Position numbers and translations under genes: made by a program
The notes under the pieces: generated by a model
What the model was told of the DNA's origin: nothing
The model's database searches: none
The model's input: the letters and a program-made list of their open reading frames with translations, nothing else
Shown: in pieces, positions 1 through 64,000 of the stretch
Layout: the number at the start of each line of letters is the position of its first letter
Numbering within the stretch: position 1 is the stretch's first letter
NCBI RefSeq assembly: GCF_030063305.1
Contig: NZ_JASISV010000004.1
Location: forward strand, 183,237 to 247,236
Direction: 5' to 3'
DNA length: 64,000 nucleotides
Origin: Salinibacterium sp. G-O1
GTDB lineage: Bacteria; Actinomycetota; Actinomycetes; Actinomycetales; Microbacteriaceae

Positions 1-39
1 CGCCCCCCCGGGCGGCCCCCCCGACCCTATCGAAACTGG

Positions 40-1002
40 GTGAGTTCAACGATGATCCGCTATCTTCTCCGACGAATTCCAGCAGCACTCCTGGTGCTGT
101 TCGTCGCCTCCGTCGCAGTATTCTTCCTGCTACGGCTCGCGCCGGGAGACCCGGCGGCAACACTGGCAGGACCGGATGCGAGCAACGAAACCGTCGAAGC
201 AATTCGCCAGCAACTTGGACTCGACAGACCTCTCGTCATCCAGTACCTGCTCTGGCTCGGCGGAATCCTGACCGGCAACCCGGGGGAGTCCTACCTCCTG
301 CACTCGCCGATCTCCGAGCTGATCAGCAACAGCCTGCTCAATACGCTCGAACTCGCCTCCGGCGCATTGATTCTCGCCGTCGTCGGCGGCGGGATCGTCG
401 GCTACATCATGGGCTCGTCCCGAACTTCGTGGATCTCGTCCGCGCTCGGGCTGCTCACTTCGCTCGCCGTAGCAGTTCCGACGTACGTCAGCGGCGTGCT
501 ATTCATCTTGATCTTTGCCGTTGTCAATCGACTACTGCCCTCCGGCGGTATCGGCCCTGGGCTTGCCGACCCCGCCATCGGCCTGCAATATCTGCTCATG
601 CCAGCGATCGTCCTGAGCCTGCCCACCGGGGCCACGCTAGCTCGCTTCTTATCTGCCTCAATTCGCCAGACCATCGATGAGGATTTTGTTCAGACCGGGA
701 TCGCAAAGGGCCTGCGCCGCTCTCGGCTCATGAGGGCGCACGTCATCCCCAACGCCCTGCCGCCTGTGATCACTGTCTTGGGGATCCAGATCGGCCAGCT
801 GCTCGGCGGAGCAATAATCGTCGAGACAATCTTCGCCTGGCCCGGCATCGGCCAGCTGCTACTGCAATCCGTTATCGGGCGCGACTACTTGCTCACTCAA
901 GGGCTACTCATGCTGGCGGTCGTAGTTTTCGTGATGGTGCAGATCGTGACCGATGTCGTTGACGCGGCGATGGACCCAAGAATTCGATTGGAGCGCAAAT
1001 GA
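40..1002 (+). CDS. ABC transporter permease, DppB/OppB type
   Basis: Inner-membrane permease of a peptide/nickel/oligosaccharide-type ABC importer, 320 aa, a normal length for the family. An N-terminal membrane segment (about residues 12-32) is followed by the periplasmic-type region, then several hydrophobic helices; the cytoplasmic coupling loop lies near residues 213-240 (DEDFVQTGIAKGLRRS). The GTG at 40 overlaps a TGA at 41-43 that is probably the stop of an upstream operon gene lying outside the window; ATG at 52 is an alternative start. It is followed with a 4-bp ATGA overlap by the second permease, so the operon is translationally coupled. The substrate cannot be read from the sequence; a binding protein is not in view. 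Confidence 0.93.
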   Translation: MSSTMIRYLLRRIPAALLVLFVASVAVFFLLRLAPGDPAATLAGPDASNETVEAIRQQLGLDRPLVIQYLLWLGGILTGNPGESYLLHSPISELISNSLLNTLELASGALILAVVGGGIVGYIMGSSRTSWISSALGLLTSLAVAVPTYVSGVLFILIFAVVNRLLPSGGIGPGLADPAIGLQYLLMPAIVLSLPTGATLARFLSASIRQTIDEDFVQTGIAKGLRRSRLMRAHVIPNALPPVITVLGIQIGQLLGGAIIVETIFAWPGIGQLLLQSVIGRDYLLTQGLLMLAVVVFVMVQIVTDVVDAAMDPRIRLERK

Positions 1003-1862
1003 CCGCGCAAGGCGCCATACCCACCCTCGCCATAAGATCGCGCGGACGCGGTCGCGGGCTCTTTAGAGGCCTACGTTCGGTCGAGTCCGTGATCGGCCTG
1101 ATTATCGTCGCCGTGATCTTCGCGCTGGGTCTTCTCGCGCCGATCATCGCCCCGTACTCGCCTTACGCGCAGGGCTCTGGATCGTTTCTGCCGCCCTCCC
1201 CGGATCACTGGTTTGGAACTGATGAATTCGGCCGTGACCTGTTCAGTCGGGTTCTCTACGGCATCCGCCAGGATGTCATCGTCGGCGCCGTTGCCGTGCC
1301 AATTGGCGCGATCTTAGGAATGCTGCTCGGCCTCGCCAGCACACTTGCCTGGTGGCTAGACACAGTGATCCAACGCGGGTTCGATGTGAGCCTCGCTTTT
1401 ACCAGCCTCGTGATGGGTGTGACTGTCGCTGCAATCATCGGCCCGGGCCTTCCTGCGGTGCTCATTACGGTGGCGTTCGTGAATATTCCACTGTTCGGCC
1501 GACTTACACGCAACGCTCTGAGGTCGCAGCAGGCACGAGACTACGTAACCGCGGGGCGCGTCGTCGGCGTGCCGCCGATCCGCCTCCTCCTGCGGCACGT
1601 GCTCCCGAATTCCATCGACGCTCTCGTCGTGCAGGCAGCATTGAGCCTCTCGCTCGCCGTGTTCATCGAAGGTGCCATGAGCTTCGTCGGCATCGGAGTC
1701 AAACTACCCGAGCCCTCACTCGGCTCGCTGCTGCGCACCAGTATCAACTTCCTGGCGCAAGCGCCCACCTACGCCATCCCACCAATGCTGGTCGTGACGG
1801 CCCTCGTACTCGCGTTCAACCTGGTCGGGGACGGCCTAAACAAGGGACTACTCAAGCGATGA
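999..1862 (+). CDS. ABC transporter permease, DppC/OppC type
   Basis: Second permease of the importer, 287 aa. It has the N-terminal segment and first membrane helix (about residues 28-50, VIGLIIVAVIFALGLLAPII), the HWFGTDEFGRDLFSR motif typical of OppC/DppC N-termini, and the coupling loop around residues 179-206 (ARDYVTAGRVVGVPP). The start overlaps the upstream stop by ATGA, and its own stop overlaps the ATPase start in the same way, so all three genes form one tightly coupled operon. Substrate unknown; peptide or oligosaccharide are both possible for this family. Confidence 0.93.
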   Translation: MTAQGAIPTLAIRSRGRGRGLFRGLRSVESVIGLIIVAVIFALGLLAPIIAPYSPYAQGSGSFLPPSPDHWFGTDEFGRDLFSRVLYGIRQDVIVGAVAVPIGAILGMLLGLASTLAWWLDTVIQRGFDVSLAFTSLVMGVTVAAIIGPGLPAVLITVAFVNIPLFGRLTRNALRSQQARDYVTAGRVVGVPPIRLLLRHVLPNSIDALVVQAALSLSLAVFIEGAMSFVGIGVKLPEPSLGSLLRTSINFLAQAPTYAIPPMLVVTALVLAFNLVGDGLNKGLLKR

Positions 1863-3982
1863 ATGACACAGCTCCGGTTCTCGAAGTCGAGAACCTCGTC
1901 ACCACCTTCCACACCGGAGAGGGTCCCGTAAACGCCGTCCGCGGCGTGAGTTTTTCGCTCCGGGCGGGCGAGACAATGGCATTGGTCGGCGAGTCAGGGT
2001 CCGGCAAGTCAGTGACCGCGCTGTCTCTGCTCAACATGGTGCGTCGACCCGGTCGGGTCGAAGAAGGCAGGGTCCTATTTCATGGGGTGGACCTCCTCGG
2101 CATGTCCGAGAACGAGCTGCGGAGCATCCGCGGCAAGTCGATCAGTGTGGTCTTTCAGGATCCCACCGGCTCGCTGAACCCCCTTATGAAGGTGCGTGAC
2201 CAGCTCGTCGAGACGATTCTCGCCCACCGACCGATTGGGCGTGCTGCGGCAGAAGAGGAAGCGATTGAGCTGATGGTGCAGGTGGGAATCCCTGACCCAC
2301 ATGCGCGCCTCGCGGACTATCCGCTCGCGTTCTCTGGGGGGATGTCGCAGCGCGTGATGATCGCGATTGCTCTGGCCAACAATCCTGAGGTGATTATCGC
2401 CGACGAGCCGACTACGGCACTCGACGTCACGATTCAAGCCCAGATTCTCGAACTGCTGGTCACTCTCAACAAGGAGCGCGGTACCTCGGTCATCCTCATC
2501 ACCCATAACCTCGGTATCGTCGCGCGCGTCTGCGACCGGATCGCGGTGATGTACGCGGGAAAGATCGTCGAAGAGGGAGAGACCTCCGTGGTCTTCTCAT
2601 CACCCAAACACCCCTACACGCGCGATCTTCTCGGTGCGACCCCTCGCCTCGATCATCCCCGCGATCGCGAACTGGTCGCCATCAAGGGTCGTCCGCCGAC
2701 ATTGCGAACACCGATTCAAGGATGCTCCTACGCGGCGCGCGACCCCCTTGCGTTCGACCGCTGCTTCGTCCAGTCGCCAGAACTGTTGCGCGATGGTGAG
2801 GGACACGCGCACGCATGTTTTCTCACCGAACATGGTGAGAGCCTCCCTCCCCGGCCCGAATCGATCCTCCTGCCTCTGACCCAAGCGCAGCACTCCCAGA
2901 CGCCCCTGCTCGAGGTGACCAACCTGGTGAAGGAGTATCCAGCGGGCGGTCGCACTCTATTCGGAAAATACCGCAAATCACTGCACGCGGTTGACGGGGT
3001 GAGCTTTCGCATCAACATCGGCGAGACGGTCGGCCTGGTGGGTGAGTCGGGTTGTGGTAAGTCAACAATCGCCAAGCTTATCCTCGGCATCGAGGAACCC
3101 ACTGCCGGATCGATCACATACGAGGGGGTGGAAACTGGCCACCTCGGGGCGCGGGCGCGCCGTGACTTTAACAAGAACGTGCAGCTCATTTTCCAGAACC
3201 CCATGTCATCGCTCAATCCCCGGATGACTGTGGGTGCGGCGGTGGCGGAGCCGTTGCGGGTGCGGGGGGCGTCTCCGGCCGACGTCCAGCAGCGAGTGGC
3301 CGAATTGCTAGAGATGGTGGGGATGGATCCTTCCGTGGGTGAGCGCTACCCGCACGAATTCTCCGGTGGTCAACGGCAGCGCATCGTCATTGCACGGGCC
3401 CTCGCCGTCGATCCTCGTCTCATCGTGTGCGATGAGGCGGTCGCTGCCCTCGATGTGTCACTCCAGGCTCAGGTCATCAACCTTATCCGCGAACTACAGA
3501 TGAAACTTGGTCTCTCGTACTTGTTCATCGGGCATGACATCGCGACCGTGCGGCATGTGGCATCGCGCATCATGGTCATGTACCTAGGAGAGGTGGTGGA
3601 GTCAGGGCCGTCAGAGGAAATCACCGCTCGCCCACTGCATCCGTACACGGCCAGCCTGCTCTCGGCCGTGCCCGAGCCTGACCCTGAGGTCGAGGCGTCG
3701 CGCGAGCGGATCATCTTGACCGGGGAGGTGCCGACCCCCCTTAACCCGCCGTCGGCTTGCCGGTTCCACACGCGCTGCCCCATCGGTCCGCTGTTCCGCG
3801 AAGACCGTTCCGTCTGCGCAACCGAAAAGCCCGAACTTCGGACGGTCGGCGACGGCCGCGAGGTTGCCTGCCACTTCCCTGGCGAACTCTTGGTCGGACC
3901 GAGCGAGGCCGACTTGGCCGAGAAGCGACTGGCGGCGGGGTCAGAGCTCGGGCCAGTCCGGAGAGTGCAGCGCGCCTCGTGA
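1859..3982 (+). CDS. Fused double-ATPase subunit (DppD-DppF type) of ABC importer
   Basis: 707-aa protein carrying two complete nucleotide-binding domains, equivalent to DppD and DppF joined in one chain. Domain 1 has Walker A GESGSGKS (about residue 44), signature SGGMSQR (about 159) and Walker [12 protein letters not shown]. Domain 2 has Walker A GESGCGKS (about 395), signature SGGQRQR (about 501) and Walker [13 protein letters not shown]. Each half ends with the oligopeptide-transporter C-terminal extension; the second one includes the CRFHTRCP segment. The start is ATG at 1859, giving an ATGA overlap with the permease, although the reading frame stays open much further upstream. It energises the importer formed with the two preceding permeases. 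Confidence 0.93.
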
Positions 3983-4170
3983 ACCGATTCCCGCGCGGTG
4001 TACTCGGGCAGGGGAGGGAGCCCGACCCGCGCTTCAATCTCGCGAACGAGAGAACATCCCTCGCTTGAATGTGCACGAGAATTGCGCTGGTTGCCTCGGG
4101 AGTCGCACTAGAGGCCCTCGAACTACCCATCACACCCGGTCTCCGGCTGAGTGCGGCACTGGAATTTATC

Positions 4171-4751
4171 GGACTCGGCCTGCCTGACGATGCTCTCAGG
4201 GGTGAGTGCCTTTTGATCCCGAGTCCGGGCCCACGCGTCTGTTTCGCTGCGCCGGATCGGATCGGTACGGCAGGTCGGTCTTCGTGCAGTGGCCGATGAA
4301 GAAGAGATAGCCGAGAACATCGACGCTGGTTTGTTGTATGCCGTCGCCCAGGAGTGTGGCTGCGGGAACTAGGCGCTTCCGAGGAGGTCAGGGTTGCCGC
4401 TTCGAGTGCGGTGACAGCATGAATCGTCGTCCGCAGATCAAAAGTCTGATGCCCGCGGCCCGCCGTGTCGCGTGACGAGAACCCTTCGCGCACCTCTCGT
4501 AAGGTGTCGAGACGCGCGCCGAGCAGGCTTCCGACAACAATGACTTCACTGTCCTCGAGGGTCTGCCGGATCGATTCTCCGCCCGGGGCCTCGCCGAGCC
4601 CAGTGCGCCCATCGCTGTCAGTGAGGCGCACGATGTTGCGCGTAAAGTACGGCGCATGAGCCCCACCGAGATTCAGGAGCATGCTGTCGTGGCCGGCGAC
4701 CGGTATTACTTCGAGTCCGACGATTCGCGGACTGGTCGAGTCCTCAATCAA
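4171..4751 (-). pseudogene. gudD: Glucarate dehydratase (GudD) remnant, truncated and frameshifted
   Basis: On the minus strand, a TTG at 4751 opens a frame reading [20 protein letters not shown], then [14 protein letters not shown] and [11 protein letters not shown], all hallmarks of the N-terminus of glucarate dehydratase (enolase superfamily). Homology stops near 4389, resumes in a second frame with [20 protein letters not shown] (about 4320-4260), then shifts again to [14 protein letters not shown] (ending about 4171). Only roughly the first 200 of about 445 residues are represented and the catalytic barrel is missing, so the gene is dead. Its presence beside the importer suggests the locus once handled sugar acids; that link is inference. 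Confidence 0.8.
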
Positions 4752-4758
4752 TGTTATT

Positions 4759-4777
4759 CCCCACAGAAACCCCACAA
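4759..4777 (+). other. Possible integrase arm-type site (left scar)
   Basis: Two CCCCACA motifs in direct orientation separated by GAAA lie about 107 bp before the tRNA-3'-end-like sequence at 4884. The spacing and shape resemble the paired CCCCGCA motifs that flank both att cores of the prophage (25363 and 41095). A further ACCCCACAA occurs at 5336-5344, just right of the last tRNA-end copy. I infer arm sites of a lost tyrosine-integrase element; no integrase gene remains nearby. Confidence 0.35.
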
Positions 4778-4883
4778 CGCTTCGAGACGACCATGGGGCC
4801 GTCGGTCGGCGATTGCGCGTAAATATGCGGAAGTGAACGAACCTTGGATGCCTGCCCACCGCTACTAGGCCTAGTTTTAGAGT

Positions 4884-5074
4884 TCGAATCCCTCACATGC
4901 CACCGAATAGAAAACGCCGGCCCATGCATTTTGGGCCGGCGTTTTCTATTTCTGTAGCGGGTGGAGGACGAGACCCCGCTCGTGGGCCCCCGCTGAGCAG
5001 TCAGCCGCATTGCGCTCTCCCGTCACGGGTTGATCCGCCCAACCGCGCAATGTGGATGCGGCTCAGTAGGGGAG
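4884..5074 (+). repeat. 191-bp tRNA-end repeat, unit A
   Basis: The unit starts with a T-arm/acceptor-like tRNA 3' end (TCGAATCCCTCACATGCC), continues with a perfect hairpin terminator, and then a GC-rich body. The next copy of the same tRNA end begins at 5075. A 42-nt stretch of the body (4976-5017) is identical to 41330-41371 in unit D, 36 kb away, and 5043-5083 matches 41398-41438 with two differences. The 5' half of the parent tRNA is not in the window, so the first copy is a 3'-end fragment, as expected of an attR-like scar. Confidence 0.75.
4906..4950 (+). terminator. Perfect 18-bp hairpin terminator after tRNA-end copy
   Basis: Arms 4906-4923 and 4933-4950 are exactly complementary over 18 bp around a 9-nt loop. 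The A-rich start and T-rich end make it an intrinsic terminator usable in both directions. It sits directly after the tRNA-like 3' end, the normal place for a tRNA terminator. Confidence 0.8.
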
Positions 5075-5266
5075 TCGAATCCCTCACATGCCACCGAACG
5101 AAATGACGCCCCGCACGCATCATCGCGGGGCGTTGTTTCGTTTCCGTAGCGAGTGGAGGACGAGATCCCGCTCGTGGGCCCCGACCCGCGCAGTCCGTCG
5201 CATCGCGCGGTGCGTGAGCTTTTTAGGTGCGTGAGGCCGCGATGTGGCGGCGGCTCGGGTTGGGAG
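5075..5266 (+). repeat. 192-bp tRNA-end repeat, unit B (tandem with unit A)
   Basis: Second tandem unit with the same layout: tRNA 3'-end copy at 5075-5096, hairpin terminator at 5097-5142, GC-rich body, then another tRNA-end copy at 5267-5288. The terminator sequence differs from that of unit A while the order is the same. The body is of a second type: 5148-5288 is nearly identical to 7014-7152 (partial copy C). Both types keep a GGGAGTCGAATCCC T-arm-like junction. Confidence 0.75.
5097..5142 (+). terminator. Hairpin terminator in repeat unit B
   Basis: Arms 5097-5114 and 5125-5142 pair over 18 positions with two adjacent mismatches around a 10-nt loop, and the 3' arm ends in a T-rich run. 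It occupies the same place relative to the tRNA-end copy as the hairpin at 4906-4950, but its sequence is unrelated. Confidence 0.7.
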
Positions 5267-5288
5267 TCGAATCCCTCACATGCCACCG

Positions 5289-5858
5289 AGAAAGTGCTGG
5301 TCAGTGTGGTGTTCTAAGTAATGTCATGCGCGAAAACCCCACAATCCCGACAGAACGCCCACCGAACCTGTAGATAGGTGTTGTGATCGACTGCTCCGTT
5401 AGATGGCGAACCACTCGCTTTCACTACAAAGGGCCTATCGGTGCGGCCTTGAGAAGGTCGAAGCGAGATACGCCGTTGAGCAACGCGTTAACCGAACGGT
5501 GCGTTAGCTTAATCAGTCAGCTAGCCGTGCAGCAGACCCCCCCGAAAAACCCGCAGTGGCTTTGTGAGCAACCCGGCTCAGGCGTGAGGCTGCGCTGGAT
5601 CGCATCGCGTCGAGGTCGGCCTCGAACAGATATGCACAGACGTCGATTGCGGCGCACGGAGGGTCGAGCATTCGTTGCACGGCCTCGCCCGAAGAAGACC
5701 AAGCACCGCTGCTCGCTTTAAAGCCCGCCTCTTGGTCAGATTGACCGTGCGCGCACAGCCAGTGGCCACGGGCGCAAGACCGCTGCCCATGCCATTCCTT
5801 CGGGCACCAGGACGTGGGAACGTCAAAGAGACTCGGATCTCCCGAAAGGACAACCCTC
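5289..5858. other. Gene-poor scar region
   Basis: No convincing coding region was found on either strand. The first 60 bases hold an ACCCCACAA motif (5336-5344) like the possible arm site at 4759. Open frames here give compositionally skewed translations without recognisable motifs. The last 20 bases carry the ribosome binding site of the MoaF gene (GAAAGGA at 5844-5850). Confidence 0.5.
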
Positions 5859-6698
5859 ATGACTGCAGCAACCCGCGACTACGTGGACCACGACGACTTC
5901 CACGACGTGGAGACCGGCCCGGCATTTCTCGAATGGACTGCAGGAATGGAGGCAAATCGGCCCGACCACACTGACGCACTTGACGGCGTCGTCGAACTGC
6001 ACCGCGAAGACGGCGCCGTTCTCGAACTCACCATCGACGCCGGCGAAGCGCGCTGGCAGGTCACGAAGGCACCGGCGATCGTTGAGAAGGATGACTGGTT
6101 TGGTCTCTCCAGTGGATCCGCGCCCGTTGAGGTGCTGCCGCTCAATGGCGATATTTTCTTCATCGATATGGTGATCGGCGGCGGGTCCCCCGAGGGCGCC
6201 ACGGGCGCCACAGTCGTAATTGATCGTGCAAACGACCGCGCACTGGTGATTTACAGTTGGACTTACGATCGAGGCGATGCCCGTCGCACCAAGTCACGAA
6301 TCACTCCGGTAGGCATCGATGGGCCCGCCGCCGATCCCATCGCCCGAACAACTGATCTTGTCGGTCGGCGCGCGCTATGGGTTTACAGCGATGACCACGC
6401 CTACGAGCACGTCTATTTCAACGCGGGCACCTACGCCTGGCACTGCCTCGCCGGCCCTGAGAAGTCCATCGCCGACGTCGATCGCACTGAGACTTACAAG
6501 CTGAATAGCACCGCCTATGTATTCTTTGTCACCGAGACAGCACAACCCTGGGACGGGGTCTTCGTGCTCGACTTCACGCCCGGAGCATCGACCAACATTG
6601 GGCGGTTCTTTGGGTGGGACCCCAAGCCGAACGTTCCGTCGCACAATTCCTTCGGTGCAGTCGGACGCATCCTCAATCAGACCGACTACACGATGTAG
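5859..6698 (+). CDS. MoaF-family protein
   Basis: 279-aa soluble protein with the two-part calycin-like architecture of MoaF. The N-terminal part includes DIFFIDMVIGG (about residues 98-108) and the C-terminal part has the strongly conserved HVYFNAGTYAWHCLAGPEKS block (about 187-206). MoaF was linked to molybdenum cofactor genes in some bacteria, but no moa, mod or molybdoenzyme gene is nearby, so the role here is open; related stand-alone proteins are thought to bind or convert small aromatic or lipid-like ligands. ATG at 5859 is chosen because GAAAGGA lies 8 bases upstream. The gene sits alone between repeat units B and C. Confidence 0.75.
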   Translation: MTAATRDYVDHDDFHDVETGPAFLEWTAGMEANRPDHTDALDGVVELHREDGAVLELTIDAGEARWQVTKAPAIVEKDDWFGLSSGSAPVEVLPLNGDIFFIDMVIGGGSPEGATGATVVIDRANDRALVIYSWTYDRGDARRTKSRITPVGIDGPAADPIARTTDLVGRRALWVYSDDHAYEHVYFNAGTYAWHCLAGPEKSIADVDRTETYKLNSTAYVFFVTETAQPWDGVFVLDFTPGASTNIGRFFGWDPKPNVPSHNSFGAVGRILNQTDYTM

Positions 6699-7013
6699 CC
6701 CCAAAGCTCTGCGCACATGATGGCCTCAGCACATGTTGATGCGCATCCGTCAGACTCTTGAGCAGAGGTGCGTCGATGAGACTCAACATCAACTGCACCT
6801 CCGGTGGTAATGGCGCTCAGACGGTCTTCGAGGCCTACGGCTATCTTCCTCTTCAGTCGGGCGTAGCCGGAAGGGGCGTTGTGCGGTGAACCTATTCACC
6901 AATGAGGAGTATGCGGATGTTGGCAGAGGCCGACGCTGGCCCAGCAATTTACTCTGACCTCAGCCGACGGCTCGCCTGGCGGTGCTCTTGCGCTCGACGA
7001 GCGTGGTCGCCAT
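6699..7013. other. Intergenic region without recognised gene
   Basis: No gene could be supported on either strand. Short open frames are present but carry no family motif and no good ribosome site. The stretch separates the MoaF gene from the partial tRNA-end repeat. Confidence 0.5.
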
Positions 7014-7152
7014 CGCGGTGGAGGACGAGATCCTGCTCGTGGGCCCCGACCCGCGCAGTCCGTCGCATCGCGCGGTGCGTGAGCTTTTGGGTGCGTGCGG
7101 CCGCGATGTGGCGGCGGCTCGGGTTGGGAGTCGAATCCCTCACATGCCACCG
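7014..7152 (+). repeat. Partial tRNA-end repeat, copy C
   Basis: Near-identical to 5148-5288, ending in the same tRNA-3'-end-like sequence (7131-7152), but without the hairpin terminator that opens units A, B and D. The bases after it (GCGCAATGTGGATGCGG, from 7153) match the body of unit A at 5046, so the copy is a mosaic of both body types. It lies just past the 3' end of pgi. Confidence 0.75.
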
Positions 7153-7170
7153 CGCAATGTGGATGCGGCG

Positions 7171-8898
7171 TCAGTCGCGCAGTTCGAGATACCTCTCGAT
7201 GAGCGATTTCGTCGACGAGTCCTGCGACTCGAGAGCACGGCGATCGCCCTCGACTGCGGGGGCGATCTGCATTGCGAGCTGTTTGCCCAGTTCGACACCC
7301 CACTGGTCGAACGAGTCGATGCCCCAGATGGTTCCTTGCGTAAACACGATGTGCTCGTAGAGCGCGATGAGCTGGCCGAGGACGCTGGGCGTGAGGGCGG
7401 GCGCGAGAATGGATGTGGTCGGGCGGTTTCCGCTGAACACCCGTGCGGGCACCACCGATTCCTCGGTGCCTTCGGCGCGCACCTCTTCCGCAGTTTTCCC
7501 GAAGGCCAGCGCTTTCGTCTGGGCGAAGAAGTTCGCCATGAACAGGTTATGCACATCCTGGCCCGGCTTTACTGCATTGCCGTCGCCGGTCTCGTCCTTC
7601 AGCGGATGGGCGGGATTCGCGACCGCGATGAAATCGGCCGGGATGAGGTGAGTGCCCTGATGGATGAGTTGGTAGAACGCGTGCTGACCGTTGGTGCCCG
7701 GCTCACCCCAGAAGACTTCGCCCGTTTCGGTCGTGACCGGGGAGCCATCCCAGCGGACGCTCTTGCCGTTCGACTCCATGGTGAGCTGCTGCAGGTAGGC
7801 GGCAAACCGGTGAAGGTTCTGCGCATAGGGAAGCACCGCGTGGGTCTGCGCCTTCAGGAAGTCGGTGTACCAGACGTTCAGGAGCGCCATAAGCACGGGC
7901 ACGTTCCGCTCAAACGGGGCGGTGCGCATGTGCTCGTCGATGGCGTGGGAGCCGGCGAGGAATTCCCGCCAGTTGTCCGGTCCGATGGCGATGACGATCG
8001 AGGTGCCGATCGCGGAGTCGACGGAGTAGCGTCCGCCGACCCAGTCCCAGAATCCGAAAGCGTTTTCGGGGTCGATGCCGAATGCCGCAACCTTGTCGAG
8101 CGCGGTGGAGACGGCGACGAAGTGCTTGGCGACCGCGTCGGCGCGCGCGTCGTCCGTGTCGGCGAGGGCGCCGGATCCTCCGAGGCGTCCCCACAGCCAC
8201 TGCCGGGCGAGGCGCGCGTTCGTGAGTGTCTCCAGCGTGCCGAAGGTCTTCGACGCGACGATGAACAGGGTGGTCTCAGGGTCGAGGTCCGCTGTTTTTT
8301 CGGCGATGTCGTTCGGGTCGATGTTTGAAACGAACCGGCACTCGAGCCCGGCCTGGACGTACGGTTTCAGCGCTTCATAGACCATGACCGGGCCGAGGTC
8401 CGAACCGCCGATGCCGATGTTCACGATCGTTGTGATGCGCTTGCCGGTTACGCCGGTCCAGGAGCCCGATCGCACACGGTCGGCGAACTGATAGACCTTG
8501 TCGAGGGTGGCGTGCACTTCGGCGTCGACGTCGTCGCCGTCAACGACGAAGCCTGCGGGTGGCACAAGCGCCGAGCCATCCTTGGGACGCCGGAGGGCGG
8601 TGTGCAGCACAGCGCGATCCTCGGTCACGTTGATGTGCGAGCCCTCGATCATGGACTGATATCGACCGGCGACATCCACATCCTGCGCCAGCTGCAGGAG
8701 ATGGGCCAGGATCTCCTCGGTGACGAGGCCTTTCGACAGGTCCACGGTGAGGTCGGCTGCTTGGAAGGTGTAGCGAGCGGCACGCGACGGGTCTGAGTCG
8801 AACCATCCACGCAGGTCGGGGGAGAAGTCGGTCGCGATGCCCGCGAGTTGCTTCCAGGCATCGGTCGACGTGGGGTCAATGGGGGTGTTCTTGGCCAA
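7171..8898 (-). CDS. pgi: Glucose-6-phosphate isomerase
   Basis: Cytosolic enzyme interconverting glucose 6-phosphate and fructose 6-phosphate in glycolysis and gluconeogenesis; 575 aa, close to the usual 550. The PGI signatures are visible: [17 protein letters not shown] for sugar-phosphate binding, [24 protein letters not shown], and the C-terminal block [12 protein letters not shown]. The TTG start at 8898 is preferred because AGGAG lies 6 bases upstream; the open frame extends 22 codons further without a ribosome site. It is transcribed alone; the tRNA-end repeat abuts its 3' end. Confidence 0.96.
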
Positions 8899-9107
8899 TT
8901 GGTTCTCCTGAACGCTCGATGAGCAGTAGGCGCGACAATCGCAACGCCCACCCGCGGGCTGCACCCCACACTATTCCTGATTGCAGCGATCGTGCTGTGG
9001 TGTCTCCGCGGCCGCACGATTCCCGGTACCTAAACCTCGGTTCCCGCCGAACGCGGCAAGTGTGATGTCGTCCCGGAGCTCAACACGCCCGTGAAAGACT
9101 GCTCGCC

Positions 9108-9599
9108 ATGAATGTGGACGATGAGCTCGATCGGATCTTCGCGGCCCGAGACCGTGAAAACATGCAGCCCACGATAGAGGCGTTGCTTCGAATCTACGCT
9201 TCCCATCCCCAAATTGCGCGGGTGCTTTACGAAGTGGGAGGGGCCTACGACACGGCCGGCCAGGAAGAAACAGCTCAGGGATTCTATGAGCGATCTCTCG
9301 CCGCCGGGCTGGAGGGCGAGCTGCTTCGCCGTTGCTACGTTCAATATGGCTCAACCCTGAGGAACGTGGGCGAATACGAGAAATCTCGCGAGGTATTCGC
9401 GGCGGCACGCAGCGCGTTTCCAGAGTCCCCTGCGCTTGGTGTCTTTGAGGCGATTACGCTCCACGCCTCTGGGCAAGTGGATGCCGCCGTCGCATCCCTT
9501 CTTGAGCTGGTCGTGGAGTTCGTTAGCTCTCCGGACATCGACAGGTACAAAGCGGCGATCAGCGGGAACGCGGAATTTATCCGTTCATTGGCACGGTAA
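9108..9599 (+). CDS. Tetratricopeptide-repeat protein
   Basis: 163-aa cytosolic protein made of about four helical-pair repeats (for example LYEVGGAYDTAGQEETAQGFYERSL and LRNVGEYEKSREVFAAARSA) matching a TPR fold of the small TPR_5 type. Such proteins mediate protein-protein contacts; no catalytic motif is present and no partner is implied by the neighbours. The ribosome site is weak (GTGAAAG upstream). Confidence 0.75.
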   Translation: MNVDDELDRIFAARDRENMQPTIEALLRIYASHPQIARVLYEVGGAYDTAGQEETAQGFYERSLAAGLEGELLRRCYVQYGSTLRNVGEYEKSREVFAAARSAFPESPALGVFEAITLHASGQVDAAVASLLELVVEFVSSPDIDRYKAAISGNAEFIRSLAR

Positions 9600-9667
9600 T
9601 GCCGGCGGCGGTGGCCGAGATTCGCGGCCCCTTTTCGTCGGCTGTGCAGAGGCGTACCCTCGATGGC

Positions 9668-9940
9668 ATGTGCCGGAACATCCACACCCTTCACAATTTC
9701 GAGCCCGCCGCGAACGAGGATGAGGTGCACGCCGCCGCGCTTCAGTACGTGCGCAAAATCAGCGGGAGCACCAAACCCTCGAAAGCGAACACGGAAGCGT
9801 TCGAGCGCGCTGTGCACGAGATTGCGCACATCACGCAGCATCTTCTCGCGGACCTCGTGTCGACTGCCCCGCCTAAAGATCGCGAGGTCGAGGCGGCCAA
9901 GGCTCGCGAGCGCAGCGCGAAGCGATTCGCGAACGCGTAG
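9668..9940 (+). CDS. DUF2277 family protein
   Basis: 90-aa protein starting MCRNIHTLHNFEP and continuing ALQYVRKISGSTKPS and TAPPKDREVEAAKARER, the conserved features of the uncharacterised DUF2277 family. The frame is open further upstream to 9599, but the conserved family N-terminus and the Cys at position 2 favour ATG at 9668. Function unknown. Confidence 0.85.
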   Translation: MCRNIHTLHNFEPAANEDEVHAAALQYVRKISGSTKPSKANTEAFERAVHEIAHITQHLLADLVSTAPPKDREVEAAKARERSAKRFANA

Positions 9941-10025
9941 GCCCGAACACGGGCCCGGTCGCTCCCTTGCGGCGGCCATGGTCGCGGTTCACACTGGTGG
10001 TGAGCTGTGACGAAAGGATGACACC

Positions 10026-10394
10026 ATGCCGCACGGAGACATCACCCACATCGACATTCCCGTGAGCAACCTCGCGAAGGCCGCCGAGTTCTACTCAGGA
10101 CTGTTTGGCTGGCAGATCGCCGAAATGCCGGGATTCGAGGGCTACCCGATGTGGCAGGCGCCGAACAAGATCAGCGGCGGAGGACTGGCGCCACGCAGCG
10201 AAGGCTTTTCGCAGCCCCGCTCCTATGTCGAGGTCGACTCGATCGACGACACCCTCGCGGCCGCGGTCGCCGCAGGCGGTGAGGTTGTCATGGGCAAGGA
10301 CGCGATCTCCGACACCAGCTGGTGGGCGGTGATCAGAGACCCGGACGGCAACGTGATGGGCCTCTACGAGGGAACCACCGACACCGGGGAGTGA
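10026..10394 (+). CDS. VOC (glyoxalase/dioxygenase-fold) family protein
   Basis: 122-aa single-domain protein of the vicinal-oxygen-chelate superfamily: ITHIDIPVSNLAKAAEFYSG at the N-terminus, the paired beta-alpha-beta-beta-beta units, and the C-terminal DPDGNVMGLYEG with the glutamate ligand. The family binds a metal and small substrates; the substrate here is not evident. A GAAAGGA ribosome site precedes the ATG. Its last 31 bases overlap the convergent manA gene. Confidence 0.85.
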   Translation: MPHGDITHIDIPVSNLAKAAEFYSGLFGWQIAEMPGFEGYPMWQAPNKISGGGLAPRSEGFSQPRSYVEVDSIDDTLAAAVAAGGEVVMGKDAISDTSWWAVIRDPDGNVMGLYEGTTDTGE

Positions 10395-11371
10395 CGACCA
10401 ACCGGCGGTCGGGCGACGAGGGCGACGCCCTGGATTCGGAACGTTCCGGCGGCATAGGGCATGAGCGTGGTCGATCCCGCGGCCAGCTGGCGTGACAACC
10501 CGGACTCCACGGTGAGCATGCTCTGCTCGAGAGCGATGACGATGCCGAAACCGGCCGGAAAGTCTCGCGTTCCCGTGACACTGTCGAGCCGAAAGTATTG
10601 GTCGGCCTCCGCGGGGAGAGTCGAACCGTTAGTGGCGCTGCGCTGCACCAGCGCGTCGACCTCGTCGGCGCTGCGTCCGCGAGACTCCACAGCCGTGAGG
10701 GCGAGGTCGAACCCCAGGCCCAAATGCCCGTCGTTCTCGCCGTCGAGGTCGAAGCCGTTCCACTCGAGCAGAATCGAAAGGTCCTCCGGCTCCTGCACCT
10801 CGGCGAGCAGGATGCCGGCACCGATCGCGTGCAGAACTCCATGCGGCACGAAGACGCAGTCTCCCTTCTCCACGCGCAGCTCATGCATAAGACCGAGCAT
10901 GGCCGTGGAATCCTGCGCCGCAACCAGTGCCAGCATCTCGTCGGGCGTCACCGTGCGGGTGAGTGCCAGGTAGACGGTTCCGGGCGACAGGATGTACCAG
11001 GCTTCGGCTTTGCCGTGAGCGGCAGAAACGTGAAGCTCGGCAAATGCTCCGTCGGGATGCGCGTGCACGGGTAGCCGTTGACCGGCATCAAGCAGCTTGA
11101 CGAGCAGCATCGCGTCGTCGCCATAGGCCGCAGCGTGGTCGGGGCCGAGCCACGTGAGTGGTGCCTCACGCATGGCGTCGGCGAGCAGCTGCCCATCCCG
11201 AAGTCGGGTCATCCCGACCGGCGCCTGCCCTCGCACGCTCGTTGTTGAGCCCACCCAGTCTTCTGGCGTGTTGGGCGGCGATGGCTGCTCGTCGCGGAAG
11301 GCCGAGATGCGTTGTCCACCCTGGTAGAAGCGCCCGGGCGGCTGGTTGGAGGGCAGCAGGATGGGATCCAT
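10364..11371 (-). CDS. manA: Class I mannose-6-phosphate isomerase (cupin)
   Basis: 335-aa cytosolic zinc enzyme interconverting mannose 6-phosphate and fructose 6-phosphate, or a related aldose-ketose phosphate pair. The cupin metal motif is visible as LPVHAHPDGAFAELHV (two His and a Glu downstream) followed by KAEAWYIL; a further conserved part is VPHGVLHAIG. It lies 31 bp downstream of the PfkB kinase on the same strand, so the two are probably cotranscribed. In this sugar locus it may act on the product of the kinase or feed fructose 6-phosphate into glycolysis; the exact substrate is inference. Confidence 0.85.
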   Translation of the reverse strand: MDPILLPSNQPPGRFYQGGQRISAFRDEQPSPPNTPEDWVGSTTSVRGQAPVGMTRLRDGQLLADAMREAPLTWLGPDHAAAYGDDAMLLVKLLDAGQRLPVHAHPDGAFAELHVSAAHGKAEAWYILSPGTVYLALTRTVTPDEMLALVAAQDSTAMLGLMHELRVEKGDCVFVPHGVLHAIGAGILLAEVQEPEDLSILLEWNGFDLDGENDGHLGLGFDLALTAVESRGRSADEVDALVQRSATNGSTLPAEADQYFRLDSVTGTRDFPAGFGIVIALEQSMLTVESGLSRQLAAGSTTLMPYAAGTFRIQGVALVARPPVGRHSPVSVVPS

Positions 11372-11402
11372 TTCTGGGCCTTTCGTTGACGGATGCGCCG
11401 GC

Positions 11403-12437
11403 TCACGATTCGAACAGGCGAGCGAGCGACGGATCGACTGTGGCGATGGCGTCCGGGGTCGGACGCGCACCGCTGATGGTGACGGCGGATGACGCGGCGG
11501 CCAGAGCCGCGGCCTGCTCAGGGGTTGCGCCGCGGCTGATGGCAAAAAGCAGACCGGCGGTGCTCGCATCCCCGGCGCCATTCGTGGTGACGGGATGCTC
11601 GACCCGCAGTGCCGGCAACGTGATGTCGCGGTCAGCCCAGGTGTCAGCGAGCGGGGAGAGCACCGTGCCTCCGGCCCGCAGGCGGTCTGCCGACGCTGTG
11701 CGCACGCGCAGGCCGTGGTGCCCCGCCGAGATGGCGACGACCGCGACACCGTCGGCGAGCATGCGGTCGGCAAGGCGATCGACGAGCGCGGGGGAGTATG
11801 GCTCGTCGATGTGAAGTGCGGAGGTGAGGTCGTCGAGGCTGGGGCTGGCGATGTCGCACTCCGAGAACGCTGACGCGAGGATCGCGTTCCAGTCGAGCGC
11901 CCCGACGGCCGAGGTGCGATCGACGACGGCGAGGTCGAGTGACGTGGCGATGCCCGCCGACCGAGCTCGGGCGAACAGGGTGTGAAGTGGGCGCCCGCCG
12001 TCGGTGACCACACCGGGAAGCAGCGGCGGATACCCGACGTGCAGCATCTCATGGCCATGAAGTTCGACGCTCGAGCCGTCGAATTCTTCGTTCGCGCCCG
12101 TGTGGTGCCAGAAGGTGCGGTCGACACCCGGCTTCTCGAAAACAAGGCTGTAAGAGGTCGACATCCGCCCCGACACGGCCACCCGCGGTGAGGCGAACCC
12201 CTGCGCATCGAGTTTCGCCAGCAGCAGCTCGCCCAGTTCGTCGTCGCCGATGGTGGCGAACGGCGTCACCTTCGCGCCGAGGCTGGCAAGCGCTCCACCG
12301 GTGTTGGCGACCGAGCCACCGGGAGTGATGGAGAGCGGGCCGACGTCGATCAGTTGACCGGGGATGAGCTCTGCCGACTCGCCCAATCTGGGCACGATGT
12401 CGAGGCAGAGGTGGCCTGCGACGGCGATCGAATGCAC
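11403..12437 (-). CDS. PfkB-family carbohydrate kinase
   Basis: 344-aa ribokinase-fold kinase that phosphorylates a sugar with ATP. It shows the N-terminal GGSVANTGGALASLGAKV block and the C-terminal HPVTTNGAGDASTAGLLFA motif with the catalytic Asp in GAGD. The GTG start at 12437 follows AGGA by 6 bases; an extension of 44 codons upstream runs across the operator and is rejected. First gene of a minus-strand pair with manA, divergent from the aldolase gene and sharing the palindromic operator at 12468. Substrate specificity is not readable. Confidence 0.87.
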   Translation of the reverse strand: MHSIAVAGHLCLDIVPRLGESAELIPGQLIDVGPLSITPGGSVANTGGALASLGAKVTPFATIGDDELGELLLAKLDAQGFASPRVAVSGRMSTSYSLVFEKPGVDRTFWHHTGANEEFDGSSVELHGHEMLHVGYPPLLPGVVTDGGRPLHTLFARARSAGIATSLDLAVVDRTSAVGALDWNAILASAFSECDIASPSLDDLTSALHIDEPYSPALVDRLADRMLADGVAVVAISAGHHGLRVRTASADRLRAGGTVLSPLADTWADRDITLPALRVEHPVTTNGAGDASTAGLLFAISRGATPEQAAALAAASSAVTISGARPTPDAIATVDPSLARLFES

Positions 12438-12467
12438 GAGCGTTCCTTTCCAGCGGATACAGCAGCT

Positions 12468-12481
12468 AGACAACGTTGTCT
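12468..12481. promoter_or_regulatory. LacI-type operator in divergent promoter
   Basis: AGACAACGTTGTCT is a perfect 14-bp palindrome with the central CG step typical of LacI-family operators. It lies between the divergent kinase (start 12437) and aldolase (start 12561) genes, 2 kb from the LacI-family gene at 14576-15568, which is its likely reader. Confidence 0.7.
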
Positions 12482-12560
12482 CACCGAGGCTACTCTGGCA
12501 CAAACGCAGCCCGAAATACACCGCTGCTCTACGACAATCTGTCAGGGAGAACGTCAGGAC

Positions 12561-13406
12561 ATGTCCCAATTCCGCCTCAACAGGCTCTTCAACTCACGTT
12601 CAGGTCGAGCGCTCGACGTGGCGATCGATCACGGTTTCTTCGGCGAACCGTCGTTCATCACCGGCATCGAAGACATGGATGCCGTGGTCGCGACACTCGT
12701 TCGCGCCAACCCGGACGCGGTGCAGCTCACCCTCGGCCAGGCGCGGCTTCTGCAGCGCATCCCCGGCAAGCAGAAGCCGGCACTCGTCATGAGGGCTGAT
12801 GTCGCCAACGTGTACGGCAATCCTCTCGACAGCCACATCTTCAGCCACCACGTGCCGAACGCGATCGAAGAAGCCGTTCGCCTGGATGCCGTTGCCGTCT
12901 GCGCGAACCTCATGCACATCCCGGGGCGTCCCGAGATCCGCGAGGCGAACATCCTGTCGATCATGGCGCTGCGCGAACAGGCGACGCGGTACGGGATGCC
13001 GCTCATGATCGAGCCCCTCGTGATGCAGGACAACGCGAAGGCTGGCGGTGGATACATGGTCGACGGCGACACCGCCAAGATCGTCACCCTCGTGCGCCAG
13101 GCGAAGGAACTCGGCGCCGACCTGATCAAGGCCGATCCGACAGACGACATCTCCGACTACGCAAAGGTCATTGCCGTGGCCGGCGACGTTCCCGTGCTGG
13201 TGCGCGGTGGAGGGCGAGTGGATGACCGCACCCTGCTCGAACGCACGGTGGCGGTGCTCGACCACGGTGCGAGCGGCATCGTCTACGGCCGAAACGTCAT
13301 CCAGCATCCGAAGCCGGCGGGAATCACCGCCGCTCTGATGGCGGTGCTGCACGACGGGGCAGGCGTGGATGATGCGCTCGCCATCCTGGAAGCGAGCCAG
13401 GAATGA
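12561..13406 (+). CDS. Class I aldolase (DhnA/LacD/DeoC-like)
   Basis: 281-aa TIM-barrel aldolase of the DhnA/FbaB-LsrF group, cleaving a phosphorylated ketose through a lysine Schiff base. Visible features are RALDVAIDHGFFGEP at the N-terminus, the probable Schiff-base lysine in ADLIKADPTDD (about residue 191), and phosphate-binding GGG and GIVYGRNVIQH near the C-terminus. ATG at 12561 is preferred; GGGAGA lies 11 bases upstream. It overlaps the dehydrogenase by ATGA. With the divergent kinase, the set suggests oxidise or isomerise, phosphorylate, then cleave a rare sugar. Confidence 0.85.
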   Translation: MSQFRLNRLFNSRSGRALDVAIDHGFFGEPSFITGIEDMDAVVATLVRANPDAVQLTLGQARLLQRIPGKQKPALVMRADVANVYGNPLDSHIFSHHVPNAIEEAVRLDAVAVCANLMHIPGRPEIREANILSIMALREQATRYGMPLMIEPLVMQDNAKAGGGYMVDGDTAKIVTLVRQAKELGADLIKADPTDDISDYAKVIAVAGDVPVLVRGGGRVDDRTLLERTVAVLDHGASGIVYGRNVIQHPKPAGITAALMAVLHDGAGVDDALAILEASQE

Positions 13407-14557
13407 GCGCCGCAACCGTCAACATCGCCATCATCGGCGCCGGCCTCATGGGGCGCGAGATCGCCGCGGCCATCCAGCGCTGGCCAGCCCTCATCGACCA
13501 CCCGGTGCGCCCGCGGCTGACCGCGGTCTGTGACATCAACCCCGCGGCGCTTGCCTGGTTCGACGAGATCGACACCGTCACGACGAAGGTGACCGACTAC
13601 CACGAGCTGCTCGCCGACCCCACGATCGACGTGGTCTATGTCGCGGTGCGCCACGACCTGCACGAGCGCATCTACATCGACGTGATTGAAGCCGGCAAGA
13701 GCCTTCTGGCCGAGAAACCGTTCGGCATCGACCAGTCGGCCGCGCAGGCCATCCTCGCCGCCGTCGAGGCGAATCCGCAGAGCTTCGTGCGGTGCTCGAG
13801 CGAGATGCCCTTCTTCCCCGGCGCCCAGATGGCGATCAACTACGTTCGCAGCGGCGCCCTTGGCACCATCGTGGAGGCACGAAACAGCTTCCTCCATGCC
13901 AGCGACGTCGATGTGACGAAGCCGATCGGCTGGAAGCGCCAGAACAAGTTCTGCGGAGAAGCGGGCGTGCTCAACGACCTCGGCCTTCACACCTGGCACG
14001 TGCCGCTGCGCCTGAGCTGGGCTCCCGACATTGTCTACGGCGTTCTGCAAAACATCGTCACCCAACGCCCCGACCAGGACGGAGCGCTCGTTGACTGTGA
14101 CACGTGGGACAACGCCGTGCTGCACAGCTGGGCCACCCATGATGGGGTGCGGTTTCCCCTCACCACAGAAACCAAGCGCATCGATCCAGGGCAGAAGAAC
14201 ACCTGGGTGTTCGAGGCATTCGGGTTGGATGGCGGCGTGCGGTTCAGTACGAAGAACCCCAAGGCTGTCGAGATCTTCGCCGTCACCGATGTGCCGGGCG
14301 CTGGCCGGGAACAGGTCTGGCAGCACATCGACTCCGGCAGCCAGTCGGTGTGGCCGACCGTGACCGGACCGAACTTCGAATTCGGGTTCTCAGACTCGAT
14401 CCTGCAGATGTGGGCCGCCTTCCTCGCCGAGCGTGCGGGCCAGCTCGGCGACCGCTTCGGCTGCGTCACGCCGCAGGAGGCCGCCGCGACGCACGGGATC
14501 TTCAGGGCTGGCATCGAATCCAACGACACGGGTACCGCGACCGCGCCGCTCCGGTGA
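13403..14557 (+). CDS. Gfo/Idh/MocA family oxidoreductase
   Basis: 384-aa NAD(P)-dependent dehydrogenase. The Rossmann motif IAIIGAGLMGREIA is at residues 7-20 and the family EKP motif (LLAEKPFG) near residue 111; the C-terminal alpha/beta domain follows with LHTWHVPLR. The family oxidises polyols, inositols and sugar derivatives. Translation is coupled to the aldolase through an ATGA overlap, which places both in one pathway. The substrate is unknown. Confidence 0.88.
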   Translation: MSAATVNIAIIGAGLMGREIAAAIQRWPALIDHPVRPRLTAVCDINPAALAWFDEIDTVTTKVTDYHELLADPTIDVVYVAVRHDLHERIYIDVIEAGKSLLAEKPFGIDQSAAQAILAAVEANPQSFVRCSSEMPFFPGAQMAINYVRSGALGTIVEARNSFLHASDVDVTKPIGWKRQNKFCGEAGVLNDLGLHTWHVPLRLSWAPDIVYGVLQNIVTQRPDQDGALVDCDTWDNAVLHSWATHDGVRFPLTTETKRIDPGQKNTWVFEAFGLDGGVRFSTKNPKAVEIFAVTDVPGAGREQVWQHIDSGSQSVWPTVTGPNFEFGFSDSILQMWAAFLAERAGQLGDRFGCVTPQEAAATHGIFRAGIESNDTGTATAPLR

Positions 14558-14575
14558 TCTGAGGCGGCGTGGGCG

Positions 14576-15568
14576 TCAGGGGCGTTCCGAGCCCCGGAGT
14601 TTGAGAGTCGTGGGCAGAACGTGCCGGGTCGGTTCGGCCACGATTCCCGCCAGCCGGTCGAGCACGATCTGCGCGGCCAGGCGACCCATCTCGGGGATGT
14701 CCTGGCTGACCACCGAAATCGCGGGGGAGCTGAGTTTCGCAGCCTCGAAGTCGTCAAAGCCGATCAGGGGAAGCCGCCGGCCGGTCTTGAGAAATGCCTG
14801 GATTGCGCCCACAGCCGCACGGTTGTTGGCAGCGAAGACCGCGTCGGCGCTATCGCCGAAGATCAACTCCTCGACCGCGATAGCCGCCTCATCGCTGCTG
14901 TGGGCCGTGGTGCTTACGATCGCCGGATCGACCTGAATGCCCGCGGCATCCAGAGCCTGCCGGTAGCCGGAGTACCGCTCGCTCATCGTGTAGATCGACA
15001 GCGCGTCACCCACGAACGCGATCCGGCGCGCGCCGTTGTGCAGCAGCGCATCGACGGCGGCCCGGGCTCCGCCCTCGTTGTCGGCGAGAATCACGTCCGC
15101 CCCGGCAACCTCCATCGGGCGGTCGAGAAACACGATGGGAGGCAGCGGCGGCGGAACCTCAGACCAGGAGCGGCCAGCATCCCGCGGCGGCACCACGATG
15201 AGGGCATCGATGCGTTGCTCCATGAGCCGGTCGACCAGTCGATCGTGTTGCGTGCCATCCTCGTCTGAGCTGGCACTGATCACGAGGTAGCCGCGGTCGC
15301 GAGCGTAACGTTCGATGGCGCGGGTCAGTGTGGAGTAGTACGGATTCGCCAGGTCGCTGATGATGAGCCCGAGGGTCTTGCTCGTCCAGCCGGGGCGGAT
15401 GCTCGCCGCGGCGAGGTTGCGGCGATAGCCCAGTGTGCTGATCGCTGCGGCGATCCGCCCCGCCAGGACCGGGTCGATGTTGGTCTGGCCGTTCACGAAA
15501 CGGGAAACGGTTTTGAGGGCGACATCGGCTTCACGTGCCACATCGTTCATCGTGGGTGTGCGAGCCAT
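14576..15568 (-). CDS. LacI-family transcriptional regulator
   Basis: 330-aa repressor with an N-terminal helix-turn-helix (TMNDVAREADVALKTVSRFV, residues 6-25) and hinge helix (LAAASIR), followed by a periplasmic-binding-type effector domain (LGLIISDLANPYYS, FVGDALSIYTMSER, IGFDDFEAAKL). It ends 18 bp from the dehydrogenase stop, convergent with it. It most likely represses the divergent kinase and aldolase genes through the palindrome at 12468-12481 and is released by a sugar of that pathway; this pairing is inferred from proximity. Confidence 0.92.
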   Translation of the reverse strand: MARTPTMNDVAREADVALKTVSRFVNGQTNIDPVLAGRIAAAISTLGYRRNLAAASIRPGWTSKTLGLIISDLANPYYSTLTRAIERYARDRGYLVISASSDEDGTQHDRLVDRLMEQRIDALIVVPPRDAGRSWSEVPPPLPPIVFLDRPMEVAGADVILADNEGGARAAVDALLHNGARRIAFVGDALSIYTMSERYSGYRQALDAAGIQVDPAIVSTTAHSSDEAAIAVEELIFGDSADAVFAANNRAAVGAIQAFLKTGRRLPLIGFDDFEAAKLSSPAISVVSQDIPEMGRLAAQIVLDRLAGIVAEPTRHVLPTTLKLRGSERP

Positions 15569-15631
15569 CGTTGTCTTCCTCCGCTGGCCAGTCTTCCACG
15601 GCGGGGGCCAGACCCCGTACTGCGGCAGCAG

Positions 15632-16252
15632 TCAGCGCAGGATGCCCAGCCGTCGCCCCACAGACACGGCGGCCGTGCGGGATGAGACGTCCAGCTTCGA
15701 GAAAACATGCACGAGGTGCGACTTCACGGTGGTCTCGGAGACGAACAACTCTTCGGCGATCTGAACGTTCGAGCGCCCGGCCGCGACACGCTGAAGCACC
15801 TCGATCTCGCGACGGCTGAGGCTCACCTGGGGCTCCCTCATCCGGGTGAGCAGCCTGTTGGCGATGGCCGGAGCGAGCGCACTCTCACCGGCGGCAGCGG
15901 CGCGCACCGCCGCGATGAGTTCGTGCGGTGGGGCGTCTTTCAGCAGGTAGCCGCTGGCCCCCGCCTCCACCGCGCCGAGGATGTCGCCATCCGTGTCGTA
16001 GTTCGTCAGCACCAGCACGTAGGGAGGAGCGTCGAGCGCGCGGATTCGCCGCGTGGCGTCGGCTCCCGTCTCGCTGGTGCCGAATTGCAGATCCATGAGC
16101 ACGACATCGGGGTTCTCGCGTTCTACCACGGCGACAGCTTCATCCGGTGTCGACGCCTCGCCGACCACTCCGAGCCCCTCCTCCTGTTCGAGCAGGGCGC
16201 GGAGCCCGGCCCTGACCACGGGATGGTCGTCGGCGATCACGAGTCTGATCAT
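15632..16252 (-). CDS. Response regulator, LuxR/NarL type
   Basis: 206-aa regulator with a receiver domain (MIRLVIADDHPVVRAGL; phosphoacceptor Asp in DVVLMDLQFG near residue 55; conserved Lys in YLLKDAPP) and a C-terminal LuxR helix-turn-helix (LSRREIEVLQRVAAGRSNVQ, then IAEELFVSETTVKSHL). It starts 3 bp after the stop of the cognate kinase, so the two form an operon. The divergent FtsX-type exporter genes are plausible targets. Confidence 0.94.
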   Translation of the reverse strand: MIRLVIADDHPVVRAGLRALLEQEEGLGVVGEASTPDEAVAVVERENPDVVLMDLQFGTSETGADATRRIRALDAPPYVLVLTNYDTDGDILGAVEAGASGYLLKDAPPHELIAAVRAAAAGESALAPAIANRLLTRMREPQVSLSRREIEVLQRVAAGRSNVQIAEELFVSETTVKSHLVHVFSKLDVSSRTAAVSVGRRLGILR

Positions 16253-16255
16253 GAT

Positions 16256-17440
16256 CTAATCCTCCACGACCAGGTCGACGGTCAGGGTCGTTCCGCCGCC
16301 GGGCCTCGAGGTGATCGTGAGCACCCCGCCGAGCTGGTCGACGCGCTCGCGGGTGGCGGTGAGTCCGAACGAATCAGACGTGCCCAGGGCGGTGGATGTC
16401 GCGACCGCAGTCGTGTCGAAACCCCGACCGTCATCGGCCACCGTCAGCCGCACCCGCTCGGAGTCCAGCTCGATGCTGATGGTCGCGGTGTGCGCATCCG
16501 CGTGCTGGAGCACATTGGCCATGGCGCCCTGCGCGATCCTGAGCAAGGCGGTTTGGATGTGCATCGGCAGCACGAGCGCGTCTGCGACCAGCACCCTCAC
16601 CTCGAGACCTTCGCTCAACCATTGGCCGTCGGCGAGCCGGCGCAGTGCCGGCCCCATCCCCTGCTCAATGAGGGCGGGTGGTGCCAGCTCCCGGATGAAC
16701 CGTCGCGTGTCGGCGAGATTCGCCCCCGCAGTCTCGCGCGCGAGGCGGATGTGCTCGACCCCGGCGGCGTCGGGCGCCGCGCGTTCGGCGGCGTGCAGCA
16801 GAAGCTGGATGCTCGACAACCCTTGCGCGACGGTGTCGTGGATCTCGCGTGCGAGTCGTGCGCGTTCCGCGAGAACTCCGGCCTCGTGCTCGGTGGCAGC
16901 GAGTTGGCTGCGGGTGGCGACAAGTTCGGTCATGAGAGCTTCGCGTTCTGCCGCTTCGCGGGCAAGTGCGTGATACCCACGGGCGATGACGATGGCGACG
17001 GCGGCTCCGACAAGCGGACCGATAACCCCTCCGGCGGTGAAACCGGTATGAAGACCCAGGGCCACAATCGCAAGGGATGTCGCGGCGAGCACTCCGACGC
17101 TTCCCCAGAGCGGCGGCAGCACGTGCAGCAACAGGAAGAACAGCGGGAAGACGAGATATGCCGCATCAGGTATGAGCCAGACGAGTGCGAGCCATTCGGC
17201 GCACAGTGCGACCAGCCAGGCCCACGCGTGGCCCTTCCGTCCCGAGCGGCCGAGGCGCGCGACGGTTCCACCGAGAGCGTAGGTGGCGAGCAGGAGGACC
17301 GAGAGCGCGACAATCACCACGGCGGTGTCGAGCCCGAGCACGATCGCCCGCACCGCGACAAGCGCCGTCAACGTGGCGACGAGCACGTGCAGGCTCGTCC
17401 GCAGCCCGATGAATACGGGGGTGAGCGCCGTGTGGATCAT
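16256..17440 (-). CDS. Sensor histidine kinase, HisKA_3/NarL-type
   Basis: 394-aa membrane kinase. The first half is mostly hydrophobic with about five or six membrane helices and no large external domain, as in DesK/LiaS-like sensors. The HisKA_3 phosphoacceptor is in RLAREIHDTVAQGLSS, and the ATP-binding domain shows ADDGRGFD and SFGLTATRERVDQLGG. ATG at 17440 with GGTGGAG just upstream is preferred over a start 81 codons earlier that would run through the divergent promoter region. Signal unknown; the neighbouring ABC exporter suggests envelope stress or a transported compound. Confidence 0.92.
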   Translation of the reverse strand: MIHTALTPVFIGLRTSLHVLVATLTALVAVRAIVLGLDTAVVIVALSVLLLATYALGGTVARLGRSGRKGHAWAWLVALCAEWLALVWLIPDAAYLVFPLFFLLLHVLPPLWGSVGVLAATSLAIVALGLHTGFTAGGVIGPLVGAAVAIVIARGYHALAREAAEREALMTELVATRSQLAATEHEAGVLAERARLAREIHDTVAQGLSSIQLLLHAAERAAPDAAGVEHIRLARETAGANLADTRRFIRELAPPALIEQGMGPALRRLADGQWLSEGLEVRVLVADALVLPMHIQTALLRIAQGAMANVLQHADAHTATISIELDSERVRLTVADDGRGFDTTAVATSTALGTSDSFGLTATRERVDQLGGVLTITSRPGGGTTLTVDLVVED

Positions 17441-17606
17441 CGGCTCCACCCTACGTCGGAGGTTGGGTGATGGCATCCATCGAAAGTACGAGTCAGCGTT
17501 CCGCACTTCGGTGTCGGGAGTTCGGTCTCGTGAGGGATGCCTCGAATCAACCGAGCCGCGAGTCTGGTTGGGGTGCTGCTTGAGCACCACGGAAAGGACT
17601 CCACAC

Positions 17607-18674
17607 ATGTTTGTCGCCTGGCGGGATCTGCGCTTTGCGCGCGGCCGGTTCGTTCTTATCGGTTCGGTTGTCGCACTCATCACCCTGTTGGTGGGGTTTC
17701 TCAGCGGATTGACGGGGGGCCTGGCCGCTCAGAACATCTCAGCGGTGCTCGCGCTTCCCGCGGATCAACTCGTATTCTCGGCACCGACCGGGGACTCCGA
17801 GGCGAGCTTCTCCGACTCGACCATCAGTGAAAAACAAGTCGACGCTTGGTCTGCGGCCCCGGGGGTCGATCGGGCAGGTCCGGTAGGGATCAGTCAGGGC
17901 AGAGCCGAACTGGGGGAGTCGGCGACCGCCGTCGCTCTTTTCGGTACGCTCCCGGATTTTGACGTTGACACGCCCGCACATAATGGCACCCTGGTGCTGT
18001 CGGCGGCGGTGGCCTCAAGCCTCGACGCGTCGACGGGCGACACGGTGTCGCTCGCCGGCAGCTACTACACGGTCGCGGCAGTGGGTGCCGACTCCTGGTA
18101 CAGCCACACCGCGGTCATCCACATGACCTTGCAGGACTGGCAGGCCTATTCGGCTGCCACCGGAAACCCAGACGCGTTCGCCACCATCATCGCCGTGACC
18201 GGGGAGCCGAACTGGGCCGCGGAGAACGAGGCCGCTGGCACCATCAGTCACACCACCATCGCGTCGCTCACGGCAATCGGATCATTCCGCTCCGAGATCG
18301 GTTCGCTACTGCTCATGGTGGCGATGCTGTTCGGCATTTCGGCGCTGGTCATTGGTGCGTTCTTCACCGTGTGGACCATGCAGCGCAAGGGCGACATCGC
18401 GATGTTGAAGGCGCTCGGAGCATCCACCGGTTCCCTCGTTCGGGATGCGCTGGGCCAGGCGCTTGTGGTGCTGCTGCTGGGCGTCGGCATTGGCATCGGC
18501 GTTGTCGCCATCCTCGGCGCGCTTGCGTCGGGTGTGCTCCCGTTCATCCTGAGTCCATTAACTACCGTCCTGCCGGGAGCGATCATGATCATTCTCGGCC
18601 TCGCTGGCGCGGCATTCGCCTTGCGTTCCGTCACCTCCGCCGACCCTCTTACCGCCCTTGGGAGCAACCGATGA
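17607..18674 (+). CDS. ABC transporter permease, FtsX/MacB type
   Basis: 355-aa membrane protein: one N-terminal helix (about residues 17-38), a large extracytoplasmic domain of about 200 residues, then three C-terminal helices (about 240-345) as in FtsX-family exporter permeases such as DevC. GGAAAGGA lies 8 bases upstream of ATG 17607. It overlaps its ATPase by ATGA. It likely works with the ATPase to move a lipid, peptide or hydrophobic compound outward, and may be controlled by the divergent two-component system. Confidence 0.9.
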   Translation: MFVAWRDLRFARGRFVLIGSVVALITLLVGFLSGLTGGLAAQNISAVLALPADQLVFSAPTGDSEASFSDSTISEKQVDAWSAAPGVDRAGPVGISQGRAELGESATAVALFGTLPDFDVDTPAHNGTLVLSAAVASSLDASTGDTVSLAGSYYTVAAVGADSWYSHTAVIHMTLQDWQAYSAATGNPDAFATIIAVTGEPNWAAENEAAGTISHTTIASLTAIGSFRSEIGSLLLMVAMLFGISALVIGAFFTVWTMQRKGDIAMLKALGASTGSLVRDALGQALVVLLLGVGIGIGVVAILGALASGVLPFILSPLTTVLPGAIMIILGLAGAAFALRSVTSADPLTALGSNR

Positions 18675-19363
18675 TCCAGCTCGACAACCTCACCCTCACC
18701 TTCCCGGATGGCGACGGTCGCGTCACCGCCGTTGACCGAGTGTCGCTCAGCGCGCAGCCCGGGACTGTGACCGGCATCACCGGTCCGAGCGGTTCCGGCA
18801 AGTCCAGCCTGCTCGCGGTCGCCGCCACCCTCATCCGGCCAGATTCCGGCCGCGTGATGATCGACGGGGTGGATGCCGCAGCCCTCAGTCGCGACGACGC
18901 CACAGCCCTCAGGCGGGCGCAGATCGGCATCGTGTTCCAGCAGTCCAACCTGCTGCCGGCGCTGACCGCCGTCGAGCAGCTGTCCGTGATGAACGAGTTG
19001 GGCGCTCGTGGCAGCCGGTCGCGCCGCGGCAAAGTGCAGGCGCGCGCCCGTGAGCTGTTGGATGCCGTGGGGCTGGCTGACCATGTCGACAAGCGACCCC
19101 ACCAGCTGTCCGGTGGCCAGCGTCAACGGGTGAATATTGCGCGCGCCCTCGTGAACGAGCCGAGTGTTCTTCTCGTCGATGAGCCGACGAGCGCTCTCGA
19201 CCAGGAGCGTGGGGCGAGCATTATCGAGCTGATCCTCAGCCTGACCGACGAACTCAACACCTCGACCCTGCTCGTGACGCACGACCTGGTGCACCTCCCA
19301 CGAATGCACGCGACTGTCACCATGGTCGATGGGCGCCTGGAGCGCGAGATGGCTCGAATCTGA
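18671..19363 (+). CDS. ABC transporter ATPase, MacB/LolD type
   Basis: 230-aa nucleotide-binding subunit with Walker A GPSGSGKS (about residue 37), Q-loop FQQSNLLPALT, signature LSGGQRQRVNIARAL, Walker B VLLVDEPTSALD and H-loop LVTHD. Its length and sequence fit the LolD/MacB group that partners with FtsX-type permeases. Coupled by ATGA overlap to the permease at 17607. Confidence 0.94.
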   Translation: MIQLDNLTLTFPDGDGRVTAVDRVSLSAQPGTVTGITGPSGSGKSSLLAVAATLIRPDSGRVMIDGVDAAALSRDDATALRRAQIGIVFQQSNLLPALTAVEQLSVMNELGARGSRSRRGKVQARARELLDAVGLADHVDKRPHQLSGGQRQRVNIARALVNEPSVLLVDEPTSALDQERGASIIELILSLTDELNTSTLLVTHDLVHLPRMHATVTMVDGRLEREMARI

Positions 19364-19416
19364 GCCTTCACGGCGACCACCAGACCGCCCGACCGGGCGT
19401 TCGATAGTGTCACAGC

Positions 19417-19761
19417 ATGACGGATACGCTTCGGTCCAACTCGGGGATCAATGCCCTCACCGTGCCGATCACCCTTGAATCGCTTCCCGCCGATCAGGTT
19501 CTCTCCGGATCACCGTCGGCTGGAGTGAGCGACCTGATCGTCGGCGACACCGAGATTGGCATCTGGGAACACACCCCCGGAGAATCGACCGACGTCGAGG
19601 CAGACGAGGTGTTCGTCGTTCTCTCCGGTCGCGCGACGGTTGAGTTCGTCGAGACCGGGCAGGTTCTGCAGCTTGAACCCGGGGTGGTTGGCAGGCTCGC
19701 TGCTGGCACCGCCACCCGCTGGTCCGTGACAGAAACCCTCCGCAAGATTTACATCGCCTGA
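19417..19761 (+). CDS. Cupin-domain protein (cupin_3)
   Basis: 114-aa single cupin barrel with IGIWEHTPGESTDVEADEVF, VLSGRATVEF and LEPGVVGRLAAGTATRW, ending LRKIYIA, the pattern of the cupin_3 group often found beside amine-oxidising FAD enzymes. It lies 14 bp before the FAD oxidoreductase and is probably cotranscribed. Likely a metal-dependent or ligand-binding accessory protein; reaction unknown. Confidence 0.85.
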   Translation: MTDTLRSNSGINALTVPITLESLPADQVLSGSPSAGVSDLIVGDTEIGIWEHTPGESTDVEADEVFVVLSGRATVEFVETGQVLQLEPGVVGRLAAGTATRWSVTETLRKIYIA

Positions 19762-19775
19762 GTATCGGAGTCACC

Positions 19776-21200
19776 ATGAGCATTCCCCCCACTGCCTATT
19801 CGCGCAGGCGGCAGCATCCCGTCGAGCAGCTCCGGGAGGCGCTGCGGGATGCCAGCACCACCCCGTTCTGGCTCGACTCCGCCGATCGTCCCGACGCTTT
19901 GCCCGCGCTCGCCGGCGACGCGGTGGCCGACCTGGTCGTGGTGGGCGGTGGATACTGCGGGCTCTGGACCGCGCTGATCGCCAAGGAACGCGACCCGGCC
20001 CGCGACGTCGTGCTGATCGAGGCGGCAGAGCTCGGGTGGGCGGCGAGCGGCCGCAATGGCGGGTTCTGTGAGTACAGCCTCACCCACGGTCCCGAGAATG
20101 GCGAGCGTCACTTCCCCGACGAACTGGACGTGCTCGACCGCCTGGCGCACGAGAACTTCGCCGACCTCAAGGCCACGATCGCCCGCTACTCGATGGATGT
20201 CGAGTTCGAGGAGACCGGGGTGCTGATGGTGGCCACCGAACCGCACCAGATCGACTATTTGCGCGAGGTTGCCGACGAGAGCCCAGCCGCCACCTTCTAC
20301 GAGGGTGACGCTATCCCCGTGCGCTCGCCGCTGTACCGGGCGGCCGTCGCCGAGACGGCGGGCTACGGCTACGTGCATCCCGCCAAGCTGGTGTGGGAGC
20401 TCAGACGGGTCTGCCTCGAACTCGGTGTGCGCATCTTCGAGAAGAGTCCGGTGCGCTCGCTTTCGCGTGACGGCGACGGGGTAGGAGTTGTCACTAAGGA
20501 TGGCGCGGTGCGCACCGCGCAGGTCGCGCTTGCAACGAATGGGTTCCCGTCCCTCCTGGCACGCACGCGACTGCTCACCATGCCGATCTACGACTACGCG
20601 ATCATGACCGAGCCGCTGAGCCGCGAACAGCTCGAGAGCATCGGATGGGTTGACCGGCACGGCATTAACGACTCATCCCGCGAATTCCACTACTACCGCC
20701 GCAGCGCCGACGACCGCATCCTGTTCGGCGGCTTCGACGCGATCTACCACCGCGGTGGCAAGATCAGGCCCCGACAGGATCAGCGACCTGAGACCTTCGA
20801 GCTGCTGGCCGATCACTTCTTCAGCACGTTCCCGCAGTTGAAGGGCATCCGCTTCACACACAAATGGGGCGGGATGATCGACATGTCGACCCAGCTGGTC
20901 GCCTTCCACGGGCTCGCCTGGGGTGGGCGGGTCGCCTACAGCGCCGGATTCACGGGGCTCGGAGTGGCGGCCACCCGGTTTGGCGCCGAAACCATGCTTG
21001 ACCTTCTCAGCGGCGAGACGACCGACCGCACCGAGCTGTCCTGGGCGAAGTCGCATCCGTTCCCGATCCCGCCGGAACCTGTGCGGTACCCCGCCATCCA
21101 GCTGATGCGAAAAGCGGTCGCGGCATCCGATGAGAATGGTGGCAAAGACGGGCTGCTGATCCGGATCGCCGACAAATTCGGGATCGGGTTCGACTCCTAG
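19776..21200 (+). CDS. FAD-dependent oxidoreductase (DAO family, PuuB-like)
   Basis: 474-aa flavoenzyme with the N-terminal dinucleotide motif LVVVGGGYCGLWTAL (about residue 52) and the glycine-rich WAASGRNGGFCEYS motif shared by gamma-glutamylputrescine oxidase and related amine oxidases; the C-terminal FAD contact is YSAGFTGLGVAATRFG. It probably oxidises an amine or amino-acid derivative. The preceding cupin gene supports this; no glutamate-putrescine ligase gene is near, so the substrate is open. Confidence 0.85.
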   Translation: MSIPPTAYSRRRQHPVEQLREALRDASTTPFWLDSADRPDALPALAGDAVADLVVVGGGYCGLWTALIAKERDPARDVVLIEAAELGWAASGRNGGFCEYSLTHGPENGERHFPDELDVLDRLAHENFADLKATIARYSMDVEFEETGVLMVATEPHQIDYLREVADESPAATFYEGDAIPVRSPLYRAAVAETAGYGYVHPAKLVWELRRVCLELGVRIFEKSPVRSLSRDGDGVGVVTKDGAVRTAQVALATNGFPSLLARTRLLTMPIYDYAIMTEPLSREQLESIGWVDRHGINDSSREFHYYRRSADDRILFGGFDAIYHRGGKIRPRQDQRPETFELLADHFFSTFPQLKGIRFTHKWGGMIDMSTQLVAFHGLAWGGRVAYSAGFTGLGVAATRFGAETMLDLLSGETTDRTELSWAKSHPFPIPPEPVRYPAIQLMRKAVAASDENGGKDGLLIRIADKFGIGFDS

Positions 21201-21246
21201 GAGGCCGCACAGATTCCGGTAAGCGAGCACGCCTTAAGCTGGTGCC

Positions 21247-22047
21247 GTGCCTCACGACGAACTTCTCACCATCGCTAAAACCATCGCCCTTCAAGCGGGT
21301 GAGCTCGCCAGAAAGCGCCGCACCGAAGGCATTGAGGTGGCCGCCACCAAGTCGTCGCCGGTGGATGTCGTCACCGCCGCCGATCATGAGACCGAGGCGC
21401 TCATCCGCTCACTTCTGGCGGATGCCAGGCCTGACGATGGTTTCTTCGGCGAGGAGAGCGGGGCAGAGAAGGGCACGAGCGGACTCACCTGGATCGTCGA
21501 CCCGATCGACGGCACGGTCAACTACCTGTACGGCATTCCTCACTACGCGGTGAGCATCGCTGTGGTCGAGGGCGAGCCGGACCCGCTGACCTGGAACGCC
21601 CTCGCCGGTGCGGTAGTCAACCCGGCAACAAAGGAGCTGTTCACGGCCACGCTCGGAGGGGGCGCCCACCTCGGTGGGGCTGACATCCGGGTCGGCGACG
21701 CTGTGGAGCTGTCGCAGGCGCTGGTCGCAACGGGTTTCTCGTACGACGCCGCCACGCGGGGGGAACAGGGCGCGCTGATCGCCGGACTGCTGTCGCGGGT
21801 TCGTGACATCCGCCGGATGGGTACGGCGTCGCTTGACCTGTGCGCCGTGGCATCCGGCCGCTGCAACGCCTACTTCGAGCGCAGCCTGAGCCCCTGGGAT
21901 CACGCCGCCGGGGTCCTCATCGCTCGCGAGGCCGGCGCAATGGTGAAGGGCCGCGGCGATGAAGCGCCCAGCCGCAATCTCCTCGTCGCCGGACACCCCA
22001 CGGTCGTGGCCGAGCTTGAGAGCGCGATCAGACTGCTTGGTCTGTGA
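21247..22047 (+). CDS. Inositol monophosphatase family protein
   Basis: 266-aa magnesium-dependent phosphatase. The metal-binding signatures are complete: GEESG (about residue 72), WIVDPIDGTVNY (about 81-92) and LSPWDHAAGVLIAREAGA near the C-terminus. The family covers inositol monophosphatase, histidinol-phosphatase and related sugar phosphatases; which one cannot be told here. It starts with GTG at 21247. Confidence 0.88.
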   Translation: MPHDELLTIAKTIALQAGELARKRRTEGIEVAATKSSPVDVVTAADHETEALIRSLLADARPDDGFFGEESGAEKGTSGLTWIVDPIDGTVNYLYGIPHYAVSIAVVEGEPDPLTWNALAGAVVNPATKELFTATLGGGAHLGGADIRVGDAVELSQALVATGFSYDAATRGEQGALIAGLLSRVRDIRRMGTASLDLCAVASGRCNAYFERSLSPWDHAAGVLIAREAGAMVKGRGDEAPSRNLLVAGHPTVVAELESAIRLLGL

Positions 22048-22108
22048 CCCAGACGGGGGTTCGCGGTGCCACCACGCACCCGCTAATCTTTACCTACCCG
22101 TTATATTG

Positions 22109-22124
22109 CGAGCCGATCGGCTCG
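22109..22124. promoter_or_regulatory. Perfect 16-bp palindrome upstream of M23 peptidase
   Basis: CGAGCCGATCGGCTCG is a perfect palindrome about 60 bp before the leader ORF of the peptidase. It could be an operator or a short hairpin in the transcript; no family consensus is recognised. Confidence 0.4.
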
Positions 22125-22186
22125 TGATCGTTTACCCGAAGATTCGATGTGTGCTGCCTGCGCGCATCATCCCTGAGGAGCATGCC

Positions 22187-22258
22187 ATGTCACAGCGCGC
22201 GATGCCTGACACCGGCACGGCCGCGCTGCCCACCATGCTCAGGATGGGTCGCGCCTAA
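22187..22258 (+). CDS. Small leader ORF coupled to M23 peptidase
   Basis: A 23-residue ORF begins with ATG at 22187, 6 bases after TGAGGAG. Its TAA (22256-22258) overlaps the ATG of the peptidase gene in a TAATG arrangement. The peptidase has no ribosome site of its own other than one inside this ORF, so it is probably translated by termination-reinitiation. The peptide shows no recognisable motif. Confidence 0.5.
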   Translation: MSQRAMPDTGTAALPTMLRMGRA

Positions 22259-23232
22259 TGGACGAGTTCAGCGACGGACAGCAGCCTCTTCTCACACGCC
22301 GCGAGGCACGAGCCCGAGAAGCAGCGCTTGCCGCAGAGCAGTCGGCGCCGAATGTTGCCCAGCCAGAACCGGAGATATTGTCCGCAGCGCCAGCCCCGCT
22401 CGCCGATGCTCCTGTCGCGCCCGTGGCAGGGCCGCGCCGCCGCGCATTGCCTGGGCCGAGAAGAAGTCGCGCGCAGCGCCGGGCATCACGCCACGTGAGC
22501 CACGCGGTGCGCTCCGCCCGGCGGTCTCCGAAACGTCACTCAAGCGCGGGGTCGAGGCTCGTCTCCCTTGGCTCGCTGATCATTGTCGGCGCGCTACTGG
22601 TGGGGTCATCACTTCCCGTCAACGTGCTCACGACAGATTCGAGCGCGACAGCGGCTACCGCGGCGATCGCGGTGGCACCACGCCTTTCCGCCGGCCAGAC
22701 GCTGCGTGTGTCGGGCGAGGCCATCGACAGCGCGCCAGTGCGCGACAACTTCGGCGCGGTGTCGTACGCCCAGATTCTGTCTGCGCAGCTCTCGGGCGTC
22801 GACTACTTCTACAGCCAGGCAACCGGCATTGTGCGCTGGCCACTGCCTGCGTCGACGCCCACCACCGACGGCTACGGTGAACGCGCCAGCGGTTTCCATA
22901 AGGGTGTTGACTTCGTGCCAGGCGAGGGCGCCCCGATTTATGCGATAGCCGATGGTTATGCGGTGTCGTCGGGCTATGACGATTCTGGATACGGTGACCA
23001 CGTCGTGATCCAGCACAACATCGCCGGTGTCAATGTGAGGACCAACTACGCCCACATGATCCTCGGTTCCAGCCCGATCGTGGCGGGCCAGCAGATCGTC
23101 GCAGGCGACTTCCTCGGCCTCGTCGGAGACACCGGAATCTCCTACGGCGCTCACCTGCACTTCGAGGTGTACGTCAACGACGTTCCGGTCGATCCGTACG
23201 CCTGGCTGCGGGCCAACGCCTCCGGCAGCTAG
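22258..23232 (+). CDS. M23 family metallopeptidase, membrane-anchored
   Basis: 324-aa cell-wall endopeptidase-like protein. It has a cytoplasmic Arg/Ala/Pro-rich tail of about 95 residues, one membrane segment (about 104-124, SLGSLIIVGALLVGSSLPV), a linker, and a C-terminal LytM/M23 domain. The zinc and catalytic motifs are intact: GFHKGVDFVPGEG (H-x3-D) and YGAHLHFEVYV (HxH). It likely cleaves peptidoglycan cross-links, or acts as an activator, outside the membrane. The start overlaps the leader ORF by TAATG. Confidence 0.9.
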   Translation: MDEFSDGQQPLLTRREARAREAALAAEQSAPNVAQPEPEILSAAPAPLADAPVAPVAGPRRRALPGPRRSRAQRRASRHVSHAVRSARRSPKRHSSAGSRLVSLGSLIIVGALLVGSSLPVNVLTTDSSATAATAAIAVAPRLSAGQTLRVSGEAIDSAPVRDNFGAVSYAQILSAQLSGVDYFYSQATGIVRWPLPASTPTTDGYGERASGFHKGVDFVPGEGAPIYAIADGYAVSSGYDDSGYGDHVVIQHNIAGVNVRTNYAHMILGSSPIVAGQQIVAGDFLGLVGDTGISYGAHLHFEVYVNDVPVDPYAWLRANASGS

Positions 23233-23251
23233 CGTTCAGCCCTGCCGCGCT

Positions 23252-24997
23252 CTAGCTTCGCAGCCAGACCGCGGTGTCTGCGGGCAGCGCACCGCCGACG
23301 ATCCCGTCGCTCGCCAGCAGAAGGTCATCAAGCGGGAGCTCGACGGCCACTGCGCCGAAGTTCACGATGACGGTCACTGCGCCGTTGCGCAGCGCCAGAA
23401 CATCTGGTCCGTAGCCGTCGATCCATTCGACGGTGCCGGAACCGAGGTTGTGCTCGGCCCGCAGCGCCAGCGCGGAACGGTACAGCTCCAGCGTGCTGCC
23501 GGCCACTCCCTCTTGCGCATCACGAGCGTACGGGCCCCAGTCCGCGGGTTGCGGCAACCAGCTTTTCGCCGACGGGCCGAAGCCGTATGAGGGCTTGTCT
23601 GCCTCCCAGGGGATGGGCACGCGGCATCCATCTCGGCCGTACTTTTCGTGGTTGGTGCGGAACCAGGTCGGATCCTGGCGGGCAGAGTCGGGAAGGTCCA
23701 TGTCTTCGGGGAGGCCGAGCTCTTCGCCCTGGTAGAGGTAGGCGCTGCCGGGAAGCGACAGCATGAGGGATGTCGCGGCGCGCGCCCGGCGCAGCCCCTC
23801 GGCCGTGTCGGGCTTGCCCTTCGTCATCGGGCCGATTCCGGCACCCTGCGGAACATCCACGTGCAGCGCCAGGCGGGTGGCGTGCCTGACCACGTCGTGG
23901 TTCGACAGAACCCAGGTGCTGGGCGCGCCCACGCTGGAGAACGCAGCGATGGACTCGTCGACGATGCTGCGCATGGTCGCCGCAGTCCATTCGGTGAACA
24001 TGTAGCCGAAGTTGAAGGCCTGGCTGAACTCGTCGGGCCGCACCCACAGAGCCATCTTTTCGAGCGGGTCTACCCAGGCCTCGGCGGCCATGACGCGGTC
24101 ACCCTCGTATTCGGCGAGCACCGCGTTCCATTCGCGCCAGATCTCGTGCACGCCGGAGTGGCCCCAATACGGCGTTTCCTGGATGGCCTCAACGATGTCG
24201 GGGTCGACATCCGTGCCGACGGCCGCTGTGCCGCCCATGCTGGCTCCCTCGACGGGCGGGGTGTAGTCCGGGAGGCCTTCCTCCTTGATCATGCCGTGCG
24301 CAACATCCACTCTGAAGCCGTCGACGCCGCGGTCGAGCCAGAAGCGCAGGATGCCGAAGAACTGCTCGCGAACCCACGGGTTCTCCCAGTTGAGGTCAGG
24401 CTGGCTCACGTCGAAGATGTGCAGGTACCACTGGCCGGGAGTGCCGTCCGGGTTGGTTGTGCGCTCCCACATGGGGCCGCCGAAGACGGATTCCCAGTTG
24501 TTTGGCGCGATGTCACCGTTCGGGCCCTTGCCGTCGTGGAACATGTAGCGGTCGCGCTCGGGTGATCCCTCGGGGGCGGCCAGTGCCTCCTGGAACCAGA
24601 CGTGCTGGTCAGAGGTGTGGTTGGGAACCATGTCGACGATGACCTTCAGTCCGAGGTCGTGGGCCGTCGAAACCATCGTGTCGAAGTCGGCAAGGGTGCC
24701 GAACATGGGGTCGACGTCGCAGTAGTCCGATACGTCGTAGCCGGCATCTTTCTGGGGCGACCGGAAGAACGGCGACAACCACACGGCGTCGACGCCGAGT
24801 TCGGAGAGGGAGTGCAGGCGGCTTGTAATGCCCGGCAGGTCACCGATGCCGTCACCATTGGACGACGCGAACGAGCGCGGGTAGATCTGATAGATCACGG
24901 CTGTTCGCCACCACTCGGAGCCTGTCGAGGTGATGACCTCGGTCATCTCAGACTGGTCTGCGGGCGCGGTGAAGTCTTCGGCACTCTCGATGGTCAT
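23252..24997 (-). CDS. Alpha-glucosidase, GH13 family
   Basis: Cytosolic GH13 enzyme of about 581 aa that hydrolyses alpha-glucosides such as maltose, isomaltose or sucrose-type oligomers. The conserved regions are present: DMVPNHTS (I), GFRVDVAHGM with the nucleophile Asp (II), MAAEAWV with the acid/base Glu (III) and VLSNHDVVRH (IV). The WWRTAVIYQIYPRSFASSNG start is typical of oligo-1,6-glucosidase-like enzymes. ATG at 24997 or ATG at 25015 are both possible; a longer frame to 25081 would cross the operator at 25027, which argues for a short leader. Confidence 0.93.
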   Translation of the reverse strand: MTIESAEDFTAPADQSEMTEVITSTGSEWWRTAVIYQIYPRSFASSNGDGIGDLPGITSRLHSLSELGVDAVWLSPFFRSPQKDAGYDVSDYCDVDPMFGTLADFDTMVSTAHDLGLKVIVDMVPNHTSDQHVWFQEALAAPEGSPERDRYMFHDGKGPNGDIAPNNWESVFGGPMWERTTNPDGTPGQWYLHIFDVSQPDLNWENPWVREQFFGILRFWLDRGVDGFRVDVAHGMIKEEGLPDYTPPVEGASMGGTAAVGTDVDPDIVEAIQETPYWGHSGVHEIWREWNAVLAEYEGDRVMAAEAWVDPLEKMALWVRPDEFSQAFNFGYMFTEWTAATMRSIVDESIAAFSSVGAPSTWVLSNHDVVRHATRLALHVDVPQGAGIGPMTKGKPDTAEGLRRARAATSLMLSLPGSAYLYQGEELGLPEDMDLPDSARQDPTWFRTNHEKYGRDGCRVPIPWEADKPSYGFGPSAKSWLPQPADWGPYARDAQEGVAGSTLELYRSALALRAEHNLGSGTVEWIDGYGPDVLALRNGAVTVIVNFGAVAVELPLDDLLLASDGIVGGALPADTAVWLRS

Positions 24998-25026
24998 TGG
25001 AACACGATACTTCATTCCGGCATCCA

Positions 25027-25040
25027 TGCAAGCGCTTGCA
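25027..25040. promoter_or_regulatory. LacI-type operator of the alpha-glucosidase
   Basis: TGCAAGCGCTTGCA is a perfect 14-bp palindrome with an AGCGCT centre, the classic shape of LacI/MalR-family operators on maltose and glucoside genes. It lies 12-30 bp upstream of the possible starts of the alpha-glucosidase. The matching repressor is not adjacent. Confidence 0.75.
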
Positions 25041-25144
25041 GCACCCGAGGCGGCCGCTGTCTGGTTCGCTGCAACGTGCACTTGAGAGGCCCGCGCGGGT
25101 GCTAGTCTCTTACGGTGCCAAATGGACGGCTAAGTCCTTTGTGC

Positions 25145-25216
<72 letters not shown>

Positions 25217-25242
25217 CGGTGTCGGATGATTCGGCGCCGGAT

Positions 25243-25316
25243 GGCTGAGTAGCTCAGTTGGTGAGAGCGCACGACTCATAATCGTGAGGTCGCGGGTTCG
25301 AATCCCGCCTCAGCTA
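25243..25316 (+). tRNA. tRNA-Met (CAT), prophage attachment gene
   Basis: 74-nt tRNA: acceptor GGCTGAG paired with CTCAGCT (one G-U), D-arm AGCTC/GAGC, anticodon stem CACGA/TCGTG with loop CTCATAA (anticodon CAT), and T-arm GCGGGTTCGAATCCCGC. It lacks initiator features, so it is an elongator tRNA. The prophage att core begins exactly at the anticodon and runs to the 3' end, so integration rebuilds a complete gene. Confidence 0.95.
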
Positions 25317-25317
25317 C
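25277..25317 (+). repeat. attL core (41-bp direct repeat in tRNA-Met)
   Basis: Exact 41-bp direct repeat of 41218-41258, covering the anticodon to the 3' end of tRNA-Met. The flanking bases differ on both sides. The integrase gene starts within 100 bp, as is usual for tyrosine-recombinase prophages. Confidence 0.95.
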
Positions 25318-25321
25318 GTTT

Positions 25322-25339
25322 GCCCCGGAATTCCGGGGC
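25322..25339. terminator. Palindromic hairpin after tRNA-Met
   Basis: GCCCCGGAATTCCGGGGC is a perfect 18-bp palindrome 5 bp past the tRNA end and inside the prophage. It probably folds as a strong hairpin stopping tRNA transcription, replacing the native terminator that now lies beyond attR at 41260. There is no T-tract, so factor-independent termination would be weak. Confidence 0.5.
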
Positions 25340-25362
25340 TGTAGCGGTTATCGGGTACGGTC

Positions 25363-25387
25363 ACCCCGCATAAACCCCGCACATTCA
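25363..25387 (+). other. Integrase arm-type site (left)
   Basis: Paired CCCCGCA motifs followed by CATTCA. The 25-nt segment matches 41095-41119 at 23 positions in the same orientation. One lies inside each end of the prophage near the att cores, the expected arrangement of arm-type binding sites for a tyrosine integrase. Confidence 0.6.
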
Positions 25388-25390
25388 ATC

Positions 25391-26512
25391 TCACCCAACG
25401 AGCGGCTCGAGAGCCTTCGCTGCTTTCGCGCCACCAGTGTTGCGGGCCATATATACATCCTGCGTGAGGCTCGGATTCTCATGCCCCAGATAGTCGGCAA
25501 TCTCCCGAGCGCTGAGGCCTGCCCTGTCCAACGCGGTCGCGACGGTCTTTCTGAAGCTATGAGTCGTGACGCCAGGGAACCCGAGCCGAGTTCGAGCCTC
25601 CGACCAATCCCGAGACGTATTTCGCGGATCTCGCAGATTGCCAAGAATCGTCGGGAAGACGAGCTCAGTCGTCGCATTCACTCGCCGGTCGGTCAGAAGC
25701 GAAACCAACGTGGCCGGGGGAGTGATCGTCCGGATGCCCGCCTTCGTCTTCGTGTGGTCCTGCCGGAGCACCCCGAGGCCTCTCGCACGCACCGCGTTGG
25801 CCTTTATGGTCACAGAGCCTTCCGCGAGGTCAACGTCCTCCCATGCGAGCCCGCACGCCTCACTGACACGACATCCGGTTCCCGCAAGGAACTCGATCAG
25901 GTCAGCAACATCCAACTCGCGGAGACGAGCATCCTCACGCACACTCACCAGCAACCCCGGGAGGTCAGCAAGTGGGATCGGGATGGCACCCTCAGCGCGA
26001 GCCTCGATGTTGCTGATCTCGCGAACTGGGTTGACGCGAATCGCATCCGACCGAGCGGCCATGCCCATCATCCCCGACAGGACGGACCGGCAAGCCTTCG
26101 CGGCTCCCGGCCCATGGTCGGTGACGACTGTTTGAATGAACCGGCCGAGCCGCTCGGTTGTCGCCTCAGAGACGGCGAGGTTGCCGATCTTCGGCCGTAT
26201 GTGGTGCTCGATAGTCTGCCGGTACGTGTCATAGGTTCGCGGCGCCCGATCGACCTTCGAGGCCAGGAACTTATCCGCAAGAGCCGCAAGGTTCGTTTCC
26301 CGCTTGACCTCGACGCCGGCACTCGCGGACATAGTCGTCAACGCAGTCTGCAGCGCAGCCTTTGCTTTCGCTCGTGATGGAGCGAAACGCTCAACCTGGC
26401 GAAGCTTTCCGTTCTCGTGACGGTATCTAGTCCGCGCCCGCCACTTCCCCGGCTCGACCTCCTGAACGGCGATCGACCCGTGGGAACTAATCGGAGTCCG
26501 CGGGCGGGCCAT
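25391..26512 (-). CDS. int: Tyrosine recombinase (phage integrase)
   Basis: 373-aa integrase. It has an N-terminal arm-binding domain, SAM-like core-binding domain (about 70-160) and the catalytic domain with R in GTGCRVSEACGLAWED, H-x-x-R in THSFRKTVAT, LGHENPS with the second His, and the nucleophile Tyr in DVYMAR. ATG at 26512 (MARPRTP) is favoured; longer starts to 26566 overlap the repressor more. It overlaps the end of the repressor gene by 26 bp, so both are on one leftward transcript. It integrates the element at tRNA-Met. Confidence 0.95.
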   Translation of the reverse strand: MARPRTPISSHGSIAVQEVEPGKWRARTRYRHENGKLRQVERFAPSRAKAKAALQTALTTMSASAGVEVKRETNLAALADKFLASKVDRAPRTYDTYRQTIEHHIRPKIGNLAVSEATTERLGRFIQTVVTDHGPGAAKACRSVLSGMMGMAARSDAIRVNPVREISNIEARAEGAIPIPLADLPGLLVSVREDARLRELDVADLIEFLAGTGCRVSEACGLAWEDVDLAEGSVTIKANAVRARGLGVLRQDHTKTKAGIRTITPPATLVSLLTDRRVNATTELVFPTILGNLRDPRNTSRDWSEARTRLGFPGVTTHSFRKTVATALDRAGLSAREIADYLGHENPSLTQDVYMARNTGGAKAAKALEPLVG

Positions 26513-27329
26513 AAGGCTTACCGGCATCGTCGATTGCGGGGCCATAAACTCTCTCCATCTCGCCAAAGCTCGGAGACAGGTATTCAGTGGCCTTCGTTTC
26601 TATGCTGGGGTCCTGTCGGAGTACGGAGGCGACTTCACGCCGAATCGTGTCGATTCGATTTTGAATCCAGCGTGGAATGCTAGGGCTGGATCCAAATTGT
26701 GTTCCCCATTCGGGCAACCGCCCGAGCAGGTTGCGGTATGCCGTAACAAGATCTTGGCGACGGTCGTGGAGGGTCTCTTCCGTAAGGCTGTCGGCAGTTA
26801 GGCCGAAACTCACTAGGGGAGAGGTCCAAAACATCTGATGTTTTTCCGGGTCGGCCTTGAACTCAGCTTGGATGTCCGGGTCGTTCCGAGCGGATTCCAT
26901 GACCGCGATGTGATCGAGAGTAGTTTCCGCCTCAACCAGAGCACGCATCAGCGCCCACGCTGGGTGAGGAAGTCGCGCAAACCCACGAGGCGTAACATCG
27001 TCGAGATTACTTAGCGTGACGTACTCGGCAACCGAGATACCGGCACCCCAGATGCCCATGCCCTCATAGGGAAGCTTCCCGTACGGATCGTCCGTGTCGA
27101 TCAGCAGAGCAAGTGGACTGATCCGCAGCCCTGAGGCAATCAGGACCACTTCGCTTGAGGTCAAATCTCGCTTTCTTCCACTCTCGATATTCGCGATCAG
27201 TGACCTAGTTATGGCCTCGTTCGGGATGGCTTCCGCCAGCTGCGCCGCGGTCAGGGCCTGCATCTTGCGGTAACCCGCCACTCTTCGACCAATCGCCGGC
27301 GGCTCTTTCGCTTCGGTCGAGGATGTCAT
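26487..27329 (-). CDS. XRE-family phage repressor-like protein
   Basis: 280-aa protein with an N-terminal helix-turn-helix of the XRE type (RVAGYRKMQALTAAQLAEAI, then ITRSLIANIESGRKRDLTSS; about residues 16-60). The C-terminal 200 residues show no peptidase or S24 motif, so autocleavage is not indicated. Its position between integrase and the divergent excisionase-like gene fits the immunity repressor. The inverted repeat in the divergent promoter (27334-27419) is the likely operator. Confidence 0.8.
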   Translation of the reverse strand: MTSSTEAKEPPAIGRRVAGYRKMQALTAAQLAEAIPNEAITRSLIANIESGRKRDLTSSEVVLIASGLRISPLALLIDTDDPYGKLPYEGMGIWGAGISVAEYVTLSNLDDVTPRGFARLPHPAWALMRALVEAETTLDHIAVMESARNDPDIQAEFKADPEKHQMFWTSPLVSFGLTADSLTEETLHDRRQDLVTAYRNLLGRLPEWGTQFGSSPSIPRWIQNRIDTIRREVASVLRQDPSIETKATEYLSPSFGEMERVYGPAIDDAGKPYGPPADSD

Positions 27330-27333
27330 TTCT

Positions 27334-27419
27334 GCACTCTATCGGAACGCCTTGAGCAAAATCAACACTTTGTGCTAGCGAAAAGCGCTGGGTTGGTGTA
27401 GCGTTCCGATTAGAAGTGC
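27334..27419. promoter_or_regulatory. Phage divergent promoter with inverted-repeat operators
   Basis: Between the repressor and the rightward early genes, 27334-27350 (core ATCGGAACGC) is mirrored by 27401-27419 (core GCGTTCCGAT), including outer GCACT and AGTGC arms. A second small inverted repeat, AGCGAAAAGCGCT, lies between them. This is the expected place and form of immunity operators. Confidence 0.55.
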
Positions 27420-27477
27420 AAGTTCGGCGCAAATCCCGCGCAATTATGTAATTTCTACACAAACGATTGGACGGAGA

Positions 27478-27693
27478 ATGACACAGACCACCGCGGCGAA
27501 GGTGAGGGAGCGAGCCGACCAACTCCCCGACTTGCTCAAGCGGCAAGAACTCGCCGATTACACCGGCATCTCAGTGCAGACATTCGCTCGCTGGGCGGTC
27601 GAGAAGTCCGGACCGCGCATGACGAAGCTCGGAGGAGCCGTCCGATACCGGAAGGCAGACGTTCTCGCATGGCTCGAAGCATCGGCAGCATGA
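27478..27693 (+). CDS. Excisionase-like helix-turn-helix protein
   Basis: 71-aa MerR/AlpA-type DNA-binding protein: LLKRQELADYTGISVQTFAR is the helix-turn-helix, and GPRMTKLGGAVRYRKADVLAWLE is the wing typical of excisionases and AlpA regulators. It is the first rightward gene from the immunity region. It probably directs excision or acts as an early regulator. GGAG precedes the ATG closely. Confidence 0.85.
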   Translation: MTQTTAAKVRERADQLPDLLKRQELADYTGISVQTFARWAVEKSGPRMTKLGGAVRYRKADVLAWLEASAA

Positions 27694-27779
27694 CCGCAAC
27701 AACTAAAGAAGGCCCCATCAACGCTGCTCTAACAGCTCCGGGACCTTCACCATCCACACCCTCAGAAAAGGAAATGAAT

Positions 27780-28196
27780 ATGGAAACCAGTCTATCCGGT
27801 ACAACCCCCGAAACCCCAGCGAGCATGCGCGCCCACGCAGCCTCCCTGCTAAATGCAGCCGACCAGCTCGAGCAGGATCTACTCGCCGCAAACGGGCGCC
27901 GCACATGGACCATCGACTGGAACTCTCGCAATCCGGAAAACGAGCGGTACTACCTCGGCATCCAGAGATGCGCCACCAGCCCTGACCGGCCCTTCGTAAA
28001 TCCAGCGACACCTGAAAACGAACAGCTGAGCCCCGGGCACAAGTGGGCCAGCGAACTCCGAAAGACCAAGAAGCGCGAAACGCCAGAGTTCACCCACGAG
28101 TCGATCGCCCTCGTCGAGGTCATCTCCACATGGCGTGACGAGGATGGCCGGCTCTGGGGACGCGTGGCCGAGGTTCTCGTCGCGGTCGCCGCCTAA
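27780..28196 (+). CDS. Phage early protein of unknown function
   Basis: 138-aa protein starting at ATG 27780, 7 bases after AAAAGGA. The frame is also open to an ATG at 27690 that overlaps the excisionase stop, which would add 30 residues. It is acidic and rich in charged residues with no recognised domain; WTIDWNSRNPENERYYLGIQ and VVEVISTWRDEDGRLWGRVAE-like segments suggest a folded protein. Its TAA overlaps the next ATG (TAATG). Confidence 0.7.
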   Translation: METSLSGTTPETPASMRAHAASLLNAADQLEQDLLAANGRRTWTIDWNSRNPENERYYLGIQRCATSPDRPFVNPATPENEQLSPGHKWASELRKTKKRETPEFTHESIALVEVISTWRDEDGRLWGRVAEVLVAVAA

Positions 28197-28381
28197 TGGC
28201 CCTCTGCACCGCATCAGTGCCCGGACAGCGCCCCGTCTGCCCCTGGCCACGAGTCGAGTCAGCAGACAGCTCCCTCTGTGCCCGCCACATCCTCATCGCA
28301 AACAACGACGCCCAAGACATCGGAGTTGCGCTGCTTTCGTCGATCGTGCTGAAGGAAGGAAGAGCAGAAATTTGTCGATAA
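28196..28381 (+). CDS. Small phage ORF
   Basis: 61-aa ORF coupled to the preceding gene by a TAATG overlap at 28194-28198 and overlapping the start of the next gene. It has several Cys (positions 4, 15 and 28) but no clear zinc motif. Support is from position and coupling only. Confidence 0.4.
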   Translation: MALCTASVPGQRPVCPWPRVESADSSLCARHILIANNDAQDIGVALLSSIVLKEGRAEICR

Positions 28382-28704
28382 ATGACACCGCGTGGGCCTA
28401 CACCGTCGACCTGATCGCTTCACCGAAGGCAGTGCTCCTCGCACTCGCCTTCTGCAGGAACGGCAAAACCGGCCGATGCTTCCCCAGCCAGCAGGAACTC
28501 GTCGCGATGACGGGCCTCTCCCCGGCGACGGTAAGACGCTCACTCGGTGATCTGGTCGAAGCGAAACTGATCACGCGGACGAAGACGGTCAAAGGCAGGT
28601 ATCGCAGCAATGACGAATACCAGCTCAACCACGACTATGAGCCCGCAGAAGTACCCGTCACCATGAGCGCCGCTCACCACGCAACAAAGCGGTGCTCACC
28701 GTGA
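28372..28704 (+). CDS. Helix-turn-helix protein, replication-initiator type
   Basis: 110-aa protein with a winged helix: SPKAVLLALAFCRNGKTGRC, then FPSQQELVAMTGLSPATVRR and LVEAKLITRTKTVKGRY, the pattern of the HTH_36/replication-initiator N-domains of phages. A TTG start at 28372 with GGAAGGAAGAG about 9 bases upstream is used. It is followed by a gene that looks like the C-terminal part of the same kind of initiator, so the pair probably starts phage DNA replication. Confidence 0.75.
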   Translation: MSINDTAWAYTVDLIASPKAVLLALAFCRNGKTGRCFPSQQELVAMTGLSPATVRRSLGDLVEAKLITRTKTVKGRYRSNDEYQLNHDYEPAEVPVTMSAAHHATKRCSP

Positions 28705-29072
28705 CTAAAAGTGGTGCTCATGGTGACGGGGCAGTAGTACCAACAGGAAAAGAACCGGAAGATAACCGGAAGAGAGCCGCGCAACGCGGCACACGCATCC
28801 CCGACGACTTCACCGTCACCCCAGCGATGGTCGAATGGGCCAGAGAGCGAACACCGCTCGTAGACGGCCCACGCGCCACCGAGAAGTTCATCAACCACTG
28901 GACAGCAACCAGCGGCCGCAACGCCACCAAACTCGACTGGCCCGCCACCTGGCGCAACTGGATGCTCCGCGACCAAGAAACCGCCAAAGACAGGCCAGCA
29001 CGCCGCAACACACCCGAGGAGCGACTCAGGGCCACACTCGCCCTCGTCCCCGACATCAAGGAGATCTCATGA
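28692..29072 (+). CDS. Phage replication-associated protein
   Basis: 126-aa basic protein. The segment RIPDDFTVTPAMVEWARERT followed by ATEKFINHWTATSGRNATKL and DWPATWRNWML resembles the C-terminal DnaT/replication-protein module often fused to an HTH domain in phages. Here it is separate from and overlaps the HTH gene by 13 bp. GTG start at 28692. Confidence 0.65.
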   Translation: MLTVTKSGAHGDGAVVPTGKEPEDNRKRAAQRGTRIPDDFTVTPAMVEWARERTPLVDGPRATEKFINHWTATSGRNATKLDWPATWRNWMLRDQETAKDRPARRNTPEERLRATLALVPDIKEIS

Positions 29073-29485
29073 ACGACCACGAGCTCGCCCGCGTAGTCGC
29101 CCGCATCCAAGCAGGCGACAACCGCACCGTCGACCGCGTCACGATGAGCCACTGGAAAGAAATCATCGGACACCTGCCCGTCACCGACGCCATGACCGCC
29201 ATCGTCATGCACTTCCGCGAATCCACCGCCTACCTCACACCCGCCCACATCGTCGCCAACGCACGCAGACTCAGCGAGCAGCGCGCACTCGAGGCGCCAC
29301 CCATCGACGACGCACCTATCGGATCTGGGTGGCCCAAACCAGCGAACTACGAGGCCATGAGCGCCGCCTACAACGACCCCGCAGAATTCCAGCACCAGTG
29401 CGCGATCTACAACCGGCAGCTCGCCGACGCCGGATACGAGATCAACCACCGATACCCGATCGCGCCAGCGCAGGAAGCGGCGTGA
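29069..29485 (+). CDS. Phage protein, helicase-loader-like or unknown
   Basis: 138-aa protein with AAGGAG 5 bases before ATG 29069 and an ATGA overlap with the preceding gene. TYL-like N-terminal segment MSHWKEIIGHLPVTDAMTAI and FRESTAYLTPAHIVANARRL resemble small actinophage proteins found after replication initiators. No catalytic motif is seen; the function is unknown. Confidence 0.65.
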   Translation: MNDHELARVVARIQAGDNRTVDRVTMSHWKEIIGHLPVTDAMTAIVMHFRESTAYLTPAHIVANARRLSEQRALEAPPIDDAPIGSGWPKPANYEAMSAAYNDPAEFQHQCAIYNRQLADAGYEINHRYPIAPAQEAA

Positions 29486-29808
29486 CCGCACACCACCGCA
29501 CCGCGGCATGGGCGGCCGTCACCCGAGTACAACGTCCACGCATCGAAGCGACCCTCCCGCGACCCTGCGCCGACTGCGGACGACCCGTAACCCCCGGCCA
29601 AAAATGGCAAGTCGCCCACCTGACCCCAGTCAGCATCGCCAAACGACTCGGCTGGTCAGTGCAACAAATCAACGACCCCAGCAACCTCGGCGCCTCACAC
29701 ACCAAAGCCAAAGGCCAGAAAGCCTGCAACCAAATCGCAGGCGGCAAACTCGGCGCCGCCGCCACCAACCGCAAACGGCAAACCGACAAGAACATGCCCT
29801 CATGGTGA
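29482..29808 (+). CDS. HNH endonuclease
   Basis: 108-aa nuclease with the zinc pair CADCGRPV and a later CNQ, and the HNH elements WQVAHLTPVS, NLGASHTKAKGQK and ACNQIAGGK. HNH proteins next to terminase genes are commonly needed for phage DNA packaging, and no separate small terminase is seen here. GTG start 29482 overlaps the upstream stop by GTGA. Confidence 0.85.
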   Translation: MTAHHRTAAWAAVTRVQRPRIEATLPRPCADCGRPVTPGQKWQVAHLTPVSIAKRLGWSVQQINDPSNLGASHTKAKGQKACNQIAGGKLGAAATNRKRQTDKNMPSW

Positions 29809-30788
29809 ACGCCCTCGCAGGGCTCCACCTCAACCCGTCAGACTACGAACCCGTCACCGCCGAACGCAGAATGATGACCAACCTGCGACCCACAATCGCA
29901 CACGTCAACCAGCACTGGAAACACCGACTCCAACAAGACCGACACGCCGGCATCGTCACCTACGACGACCTCATCTCCGAAGCCTCAGAAATCCTCTGGA
30001 AAGCCGCAAACGAATACCCCGCCTGGGCAACCGAAAGACAACTCGACCCCCACTCAGGAGCGATCTTCTGGGCATACGCCCGCAAAGCAATCGACTGGGG
30101 CCTCGCCAACTACCTACAACACCGCTACCAAAAAACAGACACCAGCCTCGAAAAGATCAGCGGCGAAGACAACCCCGACGACTGGGCCAGCGACGACATC
30201 ATCCGCACCCAACTCTCACGCCACCGACCCGCATCCATGCTCCACGAACAAATCGCCGACCAAATCATCATGACGCGCCGCGACTGGCGAATCCTCATCG
30301 CCCTCCGCTACTTCGAAGAACTCCCATACGAGCAGATAGGGAAACTCACCGACATGAGCCAAGACCGCTCCATCAACTACATCACCGAGATCTGCGGACG
30401 CATCCGAGAACACGCACTCACCCTCGTCGCAGCCGAACCCAGACCACCCATCACCCCACGCAAACTCAACATCGCCGACACCCTGCCCGAACTCGAGCAA
30501 TACATCTGGCGACGATACGGAACCGACACCTCCACCTGGCTCGGATGGGTAGCCCACTGCTACCGACAAGACGTGTCCTACATCACCGACCTCCTGCAGC
30601 ACGGCAACATCATCCGCGCCTTCGGGAAGATCGCCCACAACCGCTCACTCACCGACGAGCAAGTCAGAGACATACGCCGCCGCACCGACGCCGGCGAAGG
30701 CACCGCATCAATCGCTGCCTCCCTCAACACCTCCATGCAAGTCGTCCAGCTCATCAAGGCAGGCAAAACCTACGTGGACGTAGCATGA
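29802..30788 (+). CDS. Phage sigma-70-like factor
   Basis: 328-aa protein. A region-2-like part (VTYDDLISEASEILWKAANE, then IFWAYARKAIDWGLANYLQH; about 50-110) precedes a region-4-like part (RDWRILIALRYFEELPYEQI, then GKLTDMSQDRSINYITEICG; about 160-205). The C-terminus adds an HTH (TDEQVRDIRRRTDAGEGTAS, then IAASLNTSMQVVQLIKAG). It overlaps HNH by 7 bp and terminase by ATGA. I infer it turns on late genes. Third positions are strongly C-rich, unlike the terminase gene that follows. Confidence 0.75.
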   Translation: MVNALAGLHLNPSDYEPVTAERRMMTNLRPTIAHVNQHWKHRLQQDRHAGIVTYDDLISEASEILWKAANEYPAWATERQLDPHSGAIFWAYARKAIDWGLANYLQHRYQKTDTSLEKISGEDNPDDWASDDIIRTQLSRHRPASMLHEQIADQIIMTRRDWRILIALRYFEELPYEQIGKLTDMSQDRSINYITEICGRIREHALTLVAAEPRPPITPRKLNIADTLPELEQYIWRRYGTDTSTWLGWVAHCYRQDVSYITDLLQHGNIIRAFGKIAHNRSLTDEQVRDIRRRTDAGEGTASIAASLNTSMQVVQLIKAGKTYVDVA

Positions 30789-32386
30789 CCACCAACACGC
30801 GACACGCCGAAGAATCAACCGCCGTTTTTGAGAAATCACCATCACCCCCGCCCGTTGGCAGCACGGCTTTTCACACAGACAACTGGGAATCGGTTCGTGA
30901 TCTGTCGATACCTCCGCTGAATCTGTCGGGTCTGTCTGATTCTCAGAGAGGGCGTGAGGAGTTCATTCAGGGCGCGGGGTTGACGAGGTTGACTGGGCCG
31001 CGTGCGAAGCGTGACAAGCGCACGGGGGAGTTGATGACCCCTAGGCCGGCGCAGTTGCTGATCTCGGACGCTGTGAATGCTGCCGATCGCTTCATGGGGA
31101 TACTTGCGCCTCGGAGGTCGACGAAGACTTCGGCGTTGTTCGCGGTGGCGATGGGCAGGATCTCGCTGCGTGAGGATTACAGCATCAGCTACACGATGGC
31201 GACGACGGCGTTGAAGGCTCGGGCGAGGTTCAAGAAGGACATCGCGGAGCCGCTGGAGTTCCTGTTTCCAGATACGAGCTCGCGCCCGTTCAAGCTGAAC
31301 TATGGGGGCGGCTCGGAGTCGGTGCGGTGGCTTGAGACGGGGTCGCTGTTGCAGTTCGGCGCGCCGAAGGGTGACAACTACCGTTCGGATGCGTGGGATC
31401 TGATCATCGTGGATGAGGCTGGCGAGGCCGAGCCGGAGATGACTGACGACCTGATCTCGGGTGCGTTGGCGACGATGGACACGATCCCCGATGCGCTGTT
31501 CATCGCGGCGGGAACGGCAGGGGATATCCGCGCAGGGAACCTGCTCTATCAGACGTTGGACGATGGGCGGGAGGGACGCAACCGGACGACGGTCATCGAG
31601 TTCGCGGCACCCCCGACTACGACCCTTGAGAATGTCATGACCTCGGGCGAGAAGGACTGGGACAAGACGGTGCCGCTGCTCGTTGCCGCTCACCCTGGGA
31701 TCGACCACGGCACGACGCTTGCGGATCTGCGCACCAACTTCGACAAGATGAAGCCGCAGCAGTTCCTCAAGGAGTATCTGGGGATCTTCGGTCAGATCGG
31801 TTCGATGTCGTTCCTGGACCAGATCAAGTTCGGCAAGGGACTGCAGGCATCGCCGCTCCCGGCACCGCCCGAGCTGTTCACCCTCGCGTTCTCGGTTCAC
31901 TTGAACTCGACGGTCGCATCAATCGTTGCCGCGTGGCGTGACGACGACGGGCGCGCATGCTGGCTCGTGATGTACAACGGGCCGGTGCGCGGGCTTCACC
32001 GGGAGGTGCTGCGACTGGCGCTGAAGTACCGCGCGAACGTCGCCTACGACTCCGGCAATGGTGCGACGGACAGCGAGGCGCAGAAGCTGATGAAGGCACG
32101 TCCACGCCCCCGTATGGTGGCGCGCAAGTGGTCGGACGTGTCGACTGCTGCGTCTCTCACGGTCAAGGAGATTGAGTCTGAGAACGTCGTCCATTGGGGG
32201 CAGGACGCTCTCGATGGCGCGGTGAGGCTCGCTACGAAGCGCGGTGCGAGGGACAGCAAACGGTGGTCGTTCGGTCGACCTGACGAGGATGACGACATCA
32301 CCGCGCTCGAGGCCGCAGCGATCGCGTTGCACACCTTCGACGATGCGCCTCCTCGCGCAGCTCTCACCCCGAGCGTGGCCTCATGA
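30785..32386 (+). CDS. Terminase large subunit
   Basis: 533-aa DNA-packaging motor and nuclease. The ATPase part has a Walker-A-like ILAPRRSTKTSALFA (about residue 105) and Walker B DLIIVDEAGE; the nuclease domain includes AYDSGNGATDS and a C-terminal acidic DEDDDITALEAAA. It is of normal length. Codon and base use change inside the first 30 codons: A/C-rich upstream, G/T-rich from about 30,880 onward, which marks a module junction. Confidence 0.9.
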   Translation: MTTNTRHAEESTAVFEKSPSPPPVGSTAFHTDNWESVRDLSIPPLNLSGLSDSQRGREEFIQGAGLTRLTGPRAKRDKRTGELMTPRPAQLLISDAVNAADRFMGILAPRRSTKTSALFAVAMGRISLREDYSISYTMATTALKARARFKKDIAEPLEFLFPDTSSRPFKLNYGGGSESVRWLETGSLLQFGAPKGDNYRSDAWDLIIVDEAGEAEPEMTDDLISGALATMDTIPDALFIAAGTAGDIRAGNLLYQTLDDGREGRNRTTVIEFAAPPTTTLENVMTSGEKDWDKTVPLLVAAHPGIDHGTTLADLRTNFDKMKPQQFLKEYLGIFGQIGSMSFLDQIKFGKGLQASPLPAPPELFTLAFSVHLNSTVASIVAAWRDDDGRACWLVMYNGPVRGLHREVLRLALKYRANVAYDSGNGATDSEAQKLMKARPRPRMVARKWSDVSTAASLTVKEIESENVVHWGQDALDGAVRLATKRGARDSKRWSFGRPDEDDDITALEAAAIALHTFDDAPPRAALTPSVAS

Positions 32387-32664
32387 CTATCCGTGTCGAC
32401 TGTTCCCCGGCGATGACGTTGGTCGTTTGCAGTGAGTGCCCGGGCTGGGATTACATGGCCGCTGACCGTGCTGAGGGGCGCAGGGCGGGCGCTCGCCATG
32501 AGTCCCAGGTGCATCCCGGGTCGGATCGTGCGAAGGGTGCTTTGCGGGTTCAACGATTCCGCGACACGCCGAAGGAAATACATACTGAGTATGTAACGGT
32601 CGAGGTTGATCCTGAAAGTAATGGGACTTCTCGATCTACTCGGACTAGGCCGACAGCGGCCTGA
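32383..32664 (+). CDS. Small phage protein, possible zinc binder
   Basis: 93-aa protein coupled by ATGA to the terminase. VVCSECPGWDYMAADRAEGR with Cys residues at 7, 16 and 19 and two downstream His (about 39 and 44) resembles a small treble-clef zinc knuckle. It lies between terminase and portal and overlaps the portal start by 44 bp. Function unknown. Confidence 0.6.
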   Translation: MTIRVDCSPAMTLVVCSECPGWDYMAADRAEGRRAGARHESQVHPGSDRAKGALRVQRFRDTPKEIHTEYVTVEVDPESNGTSRSTRTRPTAA

Positions 32665-33664
32665 CTATCTGGCGACCCTCGATGATTTCGGGCTGCGGTC
32701 GCCGTGGGCTGAGGGCTCGCTCGCGGCGATCGTCTACGCCGATGTGCTCGGCGCTGATGCCGCGGCCGGGATGCCGCTGAGCAGGGCTGAGGCCATCCAG
32801 ATCCCCGCCGTATCGAAGGCACGAAACCTCCTCGTATCCACCATCGCGAAGCTGCCGCTGGTGGCGCTCGACAAGGATGGCGCGCTGGGCGAGCAGCCCA
32901 CATGGTTGTACCGCACTGACGGGCTTGTGAGCCCGTACGAGCGGCTAGCTTGGACAGTCGATGACCTGATCTTCTATGGGGTCAGCTTGTGGCTGACCGA
33001 ACGGGGAGCGGCTGGCCAAATCTTGAACGCGGAGTGGTGCCCGCCGCAGTTATGGAAGATCACAGACGGGCATGTGCTCGTCAACGACATCGCAGTCGAC
33101 TCCCAGGACTACATCCTGTTTAACCCGCCCTTCGAGGGGCTGCTGAACGTCGGCAGTCGCACCCTGAAGGGTGCCCGCGACACCGAGAAGGCGTGGACGG
33201 GTCGCATGCGCAACCCCATCCCGCTCATCGAGCTGAAAGTTACCGACGACTCAAACCTGACCCAGGCCGAGGTCGACGCCTACGTGAAGGCGTGGGCTGC
33301 CGCTCGCCAGGCCGAGAACGGGGGAGTGAGCTTCACCCCTGCAGGCATGGAAGTGCGCGTCCACGGCGAGGTGAAAGCCGACCTCATGCAGGAAGGCCGC
33401 AACGCGATCCGCACCGACGTTGGCTCATTCCTGAACGTCCGCGCTGCGCTGCTCGATGGCACGACTGGCATCGACTCGCTGACCTACACGACGAAAGACG
33501 GGGAGAAGAACAGCTTCTACGAGCTGGATCTCCCGTTCTGGACGAACCCGATCGAACATGCCTTGTCCGTCGACAAGGTCGTGCCCCGCGGCCAGCGAGT
33601 TCGCTTCGACCGTATCGAGCTTGACAACCCGGTGCTGCCTACCGGCGTACCTACGGAGGACTGA
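32621..33664 (+). CDS. Phage portal protein
   Basis: 347-aa portal protein forming the DNA entry ring of the capsid. MPLSRAEAIQIPAVSKARNL (about 50-70), PTWLYRT, and the LIELKVTDDSNLTQAEVDAY segment are typical of HK97-type portals of actinophages. It is shorter than most (around 450), as seen in very small siphophages. ATG 32621 is chosen; TTG at 32606 is an alternative. Confidence 0.85.
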   Translation: MGLLDLLGLGRQRPDYLATLDDFGLRSPWAEGSLAAIVYADVLGADAAAGMPLSRAEAIQIPAVSKARNLLVSTIAKLPLVALDKDGALGEQPTWLYRTDGLVSPYERLAWTVDDLIFYGVSLWLTERGAAGQILNAEWCPPQLWKITDGHVLVNDIAVDSQDYILFNPPFEGLLNVGSRTLKGARDTEKAWTGRMRNPIPLIELKVTDDSNLTQAEVDAYVKAWAAARQAENGGVSFTPAGMEVRVHGEVKADLMQEGRNAIRTDVGSFLNVRAALLDGTTGIDSLTYTTKDGEKNSFYELDLPFWTNPIEHALSVDKVVPRGQRVRFDRIELDNPVLPTGVPTED

Positions 33665-35268
33665 TGACTGACGGCCTTATCTCGACGAGCACCCTGCTCG
33701 CCGACCTCAACGCACGCACCCTCTCCGGGCTGCTCGTGCCGTTCGGAGAACAGGGAAACACCAACCTCGGCAAGTTCACCGTCGAGGCGGGCGTGCTGAC
33801 CCTGCCCCGCGATCCCTCGGTGGTGACGTTGAACATCGGCCACGACCGCGAGATCCCGGTCGGCCGCGCAACGGTACTCGCTGAGCATGCAGACGGCATA
33901 CATGCGACCTTCAGCTTCGCCAACACGGACGAGGCTGACGAGGCTCTGCTCGCGTACGACGCGGGAACCAGGGGCGCGCTGAGTGTCGAGGCCAAGAACC
34001 TCGTCATCCGAGCCGGCAAAGCGATCGCGGGCCACATCTTCGGCGCCGCGGTCGTTGCCAAGGGCGCGTTCCCGTCAGCGACTCTCATGGCCGCAGACAT
34101 CGGCGAAGAGATTCCCGCTGAAGAGATCCCCACTCTGCTTGAGCCAGTAGACGGTGACATTTCCATCGTCGCTACCGAGATCCCCGAGACAGTCACCGTG
34201 ACTGCCGCGGACAACAGCATCACCTTCACACCCAACACCGAAAGCGAGACACTTGTGATCCCGAACACCCTTCAGGCGGGAGCGGGCACACAGTCCACTC
34301 CTGCTCTTTCCGTCAGTGACATCGGCGGCATGCTCTACGCCATGAACCAGGGCACCCTCTCGGTGGATGACTTCGCCGAACGCCTCGGCCACGAGAACGG
34401 CGCAACACTGTTCGCTGCTCTCTCCGACGTGAAGTACGACGGAGTTGGTGGCATCGCCGGCGTGCAGGGCATCCTCCCGCAGTGGATGGGCCTCATCTGG
34501 TCGGCACTGAACTACCGCCAGCAGGTTCTCCCGCTGTTCGGTCACAAAGACCTCACCAGCCTCACGCTGAACGGGTTCAAGTGGACGCAGAAGCCAGCAG
34601 GTGGAGACTGGGCAGGCAACAAGGCCGCAGTGCCCTCGAACACCCTCACCGTCGCCGCTGTGACCGGCTCCGCAAGCCGCTACGCGGTCGGCCACGACAT
34701 CGCTCGCGAGTTCGTCGACTTCCCCGTCCCCGGCTTCTTCGAGAGCTACGCGGATGCCGTCACCGAGGACTACGCCAAGTGGGCAGACGCGAAGGTTGCA
34801 GCCGCAGTCCTCGCCGGAGCGACCGCCCTCGCCGGTGATGCGCTCACGACCCTCCCGGGCGCAAGTGGTGGCACGATCGGCTCGGCAGCGTCCGCGATCA
34901 TCGACGGCGCGACAGTGCTGGTCACCAATGGTGTACTTCCCTCGTTCGCGCTGGTCGCACCGGCCCTCTGGAAGCAGATGGCCAAGCAGCCGAAGGCGAA
35001 CGTGCTCGGCTACCTGAACGCGGCTCTCGGCCTCAGCGAGGGTGACCTCGACGGGTTCGTGATCCGACCCTCCGCGACGGTCACCGCAGGCAAGGTACTC
35101 GTCGGAGCGAAGGAAGCCGCAACGGTGTACGAACTCCCGGGAGTTCCGATCCGAATCGACGCACTCGACCTCGCCAAGGGCGGCATCGACAAGGCCGCCT
35201 TCGGATACGCCGGCGTGGTCATCAACGACGCGACTGGCTTGCAGCTCGTCACGGCAGCAACGGTCTAA
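33664..35268 (+). CDS. Capsid maturation protease fused to major capsid protein
   Basis: 534-aa fusion. Residues 1-145 look like a U35-type prohead protease: LSGLLVPFGEQGNTNLGKF, the His motif LNIGHDREIPVGR and the Ser motif GALSVEAKNLVI. A linker of about 100 residues follows, then an HK97-fold capsid domain (VQGILPQWMGLIWSALNYRQ onward). In most siphophages these are separate genes. GGAGGA precedes ATG 33664, which overlaps the portal stop by one base. Confidence 0.85.
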   Translation: MTDGLISTSTLLADLNARTLSGLLVPFGEQGNTNLGKFTVEAGVLTLPRDPSVVTLNIGHDREIPVGRATVLAEHADGIHATFSFANTDEADEALLAYDAGTRGALSVEAKNLVIRAGKAIAGHIFGAAVVAKGAFPSATLMAADIGEEIPAEEIPTLLEPVDGDISIVATEIPETVTVTAADNSITFTPNTESETLVIPNTLQAGAGTQSTPALSVSDIGGMLYAMNQGTLSVDDFAERLGHENGATLFAALSDVKYDGVGGIAGVQGILPQWMGLIWSALNYRQQVLPLFGHKDLTSLTLNGFKWTQKPAGGDWAGNKAAVPSNTLTVAAVTGSASRYAVGHDIAREFVDFPVPGFFESYADAVTEDYAKWADAKVAAAVLAGATALAGDALTTLPGASGGTIGSAASAIIDGATVLVTNGVLPSFALVAPALWKQMAKQPKANVLGYLNAALGLSEGDLDGFVIRPSATVTAGKVLVGAKEAATVYELPGVPIRIDALDLAKGGIDKAAFGYAGVVINDATGLQLVTAATV

Positions 35269-35271
35269 CCC

Positions 35272-35589
35272 GTGGATGGGTGGTGGGGAGTGGGATTTGA
35301 GGAGCTGCGCGATGCGTGGCCCGATGCTCCCGAGGATTACCAGACGTGTGGGCGCCTTCTCGAGGCCGCCTACATCCAGTGCAGCGAATTCGCACCGGCG
35401 TTTGAGGGTGCCCTCCCCGAAACCTACCGCCTCGCGCTGATCATGCAGACCCGCGCATTGTGGCAGTCGACCGTCTCCGACACTCAGGACGGCATGGGGG
35501 AGGGCGGGTTTCACGTCACCGTCTTCCCCATGGACTGGACAGTGAAAGCTCTCCTGCGCCCGAAGCGTGGCGTTCCGGTGGTCGGCTGA
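35272..35589 (+). CDS. Head-tail connector protein
   Basis: 105-aa helical protein starting with GTG 35272, 3 bp after the capsid stop. The helical segment FEELRDAWPDAPEDYQTCGR and YRLALIMQTRALWQSTVSDT fit the small adaptor proteins that sit directly after the capsid gene. The assignment rests mainly on position. Confidence 0.65.
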   Translation: MDGWWGVGFEELRDAWPDAPEDYQTCGRLLEAAYIQCSEFAPAFEGALPETYRLALIMQTRALWQSTVSDTQDGMGEGGFHVTVFPMDWTVKALLRPKRGVPVVG

Positions 35590-35960
35590 TGGGCACTCTT
35601 CGCGAGCAGCTCGCCGACCAGCTCAGGCCGCTGCTACCTGCCGCGTGGAAGCTCGTCGACGTGGAGCGAAATGTCGATGCCACCAACACCCCGGTCGTGC
35701 AGTTGAAGCTCGGCGACATCGCAAAGACAGATGCTGCACCTCAGGGGATGTTCACCAGCACCTGGACGATCACGATTATCTCGCCGCATCAGGACATCAC
35801 GAAAGCCGAATACCAACTCGACGATGACGTGATCGATCTGCTCTTCGCGCTCGACACGATCCCCGGTGTGCAGTGGTCCGCCGCCAAGAAAGTTGCCGTC
35901 GATGAAACCCGCCTCGGGTGGGACATCACCACCGAGATGCACGTACAGAAGGAAGCCTGA
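35589..35960 (+). CDS. Probable tail terminator/neck protein
   Basis: 123-aa protein coupled by a TGATG overlap to the connector. It has an alpha-beta pattern with TWTITIISPHQDITKAEYQL and DLLFALDTIPGV, like the small tail-terminator proteins (gpU/gp17-type) preceding the major tail gene. Assigned by order and secondary structure pattern. Confidence 0.6.
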   Translation: MGTLREQLADQLRPLLPAAWKLVDVERNVDATNTPVVQLKLGDIAKTDAAPQGMFTSTWTITIISPHQDITKAEYQLDDDVIDLLFALDTIPGVQWSAAKKVAVDETRLGWDITTEMHVQKEA

Positions 35961-35962
35961 TC

Positions 35963-36367
35963 ATGCCCACAATCGCCGTAGTCCCAATTGTCCTGAAGGA
36001 TGTCCTGCTGAAACTTGGCGCGACGAACGAGTACCAGAAGCACGTCTCCGGGGTTGAACTTATCCCCAGCGCGTCAACAGTGAACTGGAAGGGCCTCACG
36101 CCCGATTCCATCTTCACCGATGTCACGACGGCGACGTGGACCTGCAACCTCAGCTTCGCGCAGGACTGGGCCACCACGGACAGCCTCTCGAAGTACCTGT
36201 TCGCAAACGAGGGAACCGCGGTGGTTGCCACATTCCAGCCAATCTCGGGCGGTGCGAGCTTCGCAGCTACGCTCCTCATCACTCCCGGGTCGATCGGTGG
36301 GCAGGTCGACTCGGTAGCCGTCTCGACCGTCACCCTCGGTGTGCGCGGCCGCCCGGTACTCACCTAA
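35963..36367 (+). CDS. Major tail protein
   Basis: 134-aa beta-rich protein with a GAAGGA ribosome site. TATWTCNLSFAQDWATTDSL and the closing VAVSTVTLGVRGRPVLT are typical of short tail-tube subunits. It lies between the neck genes and the tape measure. Confidence 0.75.
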   Translation: MPTIAVVPIVLKDVLLKLGATNEYQKHVSGVELIPSASTVNWKGLTPDSIFTDVTTATWTCNLSFAQDWATTDSLSKYLFANEGTAVVATFQPISGGASFAATLLITPGSIGGQVDSVAVSTVTLGVRGRPVLT

Positions 36368-36370
36368 ACG

Positions 36371-36880
36371 GTGGTACTTCGGATCAGCGCGGCGTCGAGC
36401 CGAGAGTATCTAGCGGTCCTCTCGGCTATTCGTGCTGCTCCGAAAGAGTTCCAGGCGCAGATCCGTATGCAGACGAAGGTGCTCGGTACCCCGGAGTGGA
36501 CGAGGGAGCTGGCGCAGCAGGCCAGCACCCGACTTGAGCATCGCGTGATTGTCGGCACGGCGCGGGTGAATGCCAGCAATCAGAATGTGCAACTCGCTGC
36601 GGCCGGCACGGGGAGGGTTCGACGTGGCGTGAAGGCTGTCGACCTTGCTGCCCCTGTCGAGTTTGGCGCGAACCGCAACCAGGTCAAGACGTACAGGCGC
36701 CGTTCGAAGAATGGCGGCACCCACGAGGTCACCCGGCACACGTCCAATCAGCTCAGGTGGCGCAAGCGCACCGGGCATGTGTTCTATCCCGCGACGGCCC
36801 GTTTCGTGCCTCGTATCGCGTCCCTGTGGGCGCAGACCGTGGTGCGCACCATCGCGTTTGCATTCGAAGGAAGAACCTAA
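36371..36880 (+). CDS. Phage tail/head-closure protein
   Basis: 169-aa strongly basic protein starting with GTG 36371. VEFGANRNQVKTYRRRSKNG and NQLRWRKRTGHVFYPAT recall HK97 gp10-type morphogenesis proteins, but the position after the major tail gene is not the usual one. Coupled to the next gene by TAATG. Confidence 0.55.
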   Translation: MVLRISAASSREYLAVLSAIRAAPKEFQAQIRMQTKVLGTPEWTRELAQQASTRLEHRVIVGTARVNASNQNVQLAAAGTGRVRRGVKAVDLAAPVEFGANRNQVKTYRRRSKNGGTHEVTRHTSNQLRWRKRTGHVFYPATARFVPRIASLWAQTVVRTIAFAFEGRT

Positions 36881-37962
36881 TGGCTAAGGGCCTGAGTCTC
36901 TACATTGGCGCCGACACGAAGGACGCGGTCAAAGGTGTCGACAAGATCGGCGACGGGCTCGAGAAGCTGCAGGACGAGCTCGGTGACACCGTCAAGGACT
37001 CCGCGAAGCTAGAGCGCAACTTCTCGGCCGATATGAAGGATCTCGAGGCCGCATCTGGGCGGGCCAGCAAGAACATCGGCGACGATTTCAAGAAGAACAC
37101 GTCCCGCGCCGGAGACTCGGTACGCGAGTTCAAGAGTGAGGCCGTCCAGAACTTCAGCGAGACAGCCTCAAGCTTCGACGGTTCACTCAGCGGGGTAGCT
37201 GACGGCATCCAGGGCACGTTCGGCGGGCTGGCATCCAGCCTCCCCCTGCCGCTCGGTGTCGCCTTCGGGCTCATCGGTGCTGCCGGTGGTGCGCTGTTTC
37301 AGCAGATGTCCGAGGACGCTGAGGCATCAAAGGAGCGGATCGTCGCAGCGTTCGACGACATGCTTGAATCGGGGCAGAAGTTCGTCAGTAATCAGTTCCT
37401 GACGCAGGCGATCGCTGACATCGTCAGCGACCCTGCTCTCTATTCCAGCGCGGAGAAGTATGCAGAGAACCTAGGGCTCAGCGTCTCGACCGTCGTCGCT
37501 GCGATGGCTGGCGCACCGGCCGAGGTCGAGAAGGTGGCCGAGCGTGTCGGGCTGGCTAACGACAAGCTCACCGAGGACTTCGCGGGATCAACCGCCGACG
37601 TGCAACAGCAGGCCGACCTACAGATCCAGGCCAATAACGACATCCTCGCCGCTGTCCAGAAACGTTCCGACGAGTACGGCACCGCTGCCGGCAAGGTGAT
37701 CGTGGCTGAGGATGCCATCTCTAAGACCACCAGCGATGGTGTCGCAGCCAACCAAAACAGGCAGGACGCCGAGACACGACGGTTCCAGAACCTCAAGACG
37801 AAGCACGACGAGGCCTCCAAGCTTGCCCCAATCGACATCCCCGTGAACCTCAGCGACCCCGGTGTTTCTGACTTCGTGACGCGAATACAGCGCGACATCA
37901 ACGACAGGCGCATCAACGTGCCGGTCGACATCTTCTACCGAAACGGGGTCACCAACCCATGA
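36880..37962 (+). CDS. Short tape-measure protein
   Basis: 360-aa protein with long predicted helices, a Gly/Ala-rich hydrophobic segment (about 110-145, GLASSLPLPLGVAFGLIGAA) and a coiled N-terminal half rich in Lys/Asp/Glu, the usual tape-measure pattern. By the rule of about 1.5 angstrom per residue it would set a tail near 50 nm. No tail-assembly-chaperone frameshift pair precedes it. Confidence 0.65.
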   Translation: MAKGLSLYIGADTKDAVKGVDKIGDGLEKLQDELGDTVKDSAKLERNFSADMKDLEAASGRASKNIGDDFKKNTSRAGDSVREFKSEAVQNFSETASSFDGSLSGVADGIQGTFGGLASSLPLPLGVAFGLIGAAGGALFQQMSEDAEASKERIVAAFDDMLESGQKFVSNQFLTQAIADIVSDPALYSSAEKYAENLGLSVSTVVAAMAGAPAEVEKVAERVGLANDKLTEDFAGSTADVQQQADLQIQANNDILAAVQKRSDEYGTAAGKVIVAEDAISKTTSDGVAANQNRQDAETRRFQNLKTKHDEASKLAPIDIPVNLSDPGVSDFVTRIQRDINDRRINVPVDIFYRNGVTNP

Positions 37963-38882
37963 CGACGATCACCCTCGATTCCCGACCGCTCGACACCGTC
38001 GACGGGATGAACCTGATCATCAACCCGTCAGGGCGTCGCGGCACGACCGGCTACACCGTCGCGGGCGGCACGATCTCGGCCGACCCCGGCAACAAGACCA
38101 GCGTCGTTGCGACCGGCTCGCCGGCAGCAGGCGCGCTCACACTCACTTTCGGTAGCACTGGCATTCCGTCGGTCGTGATCGGGAACACCTACACGCTCAG
38201 CGCCGACATCCAGTCAGTCGGATGCAGCTCGCAGTTGAAAGTGTCGGGTGCCATCGTTGGCGGCTCGGTACTCTCCGCAGTGCAGGCGGCCGGTGGAGCG
38301 ATGGCTCGCGTCTCGGTCACCTTCGTTCCGCTCGGCATCGGGACGATCACCGTCGCCGTCGTAAACGCGGTGTCTGCGACCGCGGGGCAGTCCGTCTCAT
38401 TCCGTGACGCACGAATCGGTGACGACGCGACCTACTTCGACGGGCTCACTCCCGCCGACGCCTTCCACATCTACCGATGGCAGGGCACCGCCGACAACTC
38501 GCACACCGAACGACTGGGGAAAGACCCCGACACCGAGCCGATCAGCCCCACACTGATCCTCGGATACGAAACATCCAGGGCGATCCGATCCGTCGCCCAC
38601 AAGCTCCTCTCGAGCCCGGAGAACGTAGTCACCCTCCGCCCGGCAGCACTTCGGGCAGGAACGATCCGCTACCTCTTCGACACCGCAGCAACCGCGCACC
38701 TCGCAGAACGGTTCCACGCCGAACCATCAACGATCACCCTCGACGACCCCGACGCTTTCGGTGAGATGCAGTACCTTCCCACCGGCGCATCAACACTTGC
38801 ACTCGACCCCGACACCCGCACCATGTGGACACTTACGGTCGACTTCCAAGAAGTTAGCGAAGCGGTGGTGGTGCCGCTGTGA
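37959..38882 (+). CDS. Minor tail protein with carbohydrate-binding-like insertion
   Basis: 307-aa protein. Residues about 17-160 look like a beta-sandwich of the CBM4/9-like kind (MNLIINPSGRRGTTGYTVAG, then SVSFRDARIGDDATYFDGLT, ending near DNSHTER). The C-terminal part (TLDDPDAFGEMQYLPTGAST and MWTLTVDFQEV) is typical of distal or minor tail proteins. Probably the tail tip with a host-wall carbohydrate-binding part. ATGA overlaps on both sides. Confidence 0.65.
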   Translation: MTTITLDSRPLDTVDGMNLIINPSGRRGTTGYTVAGGTISADPGNKTSVVATGSPAAGALTLTFGSTGIPSVVIGNTYTLSADIQSVGCSSQLKVSGAIVGGSVLSAVQAAGGAMARVSVTFVPLGIGTITVAVVNAVSATAGQSVSFRDARIGDDATYFDGLTPADAFHIYRWQGTADNSHTERLGKDPDTEPISPTLILGYETSRAIRSVAHKLLSSPENVVTLRPAALRAGTIRYLFDTAATAHLAERFHAEPSTITLDDPDAFGEMQYLPTGASTLALDPDTRTMWTLTVDFQEVSEAVVVPL

Positions 38883-39904
38883 TTCCAGCACCGAGCAGGC
38901 ACACGATCACCGCCGAAACCTCCACCGGCGTATGGCTGACCATCAAGCGCGCAACGATCACCCTCGACGAAGGCTGGACACCCTACGTCCAGGCCAACCT
39001 TGTGTGCAGCGTCCCCGCCGACTACGCGACCATCGACCCCACTGCGGGCCACCGAATCAGTATCACCGTCACCCACACCGACGAGGCAGGTGCCCTCATC
39101 ACCGAGAAGGTGTGGGACCTCGTTCTGCGCACCCGGAAAGTGGACAGGGTCAACGCCGAAATGACCGTCACCGCCGAGTCCGATGAGTGCCTTCTGCAGG
39201 ACTACGGACAGCGCGGCACCACCGTCATCACCTTCACCACGGGCACCGTGCAGGCGTTCGTATCCGCCCGCACCGCCGACGCGATCCCCACCCGGACGAT
39301 CACCACAGCAGGCTCCCACACGCTCGCGGTGCCCTACCCATGGGCTCCCGGAACAACAGTGTGGGAAATCATCGAAGGGCCAATCAAAACAGCCGGCCTA
39401 CGCCTATGGAGCGAAGGCGGGCAAGCGTTCCGGCTCGATGTCGCCCCAGTGTCTGTCGCAGGCACGATTAGCCTCTCCGATACCGAGAACGTCAAGCTCG
39501 CCGACGACGACATCTCCCGCGACGGATCGAACGGCAGCGGGTTCGCCAACTGCGTTGTCATCGAATACAAGTGGACAGACACCTCAGTCACGCCGAACGT
39601 GCAACGGGTCGACTACGACAGCGCAGGCGGCACCACAACGCCCCGGAAGACCCTCGTCGTCAGGTACACCGACACGAAGCCTCCCGCATCAGGGGGAGCA
39701 GCCGCACTCCTCGCACGCGCACTGACCCGCGGACGCAACATCTCTGTCACCGCGATCAGCGACTACACCGCCGCTCCCGGCAAGACAGTGAACATCACCC
39801 TCGCCGGTGACGCACCAATCACGAAGGTCATCAAGGCTGTGAGCTGGAGCTGGTCAGACGGCGACGACGACGCCACAATGAGGATCGACACCCGAGACGC
39901 CTAA
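38879..39904 (+). CDS. Minor tail protein
   Basis: 341-aa beta-rich protein coupled by GTG/ATGA-type overlap to the previous gene. VWLTIKRATITLDEGWTPYV and RISITVTHTDEAGALITEKV are frequent in second minor tail proteins of small actinophages, and the C-terminus (ARALTRGRNISVTAISDYTA) resembles baseplate-hub-like parts. It is the last large structural gene; no fibre, endolysin or holin gene follows. Confidence 0.65.
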   Translation: MIPAPSRHTITAETSTGVWLTIKRATITLDEGWTPYVQANLVCSVPADYATIDPTAGHRISITVTHTDEAGALITEKVWDLVLRTRKVDRVNAEMTVTAESDECLLQDYGQRGTTVITFTTGTVQAFVSARTADAIPTRTITTAGSHTLAVPYPWAPGTTVWEIIEGPIKTAGLRLWSEGGQAFRLDVAPVSVAGTISLSDTENVKLADDDISRDGSNGSGFANCVVIEYKWTDTSVTPNVQRVDYDSAGGTTTPRKTLVVRYTDTKPPASGGAAALLARALTRGRNISVTAISDYTAAPGKTVNITLAGDAPITKVIKAVSWSWSDGDDDATMRIDTRDA

Positions 39905-39920
39905 GGCGTAGCTTGAACGC

Positions 39921-40061
39921 ATGGCCCGACCTACCGACGACGACTTCGACCAGCTCGTGCCCGACGACGACCCGGAGGTTATCGCGGGGATGGCAGCGCT
40001 CGCGGTTCTGCGGAGCGAGGAGGGTGAGGTCGTTGACCTAACGCTCGGGAAAATTCGATGA
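39921..40061 (+). CDS. Small acidic phage protein
   Basis: 46-aa acidic ORF starting with ATG 39921, 17 bp after the tail gene, with many Asp/Glu (TDDDFDQLVPDDDPEVIAGM). No membrane segment is present, so it is not a holin. Function unknown; support is position and reading-frame composition. Confidence 0.5.
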   Translation: MARPTDDDFDQLVPDDDPEVIAGMAALAVLRSEEGEVVDLTLGKIR

Positions 40062-40194
40062 GTTTCCGAACGTGGCAGATTCTTGGGTAAAAGTCCAGAA
40101 ACCTCACCAAAATGTCAGCTATGTCTGTTAACCTCGGTGGGACAGGTCGCTTGAGACTTGCCAGGAATGTCCAGCGGTGCTGCCACCGCACTCC

Positions 40195-40977
40195 TTAAGT
40201 GGATCGGCTCCTGGAGGTCTCAAGCGGCCTGTCGTGCGTGCAGTGTGTGCACTCGTACCACGACGAGTTTTTTGCGATGTCATTCGACGGCATCGACAAG
40301 AGCCCAAGCGGGATCGGGCAATCTCCGCTACCACGACGAATCTGGTGCCAGATCTGCTTCAGGTATTGGCCTTCAACGTTGCCGAACTCATCCGGCCAAA
40401 TAGCTGCGCGAAGAAAACCTCCGTACAAGTCGGCAGCCTGGCTTTCAAGATATTGATCCGCGGACACCCAGCGCAATCCTCGCTCCATTCCAGACGGGAC
40501 CTTCGAGTCGAACTGCAGCTGGAATCTGAAGTAGGCCTCCGTCGACGTATGATCATGCCCTCGGACGTGACCGAACCGGGTGTGGATGCCTTCAGACACG
40601 CCTTTCCAATTTCGGGCCGCCCAGAGGATGTTCTTGTACATCTTTATCGCAACATAGTTGTAGAAGAGTTCACGGTTCGATGTGTACTGACCGACAACTC
40701 GGTCCTTCTGGCAATACACGTAAATGATGCGCACGTTTGAGATCGCACCGAGAACTCCTGCTGCGTATTTGCGTCTCGCGTGGGTTTTCAGATGGTCTTT
40801 CCAGGACATAACGCGATTTGCAGGCACGTTAAAGTCCGCCCGAAGGCGCGATACAGCAGCCTGAACCGCCTCCGCTGAGTCGTCGTCGACAATAAGCGCA
40901 GCCATTCCGAAGACCGGGCTCGAGCCGCCCTTATCGAGCCCTCGGTCGCCTGTCTCATCGATGTACGCGAATAACAT
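40195..40977 (-). CDS. DUF3800 domain protein, prophage cargo
   Basis: 260-aa protein starting MLFAYIDETGDRG, the conserved acidic N-terminal motif of DUF3800, with VFGMAALIVDDDSAEAVQAA and MSWKDHLKTH following. The family is thought to have an RNase-H-like fold with acidic catalytic residues and is often found as phage or defence-island cargo; its activity is unproven. It is transcribed against the late genes and is visibly richer in A/T than its neighbours, signs of a separately acquired moron. It occupies the place where a lysis cassette would be expected. Confidence 0.8.
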   Translation of the reverse strand: MLFAYIDETGDRGLDKGGSSPVFGMAALIVDDDSAEAVQAAVSRLRADFNVPANRVMSWKDHLKTHARRKYAAGVLGAISNVRIIYVYCQKDRVVGQYTSNRELFYNYVAIKMYKNILWAARNWKGVSEGIHTRFGHVRGHDHTSTEAYFRFQLQFDSKVPSGMERGLRWVSADQYLESQAADLYGGFLRAAIWPDEFGNVEGQYLKQIWHQIRRGSGDCPIPLGLLSMPSNDIAKNSSWYECTHCTHDRPLETSRSRST

Positions 40978-41094
40978 CCGGCAATCCTCTCGCAGGCGAC
41001 GAGACAAAACCAAGGACGACTCAAAAGTTATCCACAGACCAAAATCCCGAGCGGCAACGAAACCACGGGTAATGAGGGATTGGTCCGCTACAGA

Positions 41095-41119
41095 ACCCCG
41101 CATTTACCCCGCACATTCA
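41095..41119 (+). other. Integrase arm-type site (right)
   Basis: Matches the left arm site at 25363-25387 in 23 of 25 positions, with paired CCCCGCA motifs. A further related pair, ACCCCGCAGAAACCCCC at 41187-41203, lies only 15 bp from the attR core. The arrangement fits arm sites of the prophage integrase. Confidence 0.6.
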
Positions 41120-41217
41120 GTGATCGATAGCGGAATGCTGCGATACCCCCTGATCTATGAATCACTGGCATCGCGCATCCTCTGACACCCCGCAGAAACC
41201 CCCGATATCGATGGGGG

Positions 41218-41258
41218 CATAATCGTGAGGTCGCGGGTTCGAATCCCGCCTCAGCTAC
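41218..41258 (+). repeat. attR core
   Basis: Exact 41-bp copy of the tRNA-Met 3' half at 25277-25317. Only the 3' part of the tRNA is present, so this copy is not a functional tRNA. It is directly followed by the native tRNA terminator. Confidence 0.95.
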
Positions 41259-41429
41259 AGAGACAAAAAGAGGCCCCACCGTTTACGTGGGGTCTTTTGT
41301 TGTCTCGGCGGGCGAGGCGGATTGAGAAGCCGCTCGTGGGCCCCCGCTGAGCAGTCAGCCGCATTGCGCTCAACGCGCGGCCTGTCCCTTCGCTCTACCG
41401 CGCGATGTGGATGCAGCTCAGTAGGGGAG
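41239..41429 (+). repeat. 191-bp tRNA-end repeat, unit D
   Basis: Same layout as units A and B, but with the tRNA-Met 3' end as boundary: TCGAATCCCGCCTCAGCTAC at 41239-41258 and again at 41430-41449, exactly 191 bp apart. Between them lie a terminator and a body sharing 42 identical bases with unit A. Before prophage integration this unit stood directly behind the intact tRNA-Met gene. Confidence 0.75.
41260..41306 (+). terminator. Native tRNA-Met terminator, now beyond attR
   Basis: Arms 41260-41279 and 41287-41306 form a long hairpin (GAGACAAAAAGAGGCCCCAC against GTGGGG and a T-rich arm, with a few mismatches). It follows the attR core and so was the original terminator of the tRNA gene. 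Confidence 0.7.
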
Positions 41430-41449
41430 TCGAATCCCGCCTCAGCTAC

Positions 41450-41885
41450 CTTGTTCACCTAATCGCCGGGACGCGGAGCATTAGACGCGACCGATCCGTT
41501 GGCGTGGCAGCCCGTACAGCGCCGAACTGCGGCAAATTGCTGAAGTTGCGCGCTGTGGCGACGATCTGCCGCGGCTCGTGGGGTGGAATTGATGCGCGGC
41601 ATGCCTACGACGTTGCCGTAAGGGCGATCGTCATCATTCGGGTCGAAGCGGCCTTGCTCGCGAGTTCCTGGTTCGCGGCGTGATCGTCGGACTGCGACGA
41701 GAATGGCGTGAACGCCTCATAGCTGCGGCGGCAGGCGCCCTCCTCCTTGCTATGCGGTGCGGAAAACCACAAACTCCTCGCCGGCGTACATCGTTGTCGT
41801 CTGTCCGACTCTGAGCCGGACGAGCAACCGCGGTCCGCCGGAACGCGCCGCACTACTCTGGGAGCCATCGCCAGAAGGAGCTCCC
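41450..41885. other. Intergenic region without recognised gene
   Basis: No family-level coding signal was found on either strand. A minus-strand frame between about 41,470 and 41,700 gives short toxin-like fragments interrupted by stops, too weak to name. The end carries AAGGAG, the ribosome site of the SRPBCC gene. Confidence 0.45.
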
Positions 41886-42332
41886 ATGAAGATCCAGTCC
41901 AGCGTCGACGTCGACGCGGCGCCAGAGAAGGTGTTCGCTGTCTTCAGTGACCTCGATGTTTTCGCGGCAGAGGTTCCGGGCATCACCAAGGTCGAGATCC
42001 TCGCCGGCCCCGTCCAAATGCAAGCCGGCACGAAATGGCGCGAAACCCGCATCATGTTCGGCAAGGAGGCGACCGAGGAGATGTGGGTGACGGCGATTGA
42101 ACAGGATGCCTCCTACGTAGTAGAGGCGGAATCGCACGGGACGCACTACCGAAGCGAATACCTCTTCACCCCCGTCGGCTCATCGACCCGAGTGCAGATG
42201 ACGTTTGAGGGTCGGCCGCTCACGTTCGGTGCCAGTGTGGGGTCACTCCTCATGGTGTTCTTCGCCGGCGCAACAAAGAAGGCACTGCTCAAAGACATGC
42301 TCGAGCTGAAGCGGGTCTGCGAAGCGGCTTGA
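41886..42332 (+). CDS. SRPBCC family protein
   Basis: 148-aa protein of the START/Bet v1-like fold (polyketide cyclase/dehydrase family): IQSSVDVDAAPEKVFAVFSD at the N-terminus, helix-grip beta strands, and a long C-terminal helix with KDMLELKRVCEAA. Such proteins bind hydrophobic ligands in a central cavity. ATG 41886 follows AAGGAG by 6 bases; longer frames lack a site. Ligand unknown. Confidence 0.85.
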   Translation: MKIQSSVDVDAAPEKVFAVFSDLDVFAAEVPGITKVEILAGPVQMQAGTKWRETRIMFGKEATEEMWVTAIEQDASYVVEAESHGTHYRSEYLFTPVGSSTRVQMTFEGRPLTFGASVGSLLMVFFAGATKKALLKDMLELKRVCEAA

Positions 42333-42353
42333 CGAGGCTGCCGCTTCGCAGAC
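42315..42353 (+). terminator. Hairpin at the end of the SRPBCC gene
   Basis: Arms 42315-42328 and 42340-42353 (GTCTGCGAAGCGGC and its exact complement) form a perfect 14-bp stem with an 11-nt loop that contains the stop codon. There is no T-tract, so it may be a weak or factor-assisted terminator. Confidence 0.55.
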
Positions 42354-42432
42354 CTCACGCTCAGGAGCAGCGTCGAGAGATCTCCGACGGGCGCCGCACC
42401 CCGGCCTTAAAGCAGCGATACCGATTCAGTCA

Positions 42433-42458
42433 AGGGGATTGTCCCCTGTATAGGGGAC
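42433..42458. promoter_or_regulatory. Alternating AGGGGA/TCCCCT arms, possible metal-sensor operator or attenuator
   Basis: AGGGGA (42433), TCCCCT (42442) and AGGGGA (42452) follow each other so that the middle arm can pair with either neighbour. The GTCCCCTGTATAGGGGAC part resembles operators of the CsoR/DUF156 metal-sensing family. It lies in the 350-bp gap before the surface-protein gene; no gene for a sensor is near. Confidence 0.35.
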
Positions 42459-42682
42459 GTGTTAGCGTGCGAACTAGATGCCGGACCCGAAAACCCCGGC
42501 TGGCTCGACGCCGAGCCGCTACCTGAGAAGGTGATCGCTAACCCATTCAACGCCCCCGAACGTTGAGCGCACGTCTACCCCCTCTTCGTGCTTGTTCGCT
42601 CAACGACGGACGTTGTGCGCGCTCCGAACGCGCCTGCGCCCGCTCCCCCCGGCACACTTGTTCTACCCGAGAGAACCCCGCC
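42459..42682. other. Upstream region of the surface-protein gene
   Basis: No gene is seen. It contains two related segments, GAACGTTGAGCGCACGT (about 42558) and GGACGTTGTGCGCGCT (about 42607), that may be regulator sites. The ribosome site before ATG 42683 is poor (GAGAGAA, about 9 bases upstream). Confidence 0.4.
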
Positions 42683-45160
42683 ATGTTCAGCAACAAATTT
42701 CTCGCGGCGCTTGCCGCACTTACGCTGGCGAGCGGCGCCGTAATCGGCACTGCTGCACCAGCATTCGCCAATGACGATGTCGTCACCGACACCGAAACCA
42801 CGATCGCGAGCGTTGAAGCTCCAGTGGTTGAACCGAGCATCGAAGCTCCAGTGGTTGTGCCGGATGCGCCGGAGACAAGCGCGACCGCACCGATCCCCGA
42901 GCAGTCCGTTGCGTCCGAGCCGGTAAACGTCGGTCCTCCTGCGATGAGCTTCTCAACGAAGCCGGCGGAAGAGCCGGAGCCGGAGCCGGTGGTTGAGGTC
43001 GAAAAAAAGGTTGAGTTCTGTCACGCCACGGCAAGCGCGTCAAACCCCTATGTAATGGTCGATACGTCCGTGAATGCCTTTTATAACGCCGGGCATGACA
43101 CGCACCAGAACTTCGAGGACATCGTTCCCCCGTTCTCTTACGTCAAGCAGGGCCAGACCATCAACTTCCCTGGATTGAACTGGAACGCTGCCGGTCAGGC
43201 GATCTTCAACAACGGTTGTGAGCGTGTAGTCGTCGTGCCAGGTGTTGCGACCGCATCAGTTTCGTTTATCGCGGCGAGCTGCACAGCCGCACAACAGCTC
43301 GTGTTGGGCACCGCGACCAACGCCGCTTGGGGCACGGTCACCGATCCTGCGGGGAGCGACAACTATTCAGTCACCGCTACCGCGACTGGTAACGCTTTCT
43401 TCCCGGGCGGACTGAGTACCCTCACCTTCCACGGAGTACTGAATCCGGTAGACACGAGCGAGGCGTGCGACAACACAACCGCGAAGAAGGTGGAGTTCTG
43501 CCACGCCACCGGCAGCGATTCGAACCCGTTTGTGCTGATCGAAACCTCAGTGAACGCGTTCTTCAACGCTGGGCACGACACGCACCAGAACTTCGCTGAC
43601 ATTGTTCCCCCGTTCTCCTACGTGAAGCAGGGCCAGACCATCGACTTCCCCGGACTGAACTGGGATGCGACAGGACAGGCCTTCCTGGCGGCAGGATGCG
43701 AGGAGCCGGTGGTGATTCCGGATGTCGCGACGGCATCGGTGTCCACCACCCCAGCGAGCTGCACGGCTGCTGAGCAGCTGGTGCTTGGCGCTGTGACCAA
43801 CGCTGTATGGGGGCCGGTCACCGACCCTCGGGGCCGCGATGACTACTCCGTGACCGCGACTGCGACAGGCAACGCACTCTTCGCCGGGGGGCTCACCAAG
43901 CTCACCTTCCGCGGTGAGCTGGACCACATCGACAAGAGCGAGGCGTGCGACAACACGAAAATCGTGAAGGTCGAGTTCTGCCACGCCACGAGGAGTGACT
44001 CGAATCCGTTCGTGCTGCTCAACACCTCGGTGAAGACGTTCTTCAGGGACGGTCACGACACTCACCGGAACTCCGCAGATATCGTTCCTCCGTTCAGCTA
44101 CATCAAGCGGGGTGCGGTCGTCGAATTCCCGGGCCTCAACTGGGATGCCGAAGGTCGGGCCTTCCTGGAGGCTGGCTGCAAGGACACGGTCGTGGTGATC
44201 CCGGATGTCGCGACGGCAGCAGTGTCGTTCTCGCCCGAGACCTGCACGGCTGGCGAGCAGCTTGTGCTTGGCGCGGTGGCCAACGCGACGTGGGGCCCGG
44301 TCACGGATCCCGCCGGTGACGACAACTATTCCGTTACCGCTACTGCGACTGGCGATGCTCAATTCGCCGGCGGCCTCACCGAAATTACATTCCACGGAGT
44401 GCTGAAGCCGATCGACACGAGTGAGGCCTGCGACAACACGAACTTCACCATGGTGCAGTTCTGCCACGCGGCTGGAGTCGAAACCGATTCAGATGAGTTG
44501 GTATTTGTGGCGTTCGGCCCGGCTGGCGTCTACCAGTTGCTGAACATCTCGGTGAGCGCGTTCTTTGCGGGAAGCCATGACACGCATGACGGCTCGGCCG
44601 ATATCGTTCCGCCGTTCTCGTACCTCACACAGGGCGAGGTCATGGAATTCGCCGGACTCAACTGGGATGCGGCGGGGCAGGCCTTCTTCGCGAACAACTG
44701 CGAACAGGAAATCCCCACTCTGGCGCTCGTGCTCCCGACTGTGACCTTCACACAGGCCACCTGCACCGCGGCGGGGTCGTACACTCTCGGCGTCGCTGCG
44801 GGCTTCACCCCTAACCAGGTGACGTTCACGGTCAACGGCACCCCCGGCGTACTCGCGGGAACGTATGCGGCAGCAAACGGATCCATCACGGTCACCGTCC
44901 AACCCGTCGCACCTGACGGGATCGATGTCGACTGGGTGAATCCATCCGCGTTCGTGTTCGCCGCACCCTCGGCCAGTGATTGCTCGCCGGTCACGACGCC
45001 GCCGGTGCCAGTGACGCCAGCCGGTAACGGCTCTGGCGCTGGGCTGCCGAATACTGGCTCTGGCGACGGCATTGCCGGCCTGATTTCGCTGGGCGGCGGT
45101 CTGGTGTTCCTCGGGGCGGCTGCCCTGTACCTGCGTCGCCGCATGGGCACCATCGGCTAG
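42683..45160 (+). CDS. LPxTG-anchored surface protein with 160-residue repeats
   Basis: 825-aa exported protein. A signal peptide (1-29, cleavage after APAFA) precedes an acidic Pro/Val-rich stretch (30-105). Three complete 160-residue repeats and a shorter fourth follow; each begins with EFCHA (Cys at 113, 273, 433 and 593) and carries GHDTHQNFADIVPPFSYVKQ-type and FPGLNWDA motifs. The end has LPNTG (788-792), a membrane helix and RRR, so sortase anchors it to peptidoglycan. Paired Cys and His could hold metal or disulfides; adhesion or matrix function is plausible but unproven. Confidence 0.85.
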   Translation: MFSNKFLAALAALTLASGAVIGTAAPAFANDDVVTDTETTIASVEAPVVEPSIEAPVVVPDAPETSATAPIPEQSVASEPVNVGPPAMSFSTKPAEEPEPEPVVEVEKKVEFCHATASASNPYVMVDTSVNAFYNAGHDTHQNFEDIVPPFSYVKQGQTINFPGLNWNAAGQAIFNNGCERVVVVPGVATASVSFIAASCTAAQQLVLGTATNAAWGTVTDPAGSDNYSVTATATGNAFFPGGLSTLTFHGVLNPVDTSEACDNTTAKKVEFCHATGSDSNPFVLIETSVNAFFNAGHDTHQNFADIVPPFSYVKQGQTIDFPGLNWDATGQAFLAAGCEEPVVIPDVATASVSTTPASCTAAEQLVLGAVTNAVWGPVTDPRGRDDYSVTATATGNALFAGGLTKLTFRGELDHIDKSEACDNTKIVKVEFCHATRSDSNPFVLLNTSVKTFFRDGHDTHRNSADIVPPFSYIKRGAVVEFPGLNWDAEGRAFLEAGCKDTVVVIPDVATAAVSFSPETCTAGEQLVLGAVANATWGPVTDPAGDDNYSVTATATGDAQFAGGLTEITFHGVLKPIDTSEACDNTNFTMVQFCHAAGVETDSDELVFVAFGPAGVYQLLNISVSAFFAGSHDTHDGSADIVPPFSYLTQGEVMEFAGLNWDAAGQAFFANNCEQEIPTLALVLPTVTFTQATCTAAGSYTLGVAAGFTPNQVTFTVNGTPGVLAGTYAAANGSITVTVQPVAPDGIDVDWVNPSAFVFAAPSASDCSPVTTPPVPVTPAGNGSGAGLPNTGSGDGIAGLISLGGGLVFLGAAALYLRRRMGTIG
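43009..44712 (+). repeat. Tandem 480-nt coding repeats in the surface-protein gene
   Basis: The TTC-TGY codons of the repeat-opening EFCHA motif fall at 43019, 43499, 43979 and 44459, exactly 480 nt apart. Similarity is clear at protein level but many third positions differ, so the duplications are old. The fourth unit has a 13-residue insertion after CHAAG and is shorter. Confidence 0.85.
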
Positions 45161-45173
45161 CTGATAGCGAGGA

Positions 45174-45202
45174 GGGCGGTCCCGGTCGGGGCCGCCCTTT
45201 TT
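45174..45202. terminator. Bidirectional terminator between surface-protein gene and glgX
   Basis: Arms from 45174-45179 and 45192-45197 (GGGCGG/CCGCCC, extended inward by a G-T pair and CCC/GGG) are followed by TTTTT (45198-45202). It separates two convergent genes. Confidence 0.85.
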
Positions 45203-45207
45203 CGCGC

Positions 45208-47247
45208 TCAGTCGCGGTGGCGTGAGATCAGCAGAGTGAAAGAGTGATCGCGGACGACCAGCGTGGTGGTCCCCGATTCCATCGACTGGTCGGGATCGCT
45301 CGATGCGGCCACCTCCCACTCGGCGCCCGGGGCGGCCGGCAGCGTGCCCTCGACACCGTTGCTCGCCGAATTCAGCAGCAGCGCAAACGCGTTCTTCCCC
45401 GGGTGCTCGAAGAGGTAGACCACTGCCCTAATGTCGGGGTTGTCCCAGTCTTCCTCGGCAAACGCGTTGCCGTTGATCTGTACGACCGATACTGAGTCGG
45501 AGGCCTCCACCTCGGGAGACTGGCGGAACCAGGTCGGCCTGAGCGCCGGGTTGTCGCGGCGCAGCGCGATCAGGTTGGCAGTGAACGCGGTCAGCTCGGA
45601 ATCCGCGTTCTCCCAGTCGAACCACGAGATCTCATCATCCTGGCAGTAGGCGTTGTTGTTGCCCTGTTGGGTGCGTCCGAGTTCGTCCCCGCCGAGAATC
45701 ATCGGAATTCCCGCGGAAAGCAACACAGATGCCAGGAGGTTGCGCTGCTGCCGGGCGCGGAACTCCAGCACTGCGGGGTCGTCGGTTGTGCCCTCAACTC
45801 CGCCGTTGGCCGAACGATTGTCGCTCTCTCCGTCGTTGTTGTCTTCGCCGTTCGCCTCGTTGTGCTTCTCGGCGTACGACACGAGATCGGCGATGGTGAA
45901 TCCGTCATGAGCAGTTACGAAGTTGACGCTGGCCAGCGGTGAACGACGGCTTGCTTCATACACGTCGGGACTACCCAGGATGCGCTGCGAGAGCGTGCCC
46001 AGAACCTGGTCGTCCCCGTTCCAGAAGTCGCGCACGTCATCGCGGAACTTGCCGTTCCACTCGGACCAGTCGGCCGGGAATCCACCAACCTGATAGCCGG
46101 CGGTGTCCCATGGCTCTGCGATCATCTTGACCGGTGCAAGCACCGGATCCTGATGGATGAGTGTGAGGAACGCACTGTGCAGCTCTGCCGAACCGTCCTG
46201 GCGGGTCAGGGTGGTCGCGAGGTCGAACCTGAACCCGTCGACGTGCATCTCGGTGACCCAATAGCGCAGCGAGTCCATGATGAGTCCGAGTGCGGCGGGG
46301 TGGCCGACGTTGAAGCTGTTGCCCGTTCCGGTGGTGTCGAAGTACGACGACCTGTCGTCTTCGACCAGCCTGTAGTACGCGGCATTGTCAATGCCCTTGA
46401 ACGACAGCGTGGGGCCCAGGTGATTGCCCTCAGCGGTGTGGTTGTACACCACATCGAGAATCACCTCGAGGCCGGCGGCGTGCAGCGCCTTCACCATCGA
46501 CTTGAATTCGTTGACCTGCCCGCCCCCGTCGCCAGCCGAGCTGTAGTCACCGTGGGGAGCAAAAAATCCGATGCTGTTGTAGCCCCAATAGTTGCGGAGG
46601 CCCTTCTCCAGCAGGTGGCTGTCCTGCACGAATTGGTGCACGGGTAGCAGTTCTACAGAGGTGACGCCGAGGTCGGTGAGGTGCTTGATTGCTGCGGGGT
46701 GCGCCAGGCCGGCGTAGGTTCCGCGAACCTCCTCGGGTACCTCCGGGTGCAGTTTGGTGAGGCCCTTCACGTGGGTTTCGTAGACGACGGTCTGCGAGAG
46801 GGGAACCCGGGGTGACGTGTCTCCCTCCCAATCGAAGTCGTCGGCCACGATGACGCAGCGCGGCACAAAAGCGGCCGAGTCGCTCTCATCCATCTCTTCG
46901 GGGTTGTTCTGATCGTGCGCGAACACCTCCTGGCCCCAGCGGTAGTCGCCTTCGATCGCCCGCGCGTATGGGTCGAGCAGCACCTTGTTCACGTTGGAGC
47001 GTTGGCCGTTGGCTGGATCCCATGGGCCAGCCACGCGAATGCCGTAGCGCGTGCCTGCCCCGACATCCGGGATAAAGCCATGGAAGACGTGCCCGGTACG
47101 GGCGTCAAGGATGGTGCGGTGCTCGGTTCCTGACTCGTCGAAGACGCAGAACTCGACAGAATCGGCAGACTCGGAATAGATGGCGTAGTTCGCGCCGCCC
47201 TCCGAAAGGCTGACTCCGAGCGGGTAGGGGAGGGAAGTTCTTGGCAT
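45208..47247 (-). CDS. glgX: Glycogen debranching enzyme, GH13 (GlgX type)
   Basis: 679-aa cytosolic enzyme that cleaves alpha-1,6 branches of limit dextrins during glycogen breakdown. It has an N-terminal CBM48-like domain (about 1-150) and the GH13 barrel with DVVYNHTAEGN (I), GFRFDLATTL with the nucleophile Asp (II), MIAEPWD with the acid/base Glu (III) and VTAHDGFT (IV). Length is normal for GlgX/TreX. It converges with the LPxTG gene. Confidence 0.95.
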   Translation of the reverse strand: MPRTSLPYPLGVSLSEGGANYAIYSESADSVEFCVFDESGTEHRTILDARTGHVFHGFIPDVGAGTRYGIRVAGPWDPANGQRSNVNKVLLDPYARAIEGDYRWGQEVFAHDQNNPEEMDESDSAAFVPRCVIVADDFDWEGDTSPRVPLSQTVVYETHVKGLTKLHPEVPEEVRGTYAGLAHPAAIKHLTDLGVTSVELLPVHQFVQDSHLLEKGLRNYWGYNSIGFFAPHGDYSSAGDGGGQVNEFKSMVKALHAAGLEVILDVVYNHTAEGNHLGPTLSFKGIDNAAYYRLVEDDRSSYFDTTGTGNSFNVGHPAALGLIMDSLRYWVTEMHVDGFRFDLATTLTRQDGSAELHSAFLTLIHQDPVLAPVKMIAEPWDTAGYQVGGFPADWSEWNGKFRDDVRDFWNGDDQVLGTLSQRILGSPDVYEASRRSPLASVNFVTAHDGFTIADLVSYAEKHNEANGEDNNDGESDNRSANGGVEGTTDDPAVLEFRARQQRNLLASVLLSAGIPMILGGDELGRTQQGNNNAYCQDDEISWFDWENADSELTAFTANLIALRRDNPALRPTWFRQSPEVEASDSVSVVQINGNAFAEEDWDNPDIRAVVYLFEHPGKNAFALLLNSASNGVEGTLPAAPGAEWEVAASSDPDQSMESGTTTLVVRDHSFTLLISRHRD

Positions 47248-47386
47248 GCGAAAATCCTAGGATTCCCGGCGCACATCGCCGGAATCGGGGGGAGGCCTTG
47301 ACACGCTCGCACCGGCATGCGCAAGGAGGTTGCGCTTTCGGGCCGATCCGCAGAGAGTGAGACATGCGCACGCAACGAGGCACCCC

Positions 47387-48202
47387 ATGAGCGAAAAACG
47401 GCGGCGGGAAATCGGCGATCGCGGCGACCCCGTCGAAGACGAGATCGCAGAGTCGTTCGACAGCACCATCACCGAGGGCGCTGAGCGGCTCCATCGCACC
47501 TGGCGGGTAACCCTCATCACCGGTTTCTTCGGCGGGTTGGAAGTCGGTCTCGGCATCCTGGCCTACCTCGCGGTCCTGGATCAGACCGGGGACCATCTCC
47601 TGGCGGGGCTCGCCTTCAGCATCGGATTCATCGCCTTGATGCTCGCGCACAGCGAGCTCTTCACCGAGAACTTCCTGATGCCGGTCGCCGCACTCGTGGC
47701 CGGCGAGGGCACGGTCGGCCAGCTTGCGAAATTGTGGGGAGGCACCCTCGTCATGAATCTCGCTGGCGGCTGGGTCTTCATGTGGCTAGTTGTGCAGGCC
47801 TTTCCGCAATGGCATGACACCCTCACCGAGTCGGCGCTGCACTTCACTGACGCCCCGTTCAACCTCCAAAGCGTTGTGCTCGCCGTACTGGGAGGCAGCA
47901 CGATAACCCTGATGACGCGCATGCAGCAGGGCACAGACTCCGAGGTGGCGAAGATCGTCGCGACAGTGATCGGCGGTTTTCTGCTGGCAGGGCTGCAGTT
48001 GTTCCACTCGATTCTGGATTCGCTTCTCATTTTCGGGGCGATCCAGTCCGGTGCTTCGATCACCTACCTGCAGTGGCTCGGCTGGTTCGGATACACCCTG
48101 CTCTTCAACATGCTCGGGGGGCTCGTGCTGGTGACAGCACTGAGACTGCTGCGCTCCAAGGACCTGTTTCGACAGAAAGCCAACGCCGACGGGGATCGAT
48201 AA
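47387..48202 (+). CDS. Formate/nitrite transporter family protein
   Basis: 271-aa membrane channel with about six helices: ITGFFGGLEVGLGILAYLAV, LAGLAFSIGFIALMLAHSEL, then FTENFLMPVAALVAGEG, the conserved P-side motif of the FNT family, and AVLGGSTITLMTRM. The charged N-terminus suits the YfdC-like subgroup. ATG at 47387 with GAGG 7 bases upstream is preferred over 47330. The transported anion is unknown. Confidence 0.87.
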   Translation: MSEKRRREIGDRGDPVEDEIAESFDSTITEGAERLHRTWRVTLITGFFGGLEVGLGILAYLAVLDQTGDHLLAGLAFSIGFIALMLAHSELFTENFLMPVAALVAGEGTVGQLAKLWGGTLVMNLAGGWVFMWLVVQAFPQWHDTLTESALHFTDAPFNLQSVVLAVLGGSTITLMTRMQQGTDSEVAKIVATVIGGFLLAGLQLFHSILDSLLIFGAIQSGASITYLQWLGWFGYTLLFNMLGGLVLVTALRLLRSKDLFRQKANADGDR

Positions 48203-48227
48203 CCTGACTCCATCATCACCGTAGCGG

Positions 48228-50645
48228 TCACTCCCGCACCACATCGGCGGCGGCCTTGTCGGATCGCCAGCCTTTCCATGATGGATGCCGCAGCCGCCCG
48301 GTCGCGGTCCACTCCGTGAACTCCACCTCGCCAACAAGCGAGGCCCGCACCCACCGCACTCCCGCGTCGGTTACCCCCGACTCATCCGCGAGTGGACTGG
48401 ACGCCCGCTCCAGCCGCGCGAACTTCGTCGTGAGGGCGTCGAGCTCACGGTCGCTGAAGCCGGTGCCGACCTTACCCACGTAGTCGAGCCCATCGTCGCC
48501 GGGCACGGCCAGCAGCAGCGCACCCACCCGTCCACTGCGATTTCCGCGACCGGGAGTCCAGCCGACCACGACAACCTCCTGGGTGCGGTGGTGCTTCAGC
48601 TTCACCCAGGCGCGGGACCGCGCTCCCTGCCGATAGGTGCTGTCGCGCTTCTTGGCGACCACCCCTTCGAGACCGAGCGATCGACTGCTGGTCATCGCGG
48701 CGTCTTCGTCCCCGTCAAACGCGGGCGGTATCTTAATCGGCCCTCCTGGCTTGAGGTGTTTCTCGAGCGCGTTCCTGCGTTCGTTGTAGCTCTTCTTCAC
48801 CAGCGAATCACCGGCGTAGGCCAATAGATCGAACGCCATGAACTGCACAGTCGTCTTCGCCATGGCGGCCACGACATCCTGCGGCTTGGTCAGGCCCATC
48901 CGGTTCTGCAGCAGGCCGAAATCGGGCCGGCCCGACTTGGTAAGTGCGACGATCTCCCCGTCGATGACGGCATCTTGGCCGACGGACTCCGCAAGTATGC
49001 CCAATTCGGGATATGTCGCCGTCACGTCGCTGCCGTTTCGGCTCGTGAGCGTCACCTCGCCATCCGTCACCGTGGCGATGGCGCGCACGCCATCCCACTT
49101 CATCTCGAATGCCCAATCGTCGTCGGCGAGTTGGCCCTGCTCGCCGAGGGTCGCCAGCATCGGCTTCACCGAGCGCGACGGTGCCCGGCGCGAGCCGACC
49201 ACGGTCCGCGCTCTGGGCGCGTGCGCGGCATCCGACATCAGGTGGATCAGCCAGTTGTTCTCGGCCCGCCCGCCTCCCCGGGTGTGGATCAAGGCATAGC
49301 GGTGTGAGCCGTGCTTCTCGCCGTGGATGGTGACGATGACCTCCTCGTCGTCCCGCCACTTCTCGAGTTCGTAGCTGCCCGCGTCCCAGATCGTGACCTC
49401 GCCGCCGCCATATTCCCCGGCGGGGATGGTGCCCTCGAACGTGCCGTACTCCAGCGGATGATCCTCAGTCTGCACGGCGAGGTGGTTCTGTTTCGCGTCG
49501 GTGGGCACACCTTTGGGCAGAGCCCAGCTGACCAGTACGCCGTCGTGTTCGAGCCGAAAGTCCCAGTGCAGGCGCCGGGCGTGATGCTCCTGAATGACGA
49601 AACTCAGGCCGTCGGTGGAAGGGGCGACACCAGACGGCACCGGCTCCGGTGTCTTCGCCGCATCCCGCATGCTGCGGTATTTCTCGAGTCGGTCCCGGCT
49701 GGCGGCGGTCGTCACGAAGGTCGCCTGATGTTCGACCGTGGGCTCCAGCGATTCGAGGTGCCCCTTCGTGAGGTCAGCCAACGGGTCACCGCGACGCTTC
49801 ACCCGCGCCAGCACCTCCGGGTATTCGAGCTGGCTCAGTTCCTTGGATGCGAGCTCCCGCCACGTTCGGGGCGCGGCGACAGTGGGGCGCACCCGCCCGC
49901 GCAGCGAGTAGGGAGTGATGGTGGTCTTGTTGCCGTTGTTCTGGCTCCAGTCGACGAACACCTTGCCCGCCCTGACGGCCTTCTTCATGTCGCTGACGAT
50001 GAGATCAGGATGATCGGCTTCGAGCGATCGCGCCAGTTCGTGGGCGACGGCGCTGACGGCATCCGAATCCTGCTTGCCGTCGAGAGCGGCATACAGGTGG
50101 ATGCCCTTGCTTCCGCTGGTGACCGGCATCGGGTCGAGGCCCATCCCGGTCAGGATCGCCCGCGCGAGCCGGGCGACCTCGGCGCACTCGGCAAGCCCGA
50201 CCCCCTCGCCCGGGTCGAGGTCGAGCACCAGCCGATCGGGGTTCTTGCGCGTGCCCGTGCGACCGAACTGCCACTGGGGCACATGCACCTCGAGGGCCGC
50301 GATTTGCCCGAGCCAGGAGAGGGTGGCCAGGTCGTTGACGAGCGGGTATTCGTTGGAGTGGGTCTTGTGCTCGATGGGGCGCCGCTTCACCCACGACGGA
50401 GCCGAGTTATCGAGGTTCTTCTGGAAAAACGCCTCACCGGGCTGCTCGGCGGTGCCCACGCCGTGCACCCAGCGTTTGCGCGTAGCGGGCCGATTGGCCG
50501 CGTGGGGGATGAGCACATCGGCGATGGCCGCGTAGTACGCCAGCACGTCGCCCTTCGTGGTTCCGGTCGTCGGATACAACACCTTGTCGAGATTGGTCAG
50601 GGTGATGCGGTGGCCGTCGATGGATACGACCTGCTTTTGCGCCAC
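48228..50645 (-). CDS. ligD: Multifunctional DNA repair ligase LigD
   Basis: 805-aa ATP-dependent ligase of bacterial non-homologous end joining. Domain order is primase-polymerase (1 to about 290: ITLTNLDKVLYPTTGTTKGD, LVLDLDPGEGV with the metal Asp pair), 3'-phosphoesterase (about 355-500: FVIQEHHARRLHWDFRLEHD), and ligase with the AMP-accepting Lys in FEMKWDGVRA (about 550) plus LEGVVAKKRDS. This POL-PE-LIG order is the mycobacterial type. GTG 50645 follows GAAGGAG by 5 bases. It is divergent from ku. Confidence 0.95.
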   Translation of the reverse strand: MAQKQVVSIDGHRITLTNLDKVLYPTTGTTKGDVLAYYAAIADVLIPHAANRPATRKRWVHGVGTAEQPGEAFFQKNLDNSAPSWVKRRPIEHKTHSNEYPLVNDLATLSWLGQIAALEVHVPQWQFGRTGTRKNPDRLVLDLDPGEGVGLAECAEVARLARAILTGMGLDPMPVTSGSKGIHLYAALDGKQDSDAVSAVAHELARSLEADHPDLIVSDMKKAVRAGKVFVDWSQNNGNKTTITPYSLRGRVRPTVAAPRTWRELASKELSQLEYPEVLARVKRRGDPLADLTKGHLESLEPTVEHQATFVTTAASRDRLEKYRSMRDAAKTPEPVPSGVAPSTDGLSFVIQEHHARRLHWDFRLEHDGVLVSWALPKGVPTDAKQNHLAVQTEDHPLEYGTFEGTIPAGEYGGGEVTIWDAGSYELEKWRDDEEVIVTIHGEKHGSHRYALIHTRGGGRAENNWLIHLMSDAAHAPRARTVVGSRRAPSRSVKPMLATLGEQGQLADDDWAFEMKWDGVRAIATVTDGEVTLTSRNGSDVTATYPELGILAESVGQDAVIDGEIVALTKSGRPDFGLLQNRMGLTKPQDVVAAMAKTTVQFMAFDLLAYAGDSLVKKSYNERRNALEKHLKPGGPIKIPPAFDGDEDAAMTSSRSLGLEGVVAKKRDSTYRQGARSRAWVKLKHHRTQEVVVVGWTPGRGNRSGRVGALLLAVPGDDGLDYVGKVGTGFSDRELDALTTKFARLERASSPLADESGVTDAGVRWVRASLVGEVEFTEWTATGRLRHPSWKGWRSDKAAADVVRE

Positions 50646-50756
50646 GACGACTCCTTCGCTGTCTGCTTGCCATCGTGGCAGTCGGGCGCGCTGCGCTCTA
50701 GTGGTTGACGGATGCAAGGGGTTTCGTTCATGGGGTAACCGGAGGACGATAAGGCC

Positions 50757-51617
50757 ATGAGATCCATATGGAAAGGCGCGATCGCGTTCGGTCTCGTCAA
50801 TGTGCCGGTCAAGGTGTACAGCGCGACAGAAGATCACGACGTGCACCTGCACCAGGTGCACGACAAAGACGGCGGTCGCATCCGATACCAGCGCCGATGC
50901 GAGATATGCGGCAAGATCGTCGACTTCGAGAACATCAACAAGGCGTATGACGACGGCGAGCAGACCGTCATCCTCACCGATGACGACCTCAGCAAGCTGC
51001 CGGAAGAGCGCAGTCGCGAGATCGAGGTAGTGGAATTCGTTCCCTCAGACCAGCTCGACCCGATCATGTTCGACCGCAGCTACTTCCTCGAGCCCGACGG
51101 AGCGTCGACGAAGGCCTACGTGCTGCTGCGGCGGACGCTCGAGGAGACGGAGCGCACGGCCATCGTGCACTTCGCGCTCCGGCAGAAGACCCGGCTCGGG
51201 GCACTTCGCATTCGCGGTGATGTGCTCATGCTGCAGTCTTTGCTGTGGGACGACGAGGTGCGGGAAGCCAGCTTCCCCTCACTCGACGAGAAGGTGCGGA
51301 TCTCGGCGAAGGAACTGGAGATGTCGTCGTCGCTCGTCGATTCCTTTGCCTCCGACTTCGCCCCCGAGAAGTTCACCGATGACTACCAAGAGCAGTTGCG
51401 CGAGCTGATCGATGCGAAGCTGAAGAAGGGTGACACCGTGAGCACCGAGGAGACATTCGGCGAGCCCACGGATGAGACGGGAAAGGGCGAGGTGCTCGAC
51501 CTCATGGAGGCGCTCCAGCGCAGCGTTGAGAAGAATCGGGCCGCCCAAAAGTCCGACGCCAAAAAACCTGCCAGGAAAAAGCCAGCGGCCAAGAGCGCCC
51601 GTCGCGAGACTGCCTGA
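50757..51617 (+). CDS. ku: Ku protein, DNA end binding
   Basis: 286-aa homodimeric Ku protein that encircles double-strand ends and recruits LigD. It starts MRSIWKGAIAFGLVNVPVKV, the family hallmark, and has the CEICGKIV zinc-ribbon-like part and the KFTDDYQEQLRELIDAKLKK helix. The Lys/Ala-rich C-terminal tail (about 255-286) is the type that contacts DNA or LigD. A GGAGG lies 11 bases before ATG 50757. It is divergent from ligD across 111 bp. Confidence 0.95.
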   Translation: MRSIWKGAIAFGLVNVPVKVYSATEDHDVHLHQVHDKDGGRIRYQRRCEICGKIVDFENINKAYDDGEQTVILTDDDLSKLPEERSREIEVVEFVPSDQLDPIMFDRSYFLEPDGASTKAYVLLRRTLEETERTAIVHFALRQKTRLGALRIRGDVLMLQSLLWDDEVREASFPSLDEKVRISAKELEMSSSLVDSFASDFAPEKFTDDYQEQLRELIDAKLKKGDTVSTEETFGEPTDETGKGEVLDLMEALQRSVEKNRAAQKSDAKKPARKKPAAKSARRETA

Positions 51618-51678
51618 CACAGGCGGAGGCCCCGGCAGTCGCTCGCGCGATCCGCCGGGGCATCCGTCATGCGCTGCG

Positions 51679-53568
51679 CTACGGCGTCGGGTACTGCACG
51701 ACGTACGAGGGCGTTCCGGTGTTGGAGTTGTCCACCTGGCCGCCGACCCCGTTCACGACGTGCTGGACGGTGCCAGCCGCGAGGTTCACCGTCATGATGT
51801 GGCGAAGCACCACGCCCGGCGTTTGAGGTGCCACGAATCCATTGGCGGTGACGCTCGACGGGTTGTTCTGGTTGAACACGTAGACGCCGGCTCCTTCGAG
51901 CAGGTGCTTCTTGACGTTGCTTCCCACCTTGTAGCCGGGGTAGCCGAGCGTGCCGTCGGGCTGGGTCCAGTCCGCCTGCGTGGGCGGATCGTAGGGCAGC
52001 TCGTTCTGGTACAGGATGACGCGGCCGTTCTCCCCGTTCCACACGGTGTTGAACGTCTGGAAGTGCTCGACGAAGAGGCCGGTTGCCGTCACGTTCGCGC
52101 CGTTGACGATGACGCCGTTTGTGCCGATGTTGGTCTGCCACCGGTCGGTATCGCCGTTCACCCCGTTGGTGAACCCCTCGATGCCGTGGTCTGCGCGCCA
52201 CACCCAGGTGTGGTCGATCAGCACGTTGTCGGAGTTGACCTCAAGTGCGGTCGTCGTCTTTCCGGTGTGCGGGCCGCCGACGCGGAAGTACACGTCGCTC
52301 AGCGTGATCGGGTTGCTCGGGTCGAGCTTTTTGCCGCCGTTCGGCTTACCGACCTTCATCAACGCGGGCGAGAGTGTTGGCCCAGCGTCGATCGTGATGC
52401 CGGCGATGACGATGCCGTCGGCATCCTTCACCTCCATGGGAACTGCGCCACCGGCAGAGGTGAGGGTTGCCTGTCCCATTCCCAGCACGACCGTGTCTGC
52501 TCGCTTGACCTCGATCGTGCGGTCGATGTCGTACACGCCGGGGGTGAAGATCAGGTGCTGGCCCCGCGCGAGCGCGTTGTTGATGTCTTTGACCGAGTCG
52601 CTCGGCGTCGCGATGAAGAAGTCGGTGATCGGGATGCTGCGTCCTGCCGTAGCGTCCTCGCCCCACGTCGTGCCGCTCGTGTTCGTGTGAGCTGAGGGCA
52701 CCCGCACGTTGTAGCGACCGCCGTCGTCGACGAAGAGGTACGGCTTTTCGCGGCTGACTGGGGTTTCGGCGACCGTCGTGTATGGAGGGTTCGGGAATCC
52801 GGCTTCATCGGGAGCGCCAACGACGCCCGAGAAGACCTGATTCCAGACGCCGTTGGTCCACTCATCGACCTCGCTGTTGCGGATCAGCCATTGCTGCTGC
52901 GAACCGTTGATCGTGGTCGGCAGGTCGGAGTCGGCGATGAAGCCGCCACTGGCGTACTGAGGACCAGCTGTGCAGTAGTCCATGAGCGAGAGGTTTGCTC
53001 CCGTGACGCTCACCCGACGCATCGACACTGCCTGCGACACCGCCCAGAAGTTGGCGCTCTGGCGGCATCCATCCTGGCCTGCTTTGTTGACCTGAATGGA
53101 GAGGTTCGAGAGGGTGCGCCAGAAGTTGTTGAGAGCGATGCAGTTCGTTCCCCCCTCGCCGATGCAGCGGTTGTACACCTCGATCGCGCCGTTTACGGAT
53201 ACGTCGCTGGGCGAGGCCCCAAGCCCGGCGACTTCGGTGTAATAGCCGACTTCGAACTGCAGCGGCGCCTCAGCGGTGCCGTAGCTGCCCGGCAGAAAGT
53301 ACACGGCATGCCGAGCGCTGCTCATCTCGGCATCGCGCTGCTGGTCGGCGAGAGCATCGAGGGTGTTCTGAATCTCGCCGAGGGGAGTATCTGGACTAAA
53401 GATCTGCACATTGGGGCCGAAATTCGGATTCAGCGGGTCCACCGGTCGCGGTGGTGCCGCCTGGGCAGGGGCCGCGATGAGTGCTCCGCCGAGGAGGGCG
53501 ACGCCGGTCGCGGCTGCTGCTAACCGCCGCATCCGGGACTTCTTGTGGGGGAATTCAGGCATGGTCAT
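51679..53568 (-). CDS. Secreted GH55-like beta-1,3-glucanase
   Basis: 629-aa exported protein with a signal peptide (about 1-37, ending AAPAQA) and two right-handed beta-helix domains joined by a linker, the layout of GH55 exo-beta-1,3-glucanases. Motifs remembered from actinobacterial GH55 enzymes are present: VGYYTEVAGLGASPSDVSVN, RTLSNLSIQVNKAG, NFWAVSQAVSMRRVSVTG. Similar proteins are often mislabelled adenylyl cyclase. AGAGG lies 8 bases before ATG 53568. A CebR-like operator lies upstream. It probably releases glucose from laminarin-type glucans outside the cell. Confidence 0.75.
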   Translation of the reverse strand: MTMPEFPHKKSRMRRLAAAATGVALLGGALIAAPAQAAPPRPVDPLNPNFGPNVQIFSPDTPLGEIQNTLDALADQQRDAEMSSARHAVYFLPGSYGTAEAPLQFEVGYYTEVAGLGASPSDVSVNGAIEVYNRCIGEGGTNCIALNNFWRTLSNLSIQVNKAGQDGCRQSANFWAVSQAVSMRRVSVTGANLSLMDYCTAGPQYASGGFIADSDLPTTINGSQQQWLIRNSEVDEWTNGVWNQVFSGVVGAPDEAGFPNPPYTTVAETPVSREKPYLFVDDGGRYNVRVPSAHTNTSGTTWGEDATAGRSIPITDFFIATPSDSVKDINNALARGQHLIFTPGVYDIDRTIEVKRADTVVLGMGQATLTSAGGAVPMEVKDADGIVIAGITIDAGPTLSPALMKVGKPNGGKKLDPSNPITLSDVYFRVGGPHTGKTTTALEVNSDNVLIDHTWVWRADHGIEGFTNGVNGDTDRWQTNIGTNGVIVNGANVTATGLFVEHFQTFNTVWNGENGRVILYQNELPYDPPTQADWTQPDGTLGYPGYKVGSNVKKHLLEGAGVYVFNQNNPSSVTANGFVAPQTPGVVLRHIMTVNLAAGTVQHVVNGVGGQVDNSNTGTPSYVVQYPTP

Positions 53569-53660
53569 GCGATGGTCCTCTCCATTGAGGGATAGCGCGG
53601 CGACTGCCGCCCTATAGAACGAGCGGTCTACGCCGCCTCACTCAGAACCCTAACGAGTGA

Positions 53661-53674
53661 TGGGAGCGCTTTCA
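53661..53674. promoter_or_regulatory. CebR/LacI-like operator upstream of the GH55-like gene
   Basis: TGGGAGCGCTTTCA differs from the published CebR/CelR operator TGGGAGCGCTCCCA at two positions. It lies 93 bp from the GH55-like start and 94 bp from the divergent secreted-protein gene, so it could control either or both. The regulator is not in the window. Confidence 0.6.
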
Positions 53675-53767
53675 AGGAACATGAGAGAAGTAATATCGGC
53701 AGGTTCCCGACACCGCCTGTTACCGTGGCAGCCTCACGATTGCTCACCTCCACACAGGACCTCACCC

Positions 53768-54454
53768 ATGACCGCATCTCATCGCATCCGCGCACCGCGC
53801 CGATCGTGGCGTGTGCGCGCCCGAAACGGGATGGCGGTGGGTGCTCTCGTGTTCGCCTTTTCCCTCGTGACGGTGGGGTCGCTGGCACCGCCGCCTGTAT
53901 CAAGCGTCTCTGATCGAGCAAGTGCGAACGTTCAATTTTTTCGCCCGGCTGGCACCCAAAAACTGACGGTGCCCGACAGTGCCCAGGGCGTTGCCATCAC
54001 CCGGGATGCGTACTCGGCCACGGCCGGAGTTCAAACCCTCGCCGCCGGAGGTACGAACTACGACTGGGCCAAGCTTGTGCTGCTCAAGGCTGGCTTCCCG
54101 GTCACCGACGACAACGTCACGGTCATGACCAGATGGATGCGCCAGGAGAACGGCGTGGACAACTGGTGGAACCGCAACAACCCCCTGAACAACGGCTGGA
54201 ACTCTGGCGGAAACAGCGGCCTCGGCAGCTACGACAGCCTCGAGTACGCCGCCGAGAGCGCCGCGGAAGCGTTGCACAGCGTTGGGGGATACAGCGACAT
54301 CGTCGCGGGTTTCGCGTCGTCAGCGCCCATGGATGTCATCGAATCGGCGATCTGGGCGTCACCGTGGGCATCGAGCCACTACGAGTACGGCGGTCACTGG
54401 TCATACGCGCCCGCGCAGATCGTCACCTCACCCGAGGGAACCTGGGCGGGTTAG
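53768..54454 (+). CDS. Small secreted lysozyme-like protein
   Basis: 228-aa protein with a basic N-terminus and one hydrophobic segment (about 22-40) that is a signal peptide or anchor. The C-terminal 130 residues contain TRWMRQENGVDNWWNRNNPL and AESAAEALHSVGGYSDIVAG, and a final SHYEYGG, reminiscent of lysozyme-fold or cell-wall-active domains of actinobacterial secreted proteins. The likely acid residue would be the Glu in RQENG. Function is inferred, not shown. Confidence 0.6.
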   Translation: MTASHRIRAPRRSWRVRARNGMAVGALVFAFSLVTVGSLAPPPVSSVSDRASANVQFFRPAGTQKLTVPDSAQGVAITRDAYSATAGVQTLAAGGTNYDWAKLVLLKAGFPVTDDNVTVMTRWMRQENGVDNWWNRNNPLNNGWNSGGNSGLGSYDSLEYAAESAAEALHSVGGYSDIVAGFASSAPMDVIESAIWASPWASSHYEYGGHWSYAPAQIVTSPEGTWAG

Positions 54455-54464
54455 AACCGGCGGG

Positions 54465-55352
54465 CTAGAACTGCCAGGGGTACGGGCCCCAGTCCGGTTC
54501 GCGCTTCTCGAGGAACGCGTCCCGGCCCTCGACGGCTTCATCGGTGCCGTAAGCCAACCGGGTCGCCTCACCCACGAGCACCTGCTGGCCGGCGAGACCA
54601 TCGTCGATGGCGTTCAGCGAGAACTTCAGCATCCGGATGGAGGTGGGCGACTTCTCCATGATCGTTTCTGCCCATTGGATGGCCGTGCTCTCGAGCTCGG
54701 CGTGGGGGACGACCGCGTTGACGGTGCCCATCTCGTAGGCGCGCTGCGCGCTGTATTCCTGCCCGAGGAAGAAGATCTCGCGCGCGAACTTCTGCCCGAC
54801 CTGGCGAGCCAGGTATGCGCTTCCGTATCCTCCGTCGAATGAGCCGACGTCGGCATCCGTCTGCTTGAAGTGGGCGTGCTCGGCGCTCGCGATAGTCAGG
54901 TCGCACACGACGTGGAGGGAGTGCCCGCCGCCGGCTGCCCAGCCGGGAACCACCGCAATGATGACCTTCGGCATGGTGCGGATCAGTCGCTGCACCTCGA
55001 GAATGTGCAGGCGACCCGTGGCCGCGGTGCCGTCTGCGTATTGGTAGCCGTCCCGCCCGCGGATGCGCTGGTCGCCGCCCGAGCAGAACGCCCAGCCGCC
55101 GTCTTTTTCGCTCGGACCGTTGCCCGTGATGAGCACCACACCGATGCGCGTGTTCTGCCGGGCGTGGTCGAGGGCGCGGTACAGCTCGTCCACCGACTGG
55201 GGCCGGAACGCGTTGCGAACCTCGGGTCGGTTGAAGGCGACTCTGGCGATGCGGCCGCTGGTGTCGTGGTGGTAGGTGATGTCTTCGAGTTGCTCGAATC
55301 CCTCGACATCCTGCCAGCGGGTGGGGTCGAAGAGTTGCGAGATTGGGGGCAT
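54465..55352 (-). CDS. menB: 1,4-dihydroxy-2-naphthoyl-CoA synthase
   Basis: 295-aa crotonase-fold enzyme that closes the naphthalene ring in menaquinone synthesis. The MenB signatures are clear: ITYHHDTSGRIARVAFNRPE, the CSGGDQRIRGRDGY loop, VPGWAAGGGHSLHVVCDLTI (oxyanion hole), and GSFDGGYGSAYLARQVGQK with the catalytic Asp region. No other men gene is in the window. It is divergent from the thiolase. Confidence 0.94.
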   Translation of the reverse strand: MPPISQLFDPTRWQDVEGFEQLEDITYHHDTSGRIARVAFNRPEVRNAFRPQSVDELYRALDHARQNTRIGVVLITGNGPSEKDGGWAFCSGGDQRIRGRDGYQYADGTAATGRLHILEVQRLIRTMPKVIIAVVPGWAAGGGHSLHVVCDLTIASAEHAHFKQTDADVGSFDGGYGSAYLARQVGQKFAREIFFLGQEYSAQRAYEMGTVNAVVPHAELESTAIQWAETIMEKSPTSIRMLKFSLNAIDDGLAGQQVLVGEATRLAYGTDEAVEGRDAFLEKREPDWGPYPWQF

Positions 55353-55432
55353 AACCCCAGCCTAATCTCGGGCCGACTTCGCCGGATGATGACAGGATTG
55401 AAGGAGCAAAGAAGCTCGCGGAAGAGGTCATC

Positions 55433-56614
55433 ATGGCAGGGTCAGTCATCATCGCAGGAGCGCGCACTCCGATCGGTCGCCTCTCAGGGGTGCTCTCAGA
55501 GTTCACCGCTCCCGACCTTGGGGGAGCCGCGATCGCGGCAGCACTCGAGCGCGCGGGAGTGTCGGCAGATCAGGTCGATGCCGTGATCATGGGCAACGTG
55601 GTGCAGGCGGGCGTGGGCCCCGGGCCTGCGCGCCAGGCCGCTTTCGCCGGTGGGATCTCGCTCAACGTGCCATCCACGACTATCAACAAGCTCTGCCTTT
55701 CCGGTCTGACCGCTATCGCGATGGCAGACCAGGCCATCGCCAGCGGTCAGCACGAGATCGTGGTGGCCGGCGGCATGGAGTCGATGACGAACGCACCGCA
55801 CCTCGTGCGGGGCGTGCGCCGCGGCATCACCTACGGCAGCAAGCCCTTCGAAGACGCCCTGGACCGTGATGCCCTCGTTGGCGCCATCGAGGGAATCACG
55901 ATGGGGGCCGCCACCGAGCACGATCAGGAGAAGTTCGGCTTCACTCGCGAGCAGCAGGACACGTTCGCTGCCGAGTCCCATCGCCGGGCGCATGCCGCCA
56001 CGACGAGCGCGCGACTGGCAAAAGAGATCGTGCCCCTGACCACCCGCAAGGGTGTGGTCGTCGATTCGGATGAGGGTATCCGGCCAGACTCGACGGTCGA
56101 GAGTCTCGCTAAACTCAAGCCGGCATTCTCGCCGACGGGCACGATCACGGCGGGATCCGCATCGCAGCTTTCGGATGGCGCGGCAGCGGTCGTCGTGATG
56201 TCGAAGTCGAAGGCGCAGGAGCTTGGGTTGAGCTGGATCGCCGAGATCGTGTCGTACGGCACCGTGGCGGGTCCAGACACCTCCTTGCTCCACCAGCCGG
56301 CCAACGCCATCCGGGATGCCCTGCGCAGGGAAGGCACATTGACCGTCGACGACATCGATCTCTTCGAAATGAACGAGGCGTTCGCCAGCGTTGCCATGGC
56401 ATCCGCTGCCGAACTCGGGGTCGACGGTGCGAAGGTCAACGTCAACGGTGGGGCGATCGCCGTCGGGCATCCGGTGGGGATGAGCGGGACCAGACTGCTG
56501 CTCACCCTTGCGCTTGAGCTCGGACAGATGGGCGGGGAACGGATCGGCGCTGCCGCGTTGTGCGGCGGCGGTGGCCAGGGAGATGCCCTGATCATCCGGG
56601 TCGGCGGCGAGTAG
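55433..56614 (+). CDS. Acetyl-CoA acetyltransferase (thiolase)
   Basis: 393-aa type-I thiolase of the biosynthetic kind. The catalytic residues are visible: Cys in NKLCLSGLTAIA (about residue 87), His in GGAIAVGHPVGMSGTR (about 349) and Cys in LCGGGGQGDA (about 379). It condenses or cleaves acyl-CoA with acetyl-CoA. It is monocistronic, so its pathway cannot be read from neighbours. Confidence 0.93.
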   Translation: MAGSVIIAGARTPIGRLSGVLSEFTAPDLGGAAIAAALERAGVSADQVDAVIMGNVVQAGVGPGPARQAAFAGGISLNVPSTTINKLCLSGLTAIAMADQAIASGQHEIVVAGGMESMTNAPHLVRGVRRGITYGSKPFEDALDRDALVGAIEGITMGAATEHDQEKFGFTREQQDTFAAESHRRAHAATTSARLAKEIVPLTTRKGVVVDSDEGIRPDSTVESLAKLKPAFSPTGTITAGSASQLSDGAAAVVVMSKSKAQELGLSWIAEIVSYGTVAGPDTSLLHQPANAIRDALRREGTLTVDDIDLFEMNEAFASVAMASAAELGVDGAKVNVNGGAIAVGHPVGMSGTRLLLTLALELGQMGGERIGAAALCGGGGQGDALIIRVGGE

Positions 56615-56642
56615 CCCGAGCCAGCAACCTTCTCTGTGGGCG

Positions 56643-57335
56643 CTAGCCGATCGTCAGGGGCGGAATCGTCGCGGTGAGCGCCGCGGCCAGAACGAAGATG
56701 ACGACGGCGATGCTGCCCATGATCAGCTTGATGCGGAAAGCGCCCACGACCGCCGCGATACCGAGCAGGAACAGTGAGATGGCCATCACGACGGTGGCGA
56801 GCGTCAGCTTGTCGCTGAGGGTGTTCGCCTTGTCGCCATCGGCGATGGATGCGACCGCCTGGTCTTTCGTCTCTGCATACGTTCCGAACAGCGAGGCCTG
56901 GTAGTCCTCATCGTCGAGCGGGCTGTAGTACAGGTCGGGGTCGCTTTCGTTCAACGCGTCCGCCGCGGTAATGGCCCTGTCGAAGTCTTCAGACACAGAC
57001 TGGAAGTAGATCAAGTCGTACTTGATCTGCGCAGCATCGGCGATCGCCGGGTCGGGGTTGGCCATGTCGAGTTGCAGGTCGGTGAGGCGATCGAGGAGCT
57101 GGGCATCCTGCACGTACTGCTGGTTTCCCTCGAGGTAAAGCGATTCAGCCTCGGTCGAGAGGTTCGAGCCTGTCGTATACGCCTGCGTCATATTGCCGTC
57201 GTAGAGCGAGCTCTGAAATGACGCATAAGCAGTGGCGATCGAAATGAGGCCCAACAGCACCGCGATGATCACCTCGACGTGCTTGCGAAGGAAGGAAAGG
57301 TTTCCGCGCGGCTCGATGATCGAGTCAGATGACAC
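56643..57335 (-). CDS. Membrane protein of unknown function
   Basis: 230-aa protein with one N-terminal helix (about 20-40, VEVIIAVLLGLISIATAYAS), a 125-residue acidic helical region without Cys, and two C-terminal helices (about 168-190 and 200-226). The layout resembles DUF4337-type proteins. No catalytic motif is evident. Confidence 0.75.
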   Translation of the reverse strand: MSSDSIIEPRGNLSFLRKHVEVIIAVLLGLISIATAYASFQSSLYDGNMTQAYTTGSNLSTEAESLYLEGNQQYVQDAQLLDRLTDLQLDMANPDPAIADAAQIKYDLIYFQSVSEDFDRAITAADALNESDPDLYYSPLDDEDYQASLFGTYAETKDQAVASIADGDKANTLSDKLTLATVVMAISLFLLGIAAVVGAFRIKLIMGSIAVVIFVLAAALTATIPPLTIG

Positions 57336-57429
57336 TGGTACTCCGGTCCGTGGATGCAGGTGGGAGCGCCAGTATATGGTCGCGGATGCGCGTCAGCCGT
57401 TCAAGTCCACACCGCCGCGCTGGGCCGGA

Positions 57430-57651
57430 TCAGGCGGCGAAACTCTGCTTCGCCGCATCCAGCGTGGTGAATGCCCCCTTAGGACTTCCAAAGCAGGTCA
57501 TCGCGGCGAAACCGCCGCCGCGCGTCGACTCGATCAGGCCAGCGAACTCTCCGTCACGTTCACCTACCCAGAGGCCCTTCTGCACGCTCTTCCAGCGGAT
57601 GGGCCCGCTGGATTTGCGTTCGCGACTGGGTCTCGATGTCGCAATCGTCAT
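57430..57651 (-). CDS. Small hypothetical protein
   Basis: 73-aa ORF with a plausible small alpha-beta fold (WKSVQKGLWVGERDGEFAGL and a closing GAFTTLDAAKQSFAA). The pattern recalls short uncharacterised actinobacterial proteins. No function can be assigned. Confidence 0.6.
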   Translation of the reverse strand: MTIATSRPSRERKSSGPIRWKSVQKGLWVGERDGEFAGLIESTRGGGFAAMTCFGSPKGAFTTLDAAKQSFAA

Positions 57652-58020
57652 GATTCGCTCTCCATTTATCGCTCAAAGGAAACGCTGAAACACACTCCGG
57701 GTTTTGCACTGCTGTATAAATCATTCAAGCTGTCGATCAAACCGATGTCGAGGGCTTGACCTGATGCTCAGGAAGTTGGAAGCAGACCGGTCTGTCCATC
57801 GCGGGACGGAAAGCCTGAAGCGCGAAAGTTGCCACTCCCGCGGGGTCTCCCAACGAAAACGAAAAAACTTTGGCGACACGCCGTAAACACAACATGTAGT
57901 GGAATGACACGGCTGTCATTCAGGTTATATAGTGGAGACCCACCCGCAGAACGCGAGAGGCACAGCCGAAAAGATTGCCGCTGGCAGTCTCGGCCACAGA
58001 AGATTTGGGGAGGATCGCAT
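57652..58020. other. Promoter and leader region of the 27-residue peptide gene
   Basis: No larger gene is seen in this 369-bp gap. A TATAGT box occurs near 57938 in an A/T-rich patch, leaving a leader of about 75 nt that ends in TTGGGGAGGATCGCAT before the peptide start. The unusually A/T-rich stretch at 57855-57945 stands out from the surroundings. Confidence 0.4.
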
Positions 58021-58104
58021 ATGGATAACGACAGCGACAACGTCGGCGGATACGCAGTTCCCGTCGACCCGATGGATCTTCTGCAGTGCGACAGCTGCCA
58101 GTAG
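58021..58104 (+). CDS. 27-residue acidic peptide with C-terminal CxxC
   Basis: ORF of 27 codons with a very strong ribosome site (GGGGAGGA, 6 bases upstream of ATG) and a dedicated perfect terminator 27 bp after the stop. The peptide is strongly acidic (five Asp in the first half and middle, no Lys or Arg), has VGGYAVPVDPMDLL in the centre and ends QCDSCQ. There is no signal peptide and no adjacent maturation enzyme. It may be a RiPP precursor, a signalling peptide or a zinc- or partner-binding microprotein. It is too short for most gene callers. Confidence 0.7.
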   Translation: MDNDSDNVGGYAVPVDPMDLLQCDSCQ

Positions 58105-58130
58105 GCCTGTCCCACCTCTAGAGATTCCGC

Positions 58131-58162
58131 AAACCCCGGCGCCCATGTGGCCGCCGGGGTTT
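58131..58162 (+). terminator. Perfect hairpin terminator after the peptide gene
   Basis: Arms 58131-58141 and 58152-58162 (AAACCCCGGCG and its exact complement) form an 11-bp stem with a 10-nt loop, ending in TTT. It isolates the peptide gene from the MaoC operon. Confidence 0.8.
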
Positions 58163-58208
58163 CGCATTTCCCCCACCCTCCAGCGCGCGCCTCGGTCGGT
58201 AGGCTGGC

Positions 58209-58658
58209 ATGGTGCCAGTGAATCCAGACATCCAGGGCCGGGTGTTCGCCCCCACCGCCCCCTACCTCGTGGGCAGGGAGAAGGTTCGCGAGTTCGCGCG
58301 AGCGGTCTTCTCCTCCAGTCCCCTCAACTTCGATGTTGACGCCGCCATCACCGCCGGCTACACCGACATCATCGCGCCGCCGACGTTCCCCGTCGTTGTG
58401 CAGGAAGCCACCCTCGCGCAACTCCTGGCCGAGCCAGATGCAGGCATCGACTTCACGATGGTCGTGCACGGCGAGCAGAGGTTCAGCTACACCCGGCCGA
58501 TCGTCGCCGGCGACGAGCTCACCGCCACCCTGACCGTCACGAGCGTAAAGACCCTCGGAGGCAACTCGATGGTGACAGCCGAATCGCGAATCGTGGATGC
58601 CGGTGGCTCGCACGTGGTCACCGCGATCTCAACACTCGTCGTCAGGGGTGACGTATGA
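58209..58658 (+). CDS. MaoC-like dehydratase subunit A (HadA-like)
   Basis: 149-aa hot-dog-fold protein of the FAS1-type MaoC N-terminal group: PYLVGREKVREFARAVFSSS, then IIAPPTFPVVVQ and VHGEQRFSYTRPIVAGDELT. This subunit lacks the catalytic His-Asp pair and shapes the acyl channel in heterodimers such as HadAB. It overlaps subunit B by ATGA. It probably takes part in acyl-thioester dehydration or hydration; this lineage is not expected to make mycolates, so the substrate is open. Confidence 0.85.
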   Translation: MVPVNPDIQGRVFAPTAPYLVGREKVREFARAVFSSSPLNFDVDAAITAGYTDIIAPPTFPVVVQEATLAQLLAEPDAGIDFTMVVHGEQRFSYTRPIVAGDELTATLTVTSVKTLGGNSMVTAESRIVDAGGSHVVTAISTLVVRGDV

Positions 58659-59059
58659 GCGACCTGACCGTTGGCGACGTGGTCGCCGAGCACACGTTCT
58701 CGATCACCCGAGATTCACTCGTGCGCTACGCCGGCGCATCTGGAGACTTCAATTCCATCCACTACCGCGACGACATCGCGAAGTCGGTGGGTCTTCCCGG
58801 CGTTCTCGCCCACGGCATGCTCACCATGGGACTTGCCGTGCAGCCCGTCATCGACTGGCTGGGTGAGCGTGGCATCGTGCTCGAATACCAGGTGCGTTTC
58901 ACGCGCCCGGTGCTGGTGGATTCCACGACTGGCGCCTCCGTCACCGTCGTGGCGAAGATTGCGGCCACCGACGAGGACTCGACTCGCGTCGACCTGACCG
59001 TCACCGCCGCCGACCAGACCGTGCTCGGCAAGGCTCAGGTCAGGGTGTCTCTCACCTGA
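58655..59059 (+). CDS. MaoC-like dehydratase subunit B (HadB-like)
   Basis: 134-aa hot-dog-fold subunit with the hydratase-2 motif: YAGASGDFNSIHYRDDIAKS with catalytic Asp and His (about residues 34-39) and LAHGMLTMGL. It forms the active dimer with the preceding subunit. Its TGA overlaps the murB ATG by one base, giving a three-gene coupled operon. Confidence 0.9.
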   Translation: MSDLTVGDVVAEHTFSITRDSLVRYAGASGDFNSIHYRDDIAKSVGLPGVLAHGMLTMGLAVQPVIDWLGERGIVLEYQVRFTRPVLVDSTTGASVTVVAKIAATDEDSTRVDLTVTAADQTVLGKAQVRVSLT

Positions 59060-60138
59060 TGCTGCTCTCCGAGCTCACTACCATGCGGGTCGGTGGTCCA
59101 GCGACGCGCATCGTGGATGCCACCACCACCGCTCAACTGGTCGATGCTGCCCGCGAGGCTTGGGCCGGCGGCGACGAGTGGTTCGTGCTGGGAGGCGGAT
59201 CCAACGTGGTCATCTCGGATGACGGATTCGATGGCACGGTCATCCGGACCCTGACTCGCGGCGTCGAGGTCGTTGCTGACGGCGAGGCTGTGCGCGTGGT
59301 GGCGCAGGCCGGTGAGCCGTGGGACGCCCTCGCGGACTTCGCGGTCTCGAACGGTTTGGCGGGTATCGAGGCGCTCAGCGGAATCCCGGGATCGACCGGG
59401 GCCGCACCCATCCAGAACATCGGGGCGTACGGTCAGGAGGTCGGCGACACCCTCGTGTCGATCGAGTTTCTCGACTACCTGAGCGGTGACATCGAGCATC
59501 TGACGCTGGATGAGCTCGGGTTCGGATACCGCACATCGGTGATCAAGCGCGGCCGGCAGGGTGTTGTGCTCTCCGTCGAGTTCGAGCTGCGGCGCAGCCA
59601 GCGCGGAGCCGTCGCCTACCCGCAGCTTGCCCAGGCGCTCGGCGTGCCGCTCGGCACCGAGGTGTCGATCGCCGACGTGCGCGCGAGCGTGCTGGCGCTG
59701 CGCGCAGCCAAGGGCATGGTTCTCGACCCTGCCGACCCCGACTCGACCAGTTGCGGCTCGTTCTTCACCAACCCGATCGTCGACGAGAACTTCGCGCGCG
59801 GCCTGCCGAAGGATGCCCCGCGGTGGCCGATCGTCGACGACGAGCCGGACGTAGTCGTGCCCCTCGGGCAGCAGCCGCCCCAGAGGCCTCACCATGGTCC
59901 CTACCTCGTCAAGCTCAGCGCTGCGTGGCTCATCGAACAGGCCGGCATCGGCAAGGGATTCTCGCTCCCGGGCTCCAACGCGGCCATCTCCACCAAGCAC
60001 ACCCTGGCGATCACCAACCGGGGTGGCGCCACAGCCGACCAGGTCACACAGCTCGCGCGCTTCGTGCAGGCGCGGGTGCACGCCGAGTTTGGGGTGCCAC
60101 TACACGCAGAGCCCGTGATGATCGGGATGCAGCTCTAG
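59059..60138 (+). CDS. murB: UDP-N-acetylmuramate dehydrogenase
   Basis: 359-aa FAD enzyme reducing UDP-N-acetylglucosamine enolpyruvate to UDP-N-acetylmuramate in peptidoglycan synthesis. Features are LTTMRVGGPATRIVDA, the FAD motif VLGGGSNVVISD, GIPGSTGAAPIQNIGAYGQE, and the catalytic Ser in CGSFFTNPIV. The sequence is of type I with the Tyr loop (GFGYRTSVIK). Translation is coupled to the MaoC pair. Confidence 0.95.
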   Translation: MLLSELTTMRVGGPATRIVDATTTAQLVDAAREAWAGGDEWFVLGGGSNVVISDDGFDGTVIRTLTRGVEVVADGEAVRVVAQAGEPWDALADFAVSNGLAGIEALSGIPGSTGAAPIQNIGAYGQEVGDTLVSIEFLDYLSGDIEHLTLDELGFGYRTSVIKRGRQGVVLSVEFELRRSQRGAVAYPQLAQALGVPLGTEVSIADVRASVLALRAAKGMVLDPADPDSTSCGSFFTNPIVDENFARGLPKDAPRWPIVDDEPDVVVPLGQQPPQRPHHGPYLVKLSAAWLIEQAGIGKGFSLPGSNAAISTKHTLAITNRGGATADQVTQLARFVQARVHAEFGVPLHAEPVMIGMQL

Positions 60139-60177
60139 ACCCGTCGCGCCGGGCGGCGCGCAGCGGCCACTGTTCAC

Positions 60178-60235
60178 CGAGATCTCCACTTCTGCGGGTT
60201 AGAACGGCGGCGAGGCAGCAAAAGTGGAGGTCTCG
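60178..60235. repeat. Intergenic inverted repeat between murB and a response regulator gene
   Basis: Arms 60178-60191 (CGAGATCTCCACTT) and 60222-60235 are complementary over 14 bp with one mismatch, and inner TCTGC/GCAGC bases extend the pairing. It sits between convergent genes and may be a terminator or a small dispersed palindromic element. Confidence 0.55.
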
Positions 60236-60268
60236 ATGGGTGACGCTGTGCGCCGACATCCAAAATTA

Positions 60269-60883
60269 CTAAAGCAGGCCGAGCTCCATGGCCCGCGTCA
60301 CGGCGCGGGTCCTGTCGCTGACCTCGAGCTTCTCGAACACGTGCAGGAGGTGGGTCTTCACCGTGGCCTCGCCCACAAAGAGCTTCTTCGCGATGGTCGG
60401 GTTGCTGTCGCCCTGGGCCACGAGGGTGAGCACCTCGGTTTCGCGTGGGCTCAGTGAGATCGAGGGCTTCGCCACTCGGTTCACCAGCATCGCCGCGATG
60501 GCCGGGGCGAGCGCAACTTCGCCGCGCGCGACCGACCTGACTCCGGCCAGAATCTCGTCCTGCGGCGCGGCTTTCAGCAGATAGCCGCTCGCGCCGGCCT
60601 CGATCGCGGTGAGGATGCTCGCGTCCGTTTCGTAGGTCGTGAGGATCACCACCCGGGCCTGGGGCCGGTCGGTGAGGATGCGGGCTGTCGCGGCGTCACC
60701 GTCGAGGCCGGGCATCCTGAGATCCATCAGGACCACATCCGGCGCAAGCGTTGCGGCCATGGCGACGGCCTCGAGCCCGTCGGACGCCTCGCCCACCACC
60801 TCGATGTCGGGGGCGGCGGCCAGCAGTGCGACGATCCCGCCGCGCACGATCGGGTGATCGTCCGCCACCAGTACGCGGATCAC
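60269..60883 (-). CDS. Response regulator, LuxR/NarL type
   Basis: 204-aa regulator with receiver domain (MIRVLVADDHPIVRGGI, phosphoacceptor Asp in DVVLMDLRMPG, Lys in YLLKAAP) and LuxR output domain (LSPRETEVLTLVAQGDSNPT, then IAKKLFVGEATVKTHL). It overlaps its kinase by ATGA. It likely controls the ABC-2 exporter genes in the same operon. Confidence 0.94.
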   Translation of the reverse strand: MIRVLVADDHPIVRGGIVALLAAAPDIEVVGEASDGLEAVAMAATLAPDVVLMDLRMPGLDGDAATARILTDRPQARVVILTTYETDASILTAIEAGASGYLLKAAPQDEILAGVRSVARGEVALAPAIAAMLVNRVAKPSISLSPRETEVLTLVAQGDSNPTIAKKLFVGEATVKTHLLHVFEKLEVSDRTRAVTRAMELGLL

Positions 60884-62010
60884 GCGCTCACCCGCAGCGG
60901 CAGTGTCGCCGTGAGCACGGTTCCCGCCGGCGAGGTCGAGATGTCGAGCGCGCCACCGACCAGGGCCAGCCGGCTGCGCATGCCATCGAGACCGAAACCG
61001 TCGGTCGCGGCATCCGGATCAAAACCTGTTCCATCGTCCGTCACCCGCAGGGCGACACTCCCGTTGTCGGCCCAGGCGGTCACCGTCGAGGTGCGGCCAC
61101 CAGAATGCTTGCGGACGTTCGCGAGCCCCTCCTGCGCACAGCGCAACAACACGACCTCGGTATCGCGGTCGAGCTCGGGGAGGCCGTCGGCGGCGACGGT
61201 CACCGTGAGCCCGGTCTCGCGCGCAAACCTTTCACCGAGACGGTCGAGCGCATCCGATATGCCGCCATTGAGGGCCACCGGCGTTCCGGATGCCACCAGC
61301 GCACGCGTCTCGGCCAGCGCCGTTCTGGCGCTCACCTCCAGCATCCCGAGGGTCTCTGCAGCGGGAACCCCGCTCGACAGCTCCCGCTGGGCCCGCTGGG
61401 CGAGCATCACGAGCCCGGTCAGATCCTGGGCGATGGTGTCGTGGATTTCGCGGGCCAGCCTCTCCCGTTCACTGGCGACCCCAGCGTCCCGGTCGAGTGC
61501 CGACAGCTTCTCCTGTGCCGTGCGCAGCTCGTCGAGCAGCCGTTGGCGTTCCTCGCTCTGCTGCGCGATCGAGGTGATCCACAGGCCGAGCGAGATGCTC
61601 AGCGCGATCGACACACCCTGCACGGCGAACGCCTGGAGCAGCGAGCCGGTGCTGAGCCAGGTGCCGATCCCGACGCCGACGCCCAGCACCACGTTGGCGG
61701 CGATCGCACGCCGGGTGCCGCGAACGAATGTCCAGACGAGCGGGAACGCGATGCACTGCACCGTGGCGAACGCCGGCAGGAACGCCGTGCCGACCGCGCA
61801 GATCACGATCACCGCGACGACGAGAATTGCCGAGGTTGACGGCCGGCGCAACGCCCGCCGGGCCAGCGCGAACCACACGACAGCCAGAGCCCCCGCCGAG
61901 GCGAGCCCGCCGACCGTCTCCCGACTGTCGGAGCCGGTGCCGACCGCGATGGCCGCCAGGATGACAGTCATCCCGACGACAGCGACGTCCCACCAGCGCA
62001 GGCTTCTCAT
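60880..62010 (-). CDS. Sensor histidine kinase, HisKA_3 type
   Basis: 376-aa membrane kinase with about five helices in the first 150 residues, then a coiled segment, the phosphoacceptor motif RLAREIHDTIAQDLTGLVML and ATP-binding motifs VTDDGTGFD and FGLDGMRSRLALVGG. Its ATG (62010) directly abuts the permease stop (62011-62013). A sensor without a large external domain next to an ABC exporter suggests that it responds to the drug or lipid being exported. Confidence 0.93.
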   Translation of the reverse strand: MRSLRWWDVAVVGMTVILAAIAVGTGSDSRETVGGLASAGALAVVWFALARRALRRPSTSAILVVAVIVICAVGTAFLPAFATVQCIAFPLVWTFVRGTRRAIAANVVLGVGVGIGTWLSTGSLLQAFAVQGVSIALSISLGLWITSIAQQSEERQRLLDELRTAQEKLSALDRDAGVASERERLAREIHDTIAQDLTGLVMLAQRAQRELSSGVPAAETLGMLEVSARTALAETRALVASGTPVALNGGISDALDRLGERFARETGLTVTVAADGLPELDRDTEVVLLRCAQEGLANVRKHSGGRTSTVTAWADNGSVALRVTDDGTGFDPDAATDGFGLDGMRSRLALVGGALDISTSPAGTVLTATLPLRVSA

Positions 62011-62844
62011 CTAGCTATCCTTGCGGATCCAACGGAACGTCATGCGGGTCGCCGCCAACCCGACCACAAGCCAGATCGCGGTGACCACCAGCACGCCGGG
62101 CAGATCCCAGGTTCCGCCCTGCTCGAGGCTGGCGAAATCTTCGGGCAGGAACACCGCTCGCATGCCCTGCGCCATCCACTTCAGGGGGAACACGCTGGCC
62201 ACATTCTGCAGCCACTCGGGCAGCAGCGAGAAGCCCAGATAGACACCCGAGATGAACTGCAACACCAGGGCGATCGGGATGATGACGGCCGTGGCGCTCT
62301 TCCCGGTGCGGGGGAGCCCGCTGAGGGCGATGCCGAGAATTGCCGACGTCGACACCCCAAGCAGGAATACCCAGGCAAACGTCGCCCACTTCGCCGGCTC
62401 GCTGGGCAGCTCCACCTGGAACACCACACCCGCCACGAACAGCAGCATCGCCGCCTGCAGGATGCCCGTCGCGAACACCTGGCCAATCTTGCCGATGAAA
62501 TAGCTCAGCACGGGGAGGGGAGTCCCGGCGAACCGCTTGAGAGTTCCGTCGCCCTTCTCGCCCGCGATGTCGATCGAGAGATTCTGCAGGCCGCTCAGCA
62601 GCAGCCCTGCGGCGAGCATGCCGGGCAGGTAGAAGGCCGCAGCGCTGAGCGGGGCCGCCTCAGACCCGAAACTCTGCTCGCTGAATGCCACCGAGAAGAT
62701 GGTGAGCATCACCAGCGGAAAGAGGAACGAGAAGAACACCGCATCGCCCTGGCGAAAGTAGGTTTTCACCTCGTACCGGATGCGGCTCAGCCCCAGCTTG
62801 ATGGTGCGGCCCGCCGGCAATGTCGGGATGGTCGTGGTGGTCAT
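62011..62844 (-). CDS. ABC-2 type transporter permease
   Basis: 277-aa membrane protein with six helices of the ABC-2 family (SFLFPLVMLTIFSVAFSEQS, AAFYLPGMLAAGLLLSGLQN, SAILGIALSGLPRTGKSATA, VLQFISGVYLGFSLLPEWLQ). Its start overlaps the ATPase stop by ATGA. Together they form a drug, lipid or antibiotic exporter; the substrate is not evident. Confidence 0.92.
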   Translation of the reverse strand: MTTTTIPTLPAGRTIKLGLSRIRYEVKTYFRQGDAVFFSFLFPLVMLTIFSVAFSEQSFGSEAAPLSAAAFYLPGMLAAGLLLSGLQNLSIDIAGEKGDGTLKRFAGTPLPVLSYFIGKIGQVFATGILQAAMLLFVAGVVFQVELPSEPAKWATFAWVFLLGVSTSAILGIALSGLPRTGKSATAVIIPIALVLQFISGVYLGFSLLPEWLQNVASVFPLKWMAQGMRAVFLPEDFASLEQGGTWDLPGVLVVTAIWLVVGLAATRMTFRWIRKDS

Positions 62845-63725
62845 GATGCGTTCTCCATCAGGTCGGCGGCCTCGGCCGCCGCGTGGTCGGCTACCAGCTG
62901 CAGGTAGATGTCTTCAAGACTCGGACGGATGATCTCCAGAGCCTCCGGTTCGCCAAGCTGGGCGACAATTTTGGCCACCACCAGCCCTGGCTCACTCGTG
63001 CGCACACTCTTCCGTTCGCCGTCCTGCTTCCAGCGCACGATCGGCACCCGCGCCTCGGCTCCGCCGATCTCGTCGATGGCGCCGATATCGATGAGCCTGC
63101 CCCCGGCGATGACGCCGGCCCGGTCGCCCAACTGCGCAGCCTCGTCGAGGTAGTGCGTCGTCAACAGGATGGTGGTGCCATCCTGTTTCAGGCTGTCGAT
63201 GAGCTGCCAGAACTGGCGACGGGCCTCGGGGTCGAAGCCGGTGGTGGGCTCGTCCAGGAAGAGCAGCTCGGGGCGTCCGATGATACCGAGTGCGACATCC
63301 ACGCGCCGACGTTGCCCGCCAGACAGTTTGCGGATCAGCGTCTTCTGTTTGTCCTGAAGCCCTACCGCGGCGATCACCTCATCGACGTCGCGCGGGTTCG
63401 GGTAGAAGCCGGCGAAGTGGGTGAGCTGCTCGCGCACCGTCACGTTTCCGCTCTCGCCGGTCGACTGGAGCACGATGCCGAGCCTGGCTTTCCACGCGAG
63501 GCCGCCCGTGCCGGGGTCGACGCCGAGCACGCTCGCCTCACCGCTGGTGCGGTCGCGGTAGCCCTCGAGAATCTCGATCGTGGTCGACTTTCCCGCGCCG
63601 TTGGGGCCGAGCAGGGCGAAAGTTTCGCCGCGGTGGATGTCGAAACTTACCCCGTCGAGGGCGGTGAAGCTGCCATATCGTTTGTGGAGGTTTCGAACAC
63701 TCACGACCGGCTCGGTGGTTGTCAT
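62841..63725 (-). CDS. ABC transporter ATPase, drug-exporter type
   Basis: 294-aa nucleotide-binding subunit: Walker A GPNGAGKS (about 39), Q-loop VLQST, signature LSGGQRRRVDVALGI, Walker B LLFLDEPTTGFD and H-loop LTTHYLDEA. The C-terminal extension of about 80 residues is usual in the DrrA/CcmA group. First gene of a four-gene minus-strand operon: ATPase, permease, kinase, regulator. Confidence 0.95.
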   Translation of the reverse strand: MTTTEPVVSVRNLHKRYGSFTALDGVSFDIHRGETFALLGPNGAGKSTTIEILEGYRDRTSGEASVLGVDPGTGGLAWKARLGIVLQSTGESGNVTVREQLTHFAGFYPNPRDVDEVIAAVGLQDKQKTLIRKLSGGQRRRVDVALGIIGRPELLFLDEPTTGFDPEARRQFWQLIDSLKQDGTTILLTTHYLDEAAQLGDRAGVIAGGRLIDIGAIDEIGGAEARVPIVRWKQDGERKSVRTSEPGLVVAKIVAQLGEPEALEIIRPSLEDIYLQLVADHAAAEAADLMENAS

Positions 63726-63851
63726 GAGTCAATAGTGCCCGCGCCCGCACGGCGGCAACAGCCGTGCACCGGCTGATGCGGCATCCACCGATCGATGGAT
63801 GCGCCCGCCGTGCCCGCTCGCCGCCCAGCGGCGCGGCGGCCGCCCAGGCAG

Positions 63852-64000
63852 CTAGAGGGGCCAGCCGGGCTGCGGGGCGCGATCATCCGTGCTCAGGATG
63901 CTCGCCACCCAGGCATCACGCCGGTGGTCGCGGTGCGGCAGCCCCTGCCGGCGCATCCCCTCGTAGCGCATCCCGATCTTCTGCGCGACGGTGGCCGAGC
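63852..64000 (-). CDS. GNAT acetyltransferase, C-terminal part
   Basis: Only the last 49 codons are in the window; the gene continues past the right edge. AQKIGMRYEGMRRQGL and HRRDAWVASIL match the C-terminal strand and helix of RimJ/RimL-type GNAT enzymes that acetylate amines or N-termini with acetyl-CoA. It ends at TAG 63852-63854. Confidence 0.75.
   Translation of the reverse strand, partial: SATVAQKIGMRYEGMRRQGLPHRDHRRDAWVASILSTDDRAPQPGWPL

Follow-up and report, generated by a model that had tools for sequence, protein, structure and literature searches.

Very small units with a palindromic core and host-matched ends recur at tRNA and tmRNA 3' ends in Microbacteriaceae

In a stretch of 64,000 nucleotides from Salinibacterium sp. 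G-O1 (contig NZ_JASISV010000004.1, positions 183,237 to 247,236; hereafter the window), the 3' end of a tRNA gene stands at 4884, 5075 and 5267, with spacings of 191 and 192 bp, which raises the question of how a tRNA end came to border so small a unit on either side. A sequence-only reading of the window had proposed a very small element that lands in tRNA 3' ends, regenerates the end and brings its own terminator. The three end copies it had pointed out were borne out as an exact 21-mer, TCGAATCCCTCACATGCCACC, a fourth exact copy of which was found at 7131; a 24-mer overlapping it gave 4 matches with up to 3 mismatches in the window and 0 in any of 100 dinucleotide-preserving shuffles. The parts between the copies also follow the same order, with two strong hairpins of unrelated sequence as claimed (4906-4950, arms of 19 nt, 100% paired; 5097-5142, arms of 18 nt, 89% paired) and with body parts whose first 42 bases are 93% identical (4949-4990 compared with 5141-5182). 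Positions of all features in the window are collected in Table 1.

Table 1. Features of the tRNA-Tyr array and the tRNA-Met unit, in window coordinates
Feature	Position	Strand	Basis
tRNA-Tyr 3' end, copy 1 (T-loop to position 73); right end of the 10.8-kb stretch	4881..4904	+	24-mer matches, ORFs
Unit 1 terminator hairpin, 19-nt arms	4906..4950	+	hairpin search
Unit 1 left arm, pairs with tRNA-Tyr end copy in the fold	4953..4978	+	folding
Unit 1 palindromic core (body), long form	4979..5074	+	body search, alignment, model
tRNA-Tyr 3' end, copy 2; closes unit 1 and opens unit 2	5075..5095	+	TCGAATCCCTCACATGCCACC match
Unit 2 terminator hairpin, sequence differs from unit 1	5097..5142	+	hairpin search
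Unit 2 left arm	5145..5170	+	folding
Unit 2 palindromic core, long form; compensatory changes relative to unit 1	5171..5266	+	alignment, model
tRNA-Tyr 3' end, copy 3	5267..5287	+	TCGAATCCCTCACATGCCACC match
MoaF-like gene between copy 3 and third core, possible cargo	5856..6698	+	Pfam PF17409, PF10703
Palindromic core 3	7036..7130	+	body search, model
tRNA-Tyr 3' end, copy 4; closes 1.86-kb segment	7131..7151	+	TCGAATCCCTCACATGCCACC match
Intact tRNA-Met gene; unit at 41239-41449 split off by prophage-like segment	25243..25317	+	ARAGORN/sequence
tRNA-Met 3' end at right junction of prophage-like segment; opens Met unit	41239..41258	+	sequence
Met unit terminator hairpin	41260..41307	+	sequence
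Met unit left arm with inverted tRNA-Met end copy GGCGAGGCGG	41308..41332	+	sequence, permutation test
Met unit palindromic core, best model score	41333..41429	+	body search, covariance model
tRNA-Met 3' end copy closing Met unit	41430..41449	+	sequence

ARAGORN reported no tRNA gene at the array with its three TCGAATCCCTCACATGCCACC copies. The intact tRNA-Tyr(gta) gene lies at contig C4:177228-177311, 5.9 kb upstream of the window start, and is separated from the array by a 10.8-kb cargo stretch (window -5945 to 4884, C4:177312-188120) with a sulfatase, a ROK regulator and genes reading as a peptide transporter operon. No ORF of at least 200 aa in this stretch reads as an integrase, and none of the five integrase genes in the window's genome lies inside it or inside the 7.4-kb tRNA-Arg stretch described below. 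Copy 1 therefore looks like the right end of a cargo island in tRNA-Tyr, which would have displaced the small array from the gene. Copy 3 is followed by GAGAAAGTGCTGGTCAG, which is identical to the sequence 3' of the intact tRNA-Tyr gene outside the window.

The recurrence of body parts, also noticed from the letters alone, was found at 10 places in the window's genome, including the tRNA-Tyr gene itself and partial pieces. Complete bodies stand at tRNA-Tyr (three), tRNA-Met, tRNA-Lys and tRNA-Arg(acg), and each is closed by the end of its own tRNA, the copy at Arg being altered at several positions. The unit with the Met end occupies 41239-41449 of the window, with a period of 191 bp. A prophage-like segment (window 25318-41238) sits in tRNA-Met(cat), with an integrase gene at 25439-25900 and a right junction at about 41216-41258; its right part contains a DUF3800-IV RNA at 40142-40232 and an ORF that may be a DUF3800 gene.

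An alignment of 14 bodies gave a hairpin of 26 base pairs, 11 of them with compensatory changes, and was used to build a covariance model (R1). The junction is invariant in all 14, reading GGGAGTC and then tRNA sequence, and the size of terminator-body units is about 145-230 bp. In a wider alignment of 50 distinct rows (A3), which was fitted to R1 and includes reverse-strand echoes, 95.0% of cells were paired and 14 of the 26 pairs had changed on both sides, with 0 of 500 shuffles as high on any covariation measure. The folding energies of the window units were moderately better than those of shuffles (z = -1.71 and -2.16), and covariation is the stronger structural evidence. The ordinary RNA or protein gene that the sequence-only reading had set against its own proposal was not seen, as no Rfam 15 family reached its gathering score on the body and two short ORFs across it matched no Pfam family. 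An apical C-GNA-G triloop occurs in 19 of 49 short-form cores; this triloop is very stable in DNA hairpins, and its presence is no more than suggestive of a preference for single-stranded DNA.

We collected 94 non-redundant bodies from two sets of matches, taking 43 of 54 from the first (leaving out 8 reverse-strand echoes and 3 repeats of window copies) and 51 of 71 from the second (leaving out 11 reverse-strand echoes, 7 repeats of known sites and 2 weak neighbours). In 68 of the 94, a tRNA or tmRNA gene in the same orientation ends 31-97 bp (median 69) before the body; these host genes are of 21 kinds, tmRNA included. Another 11, which are tandem units or prophage or island junctions, lack a complete adjoining gene but show a repeat of their 3' end no more than 125 bp upstream; tandem units were found in the window and at L106, L126, L052 and L058. 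Neither arrangement applies to the other 15; some of these are weak or partial matches, two stand at the end of a contig, one belongs to a unit split by an apparent IS, and for several the upstream gene was not recognised. A 1.4-kb gap inside the unit at L132 was considered as element cargo and rejected, because its ORFs, judged by eye, look like those of an IS carrying a DDE-type transposase. When one genome from each of 84,980 species was scanned for the exact pattern, 18 places came up: 12 lie 63-98 bp 3' of a tRNA (9 of them with 12 nt or more of end copy), one stands 1.7 kb 3' of tRNA-Pro and has a Pro copy, two carry what resembles a tRNA end copy in a piece without the gene, and three lie away from tRNAs. 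The expectation that body matches lie directly 3' of tRNA genes therefore held for most of them, at a near-constant distance, and failed at three of the 18 pattern matches; the scattered matches that would have spoken against an element were not seen. At L238, L242 and L243 the cores GGGCCCCCGCTGAGCAGTC...GGCTCAGTAGGGGA were observed away from any tRNA, that of L243 between apparently convergent genes (greA end) and that of L242 beside the nusA end (gene names by eye).

The sequence after the body copies the host gene from the T-loop on, and a weaker inverted copy precedes the body. Of the 68 sites adjoining an annotated gene, 60 have an end repeat of 12 nt or longer and 41 one of 20 nt or longer. 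Some end copies measure only 8-9 nt (L057, L059, L078 and L083). The commonest stopping point of the identity block is exactly the end of the tRNA gene (20 of 67 sites). The further claim that each end copies its particular tRNA was confirmed by permuting hosts among 34 sites of 3 genomes, one entry per site and all with a known host: the end copy matched its own tRNA with an identity of 0.767 compared with 0.466 (sd 0.022) for permuted hosts, none of 5000 permutations being as high. The inverted copy likewise favoured its own tRNA (score 7.18 compared with 5.66, sd 0.22; 0 of 5000 permutations), the left arm of unit 1 taken alone scoring below the mean of other tRNAs in this family-wide test. 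The Gly units were out of register in the permutation test and so scored too low. With the tRNA intact and its 3' end directly repeated on either side, the units show a feature of tRNA-integrating islands.

Comparison of empty and filled sites was possible at two tRNAs. At tRNA-Arg(acg), 10 genomes are empty: a conserved flank, which contains a terminator, begins directly where the full tRNA ends. In G021, G007 and G065 this flank comes only after a different terminator, the body and the end copy, which stand between it and the tRNA (flank scores of 52, 41 and 47, respectively, vs 13-15 for the best 1% of shuffles). At tRNA-Pro(ggg), G000, G002, G008 and G017 are empty, with the flank directly after the tRNA, and in G194 the flank comes after the end copy (score 48 vs 13 for shuffles); in G005 it was recognised after the end copy by eye, in a piece read on the end-copy side only. 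Flank scoring covered 14 of 17 filled rows (L110, L314 and L249 were dropped, their end copy not being located), and in 0 of the 14 was the empty-site flank recognisable directly 3' of the tRNA (scores 6-11). In the Arg and Pro cases where the flank follows the end copy, terminator, body and end copy are therefore together the inserted part. The flank after the end copy was unrecognisable in five of the eight scored filled tRNA-Arg(acg) sites (G000, G171, G002, G010 and G284) and in five of the six scored filled tRNA-Pro(ggg) rows, and two pairs of these Pro rows are probably the same sites. Redundant terminators may decay, and the flanks may be hot spots for other elements. The flanks of tRNA-Met and tRNA-Arg(ccg) were too variable for such a comparison.

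The proposal of a small element that regenerates the tRNA end is supported by the position of most bodies, by their matched ends and by the Arg(acg) and Pro(ggg) sites; no enzyme that would move it was found. That the element brings its own terminator stood in part: the terminator is foreign at Arg(acg) and Pro(ggg), but at tRNA-fMet the terminator CCCGGTC...GACCGGG looks native because it is common to genomes with and without the body. A perfect stem of at least 9 bp follows the tRNA in 28 of 68 sites and the end copy in 7 of 68, compared with 0 of 68 in shuffled sequence; a count of inverted repeats was confounded by the terminator stems and set aside. At tRNA-fMet of G003, G004, G017 and G010 (L171, L169, L172 and L166) we observed a second, unlike hairpin, GCGAGGGGCCCCGGG...GGGGGAGCC...GACGCCCCGCAAC, which ends with a copy of the fMet 3' end in L169, L172 and L166; there may therefore be more than one core family. 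In body-free tRNA-Arg(acg) genomes (G005, G025, G008, G026 and others; L279-L304), up to five tRNA-Arg ends were seen, each with the same flank and a repeated TGCCCACA, and these are probably the left ends of stacked islands of another family.

The most surprising part of the data is that a core can change its host gene while the end still fits the host. In G003, cores at Arg(acg), Ser(gga) and Tyr are 94-97% identical despite their differing tRNA ends, and in G010 cores at Ser(gct) and Leu(gag) are 97% identical despite theirs; near-identical cores at different tRNAs therefore mean that the core can switch host with the end still matched. Core lineages specific to one tRNA were rejected, since no more than 28 of 89 bodies shared their kind of tRNA with the nearest other body. 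A tentative reading, to which we give rather less than even credence, is a self-retargeting element, whose palindromic core would move among tRNA and tmRNA genes of every kind and, on each landing, take on the end of the gene it enters, both directly and inverted, and so stay matched to the essential gene that it occupies.

Sampling one genome per species, we found the body with R1 in 15 of 27 genomes of the genus, and it was absent from the other 12; the most matches in one genome were 19, two of them reverse-strand echoes. Under stricter filters, with which weak matches may be lost, the sample of the family Microbacteriaceae yielded the body in 25 of its 299 genomes, from 15 of its 85 genera, and the order sample, which contains members of that family, in 1 of 396 genomes, the window's own. 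Thirteen of the 18 pattern-scan places belong to Salinibacterium, Rhodoglobus, Glaciihabitans, Leifsonia and Schumannella, all Microbacteriaceae genera, and the others to one 'Microbacteriaceae bacterium' record and four actinobacterial MAGs without a genus; some of these places coincide with sites of the genomes numbered here. Carriage by viruses, phages or plasmids was considered and dropped, as neither the exact pattern nor blastn with one body gave a match in viral contigs, phages or plasmids. G003 has 18 cores, one of them weak (22.9 bits), in 16 regions, 15 at an intact tRNA or tmRNA gene and 1 at a tRNA end split off by a prophage-like segment. The family is a real, structurally constrained and lineage-limited set of minimal elements bound to tRNA and tmRNA 3' ends. 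The sequence-only reading had known of no described element of this size and layout, and we found none in the open-licence literature either.

Larger segments also lie between such ends. A MoaF-like gene stands between copies 3 and 4 of the tRNA-Tyr end (window 5288-7151), a 7.4-kb segment at tRNA-Arg (L018) carries a multicopper oxidase and an amino-acid permease and ends in a partial core, and the 1.7 kb between tRNA-Pro and a core with a Pro copy at L249 encodes a protein with a NucA/NucB nuclease domain (1424-2613). No recombinase gene was recognised in these three places, which suggest that genes can travel between such ends. By eye, the start of the L249 nuclease protein is Rhs-like, and the small ORF next to it, without a Pfam match, is a possible immunity gene.

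As for the enzyme, the units have no integrase of their own, the two short ORFs across them matching no Pfam family. Mobilisation by Y1/HUH transposases (IS200, RAYT) was rejected for the genus, because PF01797 (Y1 transposase) was detected in 0 of its 27 genomes while 5 of 14 control genomes were positive. In G003, with its 15 occupied tRNA and tmRNA genes, three integrase-family genes were found at E values up to 1e-8, two of which we take for XerC and XerD by their size and presence everywhere; the third lies in a prophage-like segment, 0.6 kb from a core. A dedicated tyrosine integrase beside the core was thus considered and dropped, as this candidate appears to belong to the prophage-like segment (L109), whose right junction is in a tRNA end, by eye of tRNA-Thr, adjoining the core. 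At the listed positions no integrase gene was consistently beside the cores.

The arrangement, its repetition at 21 kinds of tRNA and tmRNA gene, the host-specific ends and the empty sites at two tRNAs are matters of observation, and T-loop insertion by an enzyme acting in trans fits them best. We think it somewhat probable that the units are tiny insertion elements in tRNA and tmRNA genes, which carry no recognisable genes and enter at the T-loop/3' end. A unit would consist of the tRNA 3' end from the T-loop, the terminator, a left arm with the inverted end copy, and a core ending in GGGGA(GTC). On its entry at the T-loop/3' end, the tRNA would keep a full 3' end and take its terminator from the unit, and the displaced original end would remain as the right-hand copy; units could then stack in tandem at one site, with larger cargo between such ends. 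The recombining form may be a small circle, made up of the tRNA end from the T-loop on, the terminator, the inverted arm and the core, or its folded single strand, acted on in trans most likely by a tyrosine recombinase with the T-arm as core site; tyrosine integrases commonly cross over at the T-loop/3' end of tRNA genes. The inverted and direct tRNA ends and the core may together fold into an attachment site, in which the left arm, folded on the end copy, would form a hairpin presenting a T-arm-like duplex, comparable in principle with attC. It counts against this best explanation that a plain integrase model has no need of an inverted copy, that some end copies are as short as 8-9 nt, and that only 7 of 68 end copies are followed by a perfect stem of 9 or more although a displaced native terminator is expected there.

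The main rival to such insertion is target-primed copying, in which the core alone would be mobile, its 3' ends (GGGGAGTC mimics the T-stem GGGGTTC) priming on the target T-arm and both strands being extended, to yield a direct copy on the right and an inverted copy on the left. It would explain host matching with no library of pre-adapted elements, and it agrees with the finding that outward from the core both sides run into host sequence from the T-loop to the 3' end, with copies of varying length that extend into the terminator at L063 and L093, and with near-identical cores at different tRNAs and rarely at no tRNA. At Arg(acg) and Pro(ggg), however, the sequence to the left of the core, terminator included, is non-native, so that more than the core entered; the end copies begin at different T-loop positions (e.g. 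in the Gly units), and no polymerase or nuclease is known to take part. We regard this copying as unlikely, and give the same weight to the idea that the units are worn remnants of ordinary tRNA islands, the core being the right attachment arm of a formerly large family and the rest deleted. Cargo without a recognised integrase between tRNA ends (10.8 kb at tRNA-Tyr, 7.4 kb at tRNA-Arg) and prophage-like segments at the same sites (window 25318-41238; L109) would suit such an origin. Yet small units with near-fixed spacing are the rule and large ones the exception, no integrase gene is consistently beside the core, and the cores are structurally conserved and not decayed.

Slightly less likely still, in our judgement, is that no element enters at all and that a REP-like palindrome downstream of a tRNA is made into a unit by local tandem duplication and gene conversion. 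The native-looking terminator beside tRNA-fMet, the frequency of tandem units, the copies reaching into the terminator at L063 and L093, the few cores at non-tRNA sites, and the lack of a recognisable native flank or a strong hairpin after the end copy at most filled sites all agree with this account; against them stand the Arg(acg) and Pro(ggg) sites, where terminator, body and end copy lie ahead of an otherwise intact flank, and the requirement that a duplication began in the T-loop independently at each of 21 kinds of gene. That the body is a functional RNA or a regulatory hairpin of tRNA operons, and not an element, seems very improbable. A covarying helix with G-U pairs at a fixed position relative to tRNA 3' ends is what such an RNA might look like, but the body mostly stands 3' of a terminator, 12 of 27 genus genomes lack it, it carries the end of whichever tRNA precedes it, and it has no Rfam match.

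Among known systems, the inserted units are nearest in kind to tRNA-integrating islands, prophages and ICEs, which target the tRNA 3' end, restore the tRNA, leave a direct repeat on the far side and stack in tandem; they encode an integrase and usually have a single target. The units share the 3'-end target, the kept tRNA, the far-side repeat and the tandem arrangement, but they measure about 145-230 bp instead of kilobases and have no recognised genes and no integrase, one type of core serves 21 kinds of tRNA and tmRNA gene with a matching end at each, and an inverted tRNA-end copy lies beside the core. They behave like such an island, and we do not file them as one because they lack an integrase and genes and have many targets. 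REP/BIME palindromes, which are mobilised by RAYT (Y1) transposases, resemble the units as short, multicopy, intergenic palindromes plausibly moved in trans and rarely beside protein genes; the units differ in the lack of a Y1 transposase in 27 genomes, in the strong association with tRNA 3' ends and in the copying of the host's end. With integron attC sites, whose crossover box has the consensus GTTRRRY, they share a long, imperfect hairpin through which a single strand could form an attachment site, and with integron cassettes the occasional cargo gene ended by a hairpin (window 5288-7151), but their junction has no GTTRRRY box and the site is a tRNA gene instead of an attI array. Tycheposons likewise have a tRNA at one border and cargo variants at the same tRNA, but span 4-200 kb and carry the tyrosine recombinase xerD, and the units have neither that size nor a tyrosine recombinase (PMC10872708). 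In Methanopyrus kandleri, palindromes CGTTA-N9-TAACG stand 10 bp 3' of roughly half the tRNA genes, and a processing signal was suggested by the authors; they resemble the units in being repeated and in keeping a set distance from the 3' ends of many tRNA genes, and differ in being short and archaeal and in that the text seen mentions no tRNA-end copy (PMC5217627).

That islands and phages integrate into tRNA 3' ends is among the longest-known facts about them. A gene-free element that serves 21 kinds of tRNA and tmRNA gene with one type of core and an end that is nearly always the right one raises the question of how the end is matched. If the core does acquire its ends from each new target, such target-templated end acquisition would be a categorically new insertion mechanism. 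The family shows how small a tRNA-targeted element can be, and it is a likely substrate for a recombinase or copying enzyme. Partial tRNA ends 3' of tRNA genes, for their part, need not mark lost islands. For Microbacteriaceae, the family points to a way, not described before, in which minimal DNA parasites could live in essential genes and leave them unharmed.
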